Origin: Phormidesmis priestleyi Ana | Lineage (GTDB): Bacteria; Cyanobacteriota; Cyanobacteriia; Phormidesmidales; Phormidesmidaceae | Direction of reading: 5' to 3' | NCBI GenBank assembly: GCA_001314865.1 | Contig: LJZR01000007.1 | Span: forward strand, 62,001 to 126,000 | DNA length: 64,000 bases | Shown: positions 1-64,000 of the stretch, piece by piece | Layout of the letters: every line of letters begins with the position of its first letter | Position numbering within the stretch: position 1 is the stretch's first letter | The notes under the pieces: generated by a model | Told to the model about the DNA's origin: nothing | The model's database searches: none | What the model saw: the letters and a program-made list of their open reading frames with translations, nothing else | Position numbers and translations under genes: made by a program

Positions 1-31
1 GTCATTGCCGACTATTGGATTTTTTAAAACA

Positions 32-59
32 AAGGCCCAGTCATTACTGACTGGGCCTT
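32..59 (-). terminator. Rho-independent terminator of the secreted repeat protein gene
   Basis: A perfect 12-bp inverted repeat (AAGGCCCAGTCA at 32-43, TGACTGGGCCTT at 48-59) encloses a 4-nt loop. Read on the minus strand it is followed by TTTGTTTT, the layout of an intrinsic terminator, and it lies 28 bp after the stop codon of the minus-strand gene at 88-1356. Confidence 0.85.
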
Positions 60-87
60 ACAAGCCTATTTGAGCGTTGCGCTAAGT

Positions 88-1356
88 TTAGTTAGAGGAT
101 CGGGCGTCTTTTCTAAAGATGGTGAGGAAGCGGTCAACCCCTGCGGTGTAGTCGTCCTCATCACTGGCCGCTGTGCCTAAGCGATTGCTCATCGCCCCTG
201 CTTCCACGATGTCTTCAGCGGAGATATCACCTGCTTCATAAGCGCTGACCAAGATTGGGCCGCCTGGGATGCCTTCTTCCTCAAGGCCCCCTGCGAGCGC
301 TAAATAAGACAGCTGAAAGGGGGTAAAGCCCTCACCAACCAGACTATCGCCAGTATTACTCATCGGAAACTCGTTGGGCACCGGCGTAATTGACTCTTCT
401 GGTGGCGTCCCAGGCGTGATCGGCGTTGGCTCATCTAGAACTGGCTCATCCAGAGTTGGCTGATTTAGACCGGGTTCACCTAGACCGGGTTCACCTAGAC
501 CAGGTTGGCCTAAACCGGGTTGGCCTAAACCGGGTTGGCCTAGACCGGGTTGGCCTAAACCAGGTTGGCCTAGACCGGGTTCGCCCAGACCAGGGCCACT
601 TGGAGTCGCGGGAACAGCAGGTGCGAGCTGACCTTCAGGAACGATGTTGCCCTCATTAGGAATAATGTCGCCTTCAGGCGCCAGCTCCTCTGCCGGGCTC
701 ATCAGACCTTCTGGCGCAATCTCTTCTTCAACACCTGTATCGTCAGCTGGTGCCAAATCTTCAGCTTCCACATCTACAGGCATATCCATAGGCATCGGCT
801 CATTGGCGGGCGGCATTGTTGCTGGTGGCACTGTTGCTGGTGGCATCATCTCATCGGCAGCGTCACCACCTGTGGGTGCTTGCGCCTCTATCACCCAGGC
901 CTCTTCGGCAGTAGGCTCTGCACCCATTACAGCGTCGCTTTCTACTGCTTCTAAGTCAGCTTCTAGGTTAGTTTCCAGGTTAGTTTCTCCACCTAGCACT
1001 GGGCTTAGGGCTGGGCCAGGTACCAGCCCTGGCGTATTTGGTGCAACAATGGTCCCCGCTGGCTTCACATTGAATATGTTAGATGTGGGGGGTATCACTG
1101 AAGTCTTTGAAAGCTCCTTACCGAGTACGCCTGCGCTGTTGATATCAGCCGATAAGAGCTGATCAAATGTCTTGTTTAATGAATTATCGCGCGTAAGCTT
1201 TGGAAGCGCGGCAGCGGCGCTTTTGTCTGAGTTGGCGATCGCTTCATTACTCTTTGAAACGGTCGCTTCTGGGCTAAAAACTTCTGCCTTGGCTGTCATA
1301 AAAACAGTTCCAATCGCAGCAAACGCAGATAAAGTGGCGTAGATGATTCGTTTCAT
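88..1356 (-). CDS. Secreted acidic, proline-rich repeat protein of unknown function
   Basis: The product has 422 residues. It starts with a typical signal peptide (MKRIIYATLSAFAAIG..., likely cut after AKA near residue 24), so it should be periplasmic, cell-surface or secreted. The middle is very rich in Pro, Glu and Asp. It holds a run of about eight PGLGQ/PGLGE pentapeptides (about residues 254-295), followed by degenerate LDEP units. The last ~77 residues, from PFQLSY at about 346, look folded (helical, with few prolines) and may be the functional part. The gene stands alone and ends at a strong hairpin terminator. I do not recognise a family. A surface or cell-wall linker role is only a guess from composition. 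Confidence 0.75.
   Translation of the reverse strand: MKRIIYATLSAFAAIGTVFMTAKAEVFSPEATVSKSNEAIANSDKSAAAALPKLTRDNSLNKTFDQLLSADINSAGVLGKELSKTSVIPPTSNIFNVKPAGTIVAPNTPGLVPGPALSPVLGGETNLETNLEADLEAVESDAVMGAEPTAEEAWVIEAQAPTGGDAADEMMPPATVPPATMPPANEPMPMDMPVDVEAEDLAPADDTGVEEEIAPEGLMSPAEELAPEGDIIPNEGNIVPEGQLAPAVPATPSGPGLGEPGLGQPGLGQPGLGQPGLGQPGLGQPGLGEPGLGEPGLNQPTLDEPVLDEPTPITPGTPPEESITPVPNEFPMSNTGDSLVGEGFTPFQLSYLALAGGLEEEGIPGGPILVSAYEAGDISAEDIVEAGAMSNRLGTAASDEDDYTAGVDRFLTIFRKDARSSN
470..594. repeat. 15-bp in-frame tandem repeat encoding PGLGQ/PGLGE
   Basis: About eight near-identical 15-bp units (plus-strand form CCTAAACCGGGTTGG) lie within the secreted protein gene. Each unit encodes one pentapeptide, so changes in copy number would keep the reading frame. 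Confidence 0.9.
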
Positions 1357-2205
1357 AAAAAACCTGATTGATTACAAACTAAGTGCTGCACAAGCGCTGT
1401 TTGTAGAGGGCCGTCCTAAGCGCTAAAGCCTCCTCATTAAGGTTGTTATAGAGGCATCAGCGGCTGGGGAAATAGGCCCTGTGAATATCCGAGTGAAATG
1501 ATAGCGATGTCACAGTAAAGCTACCGACTCAGTGGTTTTTGGATTTTGTCTGTGAACTTAACGTTTGGCTTTTTGTGAGTTGACCGTTTGATTCAGTACC
1601 GTTTAGCTCAATTCTGTTGGCTTTCTGTTAGCTTAAGTGCGTTTTGAATGAGCGTTATCTGGTGATGAGTTGTTTTGTAATGATCTGTCTTGTGATGATC
1701 TGTTGTGATCTGGCTAGCTGTTGTCATTTAGACTGTTGTTATCTGGGCTGTTGTGATCTGTCGAGAGCGGTTTAGAAAGGGCGTGACGTACCCTCTTTTT
1801 CACGTTCTTCACAGTTGTGATCCTCAGCGATCCTCAACTGTGATCTTCACAACTGTGACTTTCACAGATATGAATTGACAGATATTAAAACACAGACACC
1901 CAAACTAAACTAAATACAGAATTTGAATTTTCAGGGCTTATCCAAAATAACAGCAAATACTGATATTTTCTATACCTGAAGGCATAGTTATAATTACGGA
2001 TAAATCGGGAGCAAATGATGCATGGCCTAGCGGCACCAAGCGGACAGCCAAAAACTGCGTTAGGATTGCGAAACTTTAACCTACGGTAAAAATCACTAGC
2101 GCTAGCGTTGAATCGCTCTATAATTTTGATGTGATTGCCACATATAGTGGTTAAATTAAATTTTACTTTTTTGCTGCGAGCTTTGTTTCGCGAGGGTACT
2201 TTTCT
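1357..2205. other. 849-bp intergenic region with degenerate repeats, between divergent genes
   Basis: This region holds the promoters of the divergent secreted-protein gene and dnaE. About 1665-1760 contains degenerate direct repeats of TGTTGTGATCTG and GTGATGATCTG. A pair of mirror-related 13-mers follows at 1808-1858. The remainder is AT-rich. An open frame on the minus strand that runs into dnaE (1885-2232) has no recognisable features and was not accepted as a gene. Confidence 0.7.
1808..1858. repeat. Inverted repeat TTCACAGTTGTGA / TTCACAACTGTGA
   Basis: TCACAGTTGTGA (1809-1820) is the exact reverse complement of TCACAACTGTGA (1847-1858), and each copy is itself a partial palindrome. 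A third related block, CCTCAACTGTGATC, lies between them. No T-run follows, so this is not an obvious terminator. The TGTGA...TCACA flavour recalls CRP-type operators, but the spacing does not match a standard site. Confidence 0.5.
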
Positions 2206-5200
2206 ATGGCTTTTGTAGGTTTGCACATTCATAGCGACTACAGCCTGCTAGATGGTGCTAGCCATATTGATCCGCTGGTGGATCGGGCATTAGAGTTGGG
2301 CATGAATGCGATCGCGCTAACCGATCACGGTGTCATGTACGGTGCCATTGAGCTGCTTAAGGTGTGCAAAAAGAAGGGCATTAAGCCCATTATTGGCAAC
2401 GAGATGTACGTGATTAACGGCGACATCACCAAGCAGGAAAAGCGACCCAAATACCATCAGCTCGTACTCGCCAAAAATGACGTCGGTTACAAAAACCTAG
2501 TAAAGCTCACCACCATCTCTCACTTAGAAGGCGTCCAGGGCAAAGGCATTTTTTCGCGCCCCTGCATTAACAAGGCCTTGCTAGAGCAATACCACGAAGG
2601 CTTGATCATTACCAGTGCTTGCCTGGGCGGCGAAATTCCTCAAGCCATTCTTAAAAGTAGACTGGATGTCGCCAGAAAAGTCGCACAGTGGTACAAAGAT
2701 TTGCTGGGTGACGACTTTTATTTAGAGATTCAAGACCATGGCTCGCCCGAAGATAGAATCGTTAATGTTGAACTGGTTAAAATTGCCGCAGAATTAAACA
2801 TTAAAGTTGTTGCGACGAACGACTCTCACTTTATCTCCTGCGTGGATGTAGAAGCCCATGACGCGCTGCTGTGCATTCAAACCGGCAAGCTGATTACAGA
2901 AGATAAGCGACTTCGCTACAGCGGCACAGAGTATTTAAAGTCTGAAACCGAAATGTGTCGCCTGTTTCGCGATCATCTCTGTGAAGAAGTCATTGCCGAT
3001 GCGGTAGCTCGCACGCAGGAAGTTGCCGACAAGGTTGAGACTTACAACATTCTCGGAAATCCCCAAATTCCTAATTTTCCCATCCCGGAAGGCTACACCA
3101 AAGAGACTTATATGGCCAAGGTGGCGCGAGATGGCCTCGTTGATCGAATGCGCCTTGAAAGCTATGACGAGCTGACAGATGAGTATCGCGATCGCATGGA
3201 ATATGAGATCGAAATGATGCATCAGATGGGCTTTGCCACCTACTTTTTAGTCGTGTGGGACTACATCAAATTTGCCCGCGACAACAATATTTCAGTGGGC
3301 CCTGGGCGAGGGTCAGCAGCGGGCTCCCTAGTGGCCTATGCCATGGGCATTACTAATATTGATCCGGTGCATCACGGCTTGTTATTTGAGCGGTTTCTCA
3401 ACCCCGAGCGTAAATCAATGCCTGACGTCGATACCGACTTCTGTATTGATCGCCGGGGAGATGTGATTGATTATGTTACCGAAAAATATGGCACCGACCA
3501 TGTTGCGCAAATCATCACCTTTAACCGGATGACTTCCAAAGCGGTGCTCAAAGACGTCGCTCGCGTGTTGGATATTCCCTACAACGAGTCAGATAAGCTC
3601 GCCAAACTGATTCCGGTTTCAAGAGGCAAGCCCGCCAAGCTCAAGGTTATGATTTCTGACGAGACGCCCTCGACAGAGTTCAAAGAAAAATACGACAGCG
3701 GTGAGCTTATTCCCGGTACAGCGGTGACATTTCAACGATGGATTGACACGGCCATTACCATTGAAGGCACCAACAAAACCTTTGGAATGCATGCGGCGGG
3801 TGTGGTGATTTCTGAGCAGCCGCTAGACACCATTGTGCCGTTGCAGCGCAACAACGATGGGTCTGTCATTACGCAGTACTACATGGAAGATGTAGAAGCC
3901 ATTGGCCTGCTGAAGATGGACTTTTTGGGGCTGCGCAACCTCACTATGATTCAAAAAGCGGTGGATCATATCGAAACTCGACATCAAGATATAAAAATTG
4001 ATCTTGATAATCTGCCATTGGACGATCCAGCCACTTATGAGTTGCTCGCCGGAGGAGAGCTCGCCGGTATATTTCAGCTAGAGTCCTCCGGAATGCGACA
4101 GATCGTAAAAGAGCTCAAACCTTCTGGTTTAGAAGATATCTCTTCAGTGCTAGCCCTTTATCGTCCGGGGCCGCTAGATGCAAAATTGATTCCCAAGTTT
4201 ATTGATCGCAAGCATGGCAGAGAGAAAATTGAATATGCTCACGATATTCTCAAGCCGATATTAGAAGAGACTTACGGGATCATGGTCTATCAAGAGCAGA
4301 TCATGAAAATTGCCCAAGAGCTAGCAGGGTATTCGCTGGGGAAAGCAGACCTGCTGCGCAGAGCGATGGGCAAAAAGAAAATAGACGAAATGGAAAAGCA
4401 TCGGGAAGACTTTATTGCCGGGGCGGGTGTAAATAACTTTCCGCGTAAGTCTGCGAACGATTTGTTTGAACAAATGGTTAAGTTCGCCGAGTATTGCTTC
4501 AATAAGTCTCATTCGACTGCCTACGGATTTGTCACCTTTCAGACGGCCTATTTAAAAGCTCACTATCCGGTTGAGTATATGGCTGCGCTGCTCACAGCCA
4601 TTAGCGGCGACCAAGACAAAGTACAAATGTACATTGCCAGTTGCCTATCTATGGGCATTCAGGTTTTGCCGCCGGATGTAAACCGCTCAGGTGTAGACTT
4701 TACGCCGTTGGATAATCAGATTCTCTTTGGCCTGTCGGCTGTGCGTAACTTAGGCCTCGGTGCGATTGAGGCGATAGAAAAGTCTCGGAACGAGAGTGGG
4801 CCGTTTAAGTCGTTGGCGGATTTGTGCGATCGCGTAGACCTTCGCGCCGTTAACAAGCGAGCCCTTGAAGCCCTTATCCTTTCAGGTGCCTTCGAGAGTA
4901 TTGAGCCCAATCGCCAGCAGCTCATGCATGATCTTGAACTCGTGGTTGACTGGGCTCAAGCGCGCGCTAAAGACCGCGAAGTTGGCCAGGGCAGTATTTT
5001 TGACATGCTCTCAGCGGCTACGCCCACCGCGAGTCAATCCGCGAGTCAATCCGCCAATTCGCTCCCCGCCTTTGAATCAGCGCCTAAAGCCCCTCCCGTT
5101 GCCGACTACGATCCCCAGGAGCGCCTGAAGTTAGAAAAAGAGCTTTTGGGTTTCTACATTTCTGATCATCCGCTCAAAAACGTTCAGCGTTCCGCCAAAA

Positions 5201-5757
5201 TTCTTGCACCTATCAGTTTGGCCGAGCTTGGCGATCAGCCAGAAAAAGTGACGCTGAGCGCAATCGTCATGCTGAGCACTGTTAAACCGGTCACCACTAA
5301 AAAAGGAGACTCTATGGCTGTGCTGCAAATGGAAGACTTAACGGGTCACTGCGAATCTGTTGTGTTTCCCAAAGCGTACGCCCGCATTGGCCAATATATA
5401 AAACCCGATGCTCGCCTCATGGTGTGGGGCAAAGTAGACCGTCGCGATGATCGGGTACAGATGATTATTGACGATGCGGAGCCGCTAGAGACAGTACGTA
5501 TGGTCATGTTGGATTTAGACCCTTCGATTGCTGGAGATATTGAACAGCAGTATCGCTTGCGTAACGTGCTCAAGGTACTGCAAGGCGAAGACAAATTTGC
5601 CGCTAAAACACCGGTAATCGCGATGATTCGAACCAGAGATCATCAACAAGCGGTTCGACTAGGCTCCCAGTTTAGAGTACAGAATGCTGAAGCCGCCGTA
5701 GCGGCCCTTCAAGCAGCGGCCTTTAGAGCTAGAGCCACGCCTCTCCTAAGCGTTTAA
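2206..5757 (+). CDS. dnaE: DNA polymerase III subunit alpha, uninterrupted
   Basis: The replicative DNA polymerase catalytic subunit has 1183 residues, slightly longer than the E. coli protein. The N-terminal PHP domain shows HIHSDYS and ALTDHG. The polymerase active-site aspartates are visible in PDVDTDF (D407, D409) and KMDFLG (D572). A tHhH/OB-fold C-terminal part follows (residues ~1010-1090, ITL-like strand pattern ending ESVVFPKAY). In many cyanobacteria this gene is split by a trans-splicing intein at the AEY|CFNKSH junction. Here that junction (C764) is intact, so the gene is contiguous and intein-free at this site. A short duplicated ASQS linker lies near residues 942-952. The gene appears to be monocistronic. 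Confidence 0.98.
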
Positions 5758-5800
5758 ATATTGAGTACTCAAATATTGAATGCTTAAATGTTTAATTTTC
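5756..5800. repeat. 15-bp repeat starting inside the dnaE stop codon
   Basis: AAATATTGAGTACTC (5756-5770) begins at the second base of the dnaE TAA. It is followed directly by the near-copy AAATATTGAATGCTT (5771-5785) and the weaker AAATGTTTAATTTTC (5786-5800). Confidence 0.65.
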
Positions 5801-5929
5801 ATACTCGGATTTTTTATACCCAGATTTTTTATACCTAGCTAAAGGTATATAACTGTCTATTTCAATAAACTGTCTGTTTGAATACCTAAATATTTAACCC
5901 CCTCAATGTTTGAATGCCTCAATAAATCT

Positions 5930-6094
5930 CTCTCATCCTCTAATCTCTCATCCTCTAATCTCTCATCCTCTAATCTCTCATCCTCTAATCTCTCATCCTC
6001 TAATCTCTCATCCTCTAATCTCTCATCCTCTAATCTCTCATCCTCTAATCTCTCATCCTCTAATCTCTCATCCTCTAATCTCTCATCCTCTAAT
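5930..6094. repeat. Perfect 15-bp tandem array, 11 copies
   Basis: The unit CTCTCATCCTCTAAT is repeated head to tail 11 times without visible variation and without spacers, which excludes a CRISPR array. Two of the three forward frames stay open through it (LSSSN and SHPLI), but no ribosome-binding site or sensible protein surrounds them, so I treat it as non-coding. Perfect identity suggests recent expansion. Confidence 0.95.
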
Positions 6095-6140
6095 GAGTTC
6101 GTATGGCCTAATGCATATGGCCTACATTAGGTAGGCTAAC

Positions 6141-6188
6141 TACTTTATGCAAGTTAAGTGCTTTATGCAAGTTAAGTACTTTATGCAA
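6141..6188. repeat. 18-bp tandem repeat, 3 copies
   Basis: TACTTTATGCAAGTTAAG is followed by a copy with one change and by a third, partly diverged copy. It is non-coding. Confidence 0.75.
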
Positions 6189-6701
6189 ATATCAGGTAAG
6201 TATTCGGTAAGTAAGTGCCTGTTGGTAAGTATCGAAAGATACAAGTCTAATAGCGGCACAGTGGCAGGTTACTTTTCATGTAGCGCCTCCTCTTGTGTCA
6301 CATTTTTCACTGTCACTACGCCAATAGGTATATTTTCGGAGTGGATGAGAATATTCTGGTATCGCTAAAGTGCTTGTTGTATCAGGACTTTGTGGTGAGG
6401 GCATTGAGCTTTGCGCACTATACAGAATTAAAAAAACTGTCAAGTTCAAGTTCATCGGGTATAGTGTGAAAACGACTGAGAAGTGCCTTAGTCGTGAGTT
6501 AAATACAGTTTTTTGCTTCTGTTGATGTACCGTGACAAATTTATTCTGCTTGTGATAGGTTTCTCTTCGCAAGTTTCTTGATAAAACTAGATAAAATAGC
6601 AGTCAATTTTTTTTACCAGTTCTTGATTAATTCGTGACTAGTCTCTTTGTTTAGAAGAGTGGCTAAAGAAGCGTTAGCCCTCATTTATAGAGAGGCTCAA
6701 T

Positions 6702-6724
6702 TTAGCTTAGCTTAGCTTAGCTTA
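6702..6724. repeat. TTAGC x4 microsatellite
   Basis: Four TTAGC units follow each other and end in TTAAATTT, about 190 bp before the export-protein gene. Confidence 0.7.
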
Positions 6725-6914
6725 AATTTCTCTTTCTCCTTATAACCCTTGCCTCGTATACCCTGCCAAGCTGCGCGAGGAATGGCTTAATGCGGAAAAA
6801 CTCTAGAGAAACTCAATGACACACTGCAATAAGTGATGCAGCTTTTTTTGAAAGAAAGTTGTCGTTTGCTACAGCTATAAACACCGAGTCCGATACGCTG
6901 AAGTTATAAAACAT

Positions 6915-8174
6915 ATGCAATGTACTTCTCTGTCAGATAGGCGTAGCCTACCTCTGCGCCATGTAGGCGCGACCTTCCACAAAGGGTTTTTCTGCACTAG
7001 GGTCTGTGCTAGCACTATTGTCTGCGCTATTGGCTATGCGGCTTTTGCCTGCCCAATGGGGTTAGCTCAATCCACGCCAGCAGGCGATCTGCCAGTATTG
7101 CCAGGATCGGTTATTGAGGCACAACCTAACGCCCCGATAGACCAAAATATCGTTGAAGAAGGCTTGCTAGAAGAACGTTCGCTAGATAGTTCTCCTGTCG
7201 ACAACGCTGTTGACAGGAGAACTATCGACAGCCAATATCTGTTGGGAACAGGAGATCAGGTGCTGGTGACGGTGTTCAACGCGCCTGATTACAGTGGTGA
7301 ATTTAGTGTTTTAGCCGGAGGCGCATTAAATCTACCCTTAGCAGGAGAGATTTCTGTCGAAGGGTTGACTATTCCACAGGCTTCGGAGGAGATTTCTAGA
7401 CAATTGAGCAGATACATTCGGCGTCCAAGAACAACTGTGAGCTTGTTGGCGGCGCGGCCACTACAGGTTGCGATCGCTGGTCAGGTAAACCGGCCAGGGG
7501 CATACACGCTGCCAGCTGTGGGAGAGGATGGCTCTGCAACGCCAACGCTCACTGAAGTTATTAGCCTTGCAGGCGGAATTACCCAGTCGGCTGATATTCG
7601 CAACATTAGCGTGTTGCGCCAGTCTTCGCAGCAGCAATCTTCACAGCAGCAATCTTCACAGCAGCAAAGAGAAGAGAGTATTGAGGTGAATTTATGGCAG
7701 TTGCTGCAAGAAGGACAGCTTTCGGCAGATTTGCCCTTGCAACGGGGCGATCGCATCATTATTCCAGAAGCTACGGCGCTTAGCGCCCAAGAAACGACTG
7801 AATTGGCTTCAGCGAGTTTCTCTCCATCAGCGATTACGGTCAATGTCGTCGGAGAAGTTGAAACACCTGGTGCTATTGAGCTTCCGCCCAATGCTCCGCT
7901 CAATCAGGCGATTTTGGCAGCGGGTGGCTTCAATCGGCGGGCGCGGCAAAATAGCGTTAGCCTAATTCGCTTAAACAGCAATGGAACAGTTGCCCAAACA
8001 GATGTCAATATTGACTTTGAATCGAGCGTAAATGCTGAAACCAATCCACCCTTGAGACCGAATGACACGATTGTAGTCGGCACTAATGGACTCAATCGGG
8101 TCGCAGATACGCTAGGGACTGTTTTATCGCCCATTAATAATGGTTTTGGTCTACTGAGGTTGTTTGGCCTGTAG
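6915..8174 (+). CDS. Outer-membrane polysaccharide export protein (Wza/OPX-like, SLBB domains)
   Basis: This 419-residue protein is expected to form the outer-membrane/periplasmic channel for exopolysaccharide. A hydrophobic stretch ending in CPMGLAQ (about residues 28-52) looks like a signal peptide with an unusually long N-terminal extension. The polysaccharide export domain starts near residue 107 (LLGTGDQVLVTVF) and is followed by two SLBB-type blocks. The first begins VAIAGQVNRPGAY, and the second NVVGEVETPGAIEL leads to AILAAGGFNRRARQ. A QSSQQ repeat sits between them. The gene heads the 17-kb locus and matches the chain-length kinase encoded two genes downstream. A 15-bp inverted repeat lies inside the coding sequence at 7185-7226. 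Confidence 0.9.
   Translation: MQCTSLSDRRSLPLRHVGATFHKGFFCTRVCASTIVCAIGYAAFACPMGLAQSTPAGDLPVLPGSVIEAQPNAPIDQNIVEEGLLEERSLDSSPVDNAVDRRTIDSQYLLGTGDQVLVTVFNAPDYSGEFSVLAGGALNLPLAGEISVEGLTIPQASEEISRQLSRYIRRPRTTVSLLAARPLQVAIAGQVNRPGAYTLPAVGEDGSATPTLTEVISLAGGITQSADIRNISVLRQSSQQQSSQQQSSQQQREESIEVNLWQLLQEGQLSADLPLQRGDRIIIPEATALSAQETTELASASFSPSAITVNVVGEVETPGAIELPPNAPLNQAILAAGGFNRRARQNSVSLIRLNSNGTVAQTDVNIDFESSVNAETNPPLRPNDTIVVGTNGLNRVADTLGTVLSPINNGFGLLRLFGL
7185..7226. repeat. Perfect 15-bp inverted repeat within the export-protein coding sequence
   Basis: GATAGTTCTCCTGTC (7185-7199) and its exact reverse complement GACAGGAGAACTATC (7212-7226) flank 12 nt. The transcript would form a stable hairpin in the region encoding residues ~91-104, in the low-complexity linker between the signal peptide and the export domain. 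The reading frame stays open through it. Confidence 0.9.
7623..7667. repeat. 15-bp in-frame tandem repeat (SSQQQ x3)
   Basis: Three TCTTCACAGCAGCAA units, the first with one change, lie in the export-protein gene and extend a Gln/Ser-rich loop between the SLBB blocks. Confidence 0.85.
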
Positions 8175-8200
8175 CTAAGCCCCAAAAAAACAAAGGTTTG

Positions 8201-8250
8201 GCCTCAAAATCTATCAAAAAGAATAGGCTCAAAATCTACCAAAAAGAATA
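8201..8250. repeat. 25-bp direct repeat, 2 copies
   Basis: Two adjacent 25-bp copies with two differences, sharing CTCAAAATCTA and CAAAAAGAATA, lie between the export-protein gene and the next glycosyltransferase. The unit is non-coding. Confidence 0.7.
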
Positions 8251-8304
8251 GAGAAGAAGACAACAAACAAGATAACTAAAAGATAATGCTGTTGGGGTAT
8301 TTCA

Positions 8305-9447
8305 GTGAAAGTTGCATTAGTCCATGACTACTTAACTCAAAAAGGGGGCGCAGAACGGGTTTTTGAGTTGTTCTGTCAACATTTTCCCGAAGCCGATGTT
8401 TATACCTCGCTCTATAGTGCGTCGCACAGCATTGACCTGGGTCAGCATCGGCGAGTTCATACCACTGCTCTTCAAGCTATTCCAGGTAGCGTGAAATATT
8501 TTAGACTGCTGGCCCCTTTTTACTTTTCGGCCTTTAAATCATTGGATATGCGTGATTATGATCTAATTATTAGCAGTACTACGAGTTTTGCTAAGGCCGT
8601 TCAAAAACGGCCCGATGCGACCCATATTTGTTTTTGCCATAACATTACGCGGTTTTTGTGGGATACCGACACCTATTTACGTCAGTATCAAAGTTATAAA
8701 AAGCTCTATCCGTTTATTCGGCCTATTTTTGAGCAAATGCGGCAAATAGATCTTGAATTTGCTCAAAATCCAGATCTTTATGTTGCTAATTCAAGTGTGG
8801 TTTCAGACCGGATTAGACGGGTTTACCATCGCCCTGCTGTCACCATTAATTTCCCCATTGAGGTGGATAACTTTGTCTTTAGCGATCAAAAAGACGATTT
8901 TTATTTGGTTTCTTCGCGGCTGATTAGCTATAAGCGAATAGATATCATTGTAGAAGCCTTTAACTGGCTAGGACTACCACTGTTGGTGATTGGTACTGGC
9001 CCCGAACGGCATTATTTAGAAGCAAAGGCCTTAGATAATATTGCCTTTTTGGGTCATGTGAGCGATTTGGAGCGATCGCACCTAATGGCCAGGGCGCAGG
9101 CCGTTGTCGTTGCTGCTTTGGAGGACTATGGCCTTGTGCCGATTGAAGCAAATGTCAGCGGTACGCCAGTCATTGCTTACGGCATGGGCGGTGTGCTAGA
9201 TACCCAAGTTCCAGGTAAAACAGGCGTGTTTTTTGCGCGTCAGTCTCCAGAGGCGATTCAGGCTGCCGTTCTTAAAGCGGCTGCTATGAACTGGAACTAC
9301 AGTGACATTCGGGATCATGCGCTGAGCCATTTCTCGAAACATGCATTTTTTAAGCAGGTTGAACAAACGATTGAACAGGCTTTGCAGAAAGCTCATGACC
9401 CAACCCATGATCCAACTCATGATCAAGTGATCAATTCGGTCTATTGA
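8305..9447 (+). CDS. Glycosyltransferase family 4 (GT-B fold)
   Basis: The product has 380 residues and starts at GTG (MKVALVHDYLTQKGGAERV). The N-terminal domain has the GGAER loop of GT4 enzymes. The C-terminal donor-binding domain contains SSRLISYKRID, VIGTGPE and the EX7E-type motif EDYGLVPIE. It probably adds a sugar to the lipid-linked repeat unit made by this locus, but the sugar cannot be told from sequence. The C-terminus ends in a HDPT-HDPT-HDQ repeat made of 12-bp DNA units, likely an unstructured tail. The gene lies between the export-protein gene and the chain-length kinase, all on the same strand. Confidence 0.88.
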   Translation: MKVALVHDYLTQKGGAERVFELFCQHFPEADVYTSLYSASHSIDLGQHRRVHTTALQAIPGSVKYFRLLAPFYFSAFKSLDMRDYDLIISSTTSFAKAVQKRPDATHICFCHNITRFLWDTDTYLRQYQSYKKLYPFIRPIFEQMRQIDLEFAQNPDLYVANSSVVSDRIRRVYHRPAVTINFPIEVDNFVFSDQKDDFYLVSSRLISYKRIDIIVEAFNWLGLPLLVIGTGPERHYLEAKALDNIAFLGHVSDLERSHLMARAQAVVVAALEDYGLVPIEANVSGTPVIAYGMGGVLDTQVPGKTGVFFARQSPEAIQAAVLKAAAMNWNYSDIRDHALSHFSKHAFFKQVEQTIEQALQKAHDPTHDPTHDQVINSVY

Positions 9448-9536
9448 TCCCAAAAGCGTGTATAGCCAGCGGAAAATGTCGATATCGGGTGCTTCAGCGA
9501 ACAGTCATTAAGAATAACAACTTTAAAGGAGACTTT

Positions 9537-11939
9537 ATGACCGCTATTAGCAGTTTGCCTACCCATTCAGAGCCTGAGCTGGGCTATGGTCAATTACTAC
9601 AAATTTTATGGCGGCGATCGCCCTGGTTTGTGGGTGCCCTATCTGGCAGTGTCGGCATTGCGGCGATCACGACCCTGTTGCGATCGCCCACCTACCAAAG
9701 TTCTATGCAGTTGCTGATAGAACCCAATGTTTCGCAAGCGATTAGTATCAATGCTGATGAAGGCTCGTCTCCAGGCTCTTCTGCTGAGCTAGCGCTTGAC
9801 TATGTTACACAGCTCAACTTAATGCGCAGTAAACGCTTTGTTGAAGATGTGATTCGTCAGAATCCCAATCTTTGCCCTGGCAGCACTTTAAGTAGTCCGG
9901 CCTCAAGCGGCGATCCAGGCGGCGCTCCGAACGGCGCTCAAGGAGACAACTTGAGTGGTTTGCAAAATGGTTTAGATGCCGCCACTCAAAAAGTCTGCGT
10001 TGAGGATTTTCGATCCGCGCTAACGCTGGTACAAATTGAAGAAGACAATACCAAAACCCGCATTTTTCAAGCTACTTTTACCAGTGATAGTGCCCCTAAA
10101 GCCCAAGAGTCTTTGCAAGCGCTTCAGGAGATATACCTCCAATACAACCAAGATCAACAGGTAAAACGACTTGATGAAGGACTTGCTTTGGTCAATCAAC
10201 AAATACAGGTCTTAAAGGATGATTTGAACCGTTCTCAGCAGGCACTACAACAGTTTCGCCAGGCAGGCGGCACTATTGATCCAGCGCAGCAGTCATTGGC
10301 GGCGGCAGCCGCATTAGAACAACTCAGCCAAAATCGGCAGTTAGTACAGGCTGAATATCGCGAAGCGGCAGCTCAGCGAGCGGCCATTGAATCGGCGCTT
10401 TCAGTCGATCCGCAGCAGGCTATGCTGGCAGCGAGGCTGAGCCAGTCGGGTCGCTACCAAACTCTGTTAGATGCGCTGCAAACCAGTGAGTTAGCCCTGT
10501 CAGAACGTTTGGCTGTGTACACCGAAGAAGATCCGATCGCGCAAGACCTACAAGCACAGCGCGATCGCCAGGTTGATTTGCTACGGCAAGAAAGCCAGCG
10601 ACTGCTGGGCCCAGCCGCAGATACCGAAGAGTCTGCATTGCTCTCTAACGGGCAGCTAGGTGAGAGCGGACTAGCGCTCGTGACGGAAATGATTAATACC
10701 CAAATTCGACTCAGCGGGTTGGCCGCGCGTGAAACGAGCCTCGCCGAAACCCAACAAGTATTACAACAACAGCTCGACGCGTACCCCGCACTCATTGCCC
10801 AGTACGACCGGCTTCAGCCTGATGTAGAAACGCAGCGAGCTTCGCTGACGCAGCTGCTGCAAACCCGGCAAGAGTTGAGTAATGAAATTGCTCAGGGCGG
10901 GTTCAAATGGGCGGTGGCTGAGTCGCCCGATCTCGGTCGTAAAATTGCGCCCAACCCGAAGCAAAATTTGGCGCTAGGCGCCATTGCCGGTTTCTTTTTG
11001 GGAGGGGTACTGGCCTACAGCCGAGAAGCAATGGATACTGTTGTCCGAACCTCGGAAGACCTCACCAGACAAACAGCACTGCCGCTGTTGGGCGTGCTGC
11101 CTGAAACGGATGAGACGGCGGCAAACTTAGCGCAATGGCAGCCGTTCCGAGAATCGATTGATTTCATCTATAAGAATATTCAGCTAGGAACTGCCTTGCT
11201 TAAGGACAGTAGCAGTGGCAATTCGCTTCATGTTAATCCCAACGGTAATCCCAATGGCAATTCCAACGGCAATTCCAACGGCAATCCCAACGGCAGTCCC
11301 TTGAAATCGGTGATGGTGACTTCTGCCCTGAGCGGTGAAGGGAAAACGCTATTGGCCACTGGGCTGGCGTTGAGTGCGGCGCGATCGCAACAGCGTGTTT
11401 TACTCATTGATGCCGACTTGCGCAATCCCTCTTTGCATCATCAGCTTGGGCTCTCTAACCGACAGGGCCTCACCACTTTGCTGACCTCGGCCATTCAGCC
11501 CTTACCCGTCAGCGTCTCTTTAGCAGGCACCCAAATCGATATTCTCACAGCCGGCCCTTTTCATGAAGATCCGGTGCGACTGCTGAACTCTCATCGCATG
11601 AGAGAGCTGACAGCTGGGTTTGAAACCCAATACGACTTGGTTGTATTTGATACCTCTGCTGTGCTAGGGCGCGTAGATGCCTTGCAGGTGGCCTCATTTT
11701 GTCAAGGTGTCGTGGTAATTAGCAGACTCAATCACATTACGCAAAGTCAGATCGCCCAAGCTACGGCCATTTTATCTCGCGTAAACACATTGGGGATTGT
11801 TGCCAACAGTTGCCGTACACCCCTATCCCAGGCTAGCGGTGGAACACCCTCAAGTTTGCCAATTCCTGCTCATGCATCTTCCTATTTGTCGGATCGAAAG
11901 GGCGCAGTGCCGACGCACACTATCACCTTCCCACCTTAA
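9537..11939 (+). CDS. Polysaccharide chain-length determinant fused to tyrosine autokinase (Wzc-like)
   Basis: The start was chosen at ATG 9537 because AAAGGAG lies just upstream, giving 800 residues. The Wzz domain (residues ~15-110, first membrane span WFVGALSGSVGIAAITTLL) is followed by a long periplasmic coiled-coil region (~200-460). A second membrane span (LALGAIAGFFLGGVLAY, ~481-497) and a cytoplasmic BY-kinase domain come next. The kinase shows Walker A SALSGEGKT and Walker A' LLIDADLRNP. An Asn-Gly-rich repeat (NPNG/NSNG) links membrane and kinase parts. The final 40 residues contain only one tyrosine, unlike the Tyr-rich tails of canonical Wzc. It should control polymer length together with the export protein and the polymerase. 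Confidence 0.92.
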   Translation: MTAISSLPTHSEPELGYGQLLQILWRRSPWFVGALSGSVGIAAITTLLRSPTYQSSMQLLIEPNVSQAISINADEGSSPGSSAELALDYVTQLNLMRSKRFVEDVIRQNPNLCPGSTLSSPASSGDPGGAPNGAQGDNLSGLQNGLDAATQKVCVEDFRSALTLVQIEEDNTKTRIFQATFTSDSAPKAQESLQALQEIYLQYNQDQQVKRLDEGLALVNQQIQVLKDDLNRSQQALQQFRQAGGTIDPAQQSLAAAAALEQLSQNRQLVQAEYREAAAQRAAIESALSVDPQQAMLAARLSQSGRYQTLLDALQTSELALSERLAVYTEEDPIAQDLQAQRDRQVDLLRQESQRLLGPAADTEESALLSNGQLGESGLALVTEMINTQIRLSGLAARETSLAETQQVLQQQLDAYPALIAQYDRLQPDVETQRASLTQLLQTRQELSNEIAQGGFKWAVAESPDLGRKIAPNPKQNLALGAIAGFFLGGVLAYSREAMDTVVRTSEDLTRQTALPLLGVLPETDETAANLAQWQPFRESIDFIYKNIQLGTALLKDSSSGNSLHVNPNGNPNGNSNGNSNGNPNGSPLKSVMVTSALSGEGKTLLATGLALSAARSQQRVLLIDADLRNPSLHHQLGLSNRQGLTTLLTSAIQPLPVSVSLAGTQIDILTAGPFHEDPVRLLNSHRMRELTAGFETQYDLVVFDTSAVLGRVDALQVASFCQGVVVISRLNHITQSQIAQATAILSRVNTLGIVANSCRTPLSQASGGTPSSLPIPAHASSYLSDRKGAVPTHTITFPP
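11237..11300. repeat. 12-bp in-frame tandem repeat (Asn-Pro/Ser-Asn-Gly)
   Basis: About five 12-bp units of the type AACGGCAATCCC encode an NPNG/NSNG linker between the transmembrane module and the kinase domain of the chain-length protein. Confidence 0.85.
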
Positions 11940-12016
11940 GTCTCTTTGTTTTCTTCAATGAGTCTCTTTTTATTTTCCCTCTCTCTTCAACTTATTTATC
12001 AACTTCTAACTTCCTT

Positions 12017-12946
12017 ATGATCTTATCGACAGCTTTACTAAAAACCCCCAAAATTTTGCCTTTATCACGCGCTAATACCGAAAAACTCGCTTTTTCTGGT
12101 CTTGTGTGGCGACAGCAGTGGCTGATGATTCTGAGTTCTCCTTCAGCAAAGGCTTTTCCCGCTATTCCTGCACTGCAAAATGTAGCGTGGTTGCAGGCAT
12201 GTTTAAAACAATCACCCGTTAAAGCGGTGCGTTTGGATATGACCCTAGAAGAATCTGCGATTAAGACCTGTGCTGATGCCTGCATTAATACAGGTAAGCA
12301 GGTTTTTGTCCGACTGCCAGCGGCCTCCTGTCTACCCAAAGCTCGGGCGCCTTATGCCTGGTACTTCAAGCGGGTTGCTGATTGGCTGGTCGCTGCCGGG
12401 CTGATCCTGTTTTTAAGTCCGCTGCTGCTGTTATTGGCAGGGTTGGTGTACTTTAATTCACCGGGGCCTATTTTCTTTAAGCAGTGGCGGGTCGGGCAAC
12501 GCGGTCGCCTATTTCAGATCCTAAAATTTCGGACGATGCGGATGGACGCTGAAGCGTTGCACCATGAGTTAATGGCTGACCAAACAGGATTGCACAAGCT
12601 AGAGCAAGATCCTCGGGTGACCAGCGTAGGCCAGTGGCTGCGAAAATACAGTCTAGATGAACTGCCGCAACTGTTCAATGTATTGCGGGGTGAAATGAGC
12701 TTGGTGGGGCCTCGGCCGCTGGCGCTGTACGATGCCTTGCGAATTAGTGACAAAAATCGTACCCGGCTGAATGCGTTGCCTGGAATGACTGGATTTTGGC
12801 AGGTACAAATGCGATCGCACCAGCGTGATTTAGAAATTGTTAGCCAGCTAGATTTGGATTATTTAAAGACCTGGTCGCCGCTCAAAGATTTTCAGCTGAT
12901 GTTATTGACCTTTCCGAAAGTACTCAGCGGATTTGGAGCCTTTTGA
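12017..12946 (+). CDS. hepC: Initiating sugar-phosphate transferase, HepC-like
   Basis: The product has 309 residues. An N-terminal ~110-residue domain without an obvious motif is followed by a membrane span ([21 protein letters not shown]). The bacterial sugar transferase core comes next, with [20 protein letters not shown] and [22 protein letters not shown]. Enzymes of this family move a sugar phosphate from a nucleotide sugar to undecaprenyl phosphate and so begin repeat-unit synthesis. The N-terminal extension and the immediate HepA-like neighbour match the HepC-HepA gene order of the Anabaena heterocyst-envelope polysaccharide locus, as I recall it. The stop codon overlaps the next start by one base (TGATG), suggesting coupled translation. 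Confidence 0.8.
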
Positions 12947-14805
12947 TGATGATTTTAAAAAAACTGTTTAAGTCAAGCCGTTTATGGCAAGATAATGCCC
13001 TGATTTTACAAGAGGTTCGGCACTTTCGCTGGGTTGCACTCACTGCCGTTGTCGCGTCTATTTTAGCCGCTGTTTTCGAGGGCTTTGGAATTGGTTTCCT
13101 GCTCGGTTTTTTACAAAATCTTGTCGATCAATCCGAGCCCTTTAGCACTGGCATTGGCTGGTTCGACCTTTATATTTTAGGAGTCGAAAAGTCGGAACTC
13201 AATCGCCTTTATCGCGTATCTGCGCTAATTTTGCTCAGCGCCGGACTGCGAGCTGTGTTCAACTATCTGTCCTTTCTCTACATCGAAATTTCTAAAGCTC
13301 GCTTGGTAAATCAGCTCTACAAACGAATTTTTGAACAACTTCAGGCGCTGAGCCTGAGTTACTTTAATCAGGTGCGGGCGGGCGAAATTATCAACACGCT
13401 CACGGCAGAAGTTTCTCAGCTACAGATGGCCATTAACGCCATGGGATTTATTTTTGCTAAGAGCGCGCTGATGCTGGTGTATTTGGCTGTAGCGCTCACT
13501 ATTTCCTGGCAGCTGTGTGTCATGGCTATATTGTTGTTTAGCCTAGCGGCTGTAGGGCTCTCTACTTTGAACGCTCGGGTGAGAGCTGCGAGCTTTCCGG
13601 TTTCGGCTGCTCGGGGCCGGTTTGCCACCCGTGCGACTGAGCTGGTAAACGGCATTCGCACGGTGCAAATCTCTGGCTCACAAGCCTTTGAACGGCAACG
13701 ATACTACCGAGCCAGTGATGATGTCATGCAAACAACTGTTTTTGCGGTGAAGCAAATTGTTGCAATTAAGCCCCTTGCAGAAGTGGTTGCAACGGCTGTT
13801 TTGGTCGGCATTATTATTGTTGGGATGACGCTGTTTGTCGCCCGAGGAACGCTGGAGGTCGCTGCGCTGCTCACGTTTTTGTTTGTGCTTTTTCGGCTGG
13901 TGCCAGCCATTAAAGAACTCAACGGCGATTTTGCTCAAATCAGCAGCTTTAAAGGCTCTATTCAAAACATTCAATCGCTGCTCTCGACTGCGGACAAACC
14001 ATACCTCATCAACGGTTCTTTGCCGTTTCCAGGATTCAAGAATGTCCTTGAAATTGTCGCGGTAGATTTTGGCTATCAGTCGGATAGGCTCATTCTTAAA
14101 GATGTCACACTCACGATTAAAAAAGGCCAAACCGTGGCGCTAGTAGGCGCATCTGGGGCAGGAAAAAGTACGCTGGCCGATTTAATTGTGCGTTTGCACG
14201 ATCCAACTTCTGGCTGCATTTTGCTCGACGGCATCGATCTGCGGAGCTTTGATTTGTGCTCTTTGCGCAATCATCTCGCGGTGGTGAGCCAAGATACGTT
14301 TATCTTTAATGGAACGGTGAGAGAGAATATTGCTTATGGGCTGAGCGATGCTACTGAAGCAGATGTCACCCGTGCCGCCCAGTTTGCCAATGCCTTAGAG
14401 TTTGTGCAGGCGCTGCCTCAAGGTTTTGAGACTAATTTAGGCGATCGCGGCGTTAGGCTCTCAGGTGGGCAGCGCCAGCGGATTGCGATCGCCCGAGCGG
14501 TTCTACGCGACCCGGAAATTTTGATTTTAGACGAAGCCACCAGTGCTTTAGATTCTGTTTCTGAGCAACTGATTCAAACCGCTCTCAAAGCGCTGACAGT
14601 GGGCCGCACTGTGATTACAATTGCCCACCGACTCTCAACCATTACTCAGGCTGACAAAGTGGTTGTCCTAGAAGGCGGACAAATTGTCGAACAGGGAAGC
14701 TACAGCGAATTGTTGAAGCAGCAAGGCGAACTGTGGAAATACCATCAGCTCCAAATGGCGCAAGGTGTGACACCCGGCGTGACACCAGGTGTGGCGCAAG
14801 GTTAA
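12946..14805 (+). CDS. hepA: ABC exporter, HepA-like (candidate polysaccharide flippase)
   Basis: A 619-residue half-transporter has its membrane domain at residues ~1-330 (several hydrophobic spans; conserved EGFGIGFLLGFLQ) and its nucleotide-binding domain at ~360-600. Walker A is GASGAGKST, the Q-loop VVSQDTF, the signature LSGGQRQR, Walker B ILILDEATSALD and the switch AHRLST, all intact. It closely resembles Anabaena HepA, needed for deposition of the heterocyst envelope polysaccharide. No Wzx-type flippase is present in the locus, so this protein may translocate the lipid-linked glycan (inference). The C-terminus ends in an in-frame GVTPGVTPGVAQG repeat. A TTG three bases upstream is an alternative start. 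Confidence 0.85.
   Translation: MMILKKLFKSSRLWQDNALILQEVRHFRWVALTAVVASILAAVFEGFGIGFLLGFLQNLVDQSEPFSTGIGWFDLYILGVEKSELNRLYRVSALILLSAGLRAVFNYLSFLYIEISKARLVNQLYKRIFEQLQALSLSYFNQVRAGEIINTLTAEVSQLQMAINAMGFIFAKSALMLVYLAVALTISWQLCVMAILLFSLAAVGLSTLNARVRAASFPVSAARGRFATRATELVNGIRTVQISGSQAFERQRYYRASDDVMQTTVFAVKQIVAIKPLAEVVATAVLVGIIIVGMTLFVARGTLEVAALLTFLFVLFRLVPAIKELNGDFAQISSFKGSIQNIQSLLSTADKPYLINGSLPFPGFKNVLEIVAVDFGYQSDRLILKDVTLTIKKGQTVALVGASGAGKSTLADLIVRLHDPTSGCILLDGIDLRSFDLCSLRNHLAVVSQDTFIFNGTVRENIAYGLSDATEADVTRAAQFANALEFVQALPQGFETNLGDRGVRLSGGQRQRIAIARAVLRDPEILILDEATSALDSVSEQLIQTALKALTVGRTVITIAHRLSTITQADKVVVLEGGQIVEQGSYSELLKQQGELWKYHQLQMAQGVTPGVTPGVAQG
14763..14802. repeat. 15-bp in-frame repeat at the 3' end of hepA
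   Basis: GGTGTGACACCCGGC-type units encode GVTP/GVAQ immediately before the stop codon and lengthen the C-terminal tail beyond the nucleotide-binding domain. Confidence 0.7.
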
Positions 14806-14903
14806 GTAACCCACCCAGCGGTGCTATCACAGCAAACCCTAACAAACATAAAAAAACAACTTACCAGCATCCCTCTGACCCTCTTATCTCTCTCTTAACT
14901 GAT

Positions 14904-16106
14904 ATGAACATACTGCTAACCATACATGAAACCATGGGCCTAAACTCAGGCGCAGCCGGTAGTACGCTTCGGCTGGGTGAAACTTACCAACAGCTAGGTC
15001 ATGAGGTGAGCTATTTCTCGATTGACAACCTACCAAAAGCGTTTCAAAAGCTCCCTTTTTATCTCAGAAAGCTAGTATTTCCTGAGTTTTTAGCGGCCTA
15101 TTTAGTCAACCGCAGGGCTCGATCTTTTGATGTCATTGATGCTTCTACCGGCGATGCTTGGCTGTGGGCCGCGATTTCATCAACTCTCTCACGCATGAGA
15201 AAAATATCGCCGTTGCTGGTTACTCGCAGTCATGGGCTAGAGCATATTTATCACCATCAATATTTGGCCGAAGCTCAGCGGGCCATTCATCAGCCTAGCT
15301 GGCGCTATCGGTTTTACCGAGGTGGGCTACAGCTGTGGGAAGTAGCGCGATCGCTCAAAGCTGCCGATCAAATTTTTGTGCTCAACCAGCATGAAAAAGA
15401 CTATATTTCACAGCACCTTAGCGTCCCGGCGGCAAACATTTATCGCGTTAAAAACGGTATGCCGTCGCAGTTCATGCAGCGCCCCTTTGAGCCTGCATTA
15501 ACCCTGCCAAACGAACCTTTGCGGATTGCGCAGGTAGGTGCTTACGATCCCCGCAAAGGTGTGCAGTATAGTGTGCCTGCCCTCAACCGCTTACTGGTTC
15601 GCTATCCCTACTTAGAGGTGAGTTTTTTGGGTACGGCCTGTAGCCTGTGTCCTGATGCCGAGCGGGTATATGCCGACTTTGATCCGGCGGTTCGCGATCG
15701 CGTCACCGTCATTCCCCACTATTCACATGAACAGCTGCCCGAGCTGCTCAAAGGACACCACATTAAGCTGTTTCCGACTCTATGCGAGGGATTTAGTAAG
15801 GCCCTGATTGAAGGTATGGCCTGCGGACTAGCGCCGGTCACGACTTATTCACCTGGCCCGGCTGATGTGGTTCGCCATGGGCTCGATGGGTTAATGATGC
15901 CCGTGCGAGACGAAGAGGCCATTGAGCGAGCATTAACAGAATTGATTTGCGATCGCACCTTGCTTCACGAACTCCGCCAAAACGCCTATGCAACTGCTCA
16001 ACAATACAGTTGGGAGAGTGCTGCGCGACAGCGGCTATCGCTATATGCCGAAGGTTTAAACAACAAAAGCATGAAAGCCACTCGCTTATCTGTTTCTCAT
16101 CTGTAA
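14904..16106 (+). CDS. Glycosyltransferase family 4
   Basis: The start was placed at ATG 14904 (MNILLTIHETMGLNSGAAG), where the GT-B N-terminal strand begins, giving 400 residues. Sequence upstream in the same frame looks like the repeat tail of hepA read in another frame. The C-terminal half shows VGAYDPRKGVQY, FPTLCEGFSKALIEGMACG (the EX7E region) and VTTYSPGPADVV, typical of GT4 retaining enzymes. It is part of the locus and presumably adds one sugar of the repeat unit. Donor and linkage are unknown. Confidence 0.85.
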   Translation: MNILLTIHETMGLNSGAAGSTLRLGETYQQLGHEVSYFSIDNLPKAFQKLPFYLRKLVFPEFLAAYLVNRRARSFDVIDASTGDAWLWAAISSTLSRMRKISPLLVTRSHGLEHIYHHQYLAEAQRAIHQPSWRYRFYRGGLQLWEVARSLKAADQIFVLNQHEKDYISQHLSVPAANIYRVKNGMPSQFMQRPFEPALTLPNEPLRIAQVGAYDPRKGVQYSVPALNRLLVRYPYLEVSFLGTACSLCPDAERVYADFDPAVRDRVTVIPHYSHEQLPELLKGHHIKLFPTLCEGFSKALIEGMACGLAPVTTYSPGPADVVRHGLDGLMMPVRDEEAIERALTELICDRTLLHELRQNAYATAQQYSWESAARQRLSLYAEGLNNKSMKATRLSVSHL

Positions 16107-16122
16107 ACCCATTTTCTGTTAT

Positions 16123-16164
16123 TTATTCTCTGCAATTTATTCTCTGCAATTTATTCTCTGCAAA
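16123..16164. repeat. 14-bp tandem repeat, 3 copies, in the leader of the GT2 gene
   Basis: TTATTCTCTGCAAT is repeated twice exactly and once with a changed last base. The array ends about 20 bp before the start codon of the next glycosyltransferase, so copy number would alter the leader length. Confidence 0.85.
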
Positions 16165-16185
16165 TCTATTCACAGGTAATTTGCG

Positions 16186-17304
16186 ATGACGCCTACTTCA
16201 GAAACCTCTCTGGCAACACCGTCTATAACACCGTCTATAACACCGCCCATAATACTGTCTGTGACAGATCAGCCAGTCGCTGAAACCAAATCTGTTGCAA
16301 CAGTCCTCACCGAAAGACCGCTTGTTAGCGTCATTATTCCCACCTATGATCGGCTCGATTATTTGAGAGAGGCGATCGCCAGCGCAGTCTCTCAAACCTA
16401 TACCAACCTTGAAATTATTGTGGCAGACGACTGCGGCCCTGCGAACTCTAAAGAAGTGGTGGATTCATTCCAAGATTCGCGCATCCAATACAAGCGAAAC
16501 CCTACAAATCTAGGGGTGAGCCTGAATTTGGCGCGTAGCTTTGCGGCTGCCAAAGGCAAATATGTGGCGAGTTTGAACGATGATGATCGCTGGGATCAGC
16601 ACTTTTTAGAGACGCTCATTCGCCCTTTAGAAGACAATTCAGAACTGGTGCTGGCTTTTTGTGACTACTTCATTATTGATGACGACGGTCATATCAATGA
16701 GGCTGCAACCCAAAAACAAACCCAGCGAGAAGGGCGTGCTCAGCTCAGCGAAGGAATCCATCAGCCGTTTAGAAAAATTAGCGTAATGGATCAGGCCGTG
16801 TTTACTGCCGCTGCTGCGCTGATTCGCAAAGATGCCGTGAATTGGGCGCAAATATCTGAGGCGGGCGTATTTTACGATTATTACATCGCTTATTTAGCGT
16901 CTCGCTCCGGTCAGGGCGCATATTACTGCCCGCAGCGATTGTCTTACTATCGTATTCACGCCACCGGTGAAAACATGATTAGCGGTAAGCACAGTCTCCC
17001 TGCTAAAATTCGCAAGGGAAAAGCAGGCGCATTCTGTTACGAACAATTTATAGAAGATCCCAACCTTGCCGCCTACCGCACCTATTTTCAGCATGAATGG
17101 GCTCACGCTAATACAACTATTGGGATCGCATTTTTAAGAATGGGCGATCCGCAAAAAGCGCGTACCTACATTCATCGGGCTCTGCAATACCACCGATTTA
17201 ACTTGCGGACATTAGTGGCCTACAGCTTGAGCTATCTTCCTCAATCGCTGTCTCATTCTTGGGCGAATGTTTCCAATCCAGGGCTGTTTACCAGACCTCG
17301 CTAG
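16186..17304 (+). CDS. Glycosyltransferase family 2
   Basis: The product has 372 residues. A Thr/Pro-rich N-terminal tail of ~45 residues contains an ITPS/ITPP repeat. The GT-A domain begins RPLVSVIIPTYDRLDYLREAI, with the nucleotide-binding strand and loop LEIIVADDCGP and the metal-binding DXD-type motif ASLNDDDRWDQ. A C-terminal helical region (AYRTYFQHEWAHAN...) follows. Such enzymes are inverting transferases acting at the inner membrane. The gene belongs to the polysaccharide locus. Confidence 0.88.
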   Translation: MTPTSETSLATPSITPSITPPIILSVTDQPVAETKSVATVLTERPLVSVIIPTYDRLDYLREAIASAVSQTYTNLEIIVADDCGPANSKEVVDSFQDSRIQYKRNPTNLGVSLNLARSFAAAKGKYVASLNDDDRWDQHFLETLIRPLEDNSELVLAFCDYFIIDDDGHINEAATQKQTQREGRAQLSEGIHQPFRKISVMDQAVFTAAAALIRKDAVNWAQISEAGVFYDYYIAYLASRSGQGAYYCPQRLSYYRIHATGENMISGKHSLPAKIRKGKAGAFCYEQFIEDPNLAAYRTYFQHEWAHANTTIGIAFLRMGDPQKARTYIHRALQYHRFNLRTLVAYSLSYLPQSLSHSWANVSNPGLFTRPR

Positions 17305-17382
17305 GGCTGTTGAAGCCCAACATAATAGCCGAACGTCACAGCGTTTTATATCTCGCTGTCCATGCTCAAGGAACCATCAAGC

Positions 17383-18849
17383 ATGCGCTATCCTCCCTCC
17401 CTCAACGCTCATTCCCCCAAGCAGTTGCGTCCAGCTATTGCCTGGATCGCCATTATTACCTTCATCCTCCTAACGCTACTGTGTGTTGTGGCGCGTTTGG
17501 GCATGGTGCTCAATCTGTTATTTCCAGCCGGTGCGTTAGTCGTCGCGGCCTTGCTGTATGTCCGCTACCCATTAATGTACGTTAGCTTTACTTGGTGGCT
17601 TTGGTTTTTGGCAGCCTGGGTAAGACGGCTGGCCGACTTTTACGGGGCCGGATGGACAGATCCGAGCCCAATTTTGCTCGCGCCGCTGCTAGCCACCATG
17701 ATTAGCGCTATCACTTTCTTGCGATGCATTCGGCATCCCACCGTAGGACTGCCCTTTTTGCTCTGTATAGCCAGTGTTGCCTATGGCTTTTTAGTGGGGA
17801 TGCTGCTGAATTCACCCCAAACTGTTCTATTGAGTTTTGTCGGATGGAGTGCGCCTGTGTTTTTTGGATTTCATCTGTTTACACATTGGCAACACTATCC
17901 TCACTATCGTCAGACGCTACAGCGTACGTTTCTTTGGGGTGTGGTGGTAATGGGCGGCTATGGAATTGTTCAATATCTATTTGCGCCGCCTTGGGATCAG
18001 TTTTGGCTGGCGCAAGCGCTCATTCACGATGGGTTTAATTCTGCTGGTGTCCCCGAACCTTTGGGTATTCGGGTTTTTAGTACGCTTAACGCGCCCCAAC
18101 CGTTTGCCGGAATTATGATGGCAGGCGTGTTGTTGATGCTGACAACTACTAGCAAACTACAGCCACTTGCTGCGACCTTGGGTGCGATCGCCATCCTTCT
18201 TTCCTTAGCGCGATCAGCCTGGATAGGGCTAATTGTGGGACTACTGGTATTAATTCCATCGCTGAAGTCTAGCTTGCAAATCCGCCTAATTGGTGGCCTG
18301 CTGGCTTTGTTGCTACTCATTGTTCCTATTGTTCAAATAGAGCCTTTTGCTTCTACCATTTTGCCCCGAGTTCAAGGGCTCAGTAATACCCAGGATGTGA
18401 GCATACAAGATAGAACCACCGGCTACCAGCAACTCTTGGGAGAAGCCTTTAGCGATATTACTGGCCGTGGCTTAGGATTTAGCCTTGAAAACAACAGCAT
18501 TGGCAGTCGCGACAGCGGCATTCTCTCGCTGTGGTTCAGCTTGGGTTGGCTGGGTTCGCTACCCTATTTAACAGGCATTTGTTTGCTGTTACTGAGCTTG
18601 TTTCAAACCCCCGTAAGCCGGTTCGATTTGTTTGCTAGCGCAGCGCGGGCGATCGCCGTGGGCACCTTTTTGCAAATTGGCCTCAACATCATCACGGCTG
18701 GGCAGTTGGCCATGGTGCTGTGGGCTTTTTTAGGTATTGGCATGGCAGCCCGTCAGTATCACACCTATCATCAGCGCCTTCAACAAAATAGCCCTCAGCA
18801 GAATACTCTTCCCGGCTTACTTTCCGCCTCCGCTTATCACCAAAACTAA
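17383..18849 (+). CDS. O-antigen ligase/polymerase-like membrane protein (Wzy-type)
   Basis: About ten to eleven hydrophobic segments are spread over 488 residues. A large loop in the second half contains RSAWIGLIVGL and GRGLGFSLENNS, as in the O-antigen ligase/Wzy_C family. The protein probably polymerises lipid-linked repeat units on the periplasmic face. ATG 17383 was chosen because AAGGA lies 10 nt upstream, and ATG 17362 is a possible alternative. It is the only polymerase candidate in the locus. Confidence is good for the family and lower for the exact activity, polymerase versus ligase. Confidence 0.8.
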   Translation: MRYPPSLNAHSPKQLRPAIAWIAIITFILLTLLCVVARLGMVLNLLFPAGALVVAALLYVRYPLMYVSFTWWLWFLAAWVRRLADFYGAGWTDPSPILLAPLLATMISAITFLRCIRHPTVGLPFLLCIASVAYGFLVGMLLNSPQTVLLSFVGWSAPVFFGFHLFTHWQHYPHYRQTLQRTFLWGVVVMGGYGIVQYLFAPPWDQFWLAQALIHDGFNSAGVPEPLGIRVFSTLNAPQPFAGIMMAGVLLMLTTTSKLQPLAATLGAIAILLSLARSAWIGLIVGLLVLIPSLKSSLQIRLIGGLLALLLLIVPIVQIEPFASTILPRVQGLSNTQDVSIQDRTTGYQQLLGEAFSDITGRGLGFSLENNSIGSRDSGILSLWFSLGWLGSLPYLTGICLLLLSLFQTPVSRFDLFASAARAIAVGTFLQIGLNIITAGQLAMVLWAFLGIGMAARQYHTYHQRLQQNSPQQNTLPGLLSASAYHQN

Positions 18850-18903
18850 AAAAAATTACCCCTACTAGAAAAAACAATTGCCAACACCAAAAAAACAGTC
18901 AAC

Positions 18904-20223
18904 ATGAAAGTACAAATTTTTGAACAATTTCACGGCGGGCATTACACCACCTATATCCAGCACTTGCTGCCTCAACTTTTAGCGCAAGGGCACGAAGTGG
19001 TGGTCACTCTCACCGCACAGCATCGGGCTTCCAGTGCATTTGTGCAGCAATTGTCCGCCTATGAGGAGGCTGTTCGCTTTGATACTCAGCTTGCTGAGGT
19101 TGATCCTCACATTGCGCTGAATCCTCAGTATGTGCTTCGCCATCCGCGCTCAGGTCTGGCCTCTGTTAAGCGACTCTCAAAATTAGTCACAGGCCTGGTA
19201 GAGGCGGTTTGGCGTGAGCAGCCCGATTGTTTGATCGTAACAACTGCTGATTTGCAAAACATGCTGATGGCGTTTTACAAAAGACTACGGCAGCCTTTGT
19301 TTCCGCCCCATACTCGCACAATTGGGATATTTCATTATGGCTACAGCGGCGCGGTTGAAACGGTGAGCGATCGCCTCAAAAGCTGGATCTATCAAAAAAC
19401 TTGGCAGCAGTCACCGTTCGACCATCTGTTGCTGGTAAACCCCGTCGCTTATGAATGGGTCAAACAGCACGATTCTCATCTGGCCTCGCGCATATCTCTT
19501 GCCGCCGATCCGGTGGCGTCCTTACAGCCCTTTACCCAAGCTGCCGCCCGTCAGCGTTTAGGACTGGCCACTGAAGGTCGATATATTGGCTTTGTCGGCG
19601 CGATGGATCACCGAGTGGCTATTCCTGAACTGGTGGCTGCCTACCGCAAGCTGCTGCTAGATGAGAAAACTTCGCTGCTTGGCCCATTCATCAGCGATGG
19701 CGTAGCCAATTTGCAACAAACTCGCCTACTGCTAGCAGGCAAACTACACCCCGACTACAAGACCCATATTTTGGCCCACCAGCAAGATCTTATCGACGCG
19801 GGCCGACTCATTTTAATGGATCGCTACCTTAGCGTTGAAGAACTCTGTGCAGGCTACCAGGCACTTGATCTTATTACGCCGCTTTATTACAAAAAACCAA
19901 ATCTCTCTGCCAACTTACTAAAAGCAGTCATGGCAGAGCGCCCTGTAATCGTCAATGACTTTGGCTATACCGGCATGATGACAAAAAGATTCAGGTTAGG
20001 TTGGGCCTGTGATGTCCTCAATTCAGATGATTTAACCCAAACATTGCAGCAAGCGTTAACAGGGCATATCAGCTATGCACGGCCAGAAATATTGAGACTC
20101 AAACAGTTTCATACGCCTGAAAACTACGCCGCTACGGTCCTAAAAGCCATGCATCCCCAGCCTTCGGTCTACCGACCAACACCCTCTAAATCTTGGCAGT
20201 GGGTAACTGCCGCTGCCCCATAG
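18904..20223 (+). CDS. Glycosyltransferase-like protein (GT-B, family uncertain)
   Basis: This 439-residue protein starts MKVQIFEQFHGGHYTTYI, a typical first Rossmann strand with a Gly-rich loop. The second half has IGFVGAMDHRVAIPELV, LLLAGKLHPDY and a C-terminal acceptor/donor segment (YKKPNLSANLLKAVMAERPVIVNDFGYTG in shorter pieces) like that of GT-B enzymes. The usual EX7E motif is not clear, so I call it a glycosyltransferase-like protein. The last codons and the stop lie in a 14-bp tandem repeat. Confidence 0.7.
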   Translation: MKVQIFEQFHGGHYTTYIQHLLPQLLAQGHEVVVTLTAQHRASSAFVQQLSAYEEAVRFDTQLAEVDPHIALNPQYVLRHPRSGLASVKRLSKLVTGLVEAVWREQPDCLIVTTADLQNMLMAFYKRLRQPLFPPHTRTIGIFHYGYSGAVETVSDRLKSWIYQKTWQQSPFDHLLLVNPVAYEWVKQHDSHLASRISLAADPVASLQPFTQAAARQRLGLATEGRYIGFVGAMDHRVAIPELVAAYRKLLLDEKTSLLGPFISDGVANLQQTRLLLAGKLHPDYKTHILAHQQDLIDAGRLILMDRYLSVEELCAGYQALDLITPLYYKKPNLSANLLKAVMAERPVIVNDFGYTGMMTKRFRLGWACDVLNSDDLTQTLQQALTGHISYARPEILRLKQFHTPENYAATVLKAMHPQPSVYRPTPSKSWQWVTAAAP

Positions 20224-20253
20224 AAGCTGCCCCATAGAAGCTGCCCCATAGAA
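20212..20253. repeat. 14-bp repeat x3 that duplicates the gene end and its stop codon
   Basis: GCTGCCCCATAGAA occurs three times exactly (20212, 20226, 20240). The first copy contains the last codons (Ala-Ala-Pro) and the TAG stop of the preceding glycosyltransferase, so the duplicated unit carries the stop codon. Confidence 0.95.
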
Positions 20254-20265
20254 ACAATCTTGAAA

Positions 20266-21384
20266 ATGCGAATTCTGCATCTCCTAAATCACATTCAAAA
20301 TATTGGCAATGGCATTGTCAATGTTGCTATCGATCTTGCCTGTTTGCAAAGTAAATCAGGTCATGTCGTGGCGATCGCAGCTGGGCAAGGAACCATAGCC
20401 GAACGTTGTGATCATGAAACCTACCAACCACTGCTAACAACCTATGGCGTCCACTACTACGACCTCAATCAAAAGAGAAAATTTGCCAATTTATTACAGA
20501 CGGTTGGTCAATATCGACAGATTATTCAAGACTTTCAGCCCGACATCGTACACACTCACATGATGACAGGCGTTGTGCTGGCCAAAGCACTGCGTTTAGG
20601 CAGCGCTTATCGGATTGTCTCTACTGTTCATAACGAGTTTCAGCGCAGCGCTACGCTGATGGGACTAGCCGATCAGGTCATTGCCGTTAGCGATGCGGTC
20701 GCTACGGCTATGCACCAGCGAGGTCTCCCCCGCCACAAACTAACAGCCATTCGCAATGCCACCATTGGCAGTCCCCGACAACGACCCCTACAGTCTTACG
20801 AGCCTTTGCCGCTAGTGCGACCTGCAATTACCACAGTGGCAGGGCTGACTCCTCGTAAAGGCATTGCAGATCTGATTGAAGGATTTAATCAGGTTGCCGC
20901 AACCTCAACCGCGCACCTTTATATCGTAGGAAATGGGCCAAGCAAGGCACAATTTGAGGCGCAAGCGCGGGCCAGTCCATTTGCGTCGCGCATCCATTTT
21001 GAAGGGTTTCAGCCCGAGCCTCAGCGCTATTTACGCTCGACAGATATTTTTGTTTTGGCCTCACGCAAAGAGCCGTTTGGCTTGGTTTTAGTAGAAGCTA
21101 GAGAGGCCGGATGTGCGATTGTTGCTAGCCGCGTAGATGGCATTCCAGAAGCCCTAGATGGTGGGGCCGCAGGGTTACTCACAGAGCCGGGAAATAGTGA
21201 TTCTATTGCCGCAGCGTTAAGGAAATTATTAGAAGACGCAGACAGTTTAAAGAGGCTAAAAAAACGGGCTCAGCAAAATCTTGAAGGTCTTAAAGTTGAG
21301 CGTATGAACAGTGAGGTTTTAGCTTTATATGCTTCGGTTTTGAAAAACGCTTTGGAATCGCAAAGCGAACCATCTAATGACTGA
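20266..21384 (+). CDS. Glycosyltransferase family 4
   Basis: The protein has 372 residues when started at ATG 20266 (MRILHLLNHIQNIGNGIV); a TTG two codons earlier is possible. The GT-B fold shows HTHMMTGVV in the N-domain, VAGLTPRKGIADLIEGF and VGNGPSKAQFE in the C-domain, and the EX7E motif in RKEPFGLVLVEAREAG. It is a retaining sugar transferase of the polysaccharide locus with unknown donor. The 3' end overlaps the next gene by 8 bp, which suggests a single transcript with coupled translation. Confidence 0.88.
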   Translation: MRILHLLNHIQNIGNGIVNVAIDLACLQSKSGHVVAIAAGQGTIAERCDHETYQPLLTTYGVHYYDLNQKRKFANLLQTVGQYRQIIQDFQPDIVHTHMMTGVVLAKALRLGSAYRIVSTVHNEFQRSATLMGLADQVIAVSDAVATAMHQRGLPRHKLTAIRNATIGSPRQRPLQSYEPLPLVRPAITTVAGLTPRKGIADLIEGFNQVAATSTAHLYIVGNGPSKAQFEAQARASPFASRIHFEGFQPEPQRYLRSTDIFVLASRKEPFGLVLVEAREAGCAIVASRVDGIPEALDGGAAGLLTEPGNSDSIAAALRKLLEDADSLKRLKKRAQQNLEGLKVERMNSEVLALYASVLKNALESQSEPSND

Positions 21385-22678
21385 ACAAACGGCTCTCGAA
21401 CAAATGGCTCTCGAACAAACGGCTCTTAAACAAATGGCTCTTAAACAAATGACTCTCGAACAAATGACTCTCGAACAAATGACTCTTGAGCAAATGACTC
21501 TCGAACAAATGGCTGAAGAAACTGGCGACGAGCGGTCAAAAAAGCATGTTGCTTGCTTTATCCCCAACTTGGACGGAGGCGGTGCAGAGCGCGTGATGAT
21601 TCATTTATCGGAAGGGTTTGTCCATCGTGGATGGCGGGTTGATTTGGTGGTAGACCAAGTTACGGGTGCTTATGCGAGTAAGATTCCTCACACGATAAAA
21701 CTCATTGATTTACAAGCGCGATCGCACCTTCCGGCTAAGAGAACATTGCCTCAAATTATCACCAAAACCCTAGCTCTCAGGCGCTATCTTCGCGACTATC
21801 AGCCCGATGTTTTAATCACCACCCTAGATGTTGTGAATGCTGCCTCTTGGGCGCAACGTTTAGCGGGCGTTTCCACAAAAGTTATTATGGTGGTTCAAAC
21901 TCATTTGTCTCAGCAGTTTAGCGATCGCCATTCTGCCACCGTTCAAAAAGTGCGATCGCAAATTGTAAAATACTGCTATCCTTGGGCCGATCAAATCGTC
22001 GCTGCCTCCCAAGGTGTTGCCGACAACGTTGCGGCCATGATGGATATCTCGGCTGATCAAATTCGAGTCATTTACAACCCAGTTGTGCGTCCTGATCTTG
22101 CAACTAAAGCCGCTGAACCGATAGATCATCCTTGGTTTGTTGAAGGCGAAGTGCCCGTACTGCTGGGAGCCGGTCGGCTAGTCAAGCAAAAAGACTTTGC
22201 CACGTTAGTTCGCGCTTTTGCCCAAGTGCGTCAGCAGCGGCCCTGTCGGCTGGTTATTATCGGCGATACTGACGAGCGCGAGGCCCATATCAAGCCCGCC
22301 CTAGAACAGATGATTCAGGCGCTAAACCTACAGACAGACGTGACTTTTTTGGGTTTTGTTGAAAACCCTTACAAGTATATGGCTCGCGCTCAAGTGTTTG
22401 TTTTATCTTCTATTTACGAGGGTTTTGGCAATGTGGTCGCTGAAGCGCTATCGGTCGGCACCTCTGTTGTTGCGACCGACTGCGAAAGCGGCCCTTCTGA
22501 AATTTTGGCTCAAGGCCAGTTTGGGCATCTCGTTCCTGTGAAAGACCCCAACGCTTTGGCCGCGGCCATTATCGCTACGCTAGATCAGCCGCAGCCGCCC
22601 GAACAGCTCAAAAGCCGCGCCCGAGACTTTACCATCGACACCATTGTGGATCAGTATTGCCAAGTGATGGCCTCATGA
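21377..22678 (+). CDS. Glycosyltransferase family 4 with N-terminal LEQMT repeats
   Basis: The product has 433 residues. The first ~48 residues are a run of about nine pentapeptides of the form (T/A)LEQM or (A)LKQM, encoded by 15-bp DNA repeats and predicted to form a helix or coil. The enzyme proper starts near HVACFIPNLDGGGAERVMIHL and shows GAGRLVKQKDFATLV, FLGFVENPY and the EX7E motif SSIYEGFGNVVAEALS, standard for GT4. If translation started further in, the repeat would be a leader, but the 8-bp overlap with the upstream gene favours the full length. The 3' end overlaps the next gene by four bases (ATGA). Confidence 0.87.
   Translation: MTEQTALEQMALEQTALKQMALKQMTLEQMTLEQMTLEQMTLEQMAEETGDERSKKHVACFIPNLDGGGAERVMIHLSEGFVHRGWRVDLVVDQVTGAYASKIPHTIKLIDLQARSHLPAKRTLPQIITKTLALRRYLRDYQPDVLITTLDVVNAASWAQRLAGVSTKVIMVVQTHLSQQFSDRHSATVQKVRSQIVKYCYPWADQIVAASQGVADNVAAMMDISADQIRVIYNPVVRPDLATKAAEPIDHPWFVEGEVPVLLGAGRLVKQKDFATLVRAFAQVRQQRPCRLVIIGDTDEREAHIKPALEQMIQALNLQTDVTFLGFVENPYKYMARAQVFVLSSIYEGFGNVVAEALSVGTSVVATDCESGPSEILAQGQFGHLVPVKDPNALAAAIIATLDQPQPPEQLKSRARDFTIDTIVDQYCQVMAS
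21380..21513. repeat. 15-bp in-frame tandem repeat at a gene start (LEQMT)
   Basis: About nine units of the type CTCGAACAAATGACT lie directly after the start codon of the glycosyltransferase. They are slightly diverged from each other, alternating ATG/ACG and CTC/CTT. Confidence 0.92.
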
Positions 22679-23826
22679 AAATTCTGTTTCTCGATCAAAG
22701 CGGTCAGCTTGGGGGCGCTGAGCTATGCCTTATTGGATTGGCCAAGCACTACGGCAACGATTGCTTGGTCGGTTTGTTTGCGCCTGGCCCTTTTTCCCAA
22801 CAGCTTGCAGCGCAGCAAATTCCGGTTGAGGTGCTAGCCGCACAGCCGCTGAATTTTCAAAAACAAAGTGGCACCTTGCAGGCAATGAAATCGCTGGGTC
22901 AGCTTTGGCCTTTGGTGCAACGGGTCAGTCGCCTCAGTCGTGAGTACGACTGCATTTATGCCAATACGCAAAAGGCGCTGGTTGTGGGTGCGATCGCGAG
23001 TCGCCTCAGCGGCAAACCGCTGGTTTATCACCTTCATGACATTATCTCTTCAGAGCATTTCAGCCGATTTGGCCAGCAGGTGATTGTCACCCTAGCCAAC
23101 CAGGCCGCGTTGGTCATTGCCAACTCACTCGCCAGTCAATCTGCCTTTATCGCAGCAGGCGGACGCGCCGAGATTACCGAGGTTGTTTATAACGGGTTTG
23201 ACCTTGCCAAATACTCAGCGGGTGAAATGGCTATTGCGCCGCCTCATTCACTAAAATATGACCGACTAGGCGCTGGCGATGGCTTTGTGGTGGGGCATTT
23301 TAGCCGACTCTCTCCCTGGAAGGGCCAGCATGTTTTAATTGATGCTTTGCAACATTGCCCGCCCCAAATCAAGATTGTTTTAGTCGGTAGTGCCTTGTTC
23401 GGTGAAGAGTCCTATGTTCAACAGCTTCACACCCAAATTGAAAGATTGGGGCTCGGCGATCGCGTTCAGTTTTTGGGCTTTCGCGCTGATATTCCAGCCA
23501 TTATGAGTGCTTGCGATTTAATCGCGCATACCTCAACCGCCGCAGAACCCTTTGGGCGAGTGATTGTCGAAGGGATGCTGTGCGATCGCCCGGTCGTCGC
23601 AGCCGCAGCCGGAGGCGCTGTAGAAATTGTGCGCCATAGCCAAACAGGATGGCTAACCCCACCGGGCGATGCGCGTAAGCTAGCAGAGATAATCACAACG
23701 GTTTATGAGCAGCCTGAGCGGGCCAAGGCGATCGCCCAACGCGGCCAACAAGAGGCGCAAAAAAGGTTTGATCTCAAAACCATTAACCCGCAAATTGACA
23801 CACTCCTCAGCGCTGTTGTGGCCTGA
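22675..23826 (+). CDS. Glycosyltransferase family 4
   Basis: The product has 383 residues from ATG 22675 (MKILFLDQSGQLGGAEL), which overlaps the previous stop as ATGA. It has GT4 hallmarks: the GGAE loop, FSRLSPWKGQHVLIDAL, VGSALFGEESY, FLGFRADIPAIM and TAAEPFGRVIVEGML for the EX7E motif. It is the last gene of the polysaccharide locus and converges on radA. The 47-bp gap between them holds an imperfect hairpin that may end transcription. Confidence 0.9.
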   Translation: MKILFLDQSGQLGGAELCLIGLAKHYGNDCLVGLFAPGPFSQQLAAQQIPVEVLAAQPLNFQKQSGTLQAMKSLGQLWPLVQRVSRLSREYDCIYANTQKALVVGAIASRLSGKPLVYHLHDIISSEHFSRFGQQVIVTLANQAALVIANSLASQSAFIAAGGRAEITEVVYNGFDLAKYSAGEMAIAPPHSLKYDRLGAGDGFVVGHFSRLSPWKGQHVLIDALQHCPPQIKIVLVGSALFGEESYVQQLHTQIERLGLGDRVQFLGFRADIPAIMSACDLIAHTSTAAEPFGRVIVEGMLCDRPVVAAAAGGAVEIVRHSQTGWLTPPGDARKLAEIITTVYEQPERAKAIAQRGQQEAQKRFDLKTINPQIDTLLSAVVA

Positions 23827-23856
23827 AAAAACGCAGCTAGAGAAAAGACATCGCGA

Positions 23857-23876
23857 TGACCAGAAAATTCTAGTCA
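23857..23876. terminator. Imperfect hairpin between convergent genes
   Basis: TGACCAGAA (23857-23865) pairs with TTCTAGTCA (23868-23876) apart from one mismatch. It lies between the polysaccharide locus and radA, overlapping the radA stop codon. There is no strong T-run, so terminator function is only possible. Confidence 0.35.
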
Positions 23877-25349
23877 CTGCTCAGAATCCTCCTGGCTTTC
23901 TTGAGGATCATGCTGGGTAGAATTCGCTAGGGCTGTGGCGATCGCATCCACCACTCTGCCAACTTCCATTACCTCCATTCCCACATCTCCCCGCTTTTGC
24001 CCCTTCGGCACCAGCGCCCGCTTAAATCCTAGCTTTGCGGCTTCTTTGAGCCTTAGCTCCATCTGCGATACAGGCCGAATTTGGCCGCCAAGGCCCACTT
24101 CCCCAATTAACACCAGTTCGGGGTCAATGATGCGATCGCGAAAACTCGCCGCCACCGCCACCGCCACGCCTAAGTCTGCCGCAGGCTCCGCAACATTCAG
24201 CCCACCTGATGAAGCCACATACGCATCTAACTTAGACAGGGGAATCCCCACTCGTTTTTCCAACACCGCTAAAATTTGCAGTAATCTGTTGTATTCAATC
24301 CCTGTAGCCGTTCGGCGCGGAGAGCTATAACTCGTCGGACTCACCAAAGACTGTAATTCGACCACCAACGGGCGCGTGCCTTCACAAGCCACAATGGTGG
24401 CAACGCCCGGTACATTCTCATCCTGGCTACCCATAAATAGCTCAGAAGGATTCAACACTTCTGCTAACCCCTTGTCCACCATTTCAAACACACCCAGTTC
24501 ATGGGTTGCGCCAAACCGATTTTTCACCGAGCGCAGCAGACGATGGCTGGCAAATCTATCGCCTTCAAAATACAGCACGGTATCGACTAAGTGCTCAAGC
24601 ACTTTCGGCCCTGCGATCGCCCCTTCCTTCGTCACATGCCCGACAATAAACAGCGAAATATTCTCTTTTTTAGCCAGCTGCATCAGGGCCGCTGTACATT
24701 CTCTCACCTGCGCCACCGATCCCGGCGCTGAGGTCAGCGCCGAATAAAACAACGCCTGAATACTGTCAATAACCGCAACCTTAGGTCGCAAAGACTCTAG
24801 CTCTTCTAAAATAATCTCCAGATTGGTCTCTGGCAGCAAATAGAGATTCTCTTGAATATCTGCTGCTTTACTCCCCGTCTGAGCATCGTCTCCAATACCC
24901 AAACGCAGTGACCTCAGCTTCACCTGCTGCCCAGACTCCTCCGCACATACATATAAAATGGGCGTCTCCCGAGCCAGCTGATTAGCCGTTTGCAGTAGCA
25001 ATGTAGATTTGCCAATGCCCGGATCACCGCCTAGCAGCACCAAAGAACCCGGCACAATTCCCCCACCCAACACTCTATCTAGCTCAAAGTAACCCGAAGG
25101 AATGCGGGCCTGAGGATGATCTTGAATTTGGTTAAAGGTCAGCGATAGGCGCGGCTGAGCAGGCGCTTTGCGCTTTTGGCTACTGTGCGCATGCGACTTC
25201 ATGCTAGGTCGAGAGGCACTGGATTCTGCCACCTCTAGCTTTTGCTCTACCAGACAGTTCCAGCTATTGCAGGTTGGGCACTTGCCAAAATACTGACGAG
25301 ACTCAGCGCCGCAGGCGTTGCACACATAGATAGATCGAGTTTTGGCCAT
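23874..25349 (-). CDS. radA: DNA repair protein RadA
   Basis: RadA is a RecA-like helicase that promotes branch migration during recombination. The 491-residue product has the C4 zinc finger (C10, C13, C24, C27), a Walker A motif GGDPGIGKSTLL, the RadA signature KNRFG and a C-terminal Lon-like domain (SGGLNVAEPAADLGVAVA). Length and order fit the family. It stands alone on the minus strand between the polysaccharide locus and rpaB. Confidence 0.97.
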   Translation of the reverse strand: MAKTRSIYVCNACGAESRQYFGKCPTCNSWNCLVEQKLEVAESSASRPSMKSHAHSSQKRKAPAQPRLSLTFNQIQDHPQARIPSGYFELDRVLGGGIVPGSLVLLGGDPGIGKSTLLLQTANQLARETPILYVCAEESGQQVKLRSLRLGIGDDAQTGSKAADIQENLYLLPETNLEIILEELESLRPKVAVIDSIQALFYSALTSAPGSVAQVRECTAALMQLAKKENISLFIVGHVTKEGAIAGPKVLEHLVDTVLYFEGDRFASHRLLRSVKNRFGATHELGVFEMVDKGLAEVLNPSELFMGSQDENVPGVATIVACEGTRPLVVELQSLVSPTSYSSPRRTATGIEYNRLLQILAVLEKRVGIPLSKLDAYVASSGGLNVAEPAADLGVAVAVAASFRDRIIDPELVLIGEVGLGGQIRPVSQMELRLKEAAKLGFKRALVPKGQKRGDVGMEVMEVGRVVDAIATALANSTQHDPQESQEDSEQ

Positions 25350-25728
25350 GGGCTCGCAAACGTTAGAAATAAATAGGCATCTGAATTTAGTATAAATGAA
25401 CTAAATTCTCATAAAGCTTGAAGATAGCTGATTTAATCGATACATTTCTTCGTAATTGCGAACTATCAAATATAAGTTTTATCCACCTCAGTCACCTTAG
25501 AGTTTTGTTTGCAATTGTCGCTAAATGCTAACTTTCATAAATCTAAACCCTATATCTAGCCTGATCTCTGGCTTGTGAGTCCTAATTTGGCGCTGTTTAC
25601 AAACCTGTGTATAAACATTAAGAAACCCTGAAAGCCAACTATGCGAGTAGGTACAGGACGGTCATAAAGCATATAGTTAACTTGTGAAGCACGATTCGCC
25701 ACGATCTTAGTTAGGAGTTCATAGAACC
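25350..25728. promoter_or_regulatory. Divergent promoter region of radA and rpaB
   Basis: This 379-bp AT-rich stretch has no gene and holds both divergent promoters. TTTACAAACCTGTGTA in its second half resembles half of an HLR1 (RpaB) site but lacks a proper second TTACA. AGGAG at 25713-25717 is the ribosome-binding site of rpaB. Confidence 0.5.
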
Positions 25729-26457
25729 TTGGACAGCGTTAAGGAAAAAATCTTAGTGGTTGACGACGAAGCCAGTATTCGCCGCATTCTAGAAACTCGC
25801 CTTTCCATGATTGGCTATGACGTCGTCACCGCCGCTGACGGAGAAGAAGCGTTAGAGACCTTCCGTAACACCGTTCCTGACTTGGTTGTGCTGGATGTGA
25901 TGATGCCTAAGCTTGATGGCTACGGCGTCTGCCAGGAGCTGCGTAAAGAGTCGGATATTCCGATTATTATGCTGACGGCCTTGGGCGATGTGGCTGATCG
26001 AATCACAGGCCTAGAGCTAGGCGCCGACGACTATGTTGTGAAGCCGTTTTCACCCAAAGAGCTAGAGGCTCGTATTCGTTCTGTCCTGCGCCGAGTTGAA
26101 AAAGCAGGCGCTTCAGGAATTCCAAGCTCCGGCGTGATCACTATCAATAACATTCGGATTGATACGAACAAGCGTCAGGTATACAAAGGCGACGAGCGAA
26201 TTCGCCTCACCGGAATGGAATTTAGCCTGCTAGAACTACTGGTGAGCCGATCCGGCGAGCCCTTCTCTCGCTCTGAGATTTTGCAAGAAGTTTGGGGCTA
26301 CACACCTGAGCGCCATGTAGATACGCGTGTGGTTGATGTCCATATTTCTCGTCTACGCGCCAAGCTAGAAGATGACCCAAGTAACCCAGAGCTAATTTTG
26401 ACCGCTCGCGGCACGGGCTATCTGTTTCAGCGGATTGTAGAGCCTGGCGAAGAATAG
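25729..26457 (+). CDS. rpaB: Response regulator RpaB (OmpR family)
   Basis: This 242-residue regulator has a receiver domain (VVDDE, phospho-acceptor D56 in VLDVMMPK, conserved K in VVKPFSP) and an OmpR-type winged-helix DNA-binding domain (GMEFSLLELLVSR...VVDVHISRLRAKLE). The sequence matches cyanobacterial and plastid RpaB/Ycf27, which controls high-light and photosystem genes through HLR1 sites. It starts at TTG. An in-frame TAG at 25708 leaves no upstream ATG or GTG, and AGGAG sits 11 nt before the TTG. A weak start codon may limit its synthesis (inference). Confidence 0.95.
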   Translation: MDSVKEKILVVDDEASIRRILETRLSMIGYDVVTAADGEEALETFRNTVPDLVVLDVMMPKLDGYGVCQELRKESDIPIIMLTALGDVADRITGLELGADDYVVKPFSPKELEARIRSVLRRVEKAGASGIPSSGVITINNIRIDTNKRQVYKGDERIRLTGMEFSLLELLVSRSGEPFSRSEILQEVWGYTPERHVDTRVVDVHISRLRAKLEDDPSNPELILTARGTGYLFQRIVEPGEE

Positions 26458-26545
26458 AGGCAGTAGGTGGACGACCTGACCACAGCAATATTCTGATAGA
26501 ATTCTTAAAGTTTCTATCAGACAAACTTGTTGGGACATAGCTTTA

Positions 26546-27601
26546 ATGAATTCACCGCAGGTACGCATTGCCGTAGACGCAACCGGAGGCGATTATGCCC
26601 CTGGTGAGGTTGTTGCGGGCGCTATCAGAGCGAAGGAAGAGCTGGGCATTGAGGTGATCTTAGTTGGAGATCCACAGCAGATTACGGCATCAGTCGCGCA
26701 GCCCGACCTGCTCAGCCAAATTGAGATTGTGCCTGCTGAGGGCATCGTTGAAATGCATGAGGAGCCCTTAAGCGCCCTGCGCCGAAAGCCAAAAGCCTCA
26801 ATTAATGTCTCTATGGACTTAGTGAAGCAGGGCCGGGCCGATGGCGTTGTTTCGGCGGGCCACTCGGGTGCAGCCATGGCCGCCGCACTGCTCAGGCTAG
26901 GGCGCATCAAGGGAATTGATCGGCCTGCGATTGGTGCGGTTTTTCCGACGGTCATTGCCGGTAAGCCTGTTTTAATTTTGGATGTGGGTGCCAATGTAGA
27001 CTGCCGGCCCAAGTACCTAGAGCAGTTTGCGGTGATGGGCAGCCTTTATTCGCAGTATGTCATCGGCAATGAGTCGCCCAAGGTTGGCCTGCTGAATATT
27101 GGCGAAGAGAAAAGTAAGGGCAACGAGGTTGTTATTCAGGTTCACAAAGCCCTGAGCGACTTAGATACCAAGAGCAAGGTCATTAACTTTGTCGGCAATG
27201 CCGAAGGGCGAGATGTACTCTCGGGTGACTTTGATGTGATTGTATGTGATGGCTTTACGGGCAATGTGCTGCTGAAGTTTGCTGAGGCAGTCGGTGAGTC
27301 GGTGCTGCAAATTTTACGGGAGGAGCTGCCGCAGGGGGTTACGGGCAAGGTGGGCTGCGCCCTGCTGAAAGGTAATCTGAAGCGGATTAAGCAGCGGGTT
27401 GACCATGCTGAGCATGGGGGCGGATTACTCCTGGGCGTTGCTGGGGTGGCGGTGATTAGTCACGGTAGCTCCAAAGCACCTTCTATTTACAACGCCATTC
27501 GACTGGCCAAAGATGCGGTGGACAATGATGTCATAGATCGCATTAAGGGTCAGTACCAAAAGGTCGCAGCAACTGCCAAAGCCAAAGCAATCAGTGAGTA
27601 A
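26546..27601 (+). CDS. plsX: Phosphate acyltransferase PlsX
   Basis: PlsX converts acyl-ACP to acyl phosphate for phospholipid synthesis. The 351-residue product carries the family landmarks AVDATGGDYAP at the N-terminus, SAGHSGAAMAAALL, LDVGANVDC and FTGNVLLKFAE. It begins 88 bp after rpaB and is followed after 5 bp by fabH, the usual cyanobacterial and wider bacterial order. Confidence 0.97.
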   Translation: MNSPQVRIAVDATGGDYAPGEVVAGAIRAKEELGIEVILVGDPQQITASVAQPDLLSQIEIVPAEGIVEMHEEPLSALRRKPKASINVSMDLVKQGRADGVVSAGHSGAAMAAALLRLGRIKGIDRPAIGAVFPTVIAGKPVLILDVGANVDCRPKYLEQFAVMGSLYSQYVIGNESPKVGLLNIGEEKSKGNEVVIQVHKALSDLDTKSKVINFVGNAEGRDVLSGDFDVIVCDGFTGNVLLKFAEAVGESVLQILREELPQGVTGKVGCALLKGNLKRIKQRVDHAEHGGGLLLGVAGVAVISHGSSKAPSIYNAIRLAKDAVDNDVIDRIKGQYQKVAATAKAKAISE

Positions 27602-27606
27602 TACAG

Positions 27607-28635
27607 ATGACGCAGCCAATGACGCAGCCAGCAGGAGCCTTTAACCATCCATTTGGCGTCGCCTTTATCGGCAGCGGTTCAGCCAAGCTTGGGACAACGC
27701 TCAGCAATGAGCAGCTCTCACAGGTGGTCGAAACCTCAGATGAATGGATTGCTTCGCGTACGGGCATTCGCCAGCGGCATATTGCCAGTGCTGCTGATTC
27801 TATTCGGTCTATCGGTGGCGAGGCGGCGAAGCGGGCGATCGCGCAAGCCAACCTCACCCCTGCTGATATCGATCTGATTATCTTAGCCACCTCTACGCCC
27901 GACGACCTGTTTGGATCAGCCTGCCAAATTCAGGCTGAAATCGGGGCCACTCGATCTGTCGCCTTCGACATCACGGCTGCCTGCTCCGGCTTTGTCTTTG
28001 CACTGGTCACGGCTGCCCAGTTTATTCGGTCGGGTGTGTATAAAAACGTCGTGGTGGTTGGGGCTGATATTTTATCTCGGCTGACCGATTGGCGCGATCG
28101 CCGCACCTGCGTACTCTTTGGTGACGGGGCTGGGGCCATTGTGATGCAGCGTTGTGAAATTGGCGATCGCCTACTCAGCTTTGAAATGCACAGCGATGGC
28201 AGTATGAACGACTGCCTCAACGCGGGTTATCAAACCGAGTCTGTTGCTTTAATTGACGACATCACCACTCAAACAGGTCACTTCAACACAGTGACCATGA
28301 ATGGCCGAGAAGTCTATCGCTTTGCGGTCAACCGAGTTCCTGAAGTCCTTGAAAAATCGCTTTTCCATGCAGGCCTATCGACCGACGATATCGACTGGCT
28401 AATTTTGCACCAGGCGAATCAGCGCATTTTAGACGCGGTCGCCAAGCGCTTAGGCATTCCCGCCGAAAAAGTGGTGAGCAACATGGCCAAACATGGCAAT
28501 ACTGACGCCGCTTCTATTCCCATTGCGCTAGATGAATGGGTTCACGCCGGTAAAGTAAAGTCGGGCGATACACTGGCGCTTTCTGGCTTTGGGGCCGGGC
28601 TTTCTTGGGGCGCTGCGATTTTAAAGTGGGGTTAG
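27607..28635 (+). CDS. fabH: Beta-ketoacyl-ACP synthase III
   Basis: FabH condenses acetyl-CoA with malonyl-ACP to start fatty acid synthesis. The catalytic triad is visible: C126 in TAACSGF, His in LILHQANQRI and Asn in KHGNTDAASIP. The length of 342 residues is usual. The first codons are a 12-bp duplication (ATGACGCAGCCA twice), so translation could begin at either ATG (27607 or 27619). It lies between plsX and fabD. The 3' flank holds a seven-copy 16-bp repeat. Confidence 0.97.
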   Translation: MTQPMTQPAGAFNHPFGVAFIGSGSAKLGTTLSNEQLSQVVETSDEWIASRTGIRQRHIASAADSIRSIGGEAAKRAIAQANLTPADIDLIILATSTPDDLFGSACQIQAEIGATRSVAFDITAACSGFVFALVTAAQFIRSGVYKNVVVVGADILSRLTDWRDRRTCVLFGDGAGAIVMQRCEIGDRLLSFEMHSDGSMNDCLNAGYQTESVALIDDITTQTGHFNTVTMNGREVYRFAVNRVPEVLEKSLFHAGLSTDDIDWLILHQANQRILDAVAKRLGIPAEKVVSNMAKHGNTDAASIPIALDEWVHAGKVKSGDTLALSGFGAGLSWGAAILKWG

Positions 28636-28960
28636 GCCCTGTTACAAGTTTTCCTGAAAAATCGATCTGAGCAAGCTGTGATCTGAGCAAGCTGTGATCT
28701 GAGCAGGCCGTGATCTGAGCAGGTGTCCATCTGAGCAAGTGGCCACCTGAGCGGGTATCTACCTGAGCAGGCAACGAGGTGCAGGCAGCAAGAAGAAGCA
28801 AGAAGAAGGTAAGAATGAAGACAGGAAGGCAGCGAGGAGCACAAGCAAAAAATACAACAATGCGAACCCAGCATTCTTTCACCCTTCTTCAATACATTCA
28901 AAAACATTCAAAAACATTCAAAAAATCAGTCTTTATAGTAGGTAAGCGAGGATTCCTCCA
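28636..28960. other. Repeat-filled gap between fabH and fabD
   Basis: This 325-bp interval carries a 16-bp array (28664-28775) and, close to fabD, three ACATTCAAAA-type units (about 28896-28925). Open frames on the minus strand here are translations of the repeat (LRSQLAQ pattern) and are not accepted as genes. No hairpin terminator is obvious. Confidence 0.75.
28664..28775. repeat. 16-bp tandem array, 7 copies
   Basis: Units of the form GATCTGAGCAAGCTGT follow one another seven times. The first two are identical and the later ones are increasingly diverged (GATCTGAGCAGGCCGT, CACCTGAGCGGGTATC). The core CTGAGCA is kept in nearly all. There are no spacers. Confidence 0.92.
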
Positions 28961-29848
28961 ATGACAAAAACAGCGTGGGTATTTCCAGGGCAAGGGTCAC
29001 AGGCCGTCGGTATGGGAGCAGGCCTCACCGAAGTATGTGCAGATAAGCTTGCTCAAGCGCAAGAGATTTTGGGCTGGTCAGTTCTACCCGTTTGTCAAAA
29101 TAAAGATAAGTTGACCAGTACCATTTACACGCAGCCTGCACTCTATGTGATTGAATGCGCGCTGAGCGATGTCCTCATGGCTAAGGGGCAGCGCCCCGAC
29201 ATCGTTGCAGGCCACAGCCTGGGCGAATACTCCGCTCTCTACGCTGCTGGCGTCTTCGACTTTGCTGCTGGGCTGCGGCTGGTGAAGCATCGCGCCGAGC
29301 TAATGGCTCAGGCGTCATCCGGTTCCATGGCCGCATTAATGGGCTTTAATCGGGAGGAACTAGATGCCAAGCTGGCTGAAACCCCAGGCGTTGTTTTAGC
29401 CAATGACAACAATCCAAGTCAGGTGGTGATTTCAGGCACGCCCGAAGCGGTAGATGCCGTTATCGCAGGGATTAAAGCTAAGCGGGCAGTAAAGCTAAAC
29501 GTCAGTGGCGCGTTTCATTCACCGCTGATGGCTGTTGCTGCCGAAGAATTTGAGCCTGTCCTCTCGCAGGTGCCGTTTCAAACAGCTCAAATACCAGTTC
29601 TTTCCAATGTCGATCCTACCCCCGAAACCTCGGCAGACAAGCTCAAGGAACGCCTACGCCAACAAATCACCGGGGCAGTCCGCTGGCGCGAAATTTCCTT
29701 AGCGCTGCCCGAGCACGGTATTGACTTAGGGATAGAAATTGGGCCTGGTCAGGTTCTGACCGGATTGATTAAGCGTACCTGTAAGGGTTTGGCGCTTTGG
29801 AATGTCAGCGATCTCAACTCTATTGATAATTTGCTTCAGGCCGCTTAG
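28961..29848 (+). CDS. fabD: Malonyl-CoA:ACP transacylase
   Basis: FabD loads malonyl groups onto acyl carrier protein. The 295-residue product shows the FPGQGSQ motif near the N-terminus, the nucleophile S86 in GHSLGEYSAL, and the catalytic His region in SGAFHSPLM. It is in the plsX-fabH-fabD-plsC order on the plus strand, although a 325-bp repeat-rich gap separates it from fabH. Confidence 0.97.
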   Translation: MTKTAWVFPGQGSQAVGMGAGLTEVCADKLAQAQEILGWSVLPVCQNKDKLTSTIYTQPALYVIECALSDVLMAKGQRPDIVAGHSLGEYSALYAAGVFDFAAGLRLVKHRAELMAQASSGSMAALMGFNREELDAKLAETPGVVLANDNNPSQVVISGTPEAVDAVIAGIKAKRAVKLNVSGAFHSPLMAVAAEEFEPVLSQVPFQTAQIPVLSNVDPTPETSADKLKERLRQQITGAVRWREISLALPEHGIDLGIEIGPGQVLTGLIKRTCKGLALWNVSDLNSIDNLLQAA

Positions 29849-30003
29849 GTCGTTTGGCTGGCCTGATGGGCGGGGGGGATGCTCATTTGCCCCTAATGTC
29901 CCTTCAGCCAGAGGGCCAGCGTGAGGATGCCAGTGAAAAACGCGATCGCTGTTTGGTCGGGAAAGTATGCAAAAATCTGAGCATCCTTTTGGTGTGATGA
30001 TTA

Positions 30004-30645
30004 ATGGCCCAAAATCGTGAACCGTTCGTTAGCCTGGCGCTGTATCACCTATTTAAGTGGTCGGTGGTGAGCCCGGTGCTGCATGGCTATTTGCGTGGTC
30101 GCATCTATGGGGGCAAAAGGGTGCCCAAGGAAGGGCCGCTGATTGTGGTGGCCAACCATGCCAGTAATTTTGACCCACCGCTGCTGGCAAGCTGTATGGG
30201 CCGTCCGGTGTCGTTTATGGCGAAAGAATCGCTATTTGAAGTGCCTGTGCTGGCTCCGGCGATTCGAGCCTATGGGGCCTATCCGGTTAAACGGGGCTCT
30301 GCCGATCGCAGCGCGATTCGAGCGGCCATGACACAGCTGGAAAATGGCTGGGCGGTGGGCATTTTTTTGCAGGGTGTGAGAACGCCGGATGGTCGCGTTC
30401 CTGAGCCTAAGCTGGGGGCGGCGCTAATTGCTGCAAAGGCGCAGGTGCCGCTGCTGCCGGTGAGCCTGTGGGGCACTGAAAAAATATTGCAAAAGGGGTC
30501 GGCTCTGCCTCGCCCCTGTCCGGTGACAGTCCGCATTGGTGAGGCGATCGCCCCTCCCACGACGACTAAGGATAAAGCCGAACTACAGGCAGTGACTCAG
30601 CGCTGTACAGATGAAATTCATGCACTGCATGACCTTGGGCGGTAG
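30004..30645 (+). CDS. plsC: 1-acyl-sn-glycerol-3-phosphate acyltransferase
   Basis: PlsC adds the second acyl chain to lysophosphatidic acid at the membrane. The 213-residue protein shows the HX4D motif NHASNFD (H52, D57), the substrate-binding block FLQGVRTPDGR in place of the usual EGTRS, and VPLLPVSLWGTE. The FLQGVR variant is a departure from the common FPEGTR pattern. It follows fabD by 155 bp and completes the lipid gene run. Confidence 0.92.
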   Translation: MAQNREPFVSLALYHLFKWSVVSPVLHGYLRGRIYGGKRVPKEGPLIVVANHASNFDPPLLASCMGRPVSFMAKESLFEVPVLAPAIRAYGAYPVKRGSADRSAIRAAMTQLENGWAVGIFLQGVRTPDGRVPEPKLGAALIAAKAQVPLLPVSLWGTEKILQKGSALPRPCPVTVRIGEAIAPPTTTKDKAELQAVTQRCTDEIHALHDLGR

Positions 30646-30750
30646 GAACCGGTGAACCGGCGCGGTAAAATGCTGATATCAAAGATCGTATGGTCACCGT
30701 AATGCTTATTTAAGCGCATTCACCCGAGCATTCCTATCACCCAATCAGCT

Positions 30751-31068
30751 ATGTCAGAGGCCACATCTCAAAACCTATATACAGAACTCAAAAATATGAT
30801 GGGGCCAGTCCAATGGGACTGGCTAAAGCCCCATGTGCAAAGAGACGCCGTCGTGGTGGTGAATCCTCACTTAGATTTGGCCGAGGTGGGAGTGGCCATT
30901 TCAACCGATCATACTCAGGCTGTAGAACGCTGGATTACTGAGCAGCTAATCCTTAAGCCCAATGCTGAACAACTCGCTCGGTGGAGCAAAGAGAACAAAT
31001 CATTCATCTCTTTGATTGTGCAGCCGTATGTGTTAATTCAAGAGCCCGCCTCCGCTCCAGACTCTTAA
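30751..31068 (+). CDS. DUF2288-family protein
   Basis: A 105-residue soluble protein contains the block WDWLKPHVQRDAVVVVNPHLDLAEVGVAI typical of DUF2288 (shown across several motifs), with a conserved W-x(2)-E helix (ERWITEQLI) and a short C-terminal strand LIVQPYVLIQE. The function of the family is unknown. The gene lies 33 bp before the AI-2E-type transporter gene and may be co-transcribed with it. Confidence 0.75.
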   Translation: MSEATSQNLYTELKNMMGPVQWDWLKPHVQRDAVVVVNPHLDLAEVGVAISTDHTQAVERWITEQLILKPNAEQLARWSKENKSFISLIVQPYVLIQEPASAPDS

Positions 31069-31101
31069 ATAAAATCTCCCTTACACAATGGCAAACACGC
31101 T

Positions 31102-32172
31102 ATGCAAGGCTCCCCGCTTTGGAAATATCTTCGTACCGCTGCTCTTGTTAGATATTTGTTGTTGTTTGCCTGCGGCTGGGCTGCGATTGAGGTTTTAGAC
31201 TATTTTCAGATGGTAGTGGTGGTGTTTTCCTGTTCTACCATTTTGGCGTTTTTGTTGAGCTACCCGGTTCGCTGGATCAGTCGATTTTTACCTCGTAACT
31301 TGGCTGTGTATGTGGTGTTTTTTGTGGCGCTTATGCTCATTGGGGGTATTGTTACCACCATTGGCCTAGCAGTTGTCTCTCAGGGGCAGCCCCTAATTGA
31401 CAACCTCACTGAGTTTTTAACCTCGCTCACGCCGCACCTAGAAGCCTTGGAAAATACGTTTCAGCGCTGGGGACTACAGGTGGATTTGCAGTCTGTTGGA
31501 GCGCAGCTTCGAGACCAAACGATTGGCGTGTTAGGCGCTGGCATTGGATTGTTACAAGCCTTGCTGAGCAATTTTTTGCACGCTCTATTAATCTCCGTGG
31601 TAACGCTGTTTATGCTGCTAGATGGCGAACGACTGTGGCAACTGCTGATCAAAAATATGCAGCCTGAAAACCGCGATCGCCTCACCCTCATCGTTCAAAA
31701 AAGTCTTCTAGGCTTTTTCTGGGGTAGGCTGCTGCTTTCCACATTTTTTGGAGTATCTACCTTTGTCATTTTTCTGATTTTCAAAGTCCCCTACGCACTG
31801 ACACTCGCGGTCATTGCGGGGCTATTTGATCTAATTCCCGGCATTGGCGCAACCATTGGCATTGGGTTGATTATGCTCTTTCTACTCTCTCAGAGCATTG
31901 CGCTCGCGATCAAGTCGGCGGTTATCTGTATCGTGCTTCAGCAAATCGAAGAAAACTTGCTATTGCCTCGCATTATGAAAGATTCGCTTAATATCAATCC
32001 GGTTGTGATGTTTTTCGCGCTTATTGTAGGCGTAAGAATTGCAGGGTTACTGGGTATCTTTCTTTCGATTCCGGTGGCAAGCATTATCGTTAGTCTATTA
32101 GAAATTGAAGAAATGAAAGGCGACGTTAGCGATAACATGTCATCAGATTTGATGAAAGAGAATAGATCCTAA
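31102..32172 (+). CDS. AI-2E family membrane transporter
   Basis: The 356-residue integral membrane protein has about seven to eight hydrophobic spans. Its C-terminal half shows the family pattern LFDLIPGIGATIGIG and QQIEENLLLPRIM, then NPVVMFFALIVG. Members transport diverse or unknown solutes, including autoinducer-2 and Na+/H+ in a few studied cases. A substrate cannot be assigned here. Confidence 0.88.
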   Translation: MQGSPLWKYLRTAALVRYLLLFACGWAAIEVLDYFQMVVVVFSCSTILAFLLSYPVRWISRFLPRNLAVYVVFFVALMLIGGIVTTIGLAVVSQGQPLIDNLTEFLTSLTPHLEALENTFQRWGLQVDLQSVGAQLRDQTIGVLGAGIGLLQALLSNFLHALLISVVTLFMLLDGERLWQLLIKNMQPENRDRLTLIVQKSLLGFFWGRLLLSTFFGVSTFVIFLIFKVPYALTLAVIAGLFDLIPGIGATIGIGLIMLFLLSQSIALAIKSAVICIVLQQIEENLLLPRIMKDSLNINPVVMFFALIVGVRIAGLLGIFLSIPVASIIVSLLEIEEMKGDVSDNMSSDLMKENRS

Positions 32173-32285
32173 CCCCTTAGCCTGACTGATGACTGCCATT
32201 TTTAAAAATATCTATTGATATCCGATATCATTAGCGCTACAGTAATCTTTGATACATTTTTAAGCCCCCTATACAATCAAACATC

Positions 32286-32534
32286 ATGGTCAAGAAATTA
32301 AAGCCCGTTGAACTTTTTCTCTCTTTAGGTTTGGTCGCATCGTTAGCGACAGCCTGTGGCCCTACAGGCGGTGACGAAGTGACTGAGCCCCTAGAAGGTG
32401 ACGCAGTTGAAAATGTGGAAGAAATGCCTGAAGAGGAAGTAATGCCCGAAGAGGAGGTAATGCCTGAGACTGAAGACGACGAAGGTGGCGAAGGCGGCGA
32501 AGGTGGCGAAGGTGGCGAAGGTGGCGAAGGATAA
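32286..32534 (+). CDS. Small acidic lipoprotein with GGE repeats
   Basis: The product has 82 residues. The signal peptide (MVKKLKPVELFLSLGLVASLATAC) ends in a lipobox LATAC, so Cys24 should be lipidated and the mature protein anchored to a membrane. The mature part consists almost entirely of Glu, Asp, Gly and Pro, with EEVMPE repeats and a terminal run of five GGE units, and has no predicted fold. The strong net negative charge may bind cations or act as a spacer (speculation). A hairpin terminator lies ~80 bp downstream, supporting a real transcription unit. Confidence 0.7.
   Translation: MVKKLKPVELFLSLGLVASLATACGPTGGDEVTEPLEGDAVENVEEMPEEEVMPEEEVMPETEDDEGGEGGEGGEGGEGGEG
32484..32531. repeat. 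9-bp in-frame repeat (GGCGAAGGT), about 5 copies
   Basis: Tandem 9-bp units at the 3' end of the lipoprotein gene encode Gly-Glu-Gly tripeptides up to the stop codon. Confidence 0.9.
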
Positions 32535-32572
32535 GCGCTATTAGAAGAGTCGAGTTTAGGCTTGTCTAGTCT

Positions 32573-32614
32573 GTTGATTGACAGTTGATTGACAGTTGAT
32601 TGAGAGTTGATTGA
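32573..32614. repeat. 11-bp tandem repeat, 4 copies
   Basis: GTTGATTGACA/GTTGATTGAGA units lie between the lipoprotein gene and its terminator. Confidence 0.8.
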
Positions 32615-32615
32615 G

Positions 32616-32645
32616 ATAGGTGGGGAAGTTCGCTTTCCCACCTAT
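32616..32645 (+). terminator. Hairpin terminator after the lipoprotein gene
   Basis: ATAGGTGGG (32616-32624) and CCCACCTAT (32637-32645) form a 9-bp stem with further partial pairing (GGAAG/TTTCC) inside. ATTATTTT follows. It fits an intrinsic terminator for the plus strand and could also stop minus-strand transcription of the phosphatase gene. Confidence 0.7.
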
Positions 32646-32726
32646 ATTATTTTGGTTGCTTTGATTTTGCTGAGCTTTCTTTTAAAAACGTACAGAAAGA
32701 ATGGACAGAAAAAACATACAGAGAAT

Positions 32727-33596
32727 CTATAGCTCGACAGTTTTCATGATTTCTATCAGCTTTTGCTGCATGGCTTCTGTTGCAGAGACAATAATTTCTG
32801 AGCGGCGGTAGTCTTGACAGGCTGATAGCGGCGGGAGCGGGTTACCCTCGTAGGTGGTGAGACAATAGCCCATTTCCTGTGCCATCCACGCCAGAGCAGC
32901 CGTGTCGATAAACTGAGCGCTGGCTAAAATAACGCCTGCAACTTCGCCCGTGAGCAGACCGTTGATGGGCGGCACGGGTGTTTTTGAGGAATATTCTGTT
33001 TTTAGGTCAATGGTGGGAAAGTGCGATCGCACCACAGGGGCAATCGGGCTCAGCAGCGTTCCTAGTAGCACGGTCTCACCCGGATTATCTATCTTTAATG
33101 GCTTGCATTGGTCTAGCTCATCATCTAGGCCACCTACAAATGTGCCTTGTCCCCGTAGGGAATAGTAGTAGCAGTTGTTTGCCGGGCTAAGGGCGATCGC
33201 CGCTTCAAACTCATCGTCATTAAGCACCGTCATGATCAGTAAATAGTTAGCATGGCCATCCATGTAGTAGCGCGTGCCGTCAATCGGATCTAATGTGATT
33301 AAATAGTCTCCTTTTGGCCCCAAATCAATCGCTCTAAAATACTTGGTGTTGTACGACTTTTCATACTCCTCGCCATAAAACCGTGCATTTGGAAACTTAG
33401 CGAGCAGCGCAACCTCCATAAAAGTCTGCACAGACAAATCAGCGTCCGTCAGGGCATTCGCAAATAAATTATCGCCGTCGTACTTGTCTGGCAACGCAGC
33501 AATCCGCTGTTGAATCTGAGCGGCATAAGCGCCCGCCACTTTTAAAAAAGGCAGCAGCGTAGATAGGATTTCTTTTGGCAAAGGACAAACAGACAT
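32727..33596 (-). CDS. Inositol monophosphatase-family phosphatase (CysQ/FIG-like)
   Basis: The product has 289 residues. The metal-binding motifs of the lithium-sensitive phosphatase family are present: YGEEYEK (E76/E77) and the DPIDGT signature (D103, D106). A C-terminal D in FIDTAALAW takes the place of the usual WDxAA motif. Family members hydrolyse inositol monophosphate, fructose-1,6-bisphosphate or 3'-phosphoadenosine-5'-phosphate, and the sequence does not settle which. It is transcribed away from crtO's direction of start and is probably monocistronic. Confidence 0.82.
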   Translation of the reverse strand: MSVCPLPKEILSTLLPFLKVAGAYAAQIQQRIAALPDKYDGDNLFANALTDADLSVQTFMEVALLAKFPNARFYGEEYEKSYNTKYFRAIDLGPKGDYLITLDPIDGTRYYMDGHANYLLIMTVLNDDEFEAAIALSPANNCYYYSLRGQGTFVGGLDDELDQCKPLKIDNPGETVLLGTLLSPIAPVVRSHFPTIDLKTEYSSKTPVPPINGLLTGEVAGVILASAQFIDTAALAWMAQEMGYCLTTYEGNPLPPLSACQDYRRSEIIVSATEAMQQKLIEIMKTVEL

Positions 33597-33670
33597 AGAA
33601 GACTTCCACGAGAACGATTTTTTCAGTATCGCACTCAGTATCGCACTCTAATCAATCAATCCTATCTACC

Positions 33671-33712
33671 AATATTCGGTCGCCAAGCATTCGGTCGCCA
33701 AACATTTGGTTG
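33671..33712. repeat. 14-bp tandem repeat, 3 copies
   Basis: ATTCGGTCGCCAAG-type units, the third diverged, lie between the phosphatase gene start and crtO. Confidence 0.7.
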
Positions 33713-33768
33713 ACGACCGGCCGACGAACGACCTATGAACAAAGTATGAAAAAAGAGAACAGAAAGTG

Positions 33769-35451
33769 TCACATTTTAGGCAATATAGATTTTCCTAATT
33801 CTTTAACTCTGTTCAAAAGTGGGCGGTGTTCGTTTAAAAAGGTGCGTGCGCAGTTGCGACCGGGCATGCCTGAAATGGCTCCGCCGGGATGTGTGCCTGC
33901 CCCTGTGAGGTAAAGCCCTTCAACGGGCGTGGTGTAGTTGGCGATTTCTGGCAGCGGGCGGAAAAACACCATTTGATCAAGGGTCATATCGACATGGTAG
34001 TAGTTGCCCTTGTATGCACCTAGGCGATCGCCTAATTCAGCTGGGCTTTCTACATTGCGAGCAATAATCGAACGGCTGACATTAGGTGCGTAGGTGGCCA
34101 GCTTATCCATCACGCGGTCGGCTACTTTGTTCTTTAGCTCATCTGTCCAACCGGTGCCTGCTAATCCCGTGCCTTCTGCGCCGTTAATTTGGTATGGGGC
34201 AAAAAATTCTACCCACAGTGTGTGCTGACCGGGTGGAGCCATGCTCGGGTCGCGCATGGTTGGCACCACCGCGTAAAAGGAAGGATTTTCGTCGGGAATG
34301 TTGCCAATAGCCGGCTGCTGATGGGCAATTTCGACTTGGCGAACCGAGTCAGCAATAAGTACTGACCCAATTAGGTACTCATCTCTGTGATGATGAAACT
34401 CAAATCGAGGCGCTTCGGAAAGGGCACAGTCAATTCTCAAAATAGTTTCGTTGTTGTTAACGATGCGTCTGTCTAGGCGATCGCCTAGCGCTTTATCAAC
34501 TGCGGCAACCTCTCCCGGCTCCATCATCTGCAAAAACACCCGCTTAGCATCAATGTTAGAAATCACGCCTAGCTTTGCGCGATATTCTTTGCCACCCTCT
34601 ACGGCAACGCCTACTGCTCGCTTACCATCCATTAAAATGCGCTTGACATTTTGATCTGTCAAAATGACGCCGCCCTTCGCCTGCACTAGCTTGACCAAAG
34701 CCTCCACCAACGCGCCCGTGCCGCCGCGAGGCCTTGCCATGCCGGGCTCGTGACGCATCGACATCATCATGCCGCCCACCGAAATAGTCTTTTGCGAAGG
34801 CGGCGCGCCAAACTCTGAGGCGAGGCGAGCTAAGGGCGCACGCAAAAACTCAGAATCAAAATATTCTTCTAACAAATCTTTGGGGCTTGTTAGCATCGTA
34901 CGAATTAAGTCGAGCGACTTGTGAGGCCCGCCTAGAATGCTCAGCAAGTTTTGAATGCTTTTGATGTCGTAGTTGCCTAAAATATCGAATATTGCCTGAG
35001 GCGGTGCGTTAAACACAGGCTGAATGGCTTTCGTAAATCGCTGCCAAAAGTCAATGAATTCTCTGTACTTATCAGCGTCGCGCTGATTGAACTGGGCGAT
35101 TTCAGCGCAGGTTTTTTCTAAAGACTGGTGCGCCAAAAAATACCTGCCATCAGGATGCGGACAAAAGACAGCCGGATCGCAAAATAGATATTCCAAACCA
35201 TATTTTCGCAGCTCTAGCTCTTCGACAACCGGGCCTAAATGAATGAACTCATGGTCAATGGCACAGCGGTTGAACCAAAAGCCCGAAGCGGCTTCAGGCA
35301 TGAGTTCCTCAGTAGTGGCCGCGCCACCTGGAATCGATCGTTTCTCCAACAAGGCAACGCTATAGCCTGCTTTAAGTAAGTAGGCCGCACAGACTAAGCC
35401 ATTGTGCCCGGCACCGATGATAACAACGTCGTAAGTATCCACAAAAGACAT
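33769..35451 (-). CDS. crtO: Beta-carotene ketolase, CrtO type
   Basis: The product has 560 residues. It has an N-terminal FAD-binding Rossmann motif DVVIIGAGHNGLV (GxGxxG at 13-18) and EKRSIPGGAATTE, and a C-terminal flavin-binding block LTGAGTHPGGAISGMPGRN. Overall it follows Synechocystis CrtO closely as I recall it (NRCAIDHEF, GLEYLFCDP, FNAPPQA, GTGALVEALVKLVQA). CrtO adds a keto group to beta-carotene to give echinenone, a photoprotective carotenoid and the chromophore precursor for orange carotenoid protein. CrtI-type desaturases belong to the same superfamily, but the sequence fits CrtO better. Confidence 0.9.
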   Translation of the reverse strand: MSFVDTYDVVIIGAGHNGLVCAAYLLKAGYSVALLEKRSIPGGAATTEELMPEAASGFWFNRCAIDHEFIHLGPVVEELELRKYGLEYLFCDPAVFCPHPDGRYFLAHQSLEKTCAEIAQFNQRDADKYREFIDFWQRFTKAIQPVFNAPPQAIFDILGNYDIKSIQNLLSILGGPHKSLDLIRTMLTSPKDLLEEYFDSEFLRAPLARLASEFGAPPSQKTISVGGMMMSMRHEPGMARPRGGTGALVEALVKLVQAKGGVILTDQNVKRILMDGKRAVGVAVEGGKEYRAKLGVISNIDAKRVFLQMMEPGEVAAVDKALGDRLDRRIVNNNETILRIDCALSEAPRFEFHHHRDEYLIGSVLIADSVRQVEIAHQQPAIGNIPDENPSFYAVVPTMRDPSMAPPGQHTLWVEFFAPYQINGAEGTGLAGTGWTDELKNKVADRVMDKLATYAPNVSRSIIARNVESPAELGDRLGAYKGNYYHVDMTLDQMVFFRPLPEIANYTTPVEGLYLTGAGTHPGGAISGMPGRNCARTFLNEHRPLLNRVKELGKSILPKM

Positions 35452-35546
35452 GTCCTTAGCGTTAGTAAAGAAAAAAAGAGGCAGAAAGAAAGATAGAAAT
35501 AAAAAGAAAGGTAAAAGATTGTTGGAGAGACTACGAACAACAGACT

Positions 35547-36014
35547 CTATAGCAACCGACCGCCTGCGTTCAGCAATATCTGTGTGGCGGCTTTGACCTC
35601 TTCAGTAGAAGCCTCTACCTCTAGCTGATGGTCAGCCGTGGGCGGCGGTGTGGGCCGTGCGCCAGCAAAGAATGAGATGAGCCCTACGCCCAAAGCCCCA
35701 AAAAAAGCCCCAACTAGTAAAAACACAGCCAGCAGAGGCCCAGGATAGTTTTGAATCGACGATTGATTGGGAATGCCTTGGGCTGCTAGAAAGATCAGGC
35801 CACTGATGCTGAGCCCAATGACGCCCCCAAGACCTGCGGCCTTAGGCGTGTCTTTTTTGATTGTTCTTTGCTGTGGTGTTGACTTACTCAGCGGAGGGAT
35901 TACCGCGCTCCTAAGGGTAGAGAAAGATTTTTCTCTTAGCTGGCTGTGAGCCTGCTGCAAAGCCTGCTCCGACCCAAACCCTACTAAAATTTGCTGACGA
36001 GTTGCCGATGCCAT
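35547..36014 (-). CDS. Conserved membrane protein with Gly-rich helices, unknown function
   Basis: The start was placed at ATG 36014, giving 155 residues. An N-terminal ~45-residue soluble segment (LVGFGSEQALQQAHSQLREK) is followed by two Gly-rich hydrophobic spans (AGLGGVIGLSISGLIFLAA; LLAVFLLVGAFFGALGVGLISFF) and a C-terminal segment ending EEVKAATQILLNAGG. This is the layout of 'general stress protein 17M/DUF1269-like' small membrane proteins, but I cannot assign a family with confidence. Confidence 0.6.
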   Translation of the reverse strand: MASATRQQILVGFGSEQALQQAHSQLREKSFSTLRSAVIPPLSKSTPQQRTIKKDTPKAAGLGGVIGLSISGLIFLAAQGIPNQSSIQNYPGPLLAVFLLVGAFFGALGVGLISFFAGARPTPPPTADHQLEVEASTEEVKAATQILLNAGGRLL

Positions 36015-36442
36015 AGGGCGCTTTACCAAAGTGAGGTTAAAGTGTGAGGTTAAAGTGAGGCTGTTGTGTCGCTTTTGCAGCTACACTGGTGCAACTAGTT
36101 GCAGCCAGTTGCATGCAGCCAGTTGTGGCCACACTTAGATACTGGTTTAACAACTGTTTCAACTTTAGCCTTCTACCTAGAGGCAGGCATCCCTATGAAA
36201 TATGGAGAGAGCTTGGCTGATATTCTCACCGGCCTCCAAGCTGCTGATCTCCCAACTGTTGATCTCCTAACTGCTCTTTAACCAACCTGCTCTTTAACCA
36301 ACCTGCTCTTTAACCAACCTGCTCTTTAACCAACCTGCTCTTTAACCAACCTGCTCTTTGAACTAATCTCTAAACTTAAGAAGGCAGCATGAAGTCACCC
36401 TGAACCAACAGGGTTTGGCAGCTTCGGTTTGCGGCCGCTGGT
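36015..36442. other. Gap with three sets of tandem repeats
   Basis: No gene is seen in this 428-bp interval. It holds GTGAGGTTAAAGT units (about 36032-36060), GCAGCCAGTTGCAT-type units (about 36096-36124) and the six-copy 16-bp array at 36271-36366. Confidence 0.7.
36271..36366. repeat. 16-bp tandem array, 6 copies
   Basis: CTGCTCTTTAACCAAC is repeated five times exactly, plus a sixth diverged copy ending CTTTGAACTAA. There are no spacers. The array lies in non-coding DNA. Confidence 0.93.
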
Positions 36443-36712
36443 CTAAAATACCTGGTTCCATTCATAAATGGAATATTCTGTCCAAATTCCGTTTATCCAG
36501 TAGGGATCGCTTTCTACGAGCTGGCGTATGGTGGCTTCGCTATCGGCCTCGTAAGTGCCAAATACTTTTGTATTGTCGGTAGTAGGCCCTAGAGCGGTGA
36601 GCAATCCTTTTTCCTTTTGCTCGGTGAGCCCCTTTAAATGCGCTTCGCGGTAGGGCGATCGCTTCTCTAGCGCATTTTCACAGTAGCTACCCCACATCAC
36701 AAATTTCGCCAT
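36443..36712 (-). CDS. YciI-family protein
   Basis: The product has 89 residues with the ferredoxin-like fold of YCII proteins. MAKFVMWGSYC is followed by a conserved basic/His segment (RSPYREAHLKGLTEQKEKG), then LTALGPTTD, and an ending WTEYSIYEWNQV. Members act in degradation of small aromatic or chlorinated compounds or have unknown roles. No specific substrate can be given. It sits upstream of the repeat region. Confidence 0.85.
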   Translation of the reverse strand: MAKFVMWGSYCENALEKRSPYREAHLKGLTEQKEKGLLTALGPTTDNTKVFGTYEADSEATIRQLVESDPYWINGIWTEYSIYEWNQVF

Positions 36713-36771
36713 GAGATCCTGATTTTTTTGTAAAACTACGCACTCATCAAATCATATTTACCGAGCGATAT

Positions 36772-36814
36772 GATCTCGAACTACAGATCTCGAATTACCG
36801 AATCTCGAACTACA
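36772..36814. repeat. 14-15-bp repeat covering the allA stop codon
   Basis: GATCTCGAACTACA, GATCTCGAATTACC and GAATCTCGAACTACA follow one another. The stop codon of the ureidoglycolate lyase gene (CTA on the plus strand, 36810-36812) lies in the last unit, so the other copies carry duplicated stop-codon sequence. Confidence 0.8.
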
Positions 36815-37316
36815 AAATCTCAAATTCAACCCCGTAGGTTTGCACAAGGTTGCAGGTGGTGTGGTCTACCACATTCGTATCACTCAACTCTAGGTTGTAA
36901 AAGTTAACAGTGTCACCATCAAAATAGGGACCCGCGTGCCAGGTGCCGACTTCTAGCTTGACAAAGCAGCTGCCCGGAATTTTAAACACTTGAATATCTT
37001 CTAGCTGGGGCAAGGCGCTTTCGCTGGGGGGCGCAACGCCCAAAAACCATGTTTTCCCGTCTAAAGCACCCAGGCATTGAGTGCATCCGCTGTGCCTAGT
37101 AATTTGGTGGAACCTTCTGCCGCGCTGCTGGAGCTGCATAATGTAAAACCGAGGCGTGCCGTTTTGTAGCTGTAACTGAGCGTCTTGCTCGTTGAAAGGG
37201 ATGTCGTCGGGCTGGGGATAAATGACCTGGCCGAATCGGCTGAAGGTTTCGGGTGTGATCTCAATGGCTGAGATCGTCTGAGTGGTGGGAGTTGGGGATA
37301 AAAAAGAGCGGCTCAT
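36810..37316 (-). CDS. Ureidoglycolate lyase family protein (AllA)
   Basis: The product has 168 residues (ATG 37316; a GTG 18 bp upstream is possible). Family motifs are the cupin-like block THxCTQ-type TRHSGCTQCLGALDGKTW, FLGVAPP and VGTWHAGPYF. AllA enzymes split ureidoglycolate to glyoxylate and urea in purine breakdown. The gene is divergent from an aminotransferase that can use glyoxylate, so a shared role in glyoxylate metabolism is plausible but unproven. Other allantoin-pathway genes are not in the window, and this family also has members of unknown function in cyanobacteria. Confidence 0.75.
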   Translation of the reverse strand: MSRSFLSPTPTTQTISAIEITPETFSRFGQVIYPQPDDIPFNEQDAQLQLQNGTPRFYIMQLQQRGRRFHQITRHSGCTQCLGALDGKTWFLGVAPPSESALPQLEDIQVFKIPGSCFVKLEVGTWHAGPYFDGDTVNFYNLELSDTNVVDHTTCNLVQTYGVEFEIL

Positions 37317-37438
37317 ATATTTAAAAATAGTCACGAAGTTATAAGAATCGCAGGAAAACTAACCTGCTGGAGCGCTGTATTATTCTAAAGAAAACGGTTA
37401 CTTTTAGCTCACCTTTAAGCTTCTCAAGCAATTGATTT

Positions 37439-38581
37439 ATGGACGACAAACTAATGCTGATGATTCCGGGGCCTACTCCGGTTCCCGAAAAAGTTCTGCT
37501 GGCTATGGCTAAGCACCCGATTGGGCATCGCAGCAGCGAATTTAGTCAGATTATTGCTGAGACAAATGAAAATCTAAAATGGCTTTTTCAGACTAAAAAT
37601 CCGGTGCTGGCGCTGTGCGCTAGTGGTACTGGCACTATTGAGGCGGCGATTGTTAACTTTTTGAGCACGGGCGATCGCGTGATTGTCGGCAGCAACGGCA
37701 AGTTTGGCGATCGCTGGGCCCAAATTGCCAAAGCCTATGGCCTTAATGTGCAAAGCATCACCGCCGAATGGGGCGTTCCGCTTAACCCTGACGATATTGC
37801 TAGCGCGCTCCAGGCCGACGGTGATATCAAAGCGGTCATTGTCACCCACAGCGAAACTTCTACAGGCGTGCTAAATGATTTGGAAGCGATTAATAAAGCC
37901 GTTAAGGAAAACAGTGATGCCTTAATTATTGTCGATGCGGTCACCAGCCTGGGCTCTCACAACATCCCTGTAGATGAGTGGGGTATAGATGTCATCGGTT
38001 CTGGTTCGCAAAAGGGCTTTATGCTACCGCCAGGCATGGGCTTTGTTACTGCTAGCGAGAAGGCTTGGGCAGCATATGAAAAGGCAACGCTACCCAAGTT
38101 TTATTTAGATTTAGGCAAATATCGCAAGGCTGCTGATAAAGCCAGCACGCCCTTTACGCCGCCCGTGAACCTTTACTTTGGCATGAAGGTGGCGCTAGAG
38201 ATGATGAAGGCAGAAGGGTTAGAGAATATTTTTGCGCGGCACACCCGGCACAAGGAAGCGGCTCGCGCTGCCATGAAAGCCATGGGACTACCGCTGTTTG
38301 CCCCAGATACGCATGCCAGCCCAGCGGTGACCTCGGTCGTCCCTGACGGCATAGACGCGGAGAAAATTCGCTCAGTGATGAAAAAGCGCTTTGATATTGC
38401 CCTCGCAGGCGGTCAAGATCATATGAAGGGCAAGATGTTCCGCATGGGGCATTTGGGATTTGTGAGCGATCGCGATATCCTCTGTGCCATCACCGCCCTC
38501 GAAGCCACTCTGCAAGAGTTAGGCTACAAGCCCCCAGCCAGTGGTGTGCTAGCTGCCAGCGAAAGGCTACAAAAAGGATAA
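37439..38581 (+). CDS. Alanine/serine-glyoxylate aminotransferase family protein
   Basis: A class V PLP-dependent aminotransferase of 380 residues. The N-terminus is MLMIPGPTPVPEKVL. The PLP lysine is K192 in GSGSQKGFMLPPG, preceded by the cofactor aspartate D166 in IIVDAVTS. The substrate-binding HRS motif GHRSSEF is present. In cyanobacteria this family includes the enzyme that converts glyoxylate to glycine in photorespiration, often annotated as the small subunit of 'soluble hydrogenase'. It starts 122 bp from the divergent ureidoglycolate lyase gene, so the two may share control. Confidence 0.88.
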   Translation: MDDKLMLMIPGPTPVPEKVLLAMAKHPIGHRSSEFSQIIAETNENLKWLFQTKNPVLALCASGTGTIEAAIVNFLSTGDRVIVGSNGKFGDRWAQIAKAYGLNVQSITAEWGVPLNPDDIASALQADGDIKAVIVTHSETSTGVLNDLEAINKAVKENSDALIIVDAVTSLGSHNIPVDEWGIDVIGSGSQKGFMLPPGMGFVTASEKAWAAYEKATLPKFYLDLGKYRKAADKASTPFTPPVNLYFGMKVALEMMKAEGLENIFARHTRHKEAARAAMKAMGLPLFAPDTHASPAVTSVVPDGIDAEKIRSVMKKRFDIALAGGQDHMKGKMFRMGHLGFVSDRDILCAITALEATLQELGYKPPASGVLAASERLQKG

Positions 38582-38582
38582 G

Positions 38583-38650
38583 CAGTAGGTTCGGAGCAAG
38601 TAGGTTCGGAGCAAGCAGGTTCGGAGCAAGCAGGTTCGGAGCAGGTTTGC
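38583..38650. repeat. 15-bp tandem repeat, about 4 copies, after the aminotransferase gene
   Basis: GTAGGTTCGGAGCAA and GCAGGTTCGGAGCAA units begin a few bases after the stop codon. A second degenerate family (CCCGCTTCTTT...) follows to about 38725. Confidence 0.85.
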
Positions 38651-38819
38651 TGTATCGGCCTGCTTCTTCGGACCCGCTTCTTTATATCCGCTTCTTTCAA
38701 CCCACTTTTTTGGACCCGCTTTTATTGAAACCCCCGTATAGAGACACCCACAAGCTAATCGTTCATAATACTGGGGCTTTTGAATCCGAGCTTTTCCATT
38801 TCTTCGTGTGGCTTAGTTA

Positions 38820-39995
38820 ATGACGCTTGCTAAAGATTTTTCGCTCTCTGCGGTAATCGCTGGATTTATTACCGTGCTCGTAGGCTTCAGCGGCGCGGGC
38901 GTAATTGTATTTAAGGCGGCGCAAGCGTTAGGGGCAACCCCCTCTGAAATTGGCTCGTGGATATGGGCCTTGGGGTGGGGTATGGGGCTCACGAGTGCGA
39001 TATTATCTTGGCGGTACAAAATGCCCGTGGTCACGGCTTGGTCTACGCCGGGAGCGGCTTTGTTGATTCCAGCGGCGGCAGGCATTTCTATGCCGGAAGC
39101 GATTGGGGCTTTTTTAATTTGCGCATTGCTGCTGGCAATTTGCGGGTTTACCGGCTGGTTTGAGCGGGCGATGAACCTAATTCCACTGCCCTTGGCCTCG
39201 GCGATGCTCGCAGGCGTGCTGTTGCAGTTTGGCCTGAGTGTGTTTGTTGCCATGCAAACTCAGCTGGTGATGACGTTTGCAATGTTTCTGTTGTATTTAA
39301 TAATGCGCCATGTGTCGCCGCGCTATGCGGTTTTGGCGCCGCTGGTACTGGGCGTTTTAATTGCGGGCGCACAGGGATTGTTGCAGTTAGATGCCATTCA
39401 GTGGCAGCTCGCTCAGCCTATTTTTACGGTTCCTCAGTTTTCGATTAGGGCGACTATTGGCATCGCGATCCCATTGTTTATTGTCACGATGGCGTCTCAA
39501 AATGTACCGGGCGTGGCGACTATTCGAGCGTTCGGCTACAATACGCCGATTTCTCCTTTAATTGGTTGGACGGGTGTGGCAACAGTGGTGCTGGCGCCTT
39601 TTGGCGCGTTTGCGATTAATCTAGCCGCAATTACAGCCGCGATTTCGATGGGGAGAGAGGCGCATGAAGACCCGGATAAGCGCTATGTGGCGGCGATCGC
39701 AGCGGGTGTTTTTTACATTCTCATCGGCATTTTTGGGGCGACGGTGGGCTCTTTATTTGCGGCGCTACCGAATGAATTAGTCGTGGCGATCGCAGGCTTA
39801 GCCTTACTAGGCACCATCGGCCAAGGTCTTGTTGTTGCCTTAACCGATGAATCAGGCCGCGAAGCCGCGCTGATTACCTTTTTGGTAACCGCCTCTGGGA
39901 TGACCCTGTTTGGCATTAGCTCAGCCTTTTGGGGATTAGCGGCAGGCGGGCTAGCAAGTGGCTTACACCAGATGGCCATCTACAAACTGGATTAG
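38820..39995 (+). CDS. BenE-family benzoate/H+ symporter-like transporter
   Basis: The product has 391 residues with about eleven to twelve hydrophobic spans. The N-terminal half shows VGFSGAGVIVFKAAQALGA and VTAWSTPGAALL, and the second half SQNVPGVATIRAFGYNTP and AFAINLAAITAAISMG, both typical of BenE/NCS2-fold transporters. Benzoate uptake is the described activity, but a cyanobacterial substrate is not known. Its last 33 bp overlap the 3' end of the opposing treS gene. Confidence 0.85.
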   Translation: MTLAKDFSLSAVIAGFITVLVGFSGAGVIVFKAAQALGATPSEIGSWIWALGWGMGLTSAILSWRYKMPVVTAWSTPGAALLIPAAAGISMPEAIGAFLICALLLAICGFTGWFERAMNLIPLPLASAMLAGVLLQFGLSVFVAMQTQLVMTFAMFLLYLIMRHVSPRYAVLAPLVLGVLIAGAQGLLQLDAIQWQLAQPIFTVPQFSIRATIGIAIPLFIVTMASQNVPGVATIRAFGYNTPISPLIGWTGVATVVLAPFGAFAINLAAITAAISMGREAHEDPDKRYVAAIAAGVFYILIGIFGATVGSLFAALPNELVVAIAGLALLGTIGQGLVVALTDESGREAALITFLVTASGMTLFGISSAFWGLAAGGLASGLHQMAIYKLD

Positions 39996-42900
39996 GCGAC
40001 GGAGAGGCACGTCAATCTCATTAGATCCGTGAGTGAGCTTGTAGCCTACGTCATGGATGGTTCGAGAGAGCAGGTAGTCGTTTAAAAGGACTCTAAGCTC
40101 CTGCTGCGTTTTGGGTAAAAAGTTAGCAGTGTGGGCTGTTTTGAGATAGCCCGAAAGAAAGGCCGCGCTGACCCACGCCTCCCAAAACTGCGCCCACTGC
40201 TCAATATGATCGGCCTGCTCAGGGCGAATCGTGCCGCTTTCAATCTCATTTCTAAAGCCGTTGATAGTGGCGTAATGAATCGACTGAAGCATGTAGGCGA
40301 CATCTTGAAGGGGCGATCGCTTAATTCGTCGCTCGCTCACGGTGCGATTATCTTCCCCTTCAAAGTCAATCAAAATAAAATCTTTACCGGTGTAGAGCAC
40401 CTGGCCTAAGTGATAGTCGCCGTGGTAGCGAGTTCTTTCTGCTGTAATTTTACACTCCAGCATTTGGCTAAACCGCTCTAAATACACCTCTTGGTATTCC
40501 AACACGCTACTGGCCAATGGCTTTAGCTCGTCGCTTAGCATCCCATTGGGCGCTTTCAAATCGTCACGGAGATGGCGAAAAACCTGGCCAGTAAGATTGC
40601 GATTGAACTGGTAGATAGATCGCTGATAAAAGCCGCTAAAGGGCTCGGGTGCAAAGGCCGCATCGGTTGGGTCAGCGGTGAGGGCAATATGGAATTCGGC
40701 GGTGCGCTGGCCTAATAGTTTTATATTGGCTAGGTAAGGGCCCATTAAATGAGAAGCTAGGCGTTTTTCTTCGGTGTCTTCATCAAACTCGGCTTGGAGG
40801 GTGAGCAAAGGCTCTAGCACAGGCGGCGATTCGGTCATTTCTGGGAATTCAACCGCTACTTGATCAAAGTAGCTGCGAATGTTGTCCAGCGTATATTCCC
40901 AGGTTCTTTGCGCACCCGGTAAATATTCTTGCAAAACGCCAACTGTGGCAGATCCGCTTTGACTGCGCTGATCGTTTCGCTGATAAGAGAGATACCCTAC
41001 AACATTGTTGAAGTTTTTGAATTGTTGATGTCTGCTCAAAAAGCTGCGGATTTCTAAGTCAGGGTTAATGCCGGGTTCTAGCTTGCGGAAAAACTTCAAA
41101 ATTAGGCTGGTGTTGTTGCCTAGCTCGTCGTCATCGTAAACCACTGAGCTGTTGTTGTAATCACCGGCTAGCGGCACCGCATGGGTAGGCAGGTTGTGGC
41201 TGCTCTCGGGGCGCAGTAGTTGGGCCCGTAGCTTACCAGCTGAGCCTTCGTAGGCACCGCTGCTAATGATGGTCTCTAAAATGGTTTTAAGGAAGTCTGG
41301 ATCGGCGATCGCATCATAGAGTACGCCTTTCTCTACTCGTTCGGCTGCCCGTTCGACGCCCTGCGCCTCTGACATATCTGCCGCTTTTTCTTCTTCGCCA
41401 GAGAGCGCTAGCTGGGCTACGAGCATCGGCGAATTTTCACCTATCAGATGAAGGGCCTCTTCACCCACCGCATAGCTGACAAGCAGCATATAGGTCACCG
41501 GATCGCCCTGTCGATAATCTACCCGCAGGTTCAGCAGACGAGTGTCGCTATCGGGAATGGCCAAAGACTCTGTTAGCTCGGTTGAGCGAATTCTCTCCGG
41601 CTGCCCCTCTAACCAGCTGCGCCGGGTTAAGTAGCTGGTCAACAGTTTTGCGAGCTGCTCTTTGTGCGATGTCGCAAAAATATTTTCCCAGTGATTGAGC
41701 TTGATAGTCGGCAGCTGTGATGGAGAAAGCAACGATATCGAGCTAGGCTTAAGCGAAAACCAGTAAAATGCGTATGGCCCAAGGCTCAGGAAGTAGTTGC
41801 CATCTTCACCCACATTCGGAAATTCAGTGCGGCCAAAAATTTCAACCAGCGTACGAAACCTAAATGCGCTCAGGTGAAGATTGACACCCTGGACAAACCT
41901 GGACAGGTTCGCCACGACCAAAATTTCTTCATCTTCATAGGTGCGCGTAAAGGCCAGCACCTTGCGATTATCAACACTTAGCAGATGAAAGTCTCCCCAA
42001 CCAAATGCCTTGTAGTGCTGGCGGGTCGCAATGAGTCGCTTTGTCCAATTCAGCAGTGAATTTGGAGCGGCGCGCTGCGCTTCTACATTAATGGTGGTGT
42101 AGTGATATTCCGAATCTACAATCAGCGGCAAATACATTTTGTGCGGGTTGGCATGGCTAAAGCCCGCATTGCGATCGGGGCTCCACTGCATAGGGGTGCG
42201 CACACCGTTGCGATCGCCCAAATACACATTGTCGCCCATGCCAATTTCATCGCCGTAGTACAGCACAGGCGTCCCTGGCAGCGACAGCAGCAGCCCGTTT
42301 AGTAGCTCAATTTGCCTGCGATCATTCTCTAGCAAGGGCACTAACCGCCGCCGAATGCCCAAGTTAATCCGCATTTCCTGATCCTGCGCATACACCCGAT
42401 ACATATAGTCTCGATCTTCATCGGTGACCATTTCTAAGGTGAGCTCGTCGTGATTGCGCAAAAACAATCCCCACTGGCAATTCTCAGGAATTGCGGGCGT
42501 CTGCTGCAAAATGTCGATAATTGGAAAGTTGTCCTCCATCCGCAGCGACATAAACAAGCGCGGCATCAGCGGAAAATGGAAGTTCATATGGCACTCATCG
42601 CCATCGCCATAGTAGGCAGCGGCATCTTCAGGCCATTGGTTTGCTTCTGCAAGCAGCATTCGACCCTCATAGCGATCGTCCACATACTTGCGCATTTTTT
42701 TTAAAAACTCATGCGTTTCAGGCAGGTTTTCGCAGCTAGAGCCCTCTCGCTCGTACAGATAGGGCACCGCGTCCATCCGCAGCCCATCTACTCCCATTTC
42801 AAGCCAAAAGTCGAGCACTTCAAACACGGCCTGCTGCACTGCCGGATTGTCGTAGTTAAGATCCGGCTGATGCGAGTAAAATCGGTGCCAAAAATAAGCC

Positions 42901-43385
42901 TTAGCGACCGGGTCCCAAGTCCAGTTTGAGGTTTCAAAATCCTGGAAAATAATTCGAGTGCCTTCGTACTTGTCGGTACTGTCGCTCCACACGTAAAAGT
43001 CGCGCTCGGAGCTACCCGCGGGGGCCATGCGAGCCCGCTGAAACCAGGGATGCTGGTCAGAAGTATGGTTGACAATCAGCTCGATAATGACGCGAATATC
43101 TCGTTGATGAGCGGCGTTTAAAAAGTGCTTAAAGTCTTCAATGGTGCCGTAGATGGGGTTGACTGACTTGTAATCGGAAATATCGTAGCCGTCATCCCGT
43201 AAGGGTGACGGGAAAAAGGGCAGTAACCATAGCGCACTCACGCCTAGCTCTTGCAGATAGTCCAGCTTTTCGGTGAGTCCTTGAAAGTCGCCGATACCGT
43301 CACCATTGCTATCGGCAAAAGCCCGTACGGGCACTTCGTAAATGACGGCGTTTTTGAACCAAAGTGGGCTGTTGTCTAAGGCCAT
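39963..43385 (-). CDS. treS: Trehalose synthase-maltokinase fusion (TreS/Mak)
   Basis: The product has 1140 residues. Residues ~1-560 form a GH13 trehalose synthase that interconverts maltose and trehalose: nucleophile D205 in GLRMDAVPY, acid/base E247 in LLAEANQWP and D313 in LRNHDELT. After a linker, residues ~600-1140 form a maltokinase domain with the kinase-like motif RYHGDYHLGQVLY and the metal site ILIDFEGE (about 988-1015). The fusion would convert trehalose through maltose to maltose 1-phosphate, a substrate of the GlgE route to alpha-glucan, and suggests a role in osmolyte/glycogen balance. The tail overlaps benE on the other strand. Confidence 0.93.
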   Translation of the reverse strand: MALDNSPLWFKNAVIYEVPVRAFADSNGDGIGDFQGLTEKLDYLQELGVSALWLLPFFPSPLRDDGYDISDYKSVNPIYGTIEDFKHFLNAAHQRDIRVIIELIVNHTSDQHPWFQRARMAPAGSSERDFYVWSDSTDKYEGTRIIFQDFETSNWTWDPVAKAYFWHRFYSHQPDLNYDNPAVQQAVFEVLDFWLEMGVDGLRMDAVPYLYEREGSSCENLPETHEFLKKMRKYVDDRYEGRMLLAEANQWPEDAAAYYGDGDECHMNFHFPLMPRLFMSLRMEDNFPIIDILQQTPAIPENCQWGLFLRNHDELTLEMVTDEDRDYMYRVYAQDQEMRINLGIRRRLVPLLENDRRQIELLNGLLLSLPGTPVLYYGDEIGMGDNVYLGDRNGVRTPMQWSPDRNAGFSHANPHKMYLPLIVDSEYHYTTINVEAQRAAPNSLLNWTKRLIATRQHYKAFGWGDFHLLSVDNRKVLAFTRTYEDEEILVVANLSRFVQGVNLHLSAFRFRTLVEIFGRTEFPNVGEDGNYFLSLGPYAFYWFSLKPSSISLLSPSQLPTIKLNHWENIFATSHKEQLAKLLTSYLTRRSWLEGQPERIRSTELTESLAIPDSDTRLLNLRVDYRQGDPVTYMLLVSYAVGEEALHLIGENSPMLVAQLALSGEEEKAADMSEAQGVERAAERVEKGVLYDAIADPDFLKTILETIISSGAYEGSAGKLRAQLLRPESSHNLPTHAVPLAGDYNNSSVVYDDDELGNNTSLILKFFRKLEPGINPDLEIRSFLSRHQQFKNFNNVVGYLSYQRNDQRSQSGSATVGVLQEYLPGAQRTWEYTLDNIRSYFDQVAVEFPEMTESPPVLEPLLTLQAEFDEDTEEKRLASHLMGPYLANIKLLGQRTAEFHIALTADPTDAAFAPEPFSGFYQRSIYQFNRNLTGQVFRHLRDDLKAPNGMLSDELKPLASSVLEYQEVYLERFSQMLECKITAERTRYHGDYHLGQVLYTGKDFILIDFEGEDNRTVSERRIKRSPLQDVAYMLQSIHYATINGFRNEIESGTIRPEQADHIEQWAQFWEAWVSAAFLSGYLKTAHTANFLPKTQQELRVLLNDYLLSRTIHDVGYKLTHGSNEIDVPLRRLIQFVDGHLV

Positions 43386-43684
43386 GTGGGATCAGGTAGG
43401 TGGCTATAGGTGGCTATGGATATTGTTGACGACGGTTTTAATGACGCTGCGAACGAAATACGATTGAATGCAATTAAATGCAATTGACTCAATGTAATTG
43501 ACTCAATGTAATTGACTGAACGTAATTGACTCAAGCAATTGACTGAACGCAATTGACTGAATGCAATTGACTAAAATGCAATCTTTCCAGGTTAGGGCAA
43601 ACTCAGCTGCGATCTGTCTTACAAAAGATAGAAATACCAAAAGGTAGAGTAAAGATAGAGATAGAAAAATAGCAATGCGTTGCC
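43386..43684. other. Repeat-rich gap between the LapA-domain gene and treS
   Basis: This interval of about 300 bp contains the 14-bp repeat array at 43463-43582 and AT-rich flanks. A short open frame on the minus strand that merges with the LapA gene is an artefact of another frame. The promoter of treS should lie in its right part. Confidence 0.65.
43463..43582. repeat. 14-bp tandem array, about 7 copies
   Basis: Units of the type GTAATTGACTCAAT and GCAATTGACTGAAT with slight changes are found upstream of treS and downstream of the LapA-domain gene. The AATTGACT core is kept in all. Confidence 0.88.
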
Positions 43685-43900
43685 CTATCCCCTCTTTTTT
43701 CTGCCTCCAAACAAACTCATTAATAGCGCAGTTCCGGCCATTCCCAACCCTAAAGCAAAGGCCAGCCAAATACCTACTGGGAGCGCGACTGTTTCGGCTC
43801 TAAAAAACGTGATAGAAAGCAAGGTTGCATTCTGAACAGAGAGAATGGCGATCGCGACGACTAATATCGCTGGAATAATTGCCACCAATAGCTTCACCAT
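43685..43900 (-). CDS. LapA-domain (DUF1049) small membrane protein
   Basis: The product has 71 residues. Two hydrophobic spans (LLVAIIPAILVVAIAILSV and VGIWLAFALGLGMAGTALL) flank a short NATLLSITFF segment, matching the LapA/DUF1049 family, and a basic GGRKKRG tail follows. In E. coli relatives take part in lipopolysaccharide assembly or membrane organisation. The role in cyanobacteria is unknown. Confidence 0.8.
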   Translation of the reverse strand: MVKLLVAIIPAILVVAIAILSVQNATLLSITFFRAETVALPVGIWLAFALGLGMAGTALLMSLFGGRKKRG

Positions 43901-43950
43901 TGCCCTAGCGCCTTACTTCAGTAAAATGACTGTTACTAGCATCATAATCG

Positions 43951-44868
43951 CTACAGGCTTAGCTGAGGCGGGTTGGTCTGATCCTGTGTAATTTCCAGAT
44001 AGATATGCTCTAGGCCAACTCGATGGCGAGAAATAGAATCTACCGTGAGGCCCGAAAAACGACTGAGCAATTCAGGTAGTTCAAGCAGCTCGGGTATCCA
44101 AAAAGCCAGGTCGTTGCCGTAGCGGCGAGGCGTAAAGCCATGGGACTTGGCGCGGGCGATCGCCTCATTTTCATCCTGGGTTTCAATCACCACCACTTCA
44201 GCCGCTGGAATGCGTTTGCGCAGGGTTTCTAAGGTGCCTTCAGCAAGGAGTTCGCCTTGCTTGATAATGCCAATGCGATCGCACAATCGCTCTACTTCAT
44301 CGAGCAAATGCGTCGTGAGCAGCACTGTAACGCCCTGCTGCTTAAGCTGGCGAATGAGCTCCCACACTTCGTAGCGGGCCTCAATGTCGAGCCCTGTTGA
44401 AGGCTCATCAAGCACCACCAACTTGGGCTGGTGAATAATGGCCGCCGCTAGGCTCAGCCGTCGTTGCATGCCCCCGCTCAAGTCGCCCACCACATCATTG
44501 GCTCTATCGGCCAAGTTAACCGCTTTTAAGCAGTCATGCACACGATCAGGCAATTCTAGGCGGCTAATGCCGTAAATGCGAGCCAAAAAAGACAGCGTTT
44601 CACGACAAGTCAGGCTCTGATAGAGCAGGTTTTGCTGCGGCATCACTCCCACCAGCAGCTTAGTCGCCGCCGAAACGGGCTGACCCTTGAGCAAAATTTC
44701 ACCGCTGTCTGGCTTTAGCAGGCCGCACAGCATGTTTAGTGCGGTGGTTTTACCGGCACCATTGGGGCCGAGCAGGCCGTAGATTTCGCCGGGGGGTAAG
44801 TGCAGTGATAAATTGTTAAGCGCTTGCCGCTGGCCGAACCGTTTTGAAAGGCTAGAAATTTTGAGCAT
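43951..44868 (-). CDS. ABC transporter ATP-binding protein
   Basis: The start was placed at ATG 44868 (MLKISSLSKRFGQ), giving 305 residues; an ATG 54 bp upstream would add a Pro/Val-rich tail. The ATPase has Walker A LLGPNGAGKTT, signature LSGGMQRR, Walker B LVVLDEPSTGLD and the H-loop TTHLLDEVE, then a C-terminal domain of ~85 residues. It is of the CcmA/NodI/DrrA type that works with ABC-2 membrane subunits for drugs, lipids or polysaccharides. No permease gene is adjacent, so its partner must be encoded elsewhere. Confidence 0.88.
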   Translation of the reverse strand: MLKISSLSKRFGQRQALNNLSLHLPPGEIYGLLGPNGAGKTTALNMLCGLLKPDSGEILLKGQPVSAATKLLVGVMPQQNLLYQSLTCRETLSFLARIYGISRLELPDRVHDCLKAVNLADRANDVVGDLSGGMQRRLSLAAAIIHQPKLVVLDEPSTGLDIEARYEVWELIRQLKQQGVTVLLTTHLLDEVERLCDRIGIIKQGELLAEGTLETLRKRIPAAEVVVIETQDENEAIARAKSHGFTPRRYGNDLAFWIPELLELPELLSRFSGLTVDSISRHRVGLEHIYLEITQDQTNPPQLSL

Positions 44869-45011
44869 AGGGACTACCGGCAAAACAACAGCAGCCGGTC
44901 GGTTAGCGGCTGGCAGTATCATGCCTTGGGTTGGGAGTGGGGTCTGTGATCGGTAGGACAGTTTATCGGCGATCGCCTAGAACGACGGCTGCTCGGCTAG
45001 CTTAGCCGAGT

Positions 45012-45695
45012 CTAAAACTCAATCCCAGCCTGGGCTTTAATGCCTTGCGTTTTGAAGGGATGCTTAATTAAGGTCATTTCGGTCACGAGGTCGGCGCGGT
45101 CAATGACTTCGGGCGGTGCGCCGCGTCCTGTGAGAATGACATGGCTCATTTCGGGCTTTTCATCTAGCCCAGCGAGAACCTGCTCAACTGAAAGATAGCC
45201 GAGCTTGAGCGCGATGTTGACTTCATCGAGTAAAACGGTGCGGTAGTTCGTATCGCGGATATAGGTAAGAGCTTTTTCCCAGGCGGCTTGGGCGGTTTTG
45301 ATATCTCTGTCGCGATCTTGGGTTTCCCAGGTAAAGCCTTCGCCCATGGCATGGAACTGCAATTGATCGGGCCAATGGCTAAGGGCCGCTTTTTCGGCAG
45401 GCTCCCAGCCGCCTTTGATAAATTGCACAATGGCCACATTAAAGCCATGACCGAGCGATCGCAGCACAATTCCCAGTCCGGCAGTTGTTTTGCCCTTGCC
45501 GTTCCCGGTATTGACAACAATCAGTCCTTTTTCAATCTTGCGCTCAGCAAGGCGCTGATCTTGAACTTCTTTGCGCCGCTCCATTTTTCGTTTGTACTGC
45601 GCTTCACTAAGGCCCTTTTGGGTCGCTTCTTCATCTAGCTGAATGGCTGTGTGATCGAGTTCAGTTGGGCTGGGGCTGTTAGGCGAGGTCGTCAT
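45012..45695 (-). CDS. cobO: Cob(I)yrinic acid a,c-diamide adenosyltransferase
   Basis: The 227-residue product has the CobA/CobO P-loop NTGNGKGKTT (residues 63-71) and the family landmarks VAIVQFIKGGWEP, FTWETQDRDRD, LLDEVNIALKLGY and HVILTGRGAP. The enzyme adds the adenosyl ligand to cobalt in (pseudo)cobalamin synthesis. An N-terminal extension of ~55 residues is rich in charged residues (KRKMERRKEVQDQRLAERK). No riboswitch-like leader was recognised. Confidence 0.93.
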   Translation of the reverse strand: MTTSPNSPSPTELDHTAIQLDEEATQKGLSEAQYKRKMERRKEVQDQRLAERKIEKGLIVVNTGNGKGKTTAGLGIVLRSLGHGFNVAIVQFIKGGWEPAEKAALSHWPDQLQFHAMGEGFTWETQDRDRDIKTAQAAWEKALTYIRDTNYRTVLLDEVNIALKLGYLSVEQVLAGLDEKPEMSHVILTGRGAPPEVIDRADLVTEMTLIKHPFKTQGIKAQAGIEF

Positions 45696-45811
45696 GGGTG
45701 CAGAGTATCCAAAAAAAAGGGAAATTAGCGGTGGGCTGAGACTGGTTTGAGATTCTTACGATTGAGCTTTCAGTTCACACTGAGCCTAGATGCGATAATA
45801 CAAGACATGTC

Positions 45812-45832
45812 GTCTTTTCCATGGGAAAAGAC
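45812..45832. promoter_or_regulatory. 9-bp hairpin in the leader of the CPBP protease gene
   Basis: GTCTTTTCC (45812-45820) and GGAAAAGAC (45824-45832) are perfect complements around a 3-nt ATG loop, 50 bp before the start codon. It could be an operator palindrome or a leader hairpin. No T-run follows directly, which argues against a terminator. Confidence 0.4.
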
Positions 45833-45882
45833 AAGGGCGGGCATTTGATCTGCCACTATTATCTTTCATCACTTTATTCAGC

Positions 45883-47535
45883 ATGACCCTCAAGCGTATT
45901 GTCCTGTCTTTTTTAACGTTGATTGTGGCATTGCAAATGGGCGCTTCGCTCATCGGCAGCCTGGGGGAGCCACAGGTCGGAAATCAGCTACAGCTATACC
46001 AAACTGACCTGCTGGTGCAGGCTAGCAGCTGGGATGGCAGTGGCCTACCGGAGAATGAAGTGCAGCAGTTTCGCAGCGCTGTGTTTGGCGAAAATGCGCT
46101 TGAAAGTGCAACCGAGCAATATTTAGAAGTGCGTCAAGATTCGGCTACTGGGCTATTGCGCTTGCAAAAGCAGCTGGCAGATTCACCGCGACCGAATGGT
46201 CAATCACAACAGCCGGATGGCCAATTAGCAGATCCAGCAGACCCAGCAGACCCAGCAGACCCAGACAGTTCTGTATCAGCGGCTAATGCCCAAGCCAATG
46301 CCCAAGCCAATGCCCAATTGATGGCGATCGCCCAAAGCCAGCAGCAGCTAATCGAGCAGGTGGATCTACGGCTGGGGCTGTTGAAAGTGGCGCAGGGTGA
46401 AGTGGATGAGGCGATCGCAACTTGGCAGCGTATTACGGCCAACGCAGGCCCACAAGCGACAGCGGCCAGCGTATTGATAGACCTTTGGCAAACGCCACCT
46501 GTCCTTAGACCCCAGACGCCCTTAGTCATTGACAACGCGCTGAAAGGATGGCTGCATGATAGTGCCTTGGAGCGGCTGTATACCCTAGAAAATAAGACCG
46601 ACCCGTTGGCGCAGCTACAGCAGGAAAAACGCGATCGCGCAGAACAAAAGCTGATTCAGCTCAGCATTGTAGGGCTACTGCCTTCTTTTGGTGGGCTGTT
46701 GGGTACCGCTGGCCTGATTGCCCTGGTCGGTCAACGGGTGCTCAAAGGGAAGGGGGCTGTTTTGGCCGTGCCTGAAGGACAGTGGGAAGTGCCCTGGGAC
46801 TGGGAGGTCATCTGGCAGGTCGTGGTAGGGGGGTTCTTATTTGTCGGGCAAATTGCGCTGCCGCTGATGCTGCGGCTAGGATTGGATATCAGTCAGTCGC
46901 TGCGAATGGCGCAGGAAGTGGCTTTTGCCAATGCAGACTGGGCCTTGGCGCTCACCAGCCGAGGTAAAGCGCTGTACTCATTAGTGTTTTATTTATTAAT
47001 GGCGGTTAGCACTTTGGGGGTGCTGTATTGGTCAATCAGGCCCTATTCGCCGCTGCCTAAAGACTGGTTTCGGATCAGGCTAGGGGGCAAATGGCCGCTG
47101 TGGGGCCTGGGTAGCTACCTCATTGCGCTGCCGCTCATGCTGGCAATTTCACTGCTTAATCAACAACTATGGCAGGGACAAGGCGGCAATAACCCAATTT
47201 TGCAGCTAGTGCTAGAAGAGCGCGACCCTGTGGCGCTTGGCATGTTTTTCTTTACGGCAGCGGTCGCTGCACCCGTGTTTGAAGAAATTTTGTTCAGAGG
47301 TTTTTTACTGCCCTCTTTAACGCGCTATATGCCCATTTGGGGAGCCATTGGCCTAAGCAGCCTAATTTTTTCAGCGGCGCATTTAAGTTTTTCAGAGGTA
47401 TTGCCGCTGACAGTATTGGGGACGATTTTAGGGTTTGCTTATGTGCGATCGCAAAATCTACTGTCTTCAATTTTGCTGCACAGCACCTGGAACAGCGTCA
47501 CGATGCTTGGCTTGTTCTTGTTAGGCAGTAGCTAA
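45883..47535 (+). CDS. CPBP-family intramembrane glutamic endopeptidase with long N-terminal region
   Basis: The product has 550 residues. A signal-anchor-like N-terminus is followed by a ~200-residue extracytoplasmic region with two low-complexity runs (PADPADPAD and NAQANAQANAQ) and a TPR-like helix pair (GLLKVAQGEVDEAIATWQRI, split). The C-terminal half has multiple membrane spans and the protease core: EEILFR (E467, E468, R472), H500 in SAAHLSF and H533 in LLHSTWNS. CPBP proteases process prenylated or membrane-linked proteins or act in peptide immunity. The substrate here is unknown. The gene end lies in a repeat that contains the stop codon. Confidence 0.88.
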   Translation: MTLKRIVLSFLTLIVALQMGASLIGSLGEPQVGNQLQLYQTDLLVQASSWDGSGLPENEVQQFRSAVFGENALESATEQYLEVRQDSATGLLRLQKQLADSPRPNGQSQQPDGQLADPADPADPADPDSSVSAANAQANAQANAQLMAIAQSQQQLIEQVDLRLGLLKVAQGEVDEAIATWQRITANAGPQATAASVLIDLWQTPPVLRPQTPLVIDNALKGWLHDSALERLYTLENKTDPLAQLQQEKRDRAEQKLIQLSIVGLLPSFGGLLGTAGLIALVGQRVLKGKGAVLAVPEGQWEVPWDWEVIWQVVVGGFLFVGQIALPLMLRLGLDISQSLRMAQEVAFANADWALALTSRGKALYSLVFYLLMAVSTLGVLYWSIRPYSPLPKDWFRIRLGGKWPLWGLGSYLIALPLMLAISLLNQQLWQGQGGNNPILQLVLEERDPVALGMFFFTAAVAAPVFEEILFRGFLLPSLTRYMPIWGAIGLSSLIFSAAHLSFSEVLPLTVLGTILGFAYVRSQNLLSSILLHSTWNSVTMLGLFLLGSS

Positions 47536-47597
47536 GCCAGTAGCTGAATCACTTGCTAAGCCAGCAGCCAAGTCAGTAGCTGAATAAGTTGCTAAGT
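47525..47597. repeat. Degenerate repeat containing the protease gene's stop codon
   Basis: GCAGTAGCTAAG (with the TAA stop at 47533-47535) is echoed by CCAGTAGCTGAA, TTGCTAAG, CCAGCAGCCAAG, TCAGTAGCTGAA and TTGCTAAG. The copies make a compound tandem repeat of ~12-bp units just behind the gene. Confidence 0.7.
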
Positions 47598-47724
47598 GAA
47601 TTGATCAGAGCCGTCGTATGGTGTTACCTATCACCATCGCGATCTGTTTGGGTCTGTTCATTGAAGCCGCCAAGTAAGACCAACGGTTGCTCCATGATCG
47701 CGCCACACTTGGCAGTTAAGGATC

Positions 47725-49419
47725 ATGCCTTCTAAGAAAGACACCCTCAAAGCAGTTTGGAGCCGATATCGCCAAGAATATCTAAATCTTGTCACCGATT
47801 TAGAACAAATGGTTGTCGTGGTGCCGAGCGATATCACAGATCTTCGGTTAAAGATAGCAGACGATCCCGCTGTACTGAACTTAGCCAAGCAGGCCATTCA
47901 TACCTTAAAAGGCGCACTGGGTAGCTTTGGGTTTAGGGAGCTTTCTGGGGCTTCAGCTCAGGCTGAAAGGCTCATTTCTACTGCTGCTCAGCTCACGGGC
48001 GAACAGATCTGGCAGCTCAGCGAGCTAATCGCGCAGCTACGATCTACGCTAGAAGCCGCCTCAGACCCCGCCTCGGCCACCCTTGCGCTCAAAGATCTGA
48101 CCAGGCAGTCCTCAAAGAGTTGTGACTGGCTGATTGTCAGTTGCGATATGGAACTCACTGAAGATGTGATTCACCAGTCTTCGGTGTGGCGGTTAGATAC
48201 TCGCGTGGCGACTACTGCATCAGAAGCCTGGGCGGTACTCAGCCAGCACTCGCCGGACGTCATTGTGCTGGATCTTGACTGCATTCTCGACTGTGTTGAT
48301 GAGCCTTGCGGGCTCGACTTTTTACATGAGCTAATGCTTCAGCATCCTACGGTCTCTACGATTGTGATGAGTGCGCATGATTCGCTGAGCGATCGCATTC
48401 AGGCCATTCGCGCGGGCGCTTGCACCTTCTTAGCAAAGCCCGTAACGTCGGTTCAGGTGGTAGAAACGGTGACAAATCGGCTGGCCCAGCGAACACAGCC
48501 TACCGCTCGTATTGTCGCCCTAGATGATGATCCTGCTATTTTATTGGGTTTGAAGCGATTGCTCACACCGTTAGGATTTCAGCTTACGCTTGTGTCAGAC
48601 CCGCTACAGCTGTGGGAGGCCATTGAGAAAACGGTGCCCGATTTGCTCATTCTGGATATTGAAATCCCTGAATTTAGCGGTATAGAGCTTTGTAAAGTCA
48701 TTCGTAGCGACCCTAAGCTGGCCCAGCTGCCCATTTTGTTTTTATCGGCCCACAGCGATGCTGAAATGGTTTCTCAGGTATTTGAATGCGGCGCTGATGA
48801 CTATGTCAGCAAGCCGATTGTAGGCCCCGCGTTGGTGACTCGCATATTAAACCGGATGGAGCGACGGCGGCTACTGCAAAAGCTGGCAGAAACGGATGAC
48901 CTGACGGGGCTCAGTCGCAGGCGACAAGCGGTGGAGGTACTAGAGCGATCGCTCAAACTCGCCTCTCGGCAAAAAACAACTGTGTGCTTAGCCATTTTGG
49001 ATCTAGACGACTTTAAACAAATCAACGACCACTACGGACATGAGATCGGAGACAAGGTATTAAAAACGCTAGGCGACTATCTACGACAAACCTTTAGAGG
49101 AGAAGATATCGTGGCGCGCTGGGGCGGAGAAGAATTTATGGTGGGCCTGTATGGTACGCCGAAAAACATTGCCGTTGAAAGATTGGAACGATTTTTACGT
49201 GCGTTTTTTCAACATATTTTTCAGGGCGTTTTGCAGGGCAACAATCAGCAGCGCTTTCAGGTGAGCTTTAGCGGCGGCGTAGCGGTTTATCCAACCGATG
49301 GAACCAGCGTACAGCAGCTTTATCGCTGCGCCGACCAAGCATTATACCAAGCCAAAGCCGCTGGCCGTAGTCGCATTCTGCCAGCAGAATCTACCCAGAG
49401 CAGTTGCTTAGAGGGCTAG
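47725..49419 (+). CDS. HPt-receiver-receiver-GGDEF diguanylate cyclase
   Basis: The product has 564 residues. The order of domains is an HPt domain (phospho-His H59 in AIHTLKGALGSFG), a first receiver (~134-250), a second receiver (~262-380) and a GGDEF domain (~390-555). The second receiver is complete (D267-D269, D311, S341, K363). The first lacks the usual acidic pair (LIVSCDM) although it keeps a phospho-Asp candidate (D183/D185) and K238, so it may be a non-phosphorylated pseudo-receiver. The cyclase has GGEEF (467-471) and an inhibitory RxxD site (R458, D461) five residues before it. It should make c-di-GMP under phosphorelay control. Confidence 0.92.
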   Translation: MPSKKDTLKAVWSRYRQEYLNLVTDLEQMVVVVPSDITDLRLKIADDPAVLNLAKQAIHTLKGALGSFGFRELSGASAQAERLISTAAQLTGEQIWQLSELIAQLRSTLEAASDPASATLALKDLTRQSSKSCDWLIVSCDMELTEDVIHQSSVWRLDTRVATTASEAWAVLSQHSPDVIVLDLDCILDCVDEPCGLDFLHELMLQHPTVSTIVMSAHDSLSDRIQAIRAGACTFLAKPVTSVQVVETVTNRLAQRTQPTARIVALDDDPAILLGLKRLLTPLGFQLTLVSDPLQLWEAIEKTVPDLLILDIEIPEFSGIELCKVIRSDPKLAQLPILFLSAHSDAEMVSQVFECGADDYVSKPIVGPALVTRILNRMERRRLLQKLAETDDLTGLSRRRQAVEVLERSLKLASRQKTTVCLAILDLDDFKQINDHYGHEIGDKVLKTLGDYLRQTFRGEDIVARWGGEEFMVGLYGTPKNIAVERLERFLRAFFQHIFQGVLQGNNQQRFQVSFSGGVAVYPTDGTSVQQLYRCADQALYQAKAAGRSRILPAESTQSSCLEG

Positions 49420-49464
49420 ACAGGCTGGCTATATAGTCTGGCTATATAGGCGGCTGGCTAGATA
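49414..49464. repeat. Degenerate GGCTATATAG/GGCTAGATAG repeats at the cyclase gene end
   Basis: GGCTAGACA (containing the TAG stop) is followed by GGCTATATAGTCT, GGCTATATAGGC and GGCTAGATAG, another short repeat starting at a stop codon. Confidence 0.6.
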
Positions 49465-49469
49465 GAGCG

Positions 49470-50102
49470 CTAATCCTCATCCTGAGGAGGCCAGTCATCG
49501 TCGGTATCTTCTTGGGAGACTTCAGGCGCTGCGCTGCTGCTCATACTTTGACTACCTGCGCCTCGACTGCTGCCTACCGTCTGAGTGCTTGGCTGAGTAC
49601 TGACCTGAGGCGAAGGCCGATCAAATGCGCTAACCGTGGGTGGGGTTGAGGCTGAAGCGGATGTCGAAGGGGACGCTGTAGCAGGCGTCGCAGGAGGCTG
49701 GGCAGCGGGCTTAATGACGTTGGCTGTGCGTTGAACGGCGGGCATTTCTTCGGGCTCAATGCCGAGCTGCTCGCGCGCTTGATTCAAGAGGTAGGCAATG
49801 CCAGTGCGTCCGGTGTCAAGCAGGCTTTTGCCCTTGTCGGTAATAGACTGGGCGTCAGTAGGGGTGCTTGCTGCGTCGCCAGAGCTGTCTATCCATTCAC
49901 GGATGCTTTTGCCAGCACGGACGGATGTATCGCTAAACCAAGCACCGAATACAAATACTGAGCAAATGATCAGCCAAATCAGCTGGGAAATTTCTTTAAG
50001 GATATTGCCGGTTAGATTCAATGCCTTTTGGTAGGTTTCAGCTGTTTCATCAGAAAACAGCAAATCCCATAGCTCGGAGGCTTTTATTTGAATGCGATCC
50101 AT
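49470..50102 (-). CDS. Single-pass membrane protein with Ser/Pro/Thr-rich tail, unknown function
   Basis: The start was placed at ATG 50102 (MDRIQIKASELWDLLF), giving 210 residues. An ATG 54 bp upstream would add a VKPIA-VKPIA repeat encoded by 15-bp units. An N-terminal helix precedes one hydrophobic span (LIWLIICSVFVFGAWF). Next come a short helical region (AYLLNQAREQLGIEPEEM) and ~100 low-complexity residues rich in Pro, Ser, Thr and Ala, ending in the acidic DDDWPPQDED. No family was recognised. Confidence 0.6.
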   Translation of the reverse strand: MDRIQIKASELWDLLFSDETAETYQKALNLTGNILKEISQLIWLIICSVFVFGAWFSDTSVRAGKSIREWIDSSGDAASTPTDAQSITDKGKSLLDTGRTGIAYLLNQAREQLGIEPEEMPAVQRTANVIKPAAQPPATPATASPSTSASASTPPTVSAFDRPSPQVSTQPSTQTVGSSRGAGSQSMSSSAAPEVSQEDTDDDWPPQDED

Positions 50103-50195
50103 AGGTTTAACGGCGATAGGTTTAACAGCGATAGGTTTAACAGATGATTGAATCAAGCCGGTGGGTAATGGGCCTCAGATGAGTTGTCGGCTGAG

Positions 50196-51173
50196 TTACC
50201 CGCCCCATACTTTTTGTAGAACGGTCTGTGGCTCAATGTCTGTAATTTTACCGGTAGGAGACGAAATACCCAAAAACCGAGTTTCTTCACCTTCGGTAGG
50301 TGGCAGCATTTCTTCTGGCTGGTTACTGCCAAAGAGCGCCAGTGTAAACACTTTTAGGGCCACTGCTAGCTGCATGATGTGACTATCAGGGCTAATGGCC
50401 AGATCAGCCCCTGCAATGAAGGCGGCGGTTTGCCCTAAGTTGGTCGCGGTCGCTACGACTAGCTCGGAGTCTGCCTGTTTGAGTTGGTTAACCTGCTCGG
50501 CACTATCATTGGTTTGGAGCACGACCACCGGTAAGTTGGGTTGCTTGGCGCGAAAGTCTTTAATTAACGCCTGCCAGCTAGGGGTGGGATAGCTGGCTGC
50601 GCGATCGCCTATCCCTGTTGCAGGGCCGGGATACATCAAAACATAGCCGTTTTTTAACTGAAGGCGATCGCGCAGTGCATTGGCCCAGGCAATATCCCCT
50701 TCTGGCACATTAATCGTTGGCAGTGCGGTAGGCGTATTGATATTAATGGCGCTGAGCAAGTCGTGGTAGCGCTCGGCCTGATACTGAGGCTTGCCTGCTT
50801 GCGACTTGTCAGGCACAAGTGCGGTGTAAAACCAAGGTGTACGAGTGGTGTCGTAGGTGATACGAGTTGGGACGCCGCTGAGCCATAGCAGCAGTCCGGT
50901 GCCCCATTTGGTATTGCTAGAGATCGCGACTTCGTATTCGCGATCGCGAATCAGTCCTAGCAGGTTGGCCCAATCAGAAGGGCTAGTCGTTCCTGAAAAA
51001 GCGAACGGCAGCACGGTATCTACAATTTTTGAGACTCGATAGGCGGCGACCGCCTTAGGCTCAGCGACAACAGCAATTTCGGCTTTGGAATATACCTTTT
51101 TGATATCTTCTAAGACCGGGAAAAATAAAAGCTGATCGCTGATGCCACCAGGAACTAGAGCCAGTATGCGCAT
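50196..51173 (-). CDS. Glycosyltransferase family 9 (heptosyltransferase-like)
   Basis: The product has 325 residues with a GT-B fold. ILALVPGGISDQLLFFPVLEDIKK at the N-terminus replaces the usual GDxLL motif of ADP-heptose transferases. The C-domain has MYPGPATGIGDRAASYP (donor-binding segment) and ADLAISPDSHIMQLAVAL, close to the typical DTGxMHLAAAL. Ends in LFGSNQPEEMLPP. A role in cell-surface glycan synthesis is likely. It lies far from the main polysaccharide locus. Confidence 0.8.
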   Translation of the reverse strand: MRILALVPGGISDQLLFFPVLEDIKKVYSKAEIAVVAEPKAVAAYRVSKIVDTVLPFAFSGTTSPSDWANLLGLIRDREYEVAISSNTKWGTGLLLWLSGVPTRITYDTTRTPWFYTALVPDKSQAGKPQYQAERYHDLLSAININTPTALPTINVPEGDIAWANALRDRLQLKNGYVLMYPGPATGIGDRAASYPTPSWQALIKDFRAKQPNLPVVVLQTNDSAEQVNQLKQADSELVVATATNLGQTAAFIAGADLAISPDSHIMQLAVALKVFTLALFGSNQPEEMLPPTEGEETRFLGISSPTGKITDIEPQTVLQKVWGG

Positions 51174-51327
51174 GCGGGTTAAAGTCTATGGTTTTATCCG
51201 TTCACCATTCTAGGGGACGCTGGGAAGCTTAACGTCATTCCACAGGAAATAAAATAGAAATGGCTAAATATTGATTAGTCCGGTATTCTGCACTACCGTT
51301 CGAGTGCAAAGATAAACACTAAACCTT

Positions 51328-52035
51328 ATGCATCTTTTAATTCCAGCGGCGGGGGTAGGGCGGCGAATGGGCAGCGATCGCAACAAGCTCCTCATGCCTC
51401 TTATCAACCAGCCCATTTTGGCTTGGACACTTCAGGCCGCCGCTGCCGCTCGCAGCATTCAATGGATTGGCATCATCTGTCAGCCTATTGACCATCCAGA
51501 TATTGAAGCCATCATCCACAGCTTAACCCAGCAAAAAATGCTGCAAAAGCCTACAGTACTCATTCCAGGGGGCGACACTCGCCAAGCCTCGGTATACAAC
51601 GGGCTCCAAGCACTGCCAGCCGCCGCCACCCATGTCCTCATTCACGATGGCGCCCGCTGCCTTGCCACCCCCGCCCTGTTTGACCGCTGCAACGAAGCAA
51701 CCCTTACCATGCCCGGCTTCATTGCAGCAGTGCCCGTTAAAGACACCATTAAGCAAATCAATGCGCAAAGAATCATTACTCATACGCCTGATCGGGATCA
51801 GCTATGGGCCGCGCAAACGCCTCAAGGCTTTGAGGTAGCGCTACTCAAAAAATGTCACGACCAAGGGCAAAATCAAGGATGGCAAGTGACCGATGACGCC
51901 GCGCTGCTAGAGAAATGCGGCATTCCGGTGAGCATTGTAGAAGGCGAAGAAACGAACCTAAAGGTAACGACGCCTGTTGATTTGGCGATCGCGCAGTTTA
52001 TTCTTCAGCAGCGAACATCCGAGCCTGAGGGATAA
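51328..52035 (+). CDS. ispD: 2-C-methyl-D-erythritol 4-phosphate cytidylyltransferase
   Basis: IspD makes CDP-methylerythritol in the MEP isoprenoid pathway. The 235-residue product has the nucleotide-binding motif PAAGVGRRMGSDRNK, VLIPGGDTRQASVYNGL, HDGARCL and VPVKDTIKQ, and ends with VTTPVDLAIAQFIL. The length is normal. Together with ispH at 56-57 kb, the window holds two genes of the same pathway that feed carotenoids, chlorophyll and quinones. Confidence 0.97.
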   Translation: MHLLIPAAGVGRRMGSDRNKLLMPLINQPILAWTLQAAAAARSIQWIGIICQPIDHPDIEAIIHSLTQQKMLQKPTVLIPGGDTRQASVYNGLQALPAAATHVLIHDGARCLATPALFDRCNEATLTMPGFIAAVPVKDTIKQINAQRIITHTPDRDQLWAAQTPQGFEVALLKKCHDQGQNQGWQVTDDAALLEKCGIPVSIVEGEETNLKVTTPVDLAIAQFILQQRTSEPEG

Positions 52036-52120
52036 ATTCTCAGCCGCAAAAAATCAGCTGCAAACAGCAAGTCCTACGGCAAATACAAACGCATACATAA
52101 AGCACATATATAAAAACTCT

Positions 52121-52159
52121 TTCGCCTGCTGACTGTTTGAAAATTAGTCAGCAGGCGAA
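52121..52159. terminator. Strong hairpin between convergent ispD and psb30
   Basis: A perfect 14-bp stem (TTCGCCTGCTGACT at 52121-52134, AGTCAGCAGGCGAA at 52146-52159) has an 11-nt loop. On the minus strand it is followed by GAGTTTTTATA, so it serves psb30. On the plus strand GGAGATTTTAAAAAA follows, so it may also stop ispD transcription. Confidence 0.85.
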
Positions 52160-52250
52160 GGAGATTTTAAAAAATGTTTATATTGAAAATGTCTGCATCT
52201 AAAAAGATATGGCCCCCATAAAAGGTGACCCACCGCGTTATGGCATCGCT

Positions 52251-52403
52251 TTATAGGTCGCCGCCTCGAAGGGCTAACAAAAACACGACAGCAGGGCCAG
52301 AAATAACCACCAACGCCAGCATTGTGAGCTGACCGATCAAAACGAAATCAATTCCACTCAGAATAGAAAGTGGGTTGCCCAAACTTAAAGCTAAAAGAGC
52401 CAT
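52251..52403 (-). CDS. psb30: Photosystem II reaction centre protein Psb30 (Ycf12)
   Basis: A 50-residue protein that is easily missed. After an N-terminal MALLALSLGNP it has a single membrane span with the family pattern IGQLTMLALVVISGPAVVFLL and the terminal RGGDL. Psb30 is a small subunit at the edge of the photosystem II core near PsbJ and PsbE. The start has GGAGG four nucleotides upstream. TACAAT (52460-52465 on the minus strand) is a possible -10 element. A strong terminator lies ~90 bp downstream. The gene is monocistronic. Confidence 0.88.
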   Translation of the reverse strand: MALLALSLGNPLSILSGIDFVLIGQLTMLALVVISGPAVVFLLALRGGDL

Positions 52404-52708
52404 TTATCCTCCGAACGGTTCCAGTCGAACCACATTGAGACAATCTTATACTGCTACGCATTGTACCTTTTGAAGGCAGTCGGGGTTAAACTTTGTTTAC
52501 AAAATTCTAAGGTTTATCATGCTTGCTGATTCCTGTGGCGTCTTCACCTGAGAAGCTTGCCTGAAAAGCTTTTCAGCGGGCCACTCGGCTGCGGCAAGCT
52601 TCACTTGGCTGCGGTAGACTAAAGTGCCCTAGCAATCACTCCAACTTCCCAATTAATCCGATAATTAATCCGGTAATCCGACTTGATTCTAAATAACCCG
52701 AAATAATC
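52404..52708. other. Divergent promoter region of psb30 and the YkgJ-type gene
   Basis: No gene is visible in this 305-bp interval. A possible psb30 promoter lies at 52445-52490. GGCTGCGG(C/T)AAGCTTCACTT-like direct repeats lie at about 52585-52620, and TAATCCG repeats at 52655-52682 in front of the YkgJ-type gene. Confidence 0.6.
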
Positions 52709-53110
52709 ATGGCTACCTGGCAGTGCGTTAAAAGCTGCGGTGCTTGCTGCCAGCTTGACCCCGCAGATCGTCCCGACCTTTCCGATTATCTTTCACCCAC
52801 AGAGCTATCGCTTTATATGAGCATGGTGGGCGAAGATGGATGGTGCATTAACTACGACAAGTCTCAGCGTGAATGCACTATCTACGAAGATCGGCCCAGC
52901 TTTTGCCGAGTACAGCCTGACACCTTTCAAAAGCTATATGACATCTCTCCGACAGACCTCAATGACTTTGCAATTGAGTGCTGCGAGCAGCAAATCTCAG
53001 GGGTTTATGGCAATCACAGCGAAGAAATGACCCGTTTTTATCAGGCCGTTGGCATAGAAAGTAAACTCATAGAACTAACCGCAGAGCCGGAGACGATTTC
53101 TGAGGAATGA
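52709..53110 (+). CDS. YkgJ-family cysteine cluster protein
   Basis: The product has 133 residues. Eight cysteines are arranged as in YkgJ/Fe-S-type zinc- or iron-binding clusters: CVKSCGACCQ at the N-terminus, GWCINYD, RECTIYEDRPSFCRVQP and ECCEQQ. The family is thought to bind a metal, but its reaction is unknown. It is the first of a plus-strand run with the GDT1-type genes, 67 bp before the next. Confidence 0.85.
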   Translation: MATWQCVKSCGACCQLDPADRPDLSDYLSPTELSLYMSMVGEDGWCINYDKSQRECTIYEDRPSFCRVQPDTFQKLYDISPTDLNDFAIECCEQQISGVYGNHSEEMTRFYQAVGIESKLIELTAEPETISEE

Positions 53111-53177
53111 GCCGAATACGTTGCGCTTATGGGCTTCTTTGCAGATAATGAAAGAAATATGAAAAGCCCTCAACATT

Positions 53178-53591
53178 GTGATTGCTCCTGAACCCATTAT
53201 TCAAGAACCGTCAATAGCAGACAGCGCAACCCATCGGCCCCCTGAAAATATTCCTGAAGCCAAGAGTGAAGATAATATCGTTGCGAATGCCGCTGTTCCG
53301 AATAATGCAGGGGCTTTTTGGGTTGTTTTCCTATCTACCTTTATCACTATTTTTCTAGCCGAGCTAGGGGATAAAACCCAGCTTGCCACGCTGCTCCTAA
53401 GCGCAGAGTCTCAGTCACCCTTGGTCGTTTTTTTTGGGGCAGGGCTGGCGCTGGTTGCCACAAGCCTCATTGGCGTGCTGTTAGGGCAGTGGCTTTCTAA
53501 GCGCATACCCGAAGAGACGCTCGATACCTGTGCCGGAATTTTGCTACTGCTCATCACCATTGGCTTGGTCGGCGATATCGTTGGGCATTAG
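53178..53591 (+). CDS. Half-size TMEM165/GDT1 family transporter, first subunit
   Basis: The product has 137 residues (GTG start). After ~45 hydrophilic residues it has three membrane spans with one copy of the family signature ELGDKTQLATLLL. Full-length members (about 200 residues) contain two such halves, E-x-G-D-(K/R)-(T/S) each. The second half is encoded by the next gene, 86 bp downstream. GDT1 proteins export Mn2+ or exchange Ca2+/H+, and split 'hemi' Mn exporters have been described in Anabaena, as I recall. In a cyanobacterium this would protect manganese balance for photosystem II. Confidence 0.85.
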   Translation: MIAPEPIIQEPSIADSATHRPPENIPEAKSEDNIVANAAVPNNAGAFWVVFLSTFITIFLAELGDKTQLATLLLSAESQSPLVVFFGAGLALVATSLIGVLLGQWLSKRIPEETLDTCAGILLLLITIGLVGDIVGH

Positions 53592-53677
53592 CTCGGGCAT
53601 TGGATATTAGACATACTGTAGAACATTGATTTGTAGAGCATTGACTGAAGAGTCCTTAAAGTCATCGGTTTAAGACA

Positions 53678-53962
53678 ATGGATTTCAAGCTGTTTGTAGT
53701 GAGTTTTGTGACGGTGTTTGTGTCGGAGCTAGGAGATAAAAGTCAGCTAGCAGCGATCGCACTAGGTGGCTCTTCTCCTTCGCCCAAAGTCGTCTTTCTG
53801 GGCTCAGCGAGTGCGCTGCTGCTAGCGTCGTTTTTGTCAGTGCTGTTGGGGGAGAGTACGGCGCTGCTGCTTCCAGAAAAAGTGGTGAAAGGTGTTGCCG
53901 CAATTGGGTTTGGGCTGCTCGCTGTACGGCTGCTGTGGCCTGAGTCCGAAGCGTCTGAATGA
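53678..53962 (+). CDS. Half-size TMEM165/GDT1 family transporter, second subunit
   Basis: The product has 94 residues and consists of three membrane spans with the signature ELGDKSQLAAIAL. It is shorter than its neighbour and lacks the hydrophilic N-terminal extension. Because one signature per protein is too few for the known two-motif transporter, the two products probably pair as a heterodimer. The pairing is inferred from adjacency and complementarity. Confidence 0.85.
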   Translation: MDFKLFVVSFVTVFVSELGDKSQLAAIALGGSSPSPKVVFLGSASALLLASFLSVLLGESTALLLPEKVVKGVAAIGFGLLAVRLLWPESEASE

Positions 53963-54101
53963 CGGTCTCTGATTGAGATTGCCCTTGGGTATTGCACACT
54001 CACGCTACAGTTAAAATAATCATTAAATGACTCGGCCAAAAGCCGCAGCACAGCCTTTCTGTTTTCCCCTCCGTCTTGCCCTCAACCGACCGTAAGCGCC
54101 G

Positions 54102-55238
54102 ATGACAGCCTCTCCTCCCTCCAAATCGTCAGATTCTTCCGTTCCTATGACCTTTTCTGCCCCTTTAGTGCCTGACCCCCAAGCGACGACGCCAGAAGCC
54201 ATTGAAACCCTCAAAATGCAGCTGCGCCGCAAAGAAGGCAGCTGGGTAGAGTGGGGCAAAGCCTGCAACACGCTACAGAAAACAGGCATGAAGCCTCAGG
54301 ACATATTTGAGGCGACTGGGTTTGAGCCCATTCAGCAAAATCAGCTAATCGCGGCCTCGCAGGTGTTTGACTCTATGGTAGAAGGGGGCGTGAGTGAGCA
54401 GGCCAAGGCTCATTACGAAACCCGAGGCAGTGACAGCCTTTATGAATTTAGAATTTTGCCTAAGGACATTCGGGCCGAGGCGGCAGACTTTGCTTATAGC
54501 AATAATCTAGATAGCGATCAGGTCAAAGATATTGTCAAAGGGTTGAGAGACTATTCCTACAGCGCAACGCCGCCCGCAGGTTTTGCGAAGACGATGGGAG
54601 ATGCGGCAGCTTACCACTACTGGCGACTGGCTCGGCAGCAGGGAGATTTGCAGGCGCGATCGCGTCTCATTGCCCAAAGTCTACGCTTTGTCACCAGCGA
54701 CAGCGCCCGCAGCCAAATTGAAAAGCTGCTGATCGACTTCTCCGTCGTCAAAGAAAAAAAAGCGCCCCGACTTCCCCTTTTTCGCCTAGAAAACGAAGCT
54801 GACTCGCCGGTCATTATGCCCGTGGCCGGGCAAATGCCCCTCCCAACAGACGACTACAAGACCGTTCCGGCTATAGAACCGACCGAGCCCTTCGGCATGG
54901 TGAAGTTTTCGGGCACGGGTGCATGGGTGCCGGTTCCTGGCTGGCAGGTTATTCTCAAAGCAGAAGATCCGATTGCGTTACTCGTGCTGTGTCGTGACCT
55001 GCCTAACGCGCCTGACAATATTTCTGCTACCGAACAGCTCATGGTGGTGGTTGATCGAGCCAAGCGAGAATGGAACGAGTTTGACTACTTTGTGGTCGAT
55101 GCTGACGGTCAGCTAGAAATTCGCTGGTTTGACGAAGCGCCCGCTATGCCCCTGTTAGGCGGTGTGGTGCTCATTATGCGACCCAAAAAAATATTCGACG
55201 AAAACTATACTCACGAACTCTGGCAGCTCGACGAGTAG
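54102..55238 (+). CDS. raf1: Rubisco accumulation factor 1
   Basis: The product has 378 residues, the usual length of cyanobacterial Raf1. An N-terminal alpha domain (EGSWVEWGKACNTLQKTGM, IFEATGFEPIQQNQLIVA-type) is followed by a helical stretch and a C-terminal beta domain (PGWQVILKAEDPIALLV, EIRWFDEAPAMPLLG). Raf1 is an assembly chaperone that holds RbcL dimers during Rubisco biogenesis in the cytoplasm. A later ATG at 54147 is a possible start. The rbc operon is not in the window. Confidence 0.95.
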   Translation: MTASPPSKSSDSSVPMTFSAPLVPDPQATTPEAIETLKMQLRRKEGSWVEWGKACNTLQKTGMKPQDIFEATGFEPIQQNQLIAASQVFDSMVEGGVSEQAKAHYETRGSDSLYEFRILPKDIRAEAADFAYSNNLDSDQVKDIVKGLRDYSYSATPPAGFAKTMGDAAAYHYWRLARQQGDLQARSRLIAQSLRFVTSDSARSQIEKLLIDFSVVKEKKAPRLPLFRLENEADSPVIMPVAGQMPLPTDDYKTVPAIEPTEPFGMVKFSGTGAWVPVPGWQVILKAEDPIALLVLCRDLPNAPDNISATEQLMVVVDRAKREWNEFDYFVVDADGQLEIRWFDEAPAMPLLGGVVLIMRPKKIFDENYTHELWQLDE

Positions 55239-55291
55239 TCATTGGTTGGCTCACCTAATAAAATAGATATATCTGCCTAGAGGAACGATCG

Positions 55292-55513
55292 ATGGCTATA
55301 GAGCGCCGCCTCGCGCGAGACATGTTCAACGAAAATGCAATCGTAGAACTCCGTCAGGTTTGTATGACGCCGAGCGGTTTCTTTCAACCCGGCAAGTATT
55401 TGGTGGGCCAGCTCCCAGACGCAGCTTTTGAAATGGGCCTTGTGGAAGCACTTCCCCCCGTCCGTGGCAAAAGCGAAGAAATTGCGCCCCCCACAGATTC
55501 ACAAGATTCCTAA
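55292..55513 (+). CDS. Conserved small protein upstream of recR, unknown function
   Basis: A 73-residue protein (MAIERRLARDMFNENAIVELRQVCM...) with predicted short helices and a mixed C-terminal tail rich in Pro and Asp. AGAGGAACGATCG precedes the start. It lies 53 bp after raf1 and 32 bp before recR in the same direction, so it is probably co-transcribed. I do not recognise a family. Confidence 0.6.
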   Translation: MAIERRLARDMFNENAIVELRQVCMTPSGFFQPGKYLVGQLPDAAFEMGLVEALPPVRGKSEEIAPPTDSQDS

Positions 55514-55545
55514 CCTTCTCCCCTTATTTATAAGGAGTCCCTACC

Positions 55546-56142
55546 ATCTACACCCGCCCCCTTGCCAAACTTATTGAAGAATTTCAGCGTCTTCCCGGTA
55601 TTGGCCCCAAGTCAGCTCAGCGGCTTGCCATGCACATGCTCAAGCGCCCCGAAGCAGAAGTGCGAGCCCTCGCGAATGCCTTAGTCGCTGCCAAGCAGCA
55701 GGTCGGCCAGTGCTCCCAGTGCTTTCATCTCTCTGCCGAGCCTGTCTGTGATATTTGTCGCTCCCAGGCCCGTGACCCTAACACCATTTGCGTGGTGGCC
55801 GAGTCACGAGACGTGATTGCGTTGGAAAAAACCCGTGAGTACAAGGGCAAGTACCATGTTTTAGGCGGCCTTATTTCACCGATGGATGGCATTGGCCCTG
55901 AGCAGCTCAACGTCGGTCAGCTCATCCATAGAGTGAATAAAGAAGGCACCAGCGAGGTGATTTTAGCCATTAGCCCGAGCATTGAAGGTGACACGACGAC
56001 CCTATATGTCGGCCAGCTTCTCAAGCCCTTTACCCGAGTCACTCGCATCGCCTTTGGCTTACCGATGGGCGGCGACCTAGAATATGCCGATGAAGTGACC
56101 CTTGCCAGAGCCCTTGAAGGGCGACGCGAGCTAGACAGCTAG
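55546..56142 (+). CDS. recR: Recombination protein RecR, ATC start inferred
   Basis: The product has 198 residues when read from ATC 55546 ([25 protein letters not shown]). An in-frame TAA lies 15 bp upstream with no ATG, GTG or TTG between, while AAGGAG (55532-55537) sits 8 nt before the ATC. The first ATG (55630) would remove the helix-hairpin-helix ([15 protein letters not shown]), essential for DNA binding. The zinc finger CSQC...CDIC and the Toprim domain ([28 protein letters not shown]) are complete. RecR acts with RecF/RecO in loading RecA. An 8-bp repeat CTAGACAG covers the stop codon. Confidence 0.93.
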
Positions 56143-56154
56143 ACAGCTAGACGC
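56131..56154. repeat. 8-bp repeat x3 covering the recR stop codon
   Basis: CTAGACAG (56131), CTAGACAG (56139, contains the TAG stop) and CTAGACGC (56147) follow one another. Confidence 0.85.
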
Positions 56155-56206
56155 TTGAGCGGTCGTCAGGCATTTCATTGACGTAACCGCAGTGATATAA
56201 CCGAAT

Positions 56207-57427
56207 TTACATCACTGTACTGAGTGTTTTTGACTTAATCGCAAAGATTTTTTCAATCACTTCCTGCACGGCTTTATCAGGGGTAGAAGCGCCGGAGGTT
56301 ACGCCGATAGATATTTTGCCAGCGGGTAGCCAGTCCGGTGTGGTCACTAATGCCTGCTCATGCAAAGGCTTGTGCTCAATTTGATTGCCGGGGCCAATAC
56401 GAGTGGCGCTGTCGATATGAAAGGACGGCAGCTGGCGCTCAATGGCAATTTCTTGGAGATGAGTGGTGTTGGACGAGTTAAATCCGCCGATGACGACGAT
56501 GAGATCAATATCGGCATCGACTAGGCTGAACATAGCGTCCTGCCGTTCTTGAGTGGCGTCGCAGATGGTGTTAAAGCTGTGGAAGTGTTCGTTGAGGGCC
56601 AGCGGGCCGTACTTTTTCAGCAGGGTGCGCTCAAATAGCTTGCCAATGAGTTCGGTTTCCCCTTTGAGCATGGTGGTTTGGTTGGCGATGCCGACGGCCT
56701 GTAGATCTCGGTCGGGATCAAATCCTGCTGAATGGGCATTGGCAAACTTTTGTAAGAACTCGGCTTTGTCGCCGCCGTTCAAAATATAGTTGGCGACATA
56801 CTCGGCTTCGGTGAGGTTGAGCACAATGAGATAAGTCCCGGCAAAGGAGCTAGTGGCGACGGTTTCTTCGTGCTGATATTTGCCGTGGATAATAGAGGTG
56901 AATTCTCTTTTTTTATGCTTTTCGACGGTGTTCCAAACCTTAGAAACCCATGGGCAGGTGGTATCGACGATGGTGCAGCCTTTGTCATGTAGTAGCTTCA
57001 TTTCTTGCACGCTGGCCCCAAAGGCAGGCAAAATCACGACGTCACCTTCGCCGACGCCAGAGAAGTCTTTTTCACCGTCAATGAGTTCAATGAACTGAAC
57101 GTTCATGACTTTGAGCTGATGGTTGACTTCGGGATTATGGATGATTTCGTTGGTGATCCAGATGCGCTGGTTAGGAAAGTGCGATCGCGCTTCATAGGCC
57201 ATTGCGATCGCCCGCTCTACTCCCCAACAAAAGCCAAAAGACTCAGCTAAATGAATGGTGACATCGCCATTGACTAGTTGGTTGTTATGAGTACGAATGG
57301 TTTGAATCAGGTCGCTTTCGTACTCCACCTTCATTTGGCCAGCGACATCGTCCTTTTGGCCAAAGCCCTGATTACGATAGTAGTTTTCAGAGTGGTTGAG
57401 CGCACGCTTAAAGGCTTTAGTATCCAT
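56207..57427 (-). CDS. ispH: 4-hydroxy-3-methylbut-2-enyl diphosphate reductase
   Basis: IspH is the last enzyme of the MEP pathway and makes IPP and DMAPP using a [4Fe-4S] cluster. The start was placed at ATG 57427 ([18 protein letters not shown]), giving 406 residues; the longer cyanobacterial/plant form has this N-terminal extension. The three cluster cysteines are in [23 protein letters not shown] and [11 protein letters not shown], with the conserved HGKYQHEE histidine. It is the second MEP gene of the window. Confidence 0.97.
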
Positions 57428-57542
57428 GGAAGTCCGGGGCAAGTTCAGGCCAAATTTCTATCTCATCTAAGTCTACTGTAGGGGCGGCAGCCTGACTGCG
57501 CCCGCTAAATCGCGAAGATGATTGCGAAGATTTAAAGAAACG

Positions 57543-58439
57543 TTACTGCAACTCTAGCTGCGCATAGAGGGCGATCGCGCTACGCCACACCAAATACCCT
57601 TCCCGGTTAAGATGCAGGCCATCGGTTGTGAGGTCGGGGCGTAGCTTGCCCTCACCTGTGACAAAAATGGGATATAGGTCTAGGTAGTAAATGTTGCTTT
57701 CTTTGGCGATTTTTTTCAGGCTATTGTTCATCGCAACGATGCGATCGCTCGGTAGGGCTAATAGCTTGTCACGGCTCTCCCAGGTAGAATTTTCGCCACC
57801 ATGCGGCAAAATTGACTGCACTACAATTTGCGTATTGGGGTGCTTGGCTTTGAGCTGTCGGACAATTTCTTTGTAATTGTCAATAATTTCTTCATCGCGC
57901 TCTCCCCATATCAGGTCATTGATGCCAATCATTACAAAAATGGCTTCAATGTTGTTTTTTTCAATCAGCTGCAGACGGTTCAGCAGGCCCTTTGTTCTCT
58001 CTCCAGAAATGCTCTGATTGATCCAAACTCGTCGCCCCGGCATGAGCTCACCCGGAAACCATAGGCTCAGCGAGTCGCCTAGTAGCACAGTGAGGTGAGC
58101 CGGATTTTTGGCAGACATGACGCGGGCGCGCTCGCCCAAATACTCAACGTGATCTTCGTAGGTGAGCTTGCGATCGCTTACAGGTTGGGGCAGCGGTATC
58201 ACGCTATCACTGATGGTTGCATCTGTCGTAGTGGTTCCTAGCTTCACTGACAGGCTATTGTTCCGCTGGCTTGCAGACTGGCTTGCAGACTGGCTTGCAG
58301 ACTGGCTTGCAGACATCTCTGAAGCAGCTGGCTCTGCCTGATTCACCGCAAGCAGGCTAACAAATAGGAGCCCGTTCATCAAAAGTGAGAGCGCTGCCCA
58401 GCTGGGAATTTTTGTGAACCAGTTAACCACGGCGGCCAT
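57543..58439 (-). CDS. SGNH/GDSL-family hydrolase with N-terminal anchor
   Basis: The product has 298 residues. A single N-terminal hydrophobic span (WAALSLLMNGLLFVSLLAV) is followed by an ASQSASQS repeat (12-bp DNA units near 58266-58315) and a linker. The SGNH core has block I VLLGDSLSLWFPG, block III MIGINDLIWG and block V TTDGLHLNREGY (catalytic Ser, Asn, Asp and His). Such enzymes deacetylate or cleave esters on cell-wall or surface glycans, so an extracytoplasmic role is likely. The specific substrate is unknown. Confidence 0.86.
   Translation of the reverse strand: MAAVVNWFTKIPSWAALSLLMNGLLFVSLLAVNQAEPAASEMSASQSASQSASQSASQRNNSLSVKLGTTTTDATISDSVIPLPQPVSDRKLTYEDHVEYLGERARVMSAKNPAHLTVLLGDSLSLWFPGELMPGRRVWINQSISGERTKGLLNRLQLIEKNNIEAIFVMIGINDLIWGERDEEIIDNYKEIVRQLKAKHPNTQIVVQSILPHGGENSTWESRDKLLALPSDRIVAMNNSLKKIAKESNIYYLDLYPIFVTGEGKLRPDLTTDGLHLNREGYLVWRSAIALYAQLELQ
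58266..58315. repeat. 12-bp in-frame tandem repeat (ASQS)
   Basis: GCTTGCAGACTG-type units on the plus strand encode repeated Ser-Ala-Ser-Gln residues between the membrane anchor and the hydrolase domain. Confidence 0.85.
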
Positions 58440-59102
58440 TAAAGGGTGGGGGATTGCGGTAGGTGTTTAGGTTTAGATGTTTTAGAGGGGGATACATGGC
58501 AGATTTTAATCTCATTCTGAACGCCCTGACTAGGCTTGATCGTGACTTTCTGCAAAGTTTCAGTACGGATTGAGCTGGTCTGGCATCACAGGACACATGG
58601 CCTGCTTTATTCGTTAACTAAAGAAAACATTAAAGCTGTTTGGCCAACCCAAACGCTCAAAAAAGCTTGTCATCAAACCAGCGCAATATGCCCAAAGCTC
58701 ACCCTATCGGGCAGACAACCCAGTTTCATGAATACTCCGCGAACTGAACCTCTTGTAAACTGAACCCTTTGTGAACTGATGCGCTCTCGGTGAACGATAT
58801 CGCGCTGGTCACTTGGCTGGAAGACAGCAACATAGCTGAACCCCTTACAAAACAGCAGATCGAGTGATTCGCAGCACACAAATAAATCCTTGTATAGACC
58901 TTCAGCCGCTTGTATTAGGAACAAATTGTAGAAATCAAGATTCATTTGTGGGATATCAGTATATTTTCGCAAGCAGGATGTGATTAAAGCCATGAAACAA
59001 GACGAAGAGTCATTAAAAGCAAAAAAAACATCCATGTTCGCAACTGAAAGGCTGTTTAGCCTGCTGTTTAGCTTTTTTTCAATCTTTTAGGAACGACTTA
59101 CC
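58440..59102. other. 663-bp non-coding region
   Basis: This region holds the divergent promoters of the hydrolase and methyltransferase genes. Short repeats occur at 58741-58778 (AACTGAACC(T/C)...GTAAACTGAACC, GTGAACTGA) and CTGTTTAGC direct repeats at 59050-59072. The minus-strand frame at 58673-59035 (120 residues, Phe/Cys/Leu-rich, no family) was not accepted as a gene. Confidence 0.65.
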
Positions 59103-59828
59103 GTGAAGTTGCCTGCTTTTTTAGAAAAAATTTCGTGGGATCAAATTATTACCCCAGCGATGGCCAGCTTTCGTAAGCGACGTTTGGCTGCACTGGTGGC
59201 TGCCTACCCTAATATCAGTGAGTACAGTGTGCTGGATGTCGGTGGGCGTCCAGGCATCTGGAATTTGCTCAAGGCCCATTATGGAATTGTGCCAAAGCGT
59301 TTGGTTTTGCTCAATTTAGCTGAAGATGTGGAATGTTTTGAGTCTGGTGATGGCGGTGTTTGCGATGGCGGTAGCGATCCCAACTCGGTGGCTTACGAAG
59401 CGGTTGTCGGTGACGGTTGCAATATCCCGTTTGCTGATCAAAGCTTTGATCTGACTTTTTCTAATTCGGTGATTGAGCATGTGGGCAGTGAGGCTAACAT
59501 GCTCAAGTTTGCGCAGGAATGTCGGCGAGTGGGCAGGCATATTTATATTCAAACGCCCAACCATTGGTTTCCCATGGAGCCTCATTTTGTGACGCTGTGT
59601 ATTCATTGGCTGCCGCGATCGCTCTACCGTAAACTCGCCTTTTTGTCGCTCAACTACGCCCTGTTCTCTTGGCGGTCTGATTCACTCAAGCGGATCTTTT
59701 ATGAGGAGTTTGACAGCATTCGGCTGCTGAGGCGATCGCAGCTTCAGCAGCTTTTCCCTGACCAGCCAATTGGTACAGAGCGGGTGCTGGGATTAACAAA
59801 GTCCTTCGTAGTATTGGACAACGGGTAG
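59103..59828 (+). CDS. Class I SAM-dependent methyltransferase
   Basis: The product has 241 residues (GTG start, with AGGA upstream). The SAM-binding motif I is VLDVGGRPGIWNLL, and the acidic strand-4 and post-motif regions are DLTFSNSVIEHVG and VGRHIYIQTPNHWFPMEPH. The fold is that of family 11/25 methyltransferases, which act on small molecules or lipids. Substrate unknown. It converges on ychF with only 9 bp between them. Confidence 0.82.
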   Translation: MKLPAFLEKISWDQIITPAMASFRKRRLAALVAAYPNISEYSVLDVGGRPGIWNLLKAHYGIVPKRLVLLNLAEDVECFESGDGGVCDGGSDPNSVAYEAVVGDGCNIPFADQSFDLTFSNSVIEHVGSEANMLKFAQECRRVGRHIYIQTPNHWFPMEPHFVTLCIHWLPRSLYRKLAFLSLNYALFSWRSDSLKRIFYEEFDSIRLLRRSQLQQLFPDQPIGTERVLGLTKSFVVLDNG

Positions 59829-59837
59829 TTGAACTGA

Positions 59838-60929
59838 CTACACGTTGAATCTAAAGAGCATGACATCGCCCTCTTGTACGGTGTATTCCTTGCCTTCACT
59901 GCGTACAAGTCCTTTTTCCTTGGCTGCGGCCATAGAGCCAGACCTGACCAAGTCCTCATAGCCCACCGTTTCAGCGCGAATAAAGCCCCGTTCAAAATCG
60001 GTATGGATCACACCTGCTGCTTGCGGTGCGACCATGCCTGTTTTAATCGTCCAGGCTCTGGTTTCTTGCGGGCCTGTGGTGAAGTAGGTGCGCAGTCCTA
60101 GCAGCTCGTAGGTTGCCCGAATTAAAGACTGCAAGCCGCCTTCTTCAACGCCTAGCGCCTCCAAAAAGTCTGCGCGTTCATCTTCTGGAATTTCCAGCAG
60201 CTCTGCTTCTACCTGTGCTGAAACCACCACCACCTGAGCGTCTTCACTAGCGGTATGGTTGCGCACGTCTTCCACCCACTGATTACCCTCAGCTAAGTCA
60301 TCTTCAGAGACGTTGGCTGCGTAAATGACCGGCTTGCGCGTCAACAGGCCAAGCGGCTTAATTAGCAGCGCTTCGTCTTCATCTAGCTCAATGGTGCGGG
60401 CGGCTTTGCCTTCATCCAGAACGATCTGAAGTTTTTCGAGCACTTCGAGTTCTGCCTGCGCCTCTTTGTTATTGCGGGCCTGCTTCCGAATCCGATCCAT
60501 CCGTTTTTCAATTTGAGATAGATCCGAGAGGACAAGCTCTAGGTTAATGACCTCAATATCGCGTAGCGGGTCAATAGATCCTGAGACATGAATAATGTCG
60601 TCGTTTTCAAAGCAGCGCACCACGTGAATAATGGCGTCTACCTCACGAATGTTGGCCAAAAACTGATTGCCTAAGCCCTCGCCTTGGCTAGCCCCTTTGA
60701 CCAGTCCTGCAATGTCAACAAATTCTACTCTGGCTGGCACAATTTCTTTGGAGCTAGAAATCTCTGCCAAGGTTTGTAAGCGACTATCAGGCACTGCCAC
60801 AATGCCAACGTTTGGCTCAATGGTACAAAAGGGAAAATTTGCGGCCTGAGCCTTCGCGTTTGCGACCACCGCATTAAATAGCGTCGATTTCCCGACATTG
60901 GGCAATCCAACAATTCCGGCTCTGAGCAT
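59838..60929 (-). CDS. ychF: Redox-regulated ATPase YchF (Obg family)
   Basis: The start was placed at ATG 60929 (MLRAGIVGLPNVGKST), giving 363 residues; the upstream in-frame ATG adds 17 non-conserved residues. P-loop GLPNVGKSTLFNA (8-20), G2-like FCTIEPNVG, G3 DIAGLVKGASQGEGLGNQFL and the C-terminal TGS domain (YTVQEGDVMLFRFNV at the end) are all present. YchF binds ATP rather than GTP and associates with ribosomes. It is a conserved housekeeping gene. Confidence 0.96.
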   Translation of the reverse strand: MLRAGIVGLPNVGKSTLFNAVVANAKAQAANFPFCTIEPNVGIVAVPDSRLQTLAEISSSKEIVPARVEFVDIAGLVKGASQGEGLGNQFLANIREVDAIIHVVRCFENDDIIHVSGSIDPLRDIEVINLELVLSDLSQIEKRMDRIRKQARNNKEAQAELEVLEKLQIVLDEGKAARTIELDEDEALLIKPLGLLTRKPVIYAANVSEDDLAEGNQWVEDVRNHTASEDAQVVVVSAQVEAELLEIPEDERADFLEALGVEEGGLQSLIRATYELLGLRTYFTTGPQETRAWTIKTGMVAPQAAGVIHTDFERGFIRAETVGYEDLVRSGSMAAAKEKGLVRSEGKEYTVQEGDVMLFRFNV

Positions 60930-61094
60930 GGGGATAGGTAGCGTTGATAGGTTAGTGCTTAGTTTAGCTATCTCCAGCATAAAGCGAAGCGGCAGATATT
61001 TTCCTACCGCTTTGGCTAGGTTGGCGATTCGCCATCACCTGCTGGTATGCTTTGGCTACTTATCTACACGCTGCTCGCAAAAACAGCCCAGCTC

Positions 61095-61724
61095 ATGGCC
61101 AGTCAACCCATGCCCTCTCACCGTCTTGTTAGGTCTATCCCCAGGTTTATACTGGTTAGGCTTATGCCCAGGTCTATATTATGTGTGCTGTTAGCAGTTA
61201 GCCTGGGCGGCTGTTCGCTATGGCGCGATCGCGTCTCTAATAATCGCACAGTCGTAGAAGATGCCACGATAGACGCCGCCTCAGATCTAACGAACAGTGA
61301 CACTCAGGTTAGAATCACGGTGCCTCAAGGTTGGCGTATTGTGCGAAATAACAGCAGAGGCAGCAGCGATATCTACGCCACCTACGAGCCTCAAGAACTG
61401 TATGTTTCTGTGCTTTCTGAGAGCAATCCGGTGCTGGATCAGTTTGATATAGAAGACAATGCAGAACAGTATCGATGGCTGATTGAGCAGGAGCTAGATC
61501 GGTTTGAGGGTGAAACGCGCACCAACCTAACAGCCCTAGCGGGTAACCCGGCTGTGCAATATGAACTCAGAGGGGTTGTAGATGGCGTGCCTGTGGTGTA
61601 TTTGCACACAACGGTACAGGGGCGCGATCGCTACTACCAGGTGGTTGGTTGGACGACAGAATCTAGCTACCAAGCCAATCAAAACACCCTAAAAGCGATT
61701 ATTAACAGCTTCCGAGGCGTTTAA
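61095..61724 (+). CDS. Lipoprotein with PsbP-like domain
   Basis: The start is uncertain; ATG 61095 is used here, and ATG 61164 or an upstream one is also possible. The hydrophobic segment ILCVLLAVSLGGCSLW ends in a clear lipobox LGGC, so the mature protein should be membrane-anchored. The ~150-residue domain begins ITVPQGWRIVRNNSRG and ends YQANQNTLKAIINSF, with the strand pattern of PsbP/Mog1-like folds. A role near the photosystem is possible, but sequence similarity to CyanoP is weak by eye. Confidence 0.65.
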   Translation: MASQPMPSHRLVRSIPRFILVRLMPRSILCVLLAVSLGGCSLWRDRVSNNRTVVEDATIDAASDLTNSDTQVRITVPQGWRIVRNNSRGSSDIYATYEPQELYVSVLSESNPVLDQFDIEDNAEQYRWLIEQELDRFEGETRTNLTALAGNPAVQYELRGVVDGVPVVYLHTTVQGRDRYYQVVGWTTESSYQANQNTLKAIINSFRGV

Positions 61725-61817
61725 CTCGGCTGTGTACGCTTGGGTCGCGCAATCAATTCAGAACTGCTGTGTATTTTCAGCCCACTTGCATTCCTTAAAA
61801 ATAGAACCTCAAGATTT

Positions 61818-62486
61818 ATGTTGGCTACTTTCTTTCAACGACTCGCTTCGACACTTCAAACGTTCACTGGTCGAGTTGTCGGGAGCTTTCTCTTCCCGTT
61901 CCGCTTGCTGTTCCGCTTGCCATTCCGCTTGCCATTCCGCCTGCCGATGAGTCTGCTACTGATCGGATTGTTGACAATTGCGAGCCTTGGCCTTGGCAGT
62001 GCGCCAGCTCTAGCTGGGCTTGACGATGACAACTACGACGGTAATATCTTTGCTTTGTATGCAGGCAACGGATCTATTGTGCCGCCTAAGTTTTCACTGG
62101 CTCAGTCGCTCAAGCAGGACAAACCCACCCTTCTCGTTTTTTATGTCGATGACAGTCGCGACAGCAAGCGGTTTTCCTCTGTGATTTCTCAGCTGCAAGC
62201 GCCCTATGGCCGAGTTGCTAATTTTGTTGCCGTTGCTGCCGACTCTTTCCCTGTTAAAGATCACTACGAACCCACAGAGCCCGGATATTACTTTAAAGGT
62301 GCTGTTCCTCAAACGGTGCTGTTTGACCGTGAGCACAGCGTGATTCTAAATGAGGTCGGCCAGGTTCCTTACGAAAAGCTAGATGATAAAATGCGCGAAA
62401 TTTTTGACCTGCTGCCTCGTACAGAGTCTGTAGAGCTGCGCCGTCGCCCTATTAACGAAGTCAGCGGTGAGCTTGTCGCTGAATAG
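61818..62486 (+). CDS. Thioredoxin-fold thylakoid protein (photosystem I accumulation factor-like)
   Basis: The product has 222 residues from ATG 61818; a TTG further upstream is possible. The N-terminus contains a repeat FRLPFRLPFRLP (15-bp DNA units) before the membrane-targeting segment LLLIGLLTIASLGLGSAPALA. The lumenal/periplasmic domain shows a thioredoxin-like pattern (DKPTLLVFYVDDSRDSKRF, then QTVLFDREHSV) without a CxxC motif. The pattern resembles the family annotated as a thylakoid photosystem I accumulation factor. Assignment is by recall and moderate. Confidence 0.7.
   Translation: MLATFFQRLASTLQTFTGRVVGSFLFPFRLLFRLPFRLPFRLPMSLLLIGLLTIASLGLGSAPALAGLDDDNYDGNIFALYAGNGSIVPPKFSLAQSLKQDKPTLLVFYVDDSRDSKRFSSVISQLQAPYGRVANFVAVAADSFPVKDHYEPTEPGYYFKGAVPQTVLFDREHSVILNEVGQVPYEKLDDKMREIFDLLPRTESVELRRRPINEVSGELVAE
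61896..61945. repeat. 15-bp in-frame repeat (FRLP) in the signal region
   Basis: TTCCGCTTGCCA-type units encode repeated Phe-Arg-Leu-Pro directly before the hydrophobic targeting segment. Confidence 0.8.
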
Positions 62487-62491
62487 TGACG

Positions 62492-62519
62492 CCTGGCCTT
62501 AAAAACCTGGCCTTAAAAA
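62492..62519. repeat. 14-bp repeat x2 covering the DUF423 stop codon
   Basis: CCTGGCCTTAAAAA (62492-62505 and 62506-62519) on the plus strand. The stop codon of the minus-strand DUF423 gene (TTA, 62513-62515) lies in the second copy, so the first copy carries a duplicate. Confidence 0.85.
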
Positions 62520-62887
62520 ATAGAGCGGCTTGTCCAGGCCAGCAAACACCAGCCCATGATGAAGGCAACGCCGCCCAGCGGGGTAACAGGGCCGAGCGCT
62601 TTGATATTGCCCAGGCTCAAACCATATAAGCTGCCCGAAAAAAGCACGACGCCTGCAACGAAGCTCCAGCCCACAGCGACTAGGTTTTTTGCGTTAGGAT
62701 ACTGCGCAATTAGCGCTGCGACAACTAATAGTGCGATCGCATGATACATCTGGTAGCGAACCCCAGTTTCAAAGCTATTTAAGGCGGTTTCGGTGAGCCG
62801 ACCTTTGAGCGCATGTGCGCCAAACGCGCCGCCCGCGACAGATAGTGCGCCCAATAGGGACGCGATCGCAAAAAATAACCGAGCCAT
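62513..62887 (-). CDS. DUF423 family membrane protein
   Basis: The product has 124 residues (ATG 62887; a TTG two codons upstream is possible). Four hydrophobic spans carry the family pattern GAFGAHALKG and YQMYHAIALL, ending GPVTPLGGVAFIMGW. DUF423 proteins are small membrane proteins of unknown function, found in most bacteria. The gene begins 8 bp after the stop of the upstream minus-strand gene, so the two are likely co-transcribed. Confidence 0.85.
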   Translation of the reverse strand: MARLFFAIASLLGALSVAGGAFGAHALKGRLTETALNSFETGVRYQMYHAIALLVVAALIAQYPNAKNLVAVGWSFVAGVVLFSGSLYGLSLGNIKALGPVTPLGGVAFIMGWCLLAWTSRSIF

Positions 62888-62895
62888 CAGCAACG

Positions 62896-63363
62896 CTAAA
62901 CCTCTTCAAATGGGTTAAACCTATCTAGCTGCGCCAGGTTAGCAGCTGACACATTAAAGCAGTACACCATCACACCCGTCTCATCAATTTGATAGTCAGC
63001 ATCGAGCGGGCCTGCCCAGCCATCTAAAAAGTCTTGAGCAGCCTCTACCGAAATTTCAGCTAGCATTGCAAGCTGAAGCGCATTTATCCTGCCGTGATTG
63101 GCTCGCACGGCCTTGTAAAAAAGCTGCTGTAGCCGTCTGGACTGAATGAGCTGGCGATCGCGTCGCATTGCCATGAGCATCCAAGCTGATCCGGCTGTAC
63201 TCGGAATGCCCAGCAGTAAGCCAGCTGTAATCGTCTCGCGCTTCCCCAGCCGGTTAGGGTTTTGATCAAGCGCGGTTTCTACCGCTCGACCCAGACATAA
63301 AAAGCCCAGCACTAAGCCCAGGCTAGGCAGGCCAATGCCAATAATGCGCTTAATAGAGTTCAT
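62896..63363 (-). CDS. Conserved membrane protein, unknown function
   Basis: The product has 155 residues. Two hydrophobic spans (IGIGLPSLGLVLGFLCLG and ITAGLLLGIPSTAGSAWML) are followed by a ~90-residue soluble domain (INALQLAMLAEISVEAAQDFLDGWAG) resembling a winged-helix pattern, with a DADYQIDETGVMVYCF strand pair. It is the first gene of a short two-gene run with DUF423. I do not recognise the family. Confidence 0.65.
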   Translation of the reverse strand: MNSIKRIIGIGLPSLGLVLGFLCLGRAVETALDQNPNRLGKRETITAGLLLGIPSTAGSAWMLMAMRRDRQLIQSRRLQQLFYKAVRANHGRINALQLAMLAEISVEAAQDFLDGWAGPLDADYQIDETGVMVYCFNVSAANLAQLDRFNPFEEV

Positions 63364-63379
63364 GTAGATGCGTTGAGAT

Positions 63380-63460
63380 GCGTTTTAGCGCTGTATCCGA
63401 CAGCCGAGTTCCGGCAGACGAGTTCCGACAGACGAGTGATGGCAGACGAGTTCCGACGGA
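63380..63460. repeat. 15-bp repeat (GACGAGTTCCGACAG type)
   Basis: About four diverged units with the core GACGAGTTCCG lie between the membrane protein gene and chlM. Confidence 0.7.
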
Positions 63461-63496
63461 TAGACAGCCTGAACCAAAGCAGTTGTTTAGCTCAGG

Positions 63497-64000
63497 CTAT
63501 TCAGCCTTCGCTCGGGTGGCTTCTAGCAAACGGGAGAAGTAAAAAGGGGCTTTGTTGAGCGATCGCCGCCCAATCTCCCAGCCATTAGCCTCCAGCGCCT
63601 TCACTACGTCCGACTCCCGGTGCAAGTAGGCCCGAGTGGCCTTGCTTGGCCCAGGAAAAAAGTCGCCCACCTTTTTAAGGGTGGCATAAACGCAGGTTTT
63701 GGGTGCAAAACTCAGCAGCACTCGGTCAGTCGCCAGCGAGCTTAAATGCTGAATCATGGCATCGGCTTTTTCCTGTGGATAGTGAATTAATACATCCAGG
63801 CACACAACCGTATGATAAGTCCCTTCAATTTTTTCTAAATCCAAGGCTTCAAACTGTGGCATTGGCTCGCCTTCGCTTAGCTCAGCAGCAGCCCGCTCCT
63901 TCGCCTCACCCACCATTTTTTCAGAAATGTCACTGGCAAACACCTGAGCGCCCAGCTTAGCTAACGGAATGGCCAAGCTGCCAACACCGCAGCCCGCATC
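63497..64000 (-). CDS. chlM: Magnesium-protoporphyrin IX methyltransferase, C-terminal part
   Basis: The gene is cut by the right edge, and its start lies beyond the window. The visible ~167 residues begin with the SAM-binding motif DAGCGVGSLAIPLAK, continue with VCLDVLIHYPQEKADAM and end with KAPFYFSRLLEATRAK. The pattern AYLHRESDVVKALEANGWEI is typical of cyanobacterial ChlM, which methylates Mg-protoporphyrin in chlorophyll synthesis at the membrane. The true start cannot be given. Confidence 0.9.
   Translation of the reverse strand, partial: DAGCGVGSLAIPLAKLGAQVFASDISEKMVGEAKERAAAELSEGEPMPQFEALDLEKIEGTYHTVVCLDVLIHYPQEKADAMIQHLSSLATDRVLLSFAPKTCVYATLKKVGDFFPGPSKATRAYLHRESDVVKALEANGWEIGRRSLNKAPFYFSRLLEATRAKAE

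Follow-up and report, generated by a model that had tools for sequence, protein, structure and literature searches.

Short tandem duplications that span stop codons in Phormidesmis priestleyi Ana probably persist because proteins are left unchanged

Introduction

The glycosyltransferase-like gene at 18904–20223 of a 64,000-nucleotide stretch of Phormidesmis priestleyi Ana DNA (hereafter the window) has its TAG stop codon (20221–20223) inside an exact tandem array of three 14-bp units, so that the protein terminates within the first unit. The gene matches the Pfam family Glyco_trans_4_4 below the curated cut-off only, and a homologue sought in six congeners was not found. A reading of the window made from the sequence alone had listed seven genes whose stop codons are included in such arrays, and proposed either that selection tolerates a duplicated end plus stop, as the protein is unchanged, or that a process linked to replication or termination creates arrays at these positions. 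Why, then, do tandem arrays and stop codons coincide so often? Short tandem repeats in prokaryotes are of a known kind; it is their frequency and recurrence here that are noteworthy.

Material and methods

The sample comprised 1.39 Mb (23%) of the 5.93-Mb genome. Genes were called with our own simple Markov coding model, which yielded 1,016 genes; stop positions are firm for real genes, as the choice of start is irrelevant to them, while start positions are less certain. Arrays were detected with Tandem Repeats Finder (TRF) at a score cut-off of at least 40, and their number was compared with that in a dinucleotide-resampled copy of the sampled sequence. For random placement, arrays were thrown into non-coding DNA in 200 runs, with an overlap of no more than one unit allowed with a gene. 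Genes missed in long intergenic stretches may lower the intergenic baseline and so inflate the random-placement ratio, a problem from which comparison with the adjacent 3′ flank is free. Isolated exact two-copy duplications were taken as the youngest class of arrays. Six congeners (G001–G006) were compared, with one genome per species; for a given array the comparison shows presence or absence.

Results

Arrays at gene ends in the window

All seven of the listed arrays were confirmed, and in each (7/7) the gene's own stop codon lies inside. Those of the glycosyltransferase-like gene, recR and the DUF423 gene are exact, and those of the dnaE, CPBP, cyclase and lyase genes are degenerate, with a match of 65–85% within the dnaE, CPBP and cyclase arrays. 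Together with a further, weak array, they are as follows:

5754–5800, forward strand: dnaE (2206–5757, stop 5755–5757); 15 bp, degenerate
16100–16171, forward strand: second glycosyltransferase gene; weak TRF array, 28 bp, touching the stop at 16104–16106
20212–20253, forward strand: glycosyltransferase-like gene (18904–20223); GCTGCCCCATAGAA, 14 bp × 3.0, exact
36772–36821, reverse strand: ureidoglycolate lyase-like gene (stop 36810–36812); 14–15 bp × 3, degenerate
47526–47596, forward strand: CPBP protease-like gene (45883–47535, stop 47533–47535); 12/36 bp, degenerate
49414–49455, forward strand: response-regulator/GGDEF (cyclase) gene (47725–49419, stop 49417–49419); 13 bp, degenerate
56129–56152, forward strand: recR (55630–56142); AGCTAGAC, 8 bp × 3, exact
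62492–62519, reverse strand: DUF423 gene (62513–62893, stop 62513–62515); 14 bp × 2, exact

At the second glycosyltransferase gene, the exact part of the array (14 bp × 3.1, 16121–16163) begins 15 bp past the stop. What the DUF423 array duplicated is the native stop: the orthologue in G005 is without an array and has an identical local end (...atttttTAA). The lyase-like protein ends in FEIL* here and in FEIV* in most orthologues, and the CPBP protease-like protein ends in LGSS* here as against LGSGS* in relatives.

The window holds other arrays besides these. The region 3′ of dnaE (5754–6188) is a chain of mutually unrelated arrays, one of them exact (15 bp × 11.1, 5929–6094), and an exact intergenic array of 16 bp × 5.6 (36271–36359) lies beside a second one at 36236–36275. 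Two intragenic 15-bp arrays of about 8–9 copies each (466–594 and 21383–21514) have a period that is a multiple of three, and so encode amino-acid repeats.

Arrays are enriched at stops and depleted at starts

Tandem arrays are abundant in the sampled DNA, with 1,186 in 1.39 Mb compared with 17 in the resampled copy. A stop-containing array was found at 119 of the 1,016 genes (11.7%, about one in eight), and the unit usually repeats the final bases of the gene itself together with the stop. Of the 789 arrays that extend into a gene by no more than one unit, 104 include a stop and only seven a start. Random placement in non-coding DNA predicted 32.0 stops (s.d. 5.2, maximum 46 in 200 runs) and 33.5 starts (s.d. 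5.4, minimum 22). The same pattern holds for arrays with 100% match (24 stops versus 7.2 expected; one start versus 7.4). The sequence-only reading had suggested a repeat search and a comparison with random positions; carried out here on 23% of the genome, this bears out its claim that stop overlap exceeds what random placement predicts.

Arrays cover about 0.26 of the sequence in roughly the first 60 bp of 3′ flanks and 0.018 of coding sequence; in 5′ flanks coverage is 0.03 next to the start, rising to about 0.13–0.17. Proximal array edges are most frequent between −15 and −1 bp of the stop and all but disappear further into the gene, which they enter by up to one unit and hardly ever by more. 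This depth limit of one unit is the point where a duplication ceases to be protein-neutral. Periods divisible by three account for 96% of arrays inside genes, 39% of intergenic arrays and 31% of those that span a stop. Isolated exact intragenic duplications are commonest in the first 30 bp of genes (0.54 versus about 0.08 per kb elsewhere), where miscalled starts are perhaps part of the reason.

Comparison with congeners and other cyanobacteria

Stop arrays at dnaE are found in three species of the genus, the present one included (G003, 14 bp × 3; G001, 14 bp × 2); they are mutually unrelated, each built from that species' own gene end. The DUF423 gene likewise has stop arrays in three species (here, G003 and G002), which are different and formed separately. 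Among 201 reciprocal best pairs, orthologues mostly terminate at the same codon whether an array is present or absent, and the C-terminal tail has the same length in 48% of cases where only this genome has an array, 83% where only the relative has one and 40% where neither does. Both members of a pair carry an array in five of the 201 pairs, slightly above the 1.8 or so expected from the marginals, with dnaE counted twice. The units are unrelated in all five, which indicates that the arrays arose separately. The arrays are thus duplications of native gene ends that have arisen repeatedly and independently.

Arrays are denser here than in the best-sampled congeners: about 850–880 per Mb in the sampled stretches of this genome, against about 290 (G001), 310 (G003) and 400 (G002). 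Smaller congener samples are uneven, at 110 (G006) and 820 per Mb (pooled G004/G005 pieces). More distant cyanobacteria have 120–320 arrays per Mb, with stop arrays at 0–3% of genes. Three Cyanobium-like genomes (L170:1665, L178:4309 and L182:7244) share a closely similar two-copy 14-bp repeat of the TCTGGCCGACTGAT type that contains the stop of apparently the same gene and is seemingly conserved, unlike the arrays of the present genus.

The duplication process

Isolated exact non-coding duplications have periods of 9–17 bp with a peak at 11–13 bp, longer ones being rare; array periods as a whole peak at 11–15 bp. For 135 of 207 young non-coding duplications, the repeat runs on for no more than 2 bp after the second copy, as would be expected without flanking homology. 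The remainder extend at least 3 bp and are possibly homology-assisted or remnants of longer arrays. Classical slippage at flanking direct repeats would predict several bp of such homology at new duplications. No clear breakpoint consensus emerged in the 88 blunt duplications searched for a motif. The units consist of local sequence, containing the gene's own last codons, and all 777 non-coding units are distinct, so they form no dispersed repeat family. Cyanobacterial STRR and LTRR sequences are short head-to-tail intergenic repeats, STRRs being dispersed families of a few heptamers. The present arrays resemble them in their head-to-tail order in intergenic DNA and differ from STRR families in their distinct units; a dispersed family, whether of the STRR/LTRR or the TAACTGA type, was rejected on this ground.

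Ku-dependent end joining with fill-in was also rejected, as no match to Ku (PF02735) was found in the genome, which is 98.8% complete. A MutS-type domain is present in the genome, and the DNA polymerase III alpha subunit encoded in the window is of the cyanobacterial type (PRK07374). Non-coding array units are depleted in CG, and none of them contains the HIP1 core CGATCG (12 expected); the window holds 82 HIP1 palindromes.

A probable combination of duplication and purifying selection

We consider that the arrays are best explained by local tandem duplication of 9–17 bp throughout the genome combined with purifying selection that leaves the protein-neutral products, and put the probability of this reading at about 0.78. 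A local mutational process would duplicate 9–17 bp head to tail anywhere in the genome, mostly without flanking homology; slippage would later add or remove copies, and substitutions would blur them. Purifying selection would then leave mainly multiples of three inside genes and next to nothing just 5′ of start codons. From one unit 5′ of the stop outward, the protein would be unchanged and duplications could persist, often with the stop inside the array. A minority would arise before the stop and shift the frame, leaving the gene to end at a stop that the array provides, as at recR. Duplications most likely survive at gene ends because the protein is unchanged there, and the pattern would be due to selection, not to a mutation rate that varies with position. 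The enzymology may involve slippage of the polymerase or the re-joining, without Ku, of nicks that lie close together. The earlier suggestion of tolerance agrees with the one-unit limit on array edges, the shared end codons of most orthologues and the predominance of multiples of three within genes.

Is the stop itself a target?

The main competing explanation is that duplication is focused on stops by an event at the end of transcription or translation, such as an R-loop, a nick or a polymerase collision where ribosomes leave the message. When all TRF arrays are counted, the stop zone (the first unit) holds 68 against 43.9 expected from the 40 bp of 3′ flank that follow it (p = 0.003). Array density forms a gradient with its peak at the stop, and does so in convergent regions as well, and stop codons differ in how often they bear arrays (TAG 65/390, TAA 43/429, TGA 13/197; chi-square p = 0.0005), with TAG ahead. 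The youngest class, isolated exact duplications, speaks against such a hotspot, with nine in the stop zone compared with 7.8 expected from the rate at 0–39 bp of the flank (p = 0.42). An earlier count of these in 1.09 Mb had pointed the other way, with 12 events at −12 to −3 (2.2 per kb versus 1.3 in the flank). A test on exact runs gave 16 against 16.2; it is biased against stop overlap where the first copy has diverged, and the two tests above took its place. In-frame duplications were not clearly more frequent in the final 100 bp of genes (eight events; 0.03–0.21 versus 0.06–0.09 per kb elsewhere).

Taken together, nine against 7.8 for isolated duplications and 68 against 43.9 overall make survival the main effect, with a residual 1.5-fold excess of all arrays in the stop zone that is modest and unexplained. 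This excess may be partly sequence preference: CTAG is enriched 1.9-fold and ACTAG 3.1-fold in non-coding array units, in keeping with the bias towards TAG stops. The replication- or termination-linked process of the sequence-only reading is not needed, and a hotspot at stops, at most a weak one, seems to us improbable. We would also give only a small chance, if a shade better, to a stronger account in which the genus has an active, homology-independent process of 11–15-bp duplication. It would run about three times hotter here than in the congeners sampled best, with a bias to gene ends (TAG-containing sequence where transcripts or translation end), and would recurrently rewrite 3′ ends.

Selection for back-up stops, in which the duplicated copy would halt ribosomes that have read through or shifted frame, is very unlikely. 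Stops in all three frames are met within 60 nt at 53% of array-bearing ends compared with 32% of array-free ends, but this is the mechanical result of repeating a stop. Periods relate to multiples of three as they do in intergenic arrays (39/119 versus 246/661, p = 0.41), and the leaky TGA is the codon that least often bears an array. In a systematic study, moreover, eubacteria gave no evidence of selection for additional 3′ stops (PMC6764699).

It is still less probable that the arrays function as 3′ elements such as terminators or RNA-binding sites. Their position just after genes would suit such a role, as would the statement that cyanobacteria are without Rho and that canonical termination explains a minority of their operons (PMC13289151). 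However, arrays show no extra folding (z −0.76 versus −0.91, p = 0.49) and fewer T-runs (0.10 versus 0.18), their units all differ, and orthologues in congeners often have no array.

A stop made by the array at recR

The recR array does contain the stop in an exact 8 bp × 3 repeat, as first described, but it did not duplicate the native one. It lies 5′ of the inherited stop, and the 8-bp duplication shifts the frame and creates the TAG at 56140–56142. The gene now ends GAG CTA GAC AGC TAG, and what is left of its former end (GAC GCT TGA) lies at 56150–56158. The predicted RecR protein accordingly ends in ELDS, compared with ELDA, ELDT or ELEA in congeners. Including cases of the recR type, 14 of 107 stop arrays (about 13%) reach more than 1.1 units into the gene; these are array-born stops or coding repeats rather than duplicated native stops. 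Such frame-shifting duplications near the end can hardly be the general case, since about 87% of stop arrays have the stop in the first unit, where frame cycling would be expected to give depths of anything up to three units, and most orthologue comparisons show the native end codon retained.

Discussion

The arrays described here have the features of locally duplicated prokaryotic repeats: head-to-tail copies above chance, local units and, inside genes, periods in multiples of three. A close likeness is to the tandem repeats of Borg extrachromosomal elements, which likewise begin inside the ends of open reading frames (PMC9879509). Borg repeats are described there as perfect, A-enriched units of 18–21 nt on archaeal elements, whereas we observe duplications of 9–17 bp on a bacterial chromosome, many of them degenerate and with CTAG-enriched units. 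Direct repeats of the heptamer TAACTGA in Beggiatoaceae and some cyanobacteria include 13 sets that overlap stops and are confined to protein ends (PMC4679880). Those repeats consist of one fixed heptamer and lie mostly 5′ of starts; here the units all differ and starts are avoided. Small tandem duplications in mammals, made by fill-in of staggered breaks, are similarly short and independent of template homology (PMC8355091), but that pathway requires CST, Pol alpha-primase and Ku-dependent end joining, and no Ku match was found here.

Duplication with selective survival makes gene ends a natural readout of short-duplication mutagenesis. Whatever its length, a duplication that takes in the stop is neutral for the protein, so the sizes found in the stop zone are an almost unfiltered record of the process, while those on the coding side are a filtered one. 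Repeats annotated automatically at gene ends need not mean regulation, and recR shows that recurrent duplication is able to shift a gene's last codon and its 3′ flank.

Follow-up and report, generated by a model that had tools for sequence, protein, structure and literature searches.

The stretch of DNA analysed here, 64,000 nucleotides from Phormidesmis priestleyi Ana (contig LJZR01000007.1, positions 62,001 to 126,000 of the forward strand) and hereafter called the window, contains a polysaccharide cluster in which Pfam recognizes Poly_export, Wzz-like, Bac_transf, ABC and Wzy_C-like genes together with several glycosyltransferase genes. Two glycosyltransferase ORFs follow each other in this surrounding with a short overlap, and the downstream one opens with a tandem array (Table 1). 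The downstream ORF contains both GT-B domains, PF13439 (Glyco_transf_4) and PF00534 (Glycos_transf_1), above cut-off and is thus a member of the GT4 family, with a homology core that begins from about residue 57 (21545). The array consists of 15-bp units with 88% matches and a TRF score of 180, and in the frame of the enzyme it is read as MTEQT-ALEQM-ALEQT-ALKQM-ALKQM-(TLEQM)x4-AEETG. Seven in-frame ATGs lie inside the array, and together with that of the ORF itself there are eight, spanning 21377 to 21511. The upstream glycosyltransferase gene terminates with a TGA codon at 21382-21384, and the first base of the array falls within this codon. When the window was shuffled 20 times with its dinucleotides preserved, no array exceeded a TRF score of 52, and a single array in all 20 shuffles together reached 50. 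The array therefore has head-to-tail units in the range of approximately 10-100 bp and exceeds chance, as is required of a minisatellite. The N-terminal LEQMT run of 15-bp units, which a preliminary description had read from the letters of this DNA, is confirmed by TRF, by the frame and by the shuffles.

Table 1. Coordinates of the glycosyltransferase pair, its array and other repeats at gene ends (window positions)
Feature	Position	Strand	Description	Basis
Tandem array	21383..21514	+	unit (A/G)CTCTCGAACAAATG, 8.8 copies, (T/A)LEQM in GT4 frame	TRF
GT4-type glycosyltransferase ORF	21377..22678	+	433 aa, array at 5' end	Pfam, homologue alignment
Upstream GT4-type glycosyltransferase ORF	20260..21384	+	stop codon adjoins array	ORF calls, Pfam
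Overlap of the two glycosyltransferase genes	21377..21384	+	8 bp, ATGACTGA	downstream start and upstream stop
fabH start duplication	27607..27630	+	12 bp x 2, MTQPMTQP; 5 bp past stop of FA_synthesis (PlsX-type) gene	TRF
Array in N-terminal region of GT2 ORF 16186-17304	16215..16260	+	12 bp, TPSITPSITPP	TRF
Array starting ORF 49470-50156	50101..50143	-	15 bp x 2.9, protein start VKPIAVKPIAVKP	TRF
Array at C-terminal end of ABC transporter ORF 12943-14805	14761..14802	+	12 bp, TPGVTPGVAQG	TRF
Array at C-terminal end of GT4 ORF 8305-9447	9394..9424	+	12 bp, DPTHDPTHD	TRF
Array from preceding gene's last codons (stop 20221-20223) into gap	20212..20253	+	14 bp x 3, perfect	TRF

The terminal repeats that the same description had assigned to fabH, a GT2 enzyme, a membrane protein at 49 kb, 'hepA' and a GT4 enzyme at 8.3 kb are all real on the sequence. 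For the 49-kb ORF the hexamer-based start caller places the start beyond the array (50102), and the ORF called 'hepA' has the Pfam domains ABC_tran/ABC_membrane, so that it is named here only as an ABC transporter. This list of terminal repeats is selective. In-frame arrays also lie in gene interiors of the window, at 7623-7667, 11235-11300, 46227-46317, 58266-58314 and 61899-61945 and with five more in 88-1356, and there are many between-gene arrays of any period.

Arrays of this kind are abundant in the whole genome. At a TRF score of 50 or more, 300 arrays were found in a 400-kb sample and 1 after the sample was shuffled; the periods of the 300 are mostly 11-18 bp with peaks at 12 and 15. 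In a pooled 864 kb we counted 596 arrays, of which 137 are perfect from copy to copy, and these have 596 distinct units; extrapolation to the genome gives approximately 4,100. The density of about 63-74 per 100 kb (two samples) can be compared with 14-35 per 100 kb in six genus relatives (20-80 kb sampled each) and 0-15 per 100 kb in sixteen other genomes of the family and beyond. Thus the repeat load is a quantitative trait that is high here without being confined to this genome. One genome of another family in the same class (G030; L076, L096, L097) carries 31 arrays in 60 kb, that is 52 per 100 kb, and given this example a high load may have originated more than once. Loss of repair genes was considered as a cause and rejected: this genome and its six genus relatives all possess the 5' exonuclease domain of polA, mutS, recJ, sbcD, xseA and recG, the six genes that the test covered. 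The higher array count here than in relatives is therefore not explained by the tested repair genes.

In order to place arrays relative to genes, we used our own hexamer-based gene calls and starts, 358 genes in the first sample and 317 in a second that was held out, and an array was taken as coding when at least 90% of it lay inside a gene, those partly inside (61 + 38) being set apart as edge cases. Among coding arrays, 107 of 111 and 83 of 85 (190/196 pooled) have a period that is a multiple of three, whereas among intergenic ones 69 of 173 and 49 of 128 do (118/301 pooled; Fisher P 3e-45), and the reading-frame filter inside genes is thus nearly complete. Differences between copies, counted at the three codon positions after exclusion of arrays with a copy mismatch above 0.35 as likely indel-shifted, number 144, 113 and 171 in gene-interior arrays (P 0.003). 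The third-position excess is absent in N-terminal arrays (24, 22, 32; P 0.34), which are a small set, and the differences in C-terminal arrays (34, 32, 45) are not significant.

It had also been proposed that protein termini are growth sites for repeats. Most of this claim finds no support, as there is no clear N-terminal excess and the profile over gene deciles is flat (13, 10, 13, 7, 8, 18, 10, 10, 8 and 14; n=111); what stands is a modest enrichment at C-termini. Up to 60 bp from the called start there are 10 of 111 and 8 of 85 arrays, where random placement predicts 6.6 and 5.4 (P 0.13 and 0.17); at the same distance from the stop, inside genes, there are 14 of 111 and 11 of 85, where it predicts 6.5 and 5.2 (P 0.007 and 0.018). 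Pooled, 25 C-terminal arrays were seen and about 12 expected, and 18 N-terminal ones, again with about 12 expected. N-terminal arrays are carried by 8 of the 58 genes that have a same-strand upstream stop at -60 to +35 bp, compared with 10 of the 617 remaining genes (odds ratio 9.7, P 4e-5), a test that is partly circular, as calling an array coding also shifts the called start toward the upstream stop. The GT4 array is unambiguous as a post-stop array, since it starts within the upstream stop codon, and fabH is a smaller example of the same arrangement.

The hot spot for arrays is the non-coding DNA immediately past stop codons, in both samples. For genes longer than 300 bp, arrays cover 24.5% (first sample) and 20.4% (held-out) of the bases from +1 to +60 after stops, and 9.6% and 6.8% of the 60 bp before starts. 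Of the arrays in co-directional gaps, 82 of 125 occupy the half next to the stop (P 6e-4), repeated in the held-out sample with 70 of 88 (P 2e-8). Arrays that cross a stop outnumber those crossing a start by 90 to 14 (P 9e-15); of the 90, 79 reach into the gene by one unit at most, and 25 have a period divisible by three, which is no enrichment. Counted by gene, 199 of 629 have an array in the 60 bp that follow the stop and 98 of 629 in the 60 bp that precede the start. Convergent gaps are covered to 23.7, 24.3, 16.0 and 23.1% per 50 bp over about 200 bp, then erratically on few bases; in divergent gaps, coverage is about 8% close to starts and rises to as much as 40% midway in a few long ones. 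Seeding at stops and selection against arrays near promoters are not separated by these data. As a candidate function, intrinsic termination was rejected, because array-rich post-stop stretches fold no more strongly than array-free ones: the mean MFE of 80-nt stretches is -14.5 with at least 40 array bases (n=93) and -15.8 with none (n=252), stretches with 1-39 array bases or more than 10 bases of overlap with another gene being left out, and our own simple scan found 1 and 4 terminator-like stretches, respectively.

Comparison with homologues indicates what the genes look like when the repeats are lacking. In a search of 38 genomes, including this one, the better matches to the GT4 enzyme start at query residues 47-58 and one more distant match at 35. 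The array is absent from the start regions of 15 homologous loci in other genomes and from those of the 8, among 19 homologous loci in the named collection, whose start regions were inspected; the inspected homologues start at the core or shortly before it. The best named homologue is from Microseira wollei (44% identity), and the named set is mixed, with several other cyanobacteria; these homologues and the gene content point to a cyanobacterial genome. For fabH, every best alignment among the matches in 19 other genomes begins at query residue 9-18, and the start duplication is absent from the homologues inspected (N-termini of 17 of the 19); two homologues from the genus start with MAQQTYGV and MTQQTYGV where the protein here has MTQPMTQP. 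In-frame expansions at protein ends do occur, as had been described, and the inspected homologues are without them. In the sampled genus stretches a homologue of at least 50% identity is available for 43 of 675 genes, and 11 of these 43 bear 16 arrays; in 9 cases the homologue is one unit or more shorter, in 1 it is of equal length, and 6 are other cases (two of them longer in the homologue). Several of these alignments match partial domains, and the comparison is a weak one.

Based on these results, we consider that the GT4 array is probably an ordinary minisatellite in an unusually repeat-rich genome, the product of a genome-wide slippage-type tandem duplication followed by a selection filter. 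Short direct repeats that misalign while DNA is being synthesized would duplicate the local sequence, and some of the resulting arrays would grow further. Perfect two-copy duplications extend on average 4.27 bp beyond two units, compared with 0.73 bp in simulated random-site duplications, which fits misalignment at short direct repeats, and decayed third copies could contribute to it. Selection would set where duplications persist, within genes nearly only as multiples of three. A duplicated stop codon would leave the protein unaltered, because the first copy still terminates it, and arrays could thus accumulate across and past stops; the 25 of 90 stop-crossing arrays with a period divisible by three and the 79 of 90 that reach into the gene by at most one unit are consistent with this. 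In tightly packed operons the post-stop stretch is also the start of the next gene, and N-terminal arrays would follow from it. The GT4 array would then be the post-stop array of the upstream glycosyltransferase, placed at the gene overlap; where two genes overlap, an array that starts within the upstream stop necessarily opens the downstream gene. Changes in unit count would be tolerated at this place, as the 15-bp period is in frame and most units supply an ATG near the enzyme core, so that any unit count leaves a start close to it; this tolerance, probably the reason for the location of the array, would hold whether translation begins at 21377 or at a later ATG. Arrays of this kind presumably still vary in copy number today.

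Within this general scheme the stops themselves could have a more active part. Translation stops would be the origin of new tandem duplications here, with ribosome-free nascent RNA (e.g., in R-loops) provoking local re-replication, so that minisatellites continually arise at gene 3' ends and, in packed operons, some of them turn into new ends of the protein encoded next; we regard this as unlikely. Two readings that give the repeat itself a role appear somewhat less likely still. The repeat could be translated into a helical N-terminal arm through which the enzyme is tethered or oligomerises. No stop codon interrupts the array frame, an ATG precedes the array, and an AlphaFold2 model (12-row alignment) predicts a single helix for residues 2-47, with pLDDT block means of 74-91 over residues 1-40 and a low-confidence linker at 47-50 joining the helix to the GT fold. 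Helix-prone residue repeats, however, tend to be modelled as confident helices, and the model demonstrates neither translation nor function of the repeat; moreover the inspected homologues begin at or near the core without an array, and the N-terminal arrays (a small set) lack the third-position excess of gene interiors. Such a predicted arm is quite improbable. About equally doubtful is a 5' leader or reinitiation zone in which several ATGs, and the number of units, would tune the coupling of the two glycosyltransferases. The eight ATGs, the overlap ATGACTGA and the duplicated ATG of fabH are compatible with such a zone, but only 5 of the 18 listed N-terminal arrays contain an in-frame ATG.

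Protein termini as preferred growth sites, making variable tails of adaptive value, would account for the C-terminal excess, about 2-fold in both samples, and for an N-terminal one of about 1.5-fold that is significant in neither, and the genes first shown belong to a polysaccharide cluster where variation could matter. The even spread over deciles speaks against it, the in-gene density, termini included, is far below that of gaps adjoining stops, and the housekeeping gene fabH behaves alike; we hold this explanation very unlikely. An assembly artefact might be suspected in a draft genome of 136 contigs, yet neither the contrast of 190/196 with 118/301 in periods divisible by three nor the bias toward stop codons is expected from assembly errors, and 596 distinct units argue against it as well, which leaves it only a minimal probability. 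Three known classes of repeat were also tried for the GT4 array and rejected. Phase-variation contingency loci are those where a change in copy number switches the frame or the promoter spacing, whereas here, as far as the frame is concerned, a 15-bp period preserves it and the array itself supplies further ATGs. STRR heptanucleotide repeats have a 7-bp unit; the unit here is 15 bp, and the genome-wide period peaks are 12 and 15 bp. A dispersed or mobile repeat does not apply either, as a pair of units, searched with up to three mismatches, has no second site in the 5.9-Mb genome and all 596 of the sampled 596 units are distinct.

The preferred reading, tandem duplication filtered by selection, places the arrays close to bacterial minisatellites or VNTRs, which they resemble in having tandem units of 11-18 bp, a local origin and in-frame position within genes, and from which they differ in load (about 63-74 per 100 kb, with 14-35 in genus relatives) and in the strong post-stop bias. 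In species alignments, according to the available text of one study, 35-55% of microdiversity loci are intragenic and leave the reading frame unperturbed (PMC2884548), and units divisible by three are likeliest inside coding regions, as recounted in the accessible part of PMC4679880. Another cyanobacterium rich in short arrays is Halomicronema hongdechloris, for which the text available to us gives 722 tandem repeats with a median unit of 14 bp and 4 copies on average (PMC6416890); by our own division over its 5.57-Mb scaffold this is approximately 13 per 100 kb, about one fifth of the density here, although detection settings may differ. The heptanucleotide and TAACTGA direct repeats of cyanobacteria and Beggiatoaceae are likewise short direct repeats near gene ends, and as far as that text goes they have one fixed 7-bp motif located mostly just upstream of starts in the main genome studied (PMC4679880), unlike the arrays here, where no two sampled arrays share a unit and the stop side is favoured. 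In the open-access literature as available we found no description of a post-stop enrichment of minisatellites, which is weak evidence. With respect to these sources, elements of this type and their frame filter are already known, and this genome adds the density and the post-stop bias. The GT4 array alone is ordinary; of note are the approximately 4,100 minisatellites estimated by extrapolation, the roughly one gene in three with a post-stop array and the almost complete frame filter, which make this genome well suited, as a natural system, to quantifying the effects of duplication and selection on gene ends. They also call for caution, since some N-terminal extensions annotated for genes in operons may in fact be repeats of the post-stop kind.

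Several other arrays in the window deserve mention. The strongest, at 5929-6094, is a perfect 15-bp x 11.1 array of TCTCTCATCCTCTAA with a score of 332, located in the approximately 1.1-kb gap that follows the gene for DNA polymerase III alpha, and a perfect intergenic 16-bp x 5.6 array at 36271-36359 adjoins a 15-bp array at 36236-36275. Two ORFs on the reverse strand have no Pfam match and contain several arrays each. The five separate arrays in 88-1356 (periods 12, 15 and 21) belong to one of 422 aa, a repeat-rich protein, and the other, of 134 aa at 32237-32641, has arrays of 9, 18 and 11 bp, the last of which suggests that its 5' part may be non-coding.
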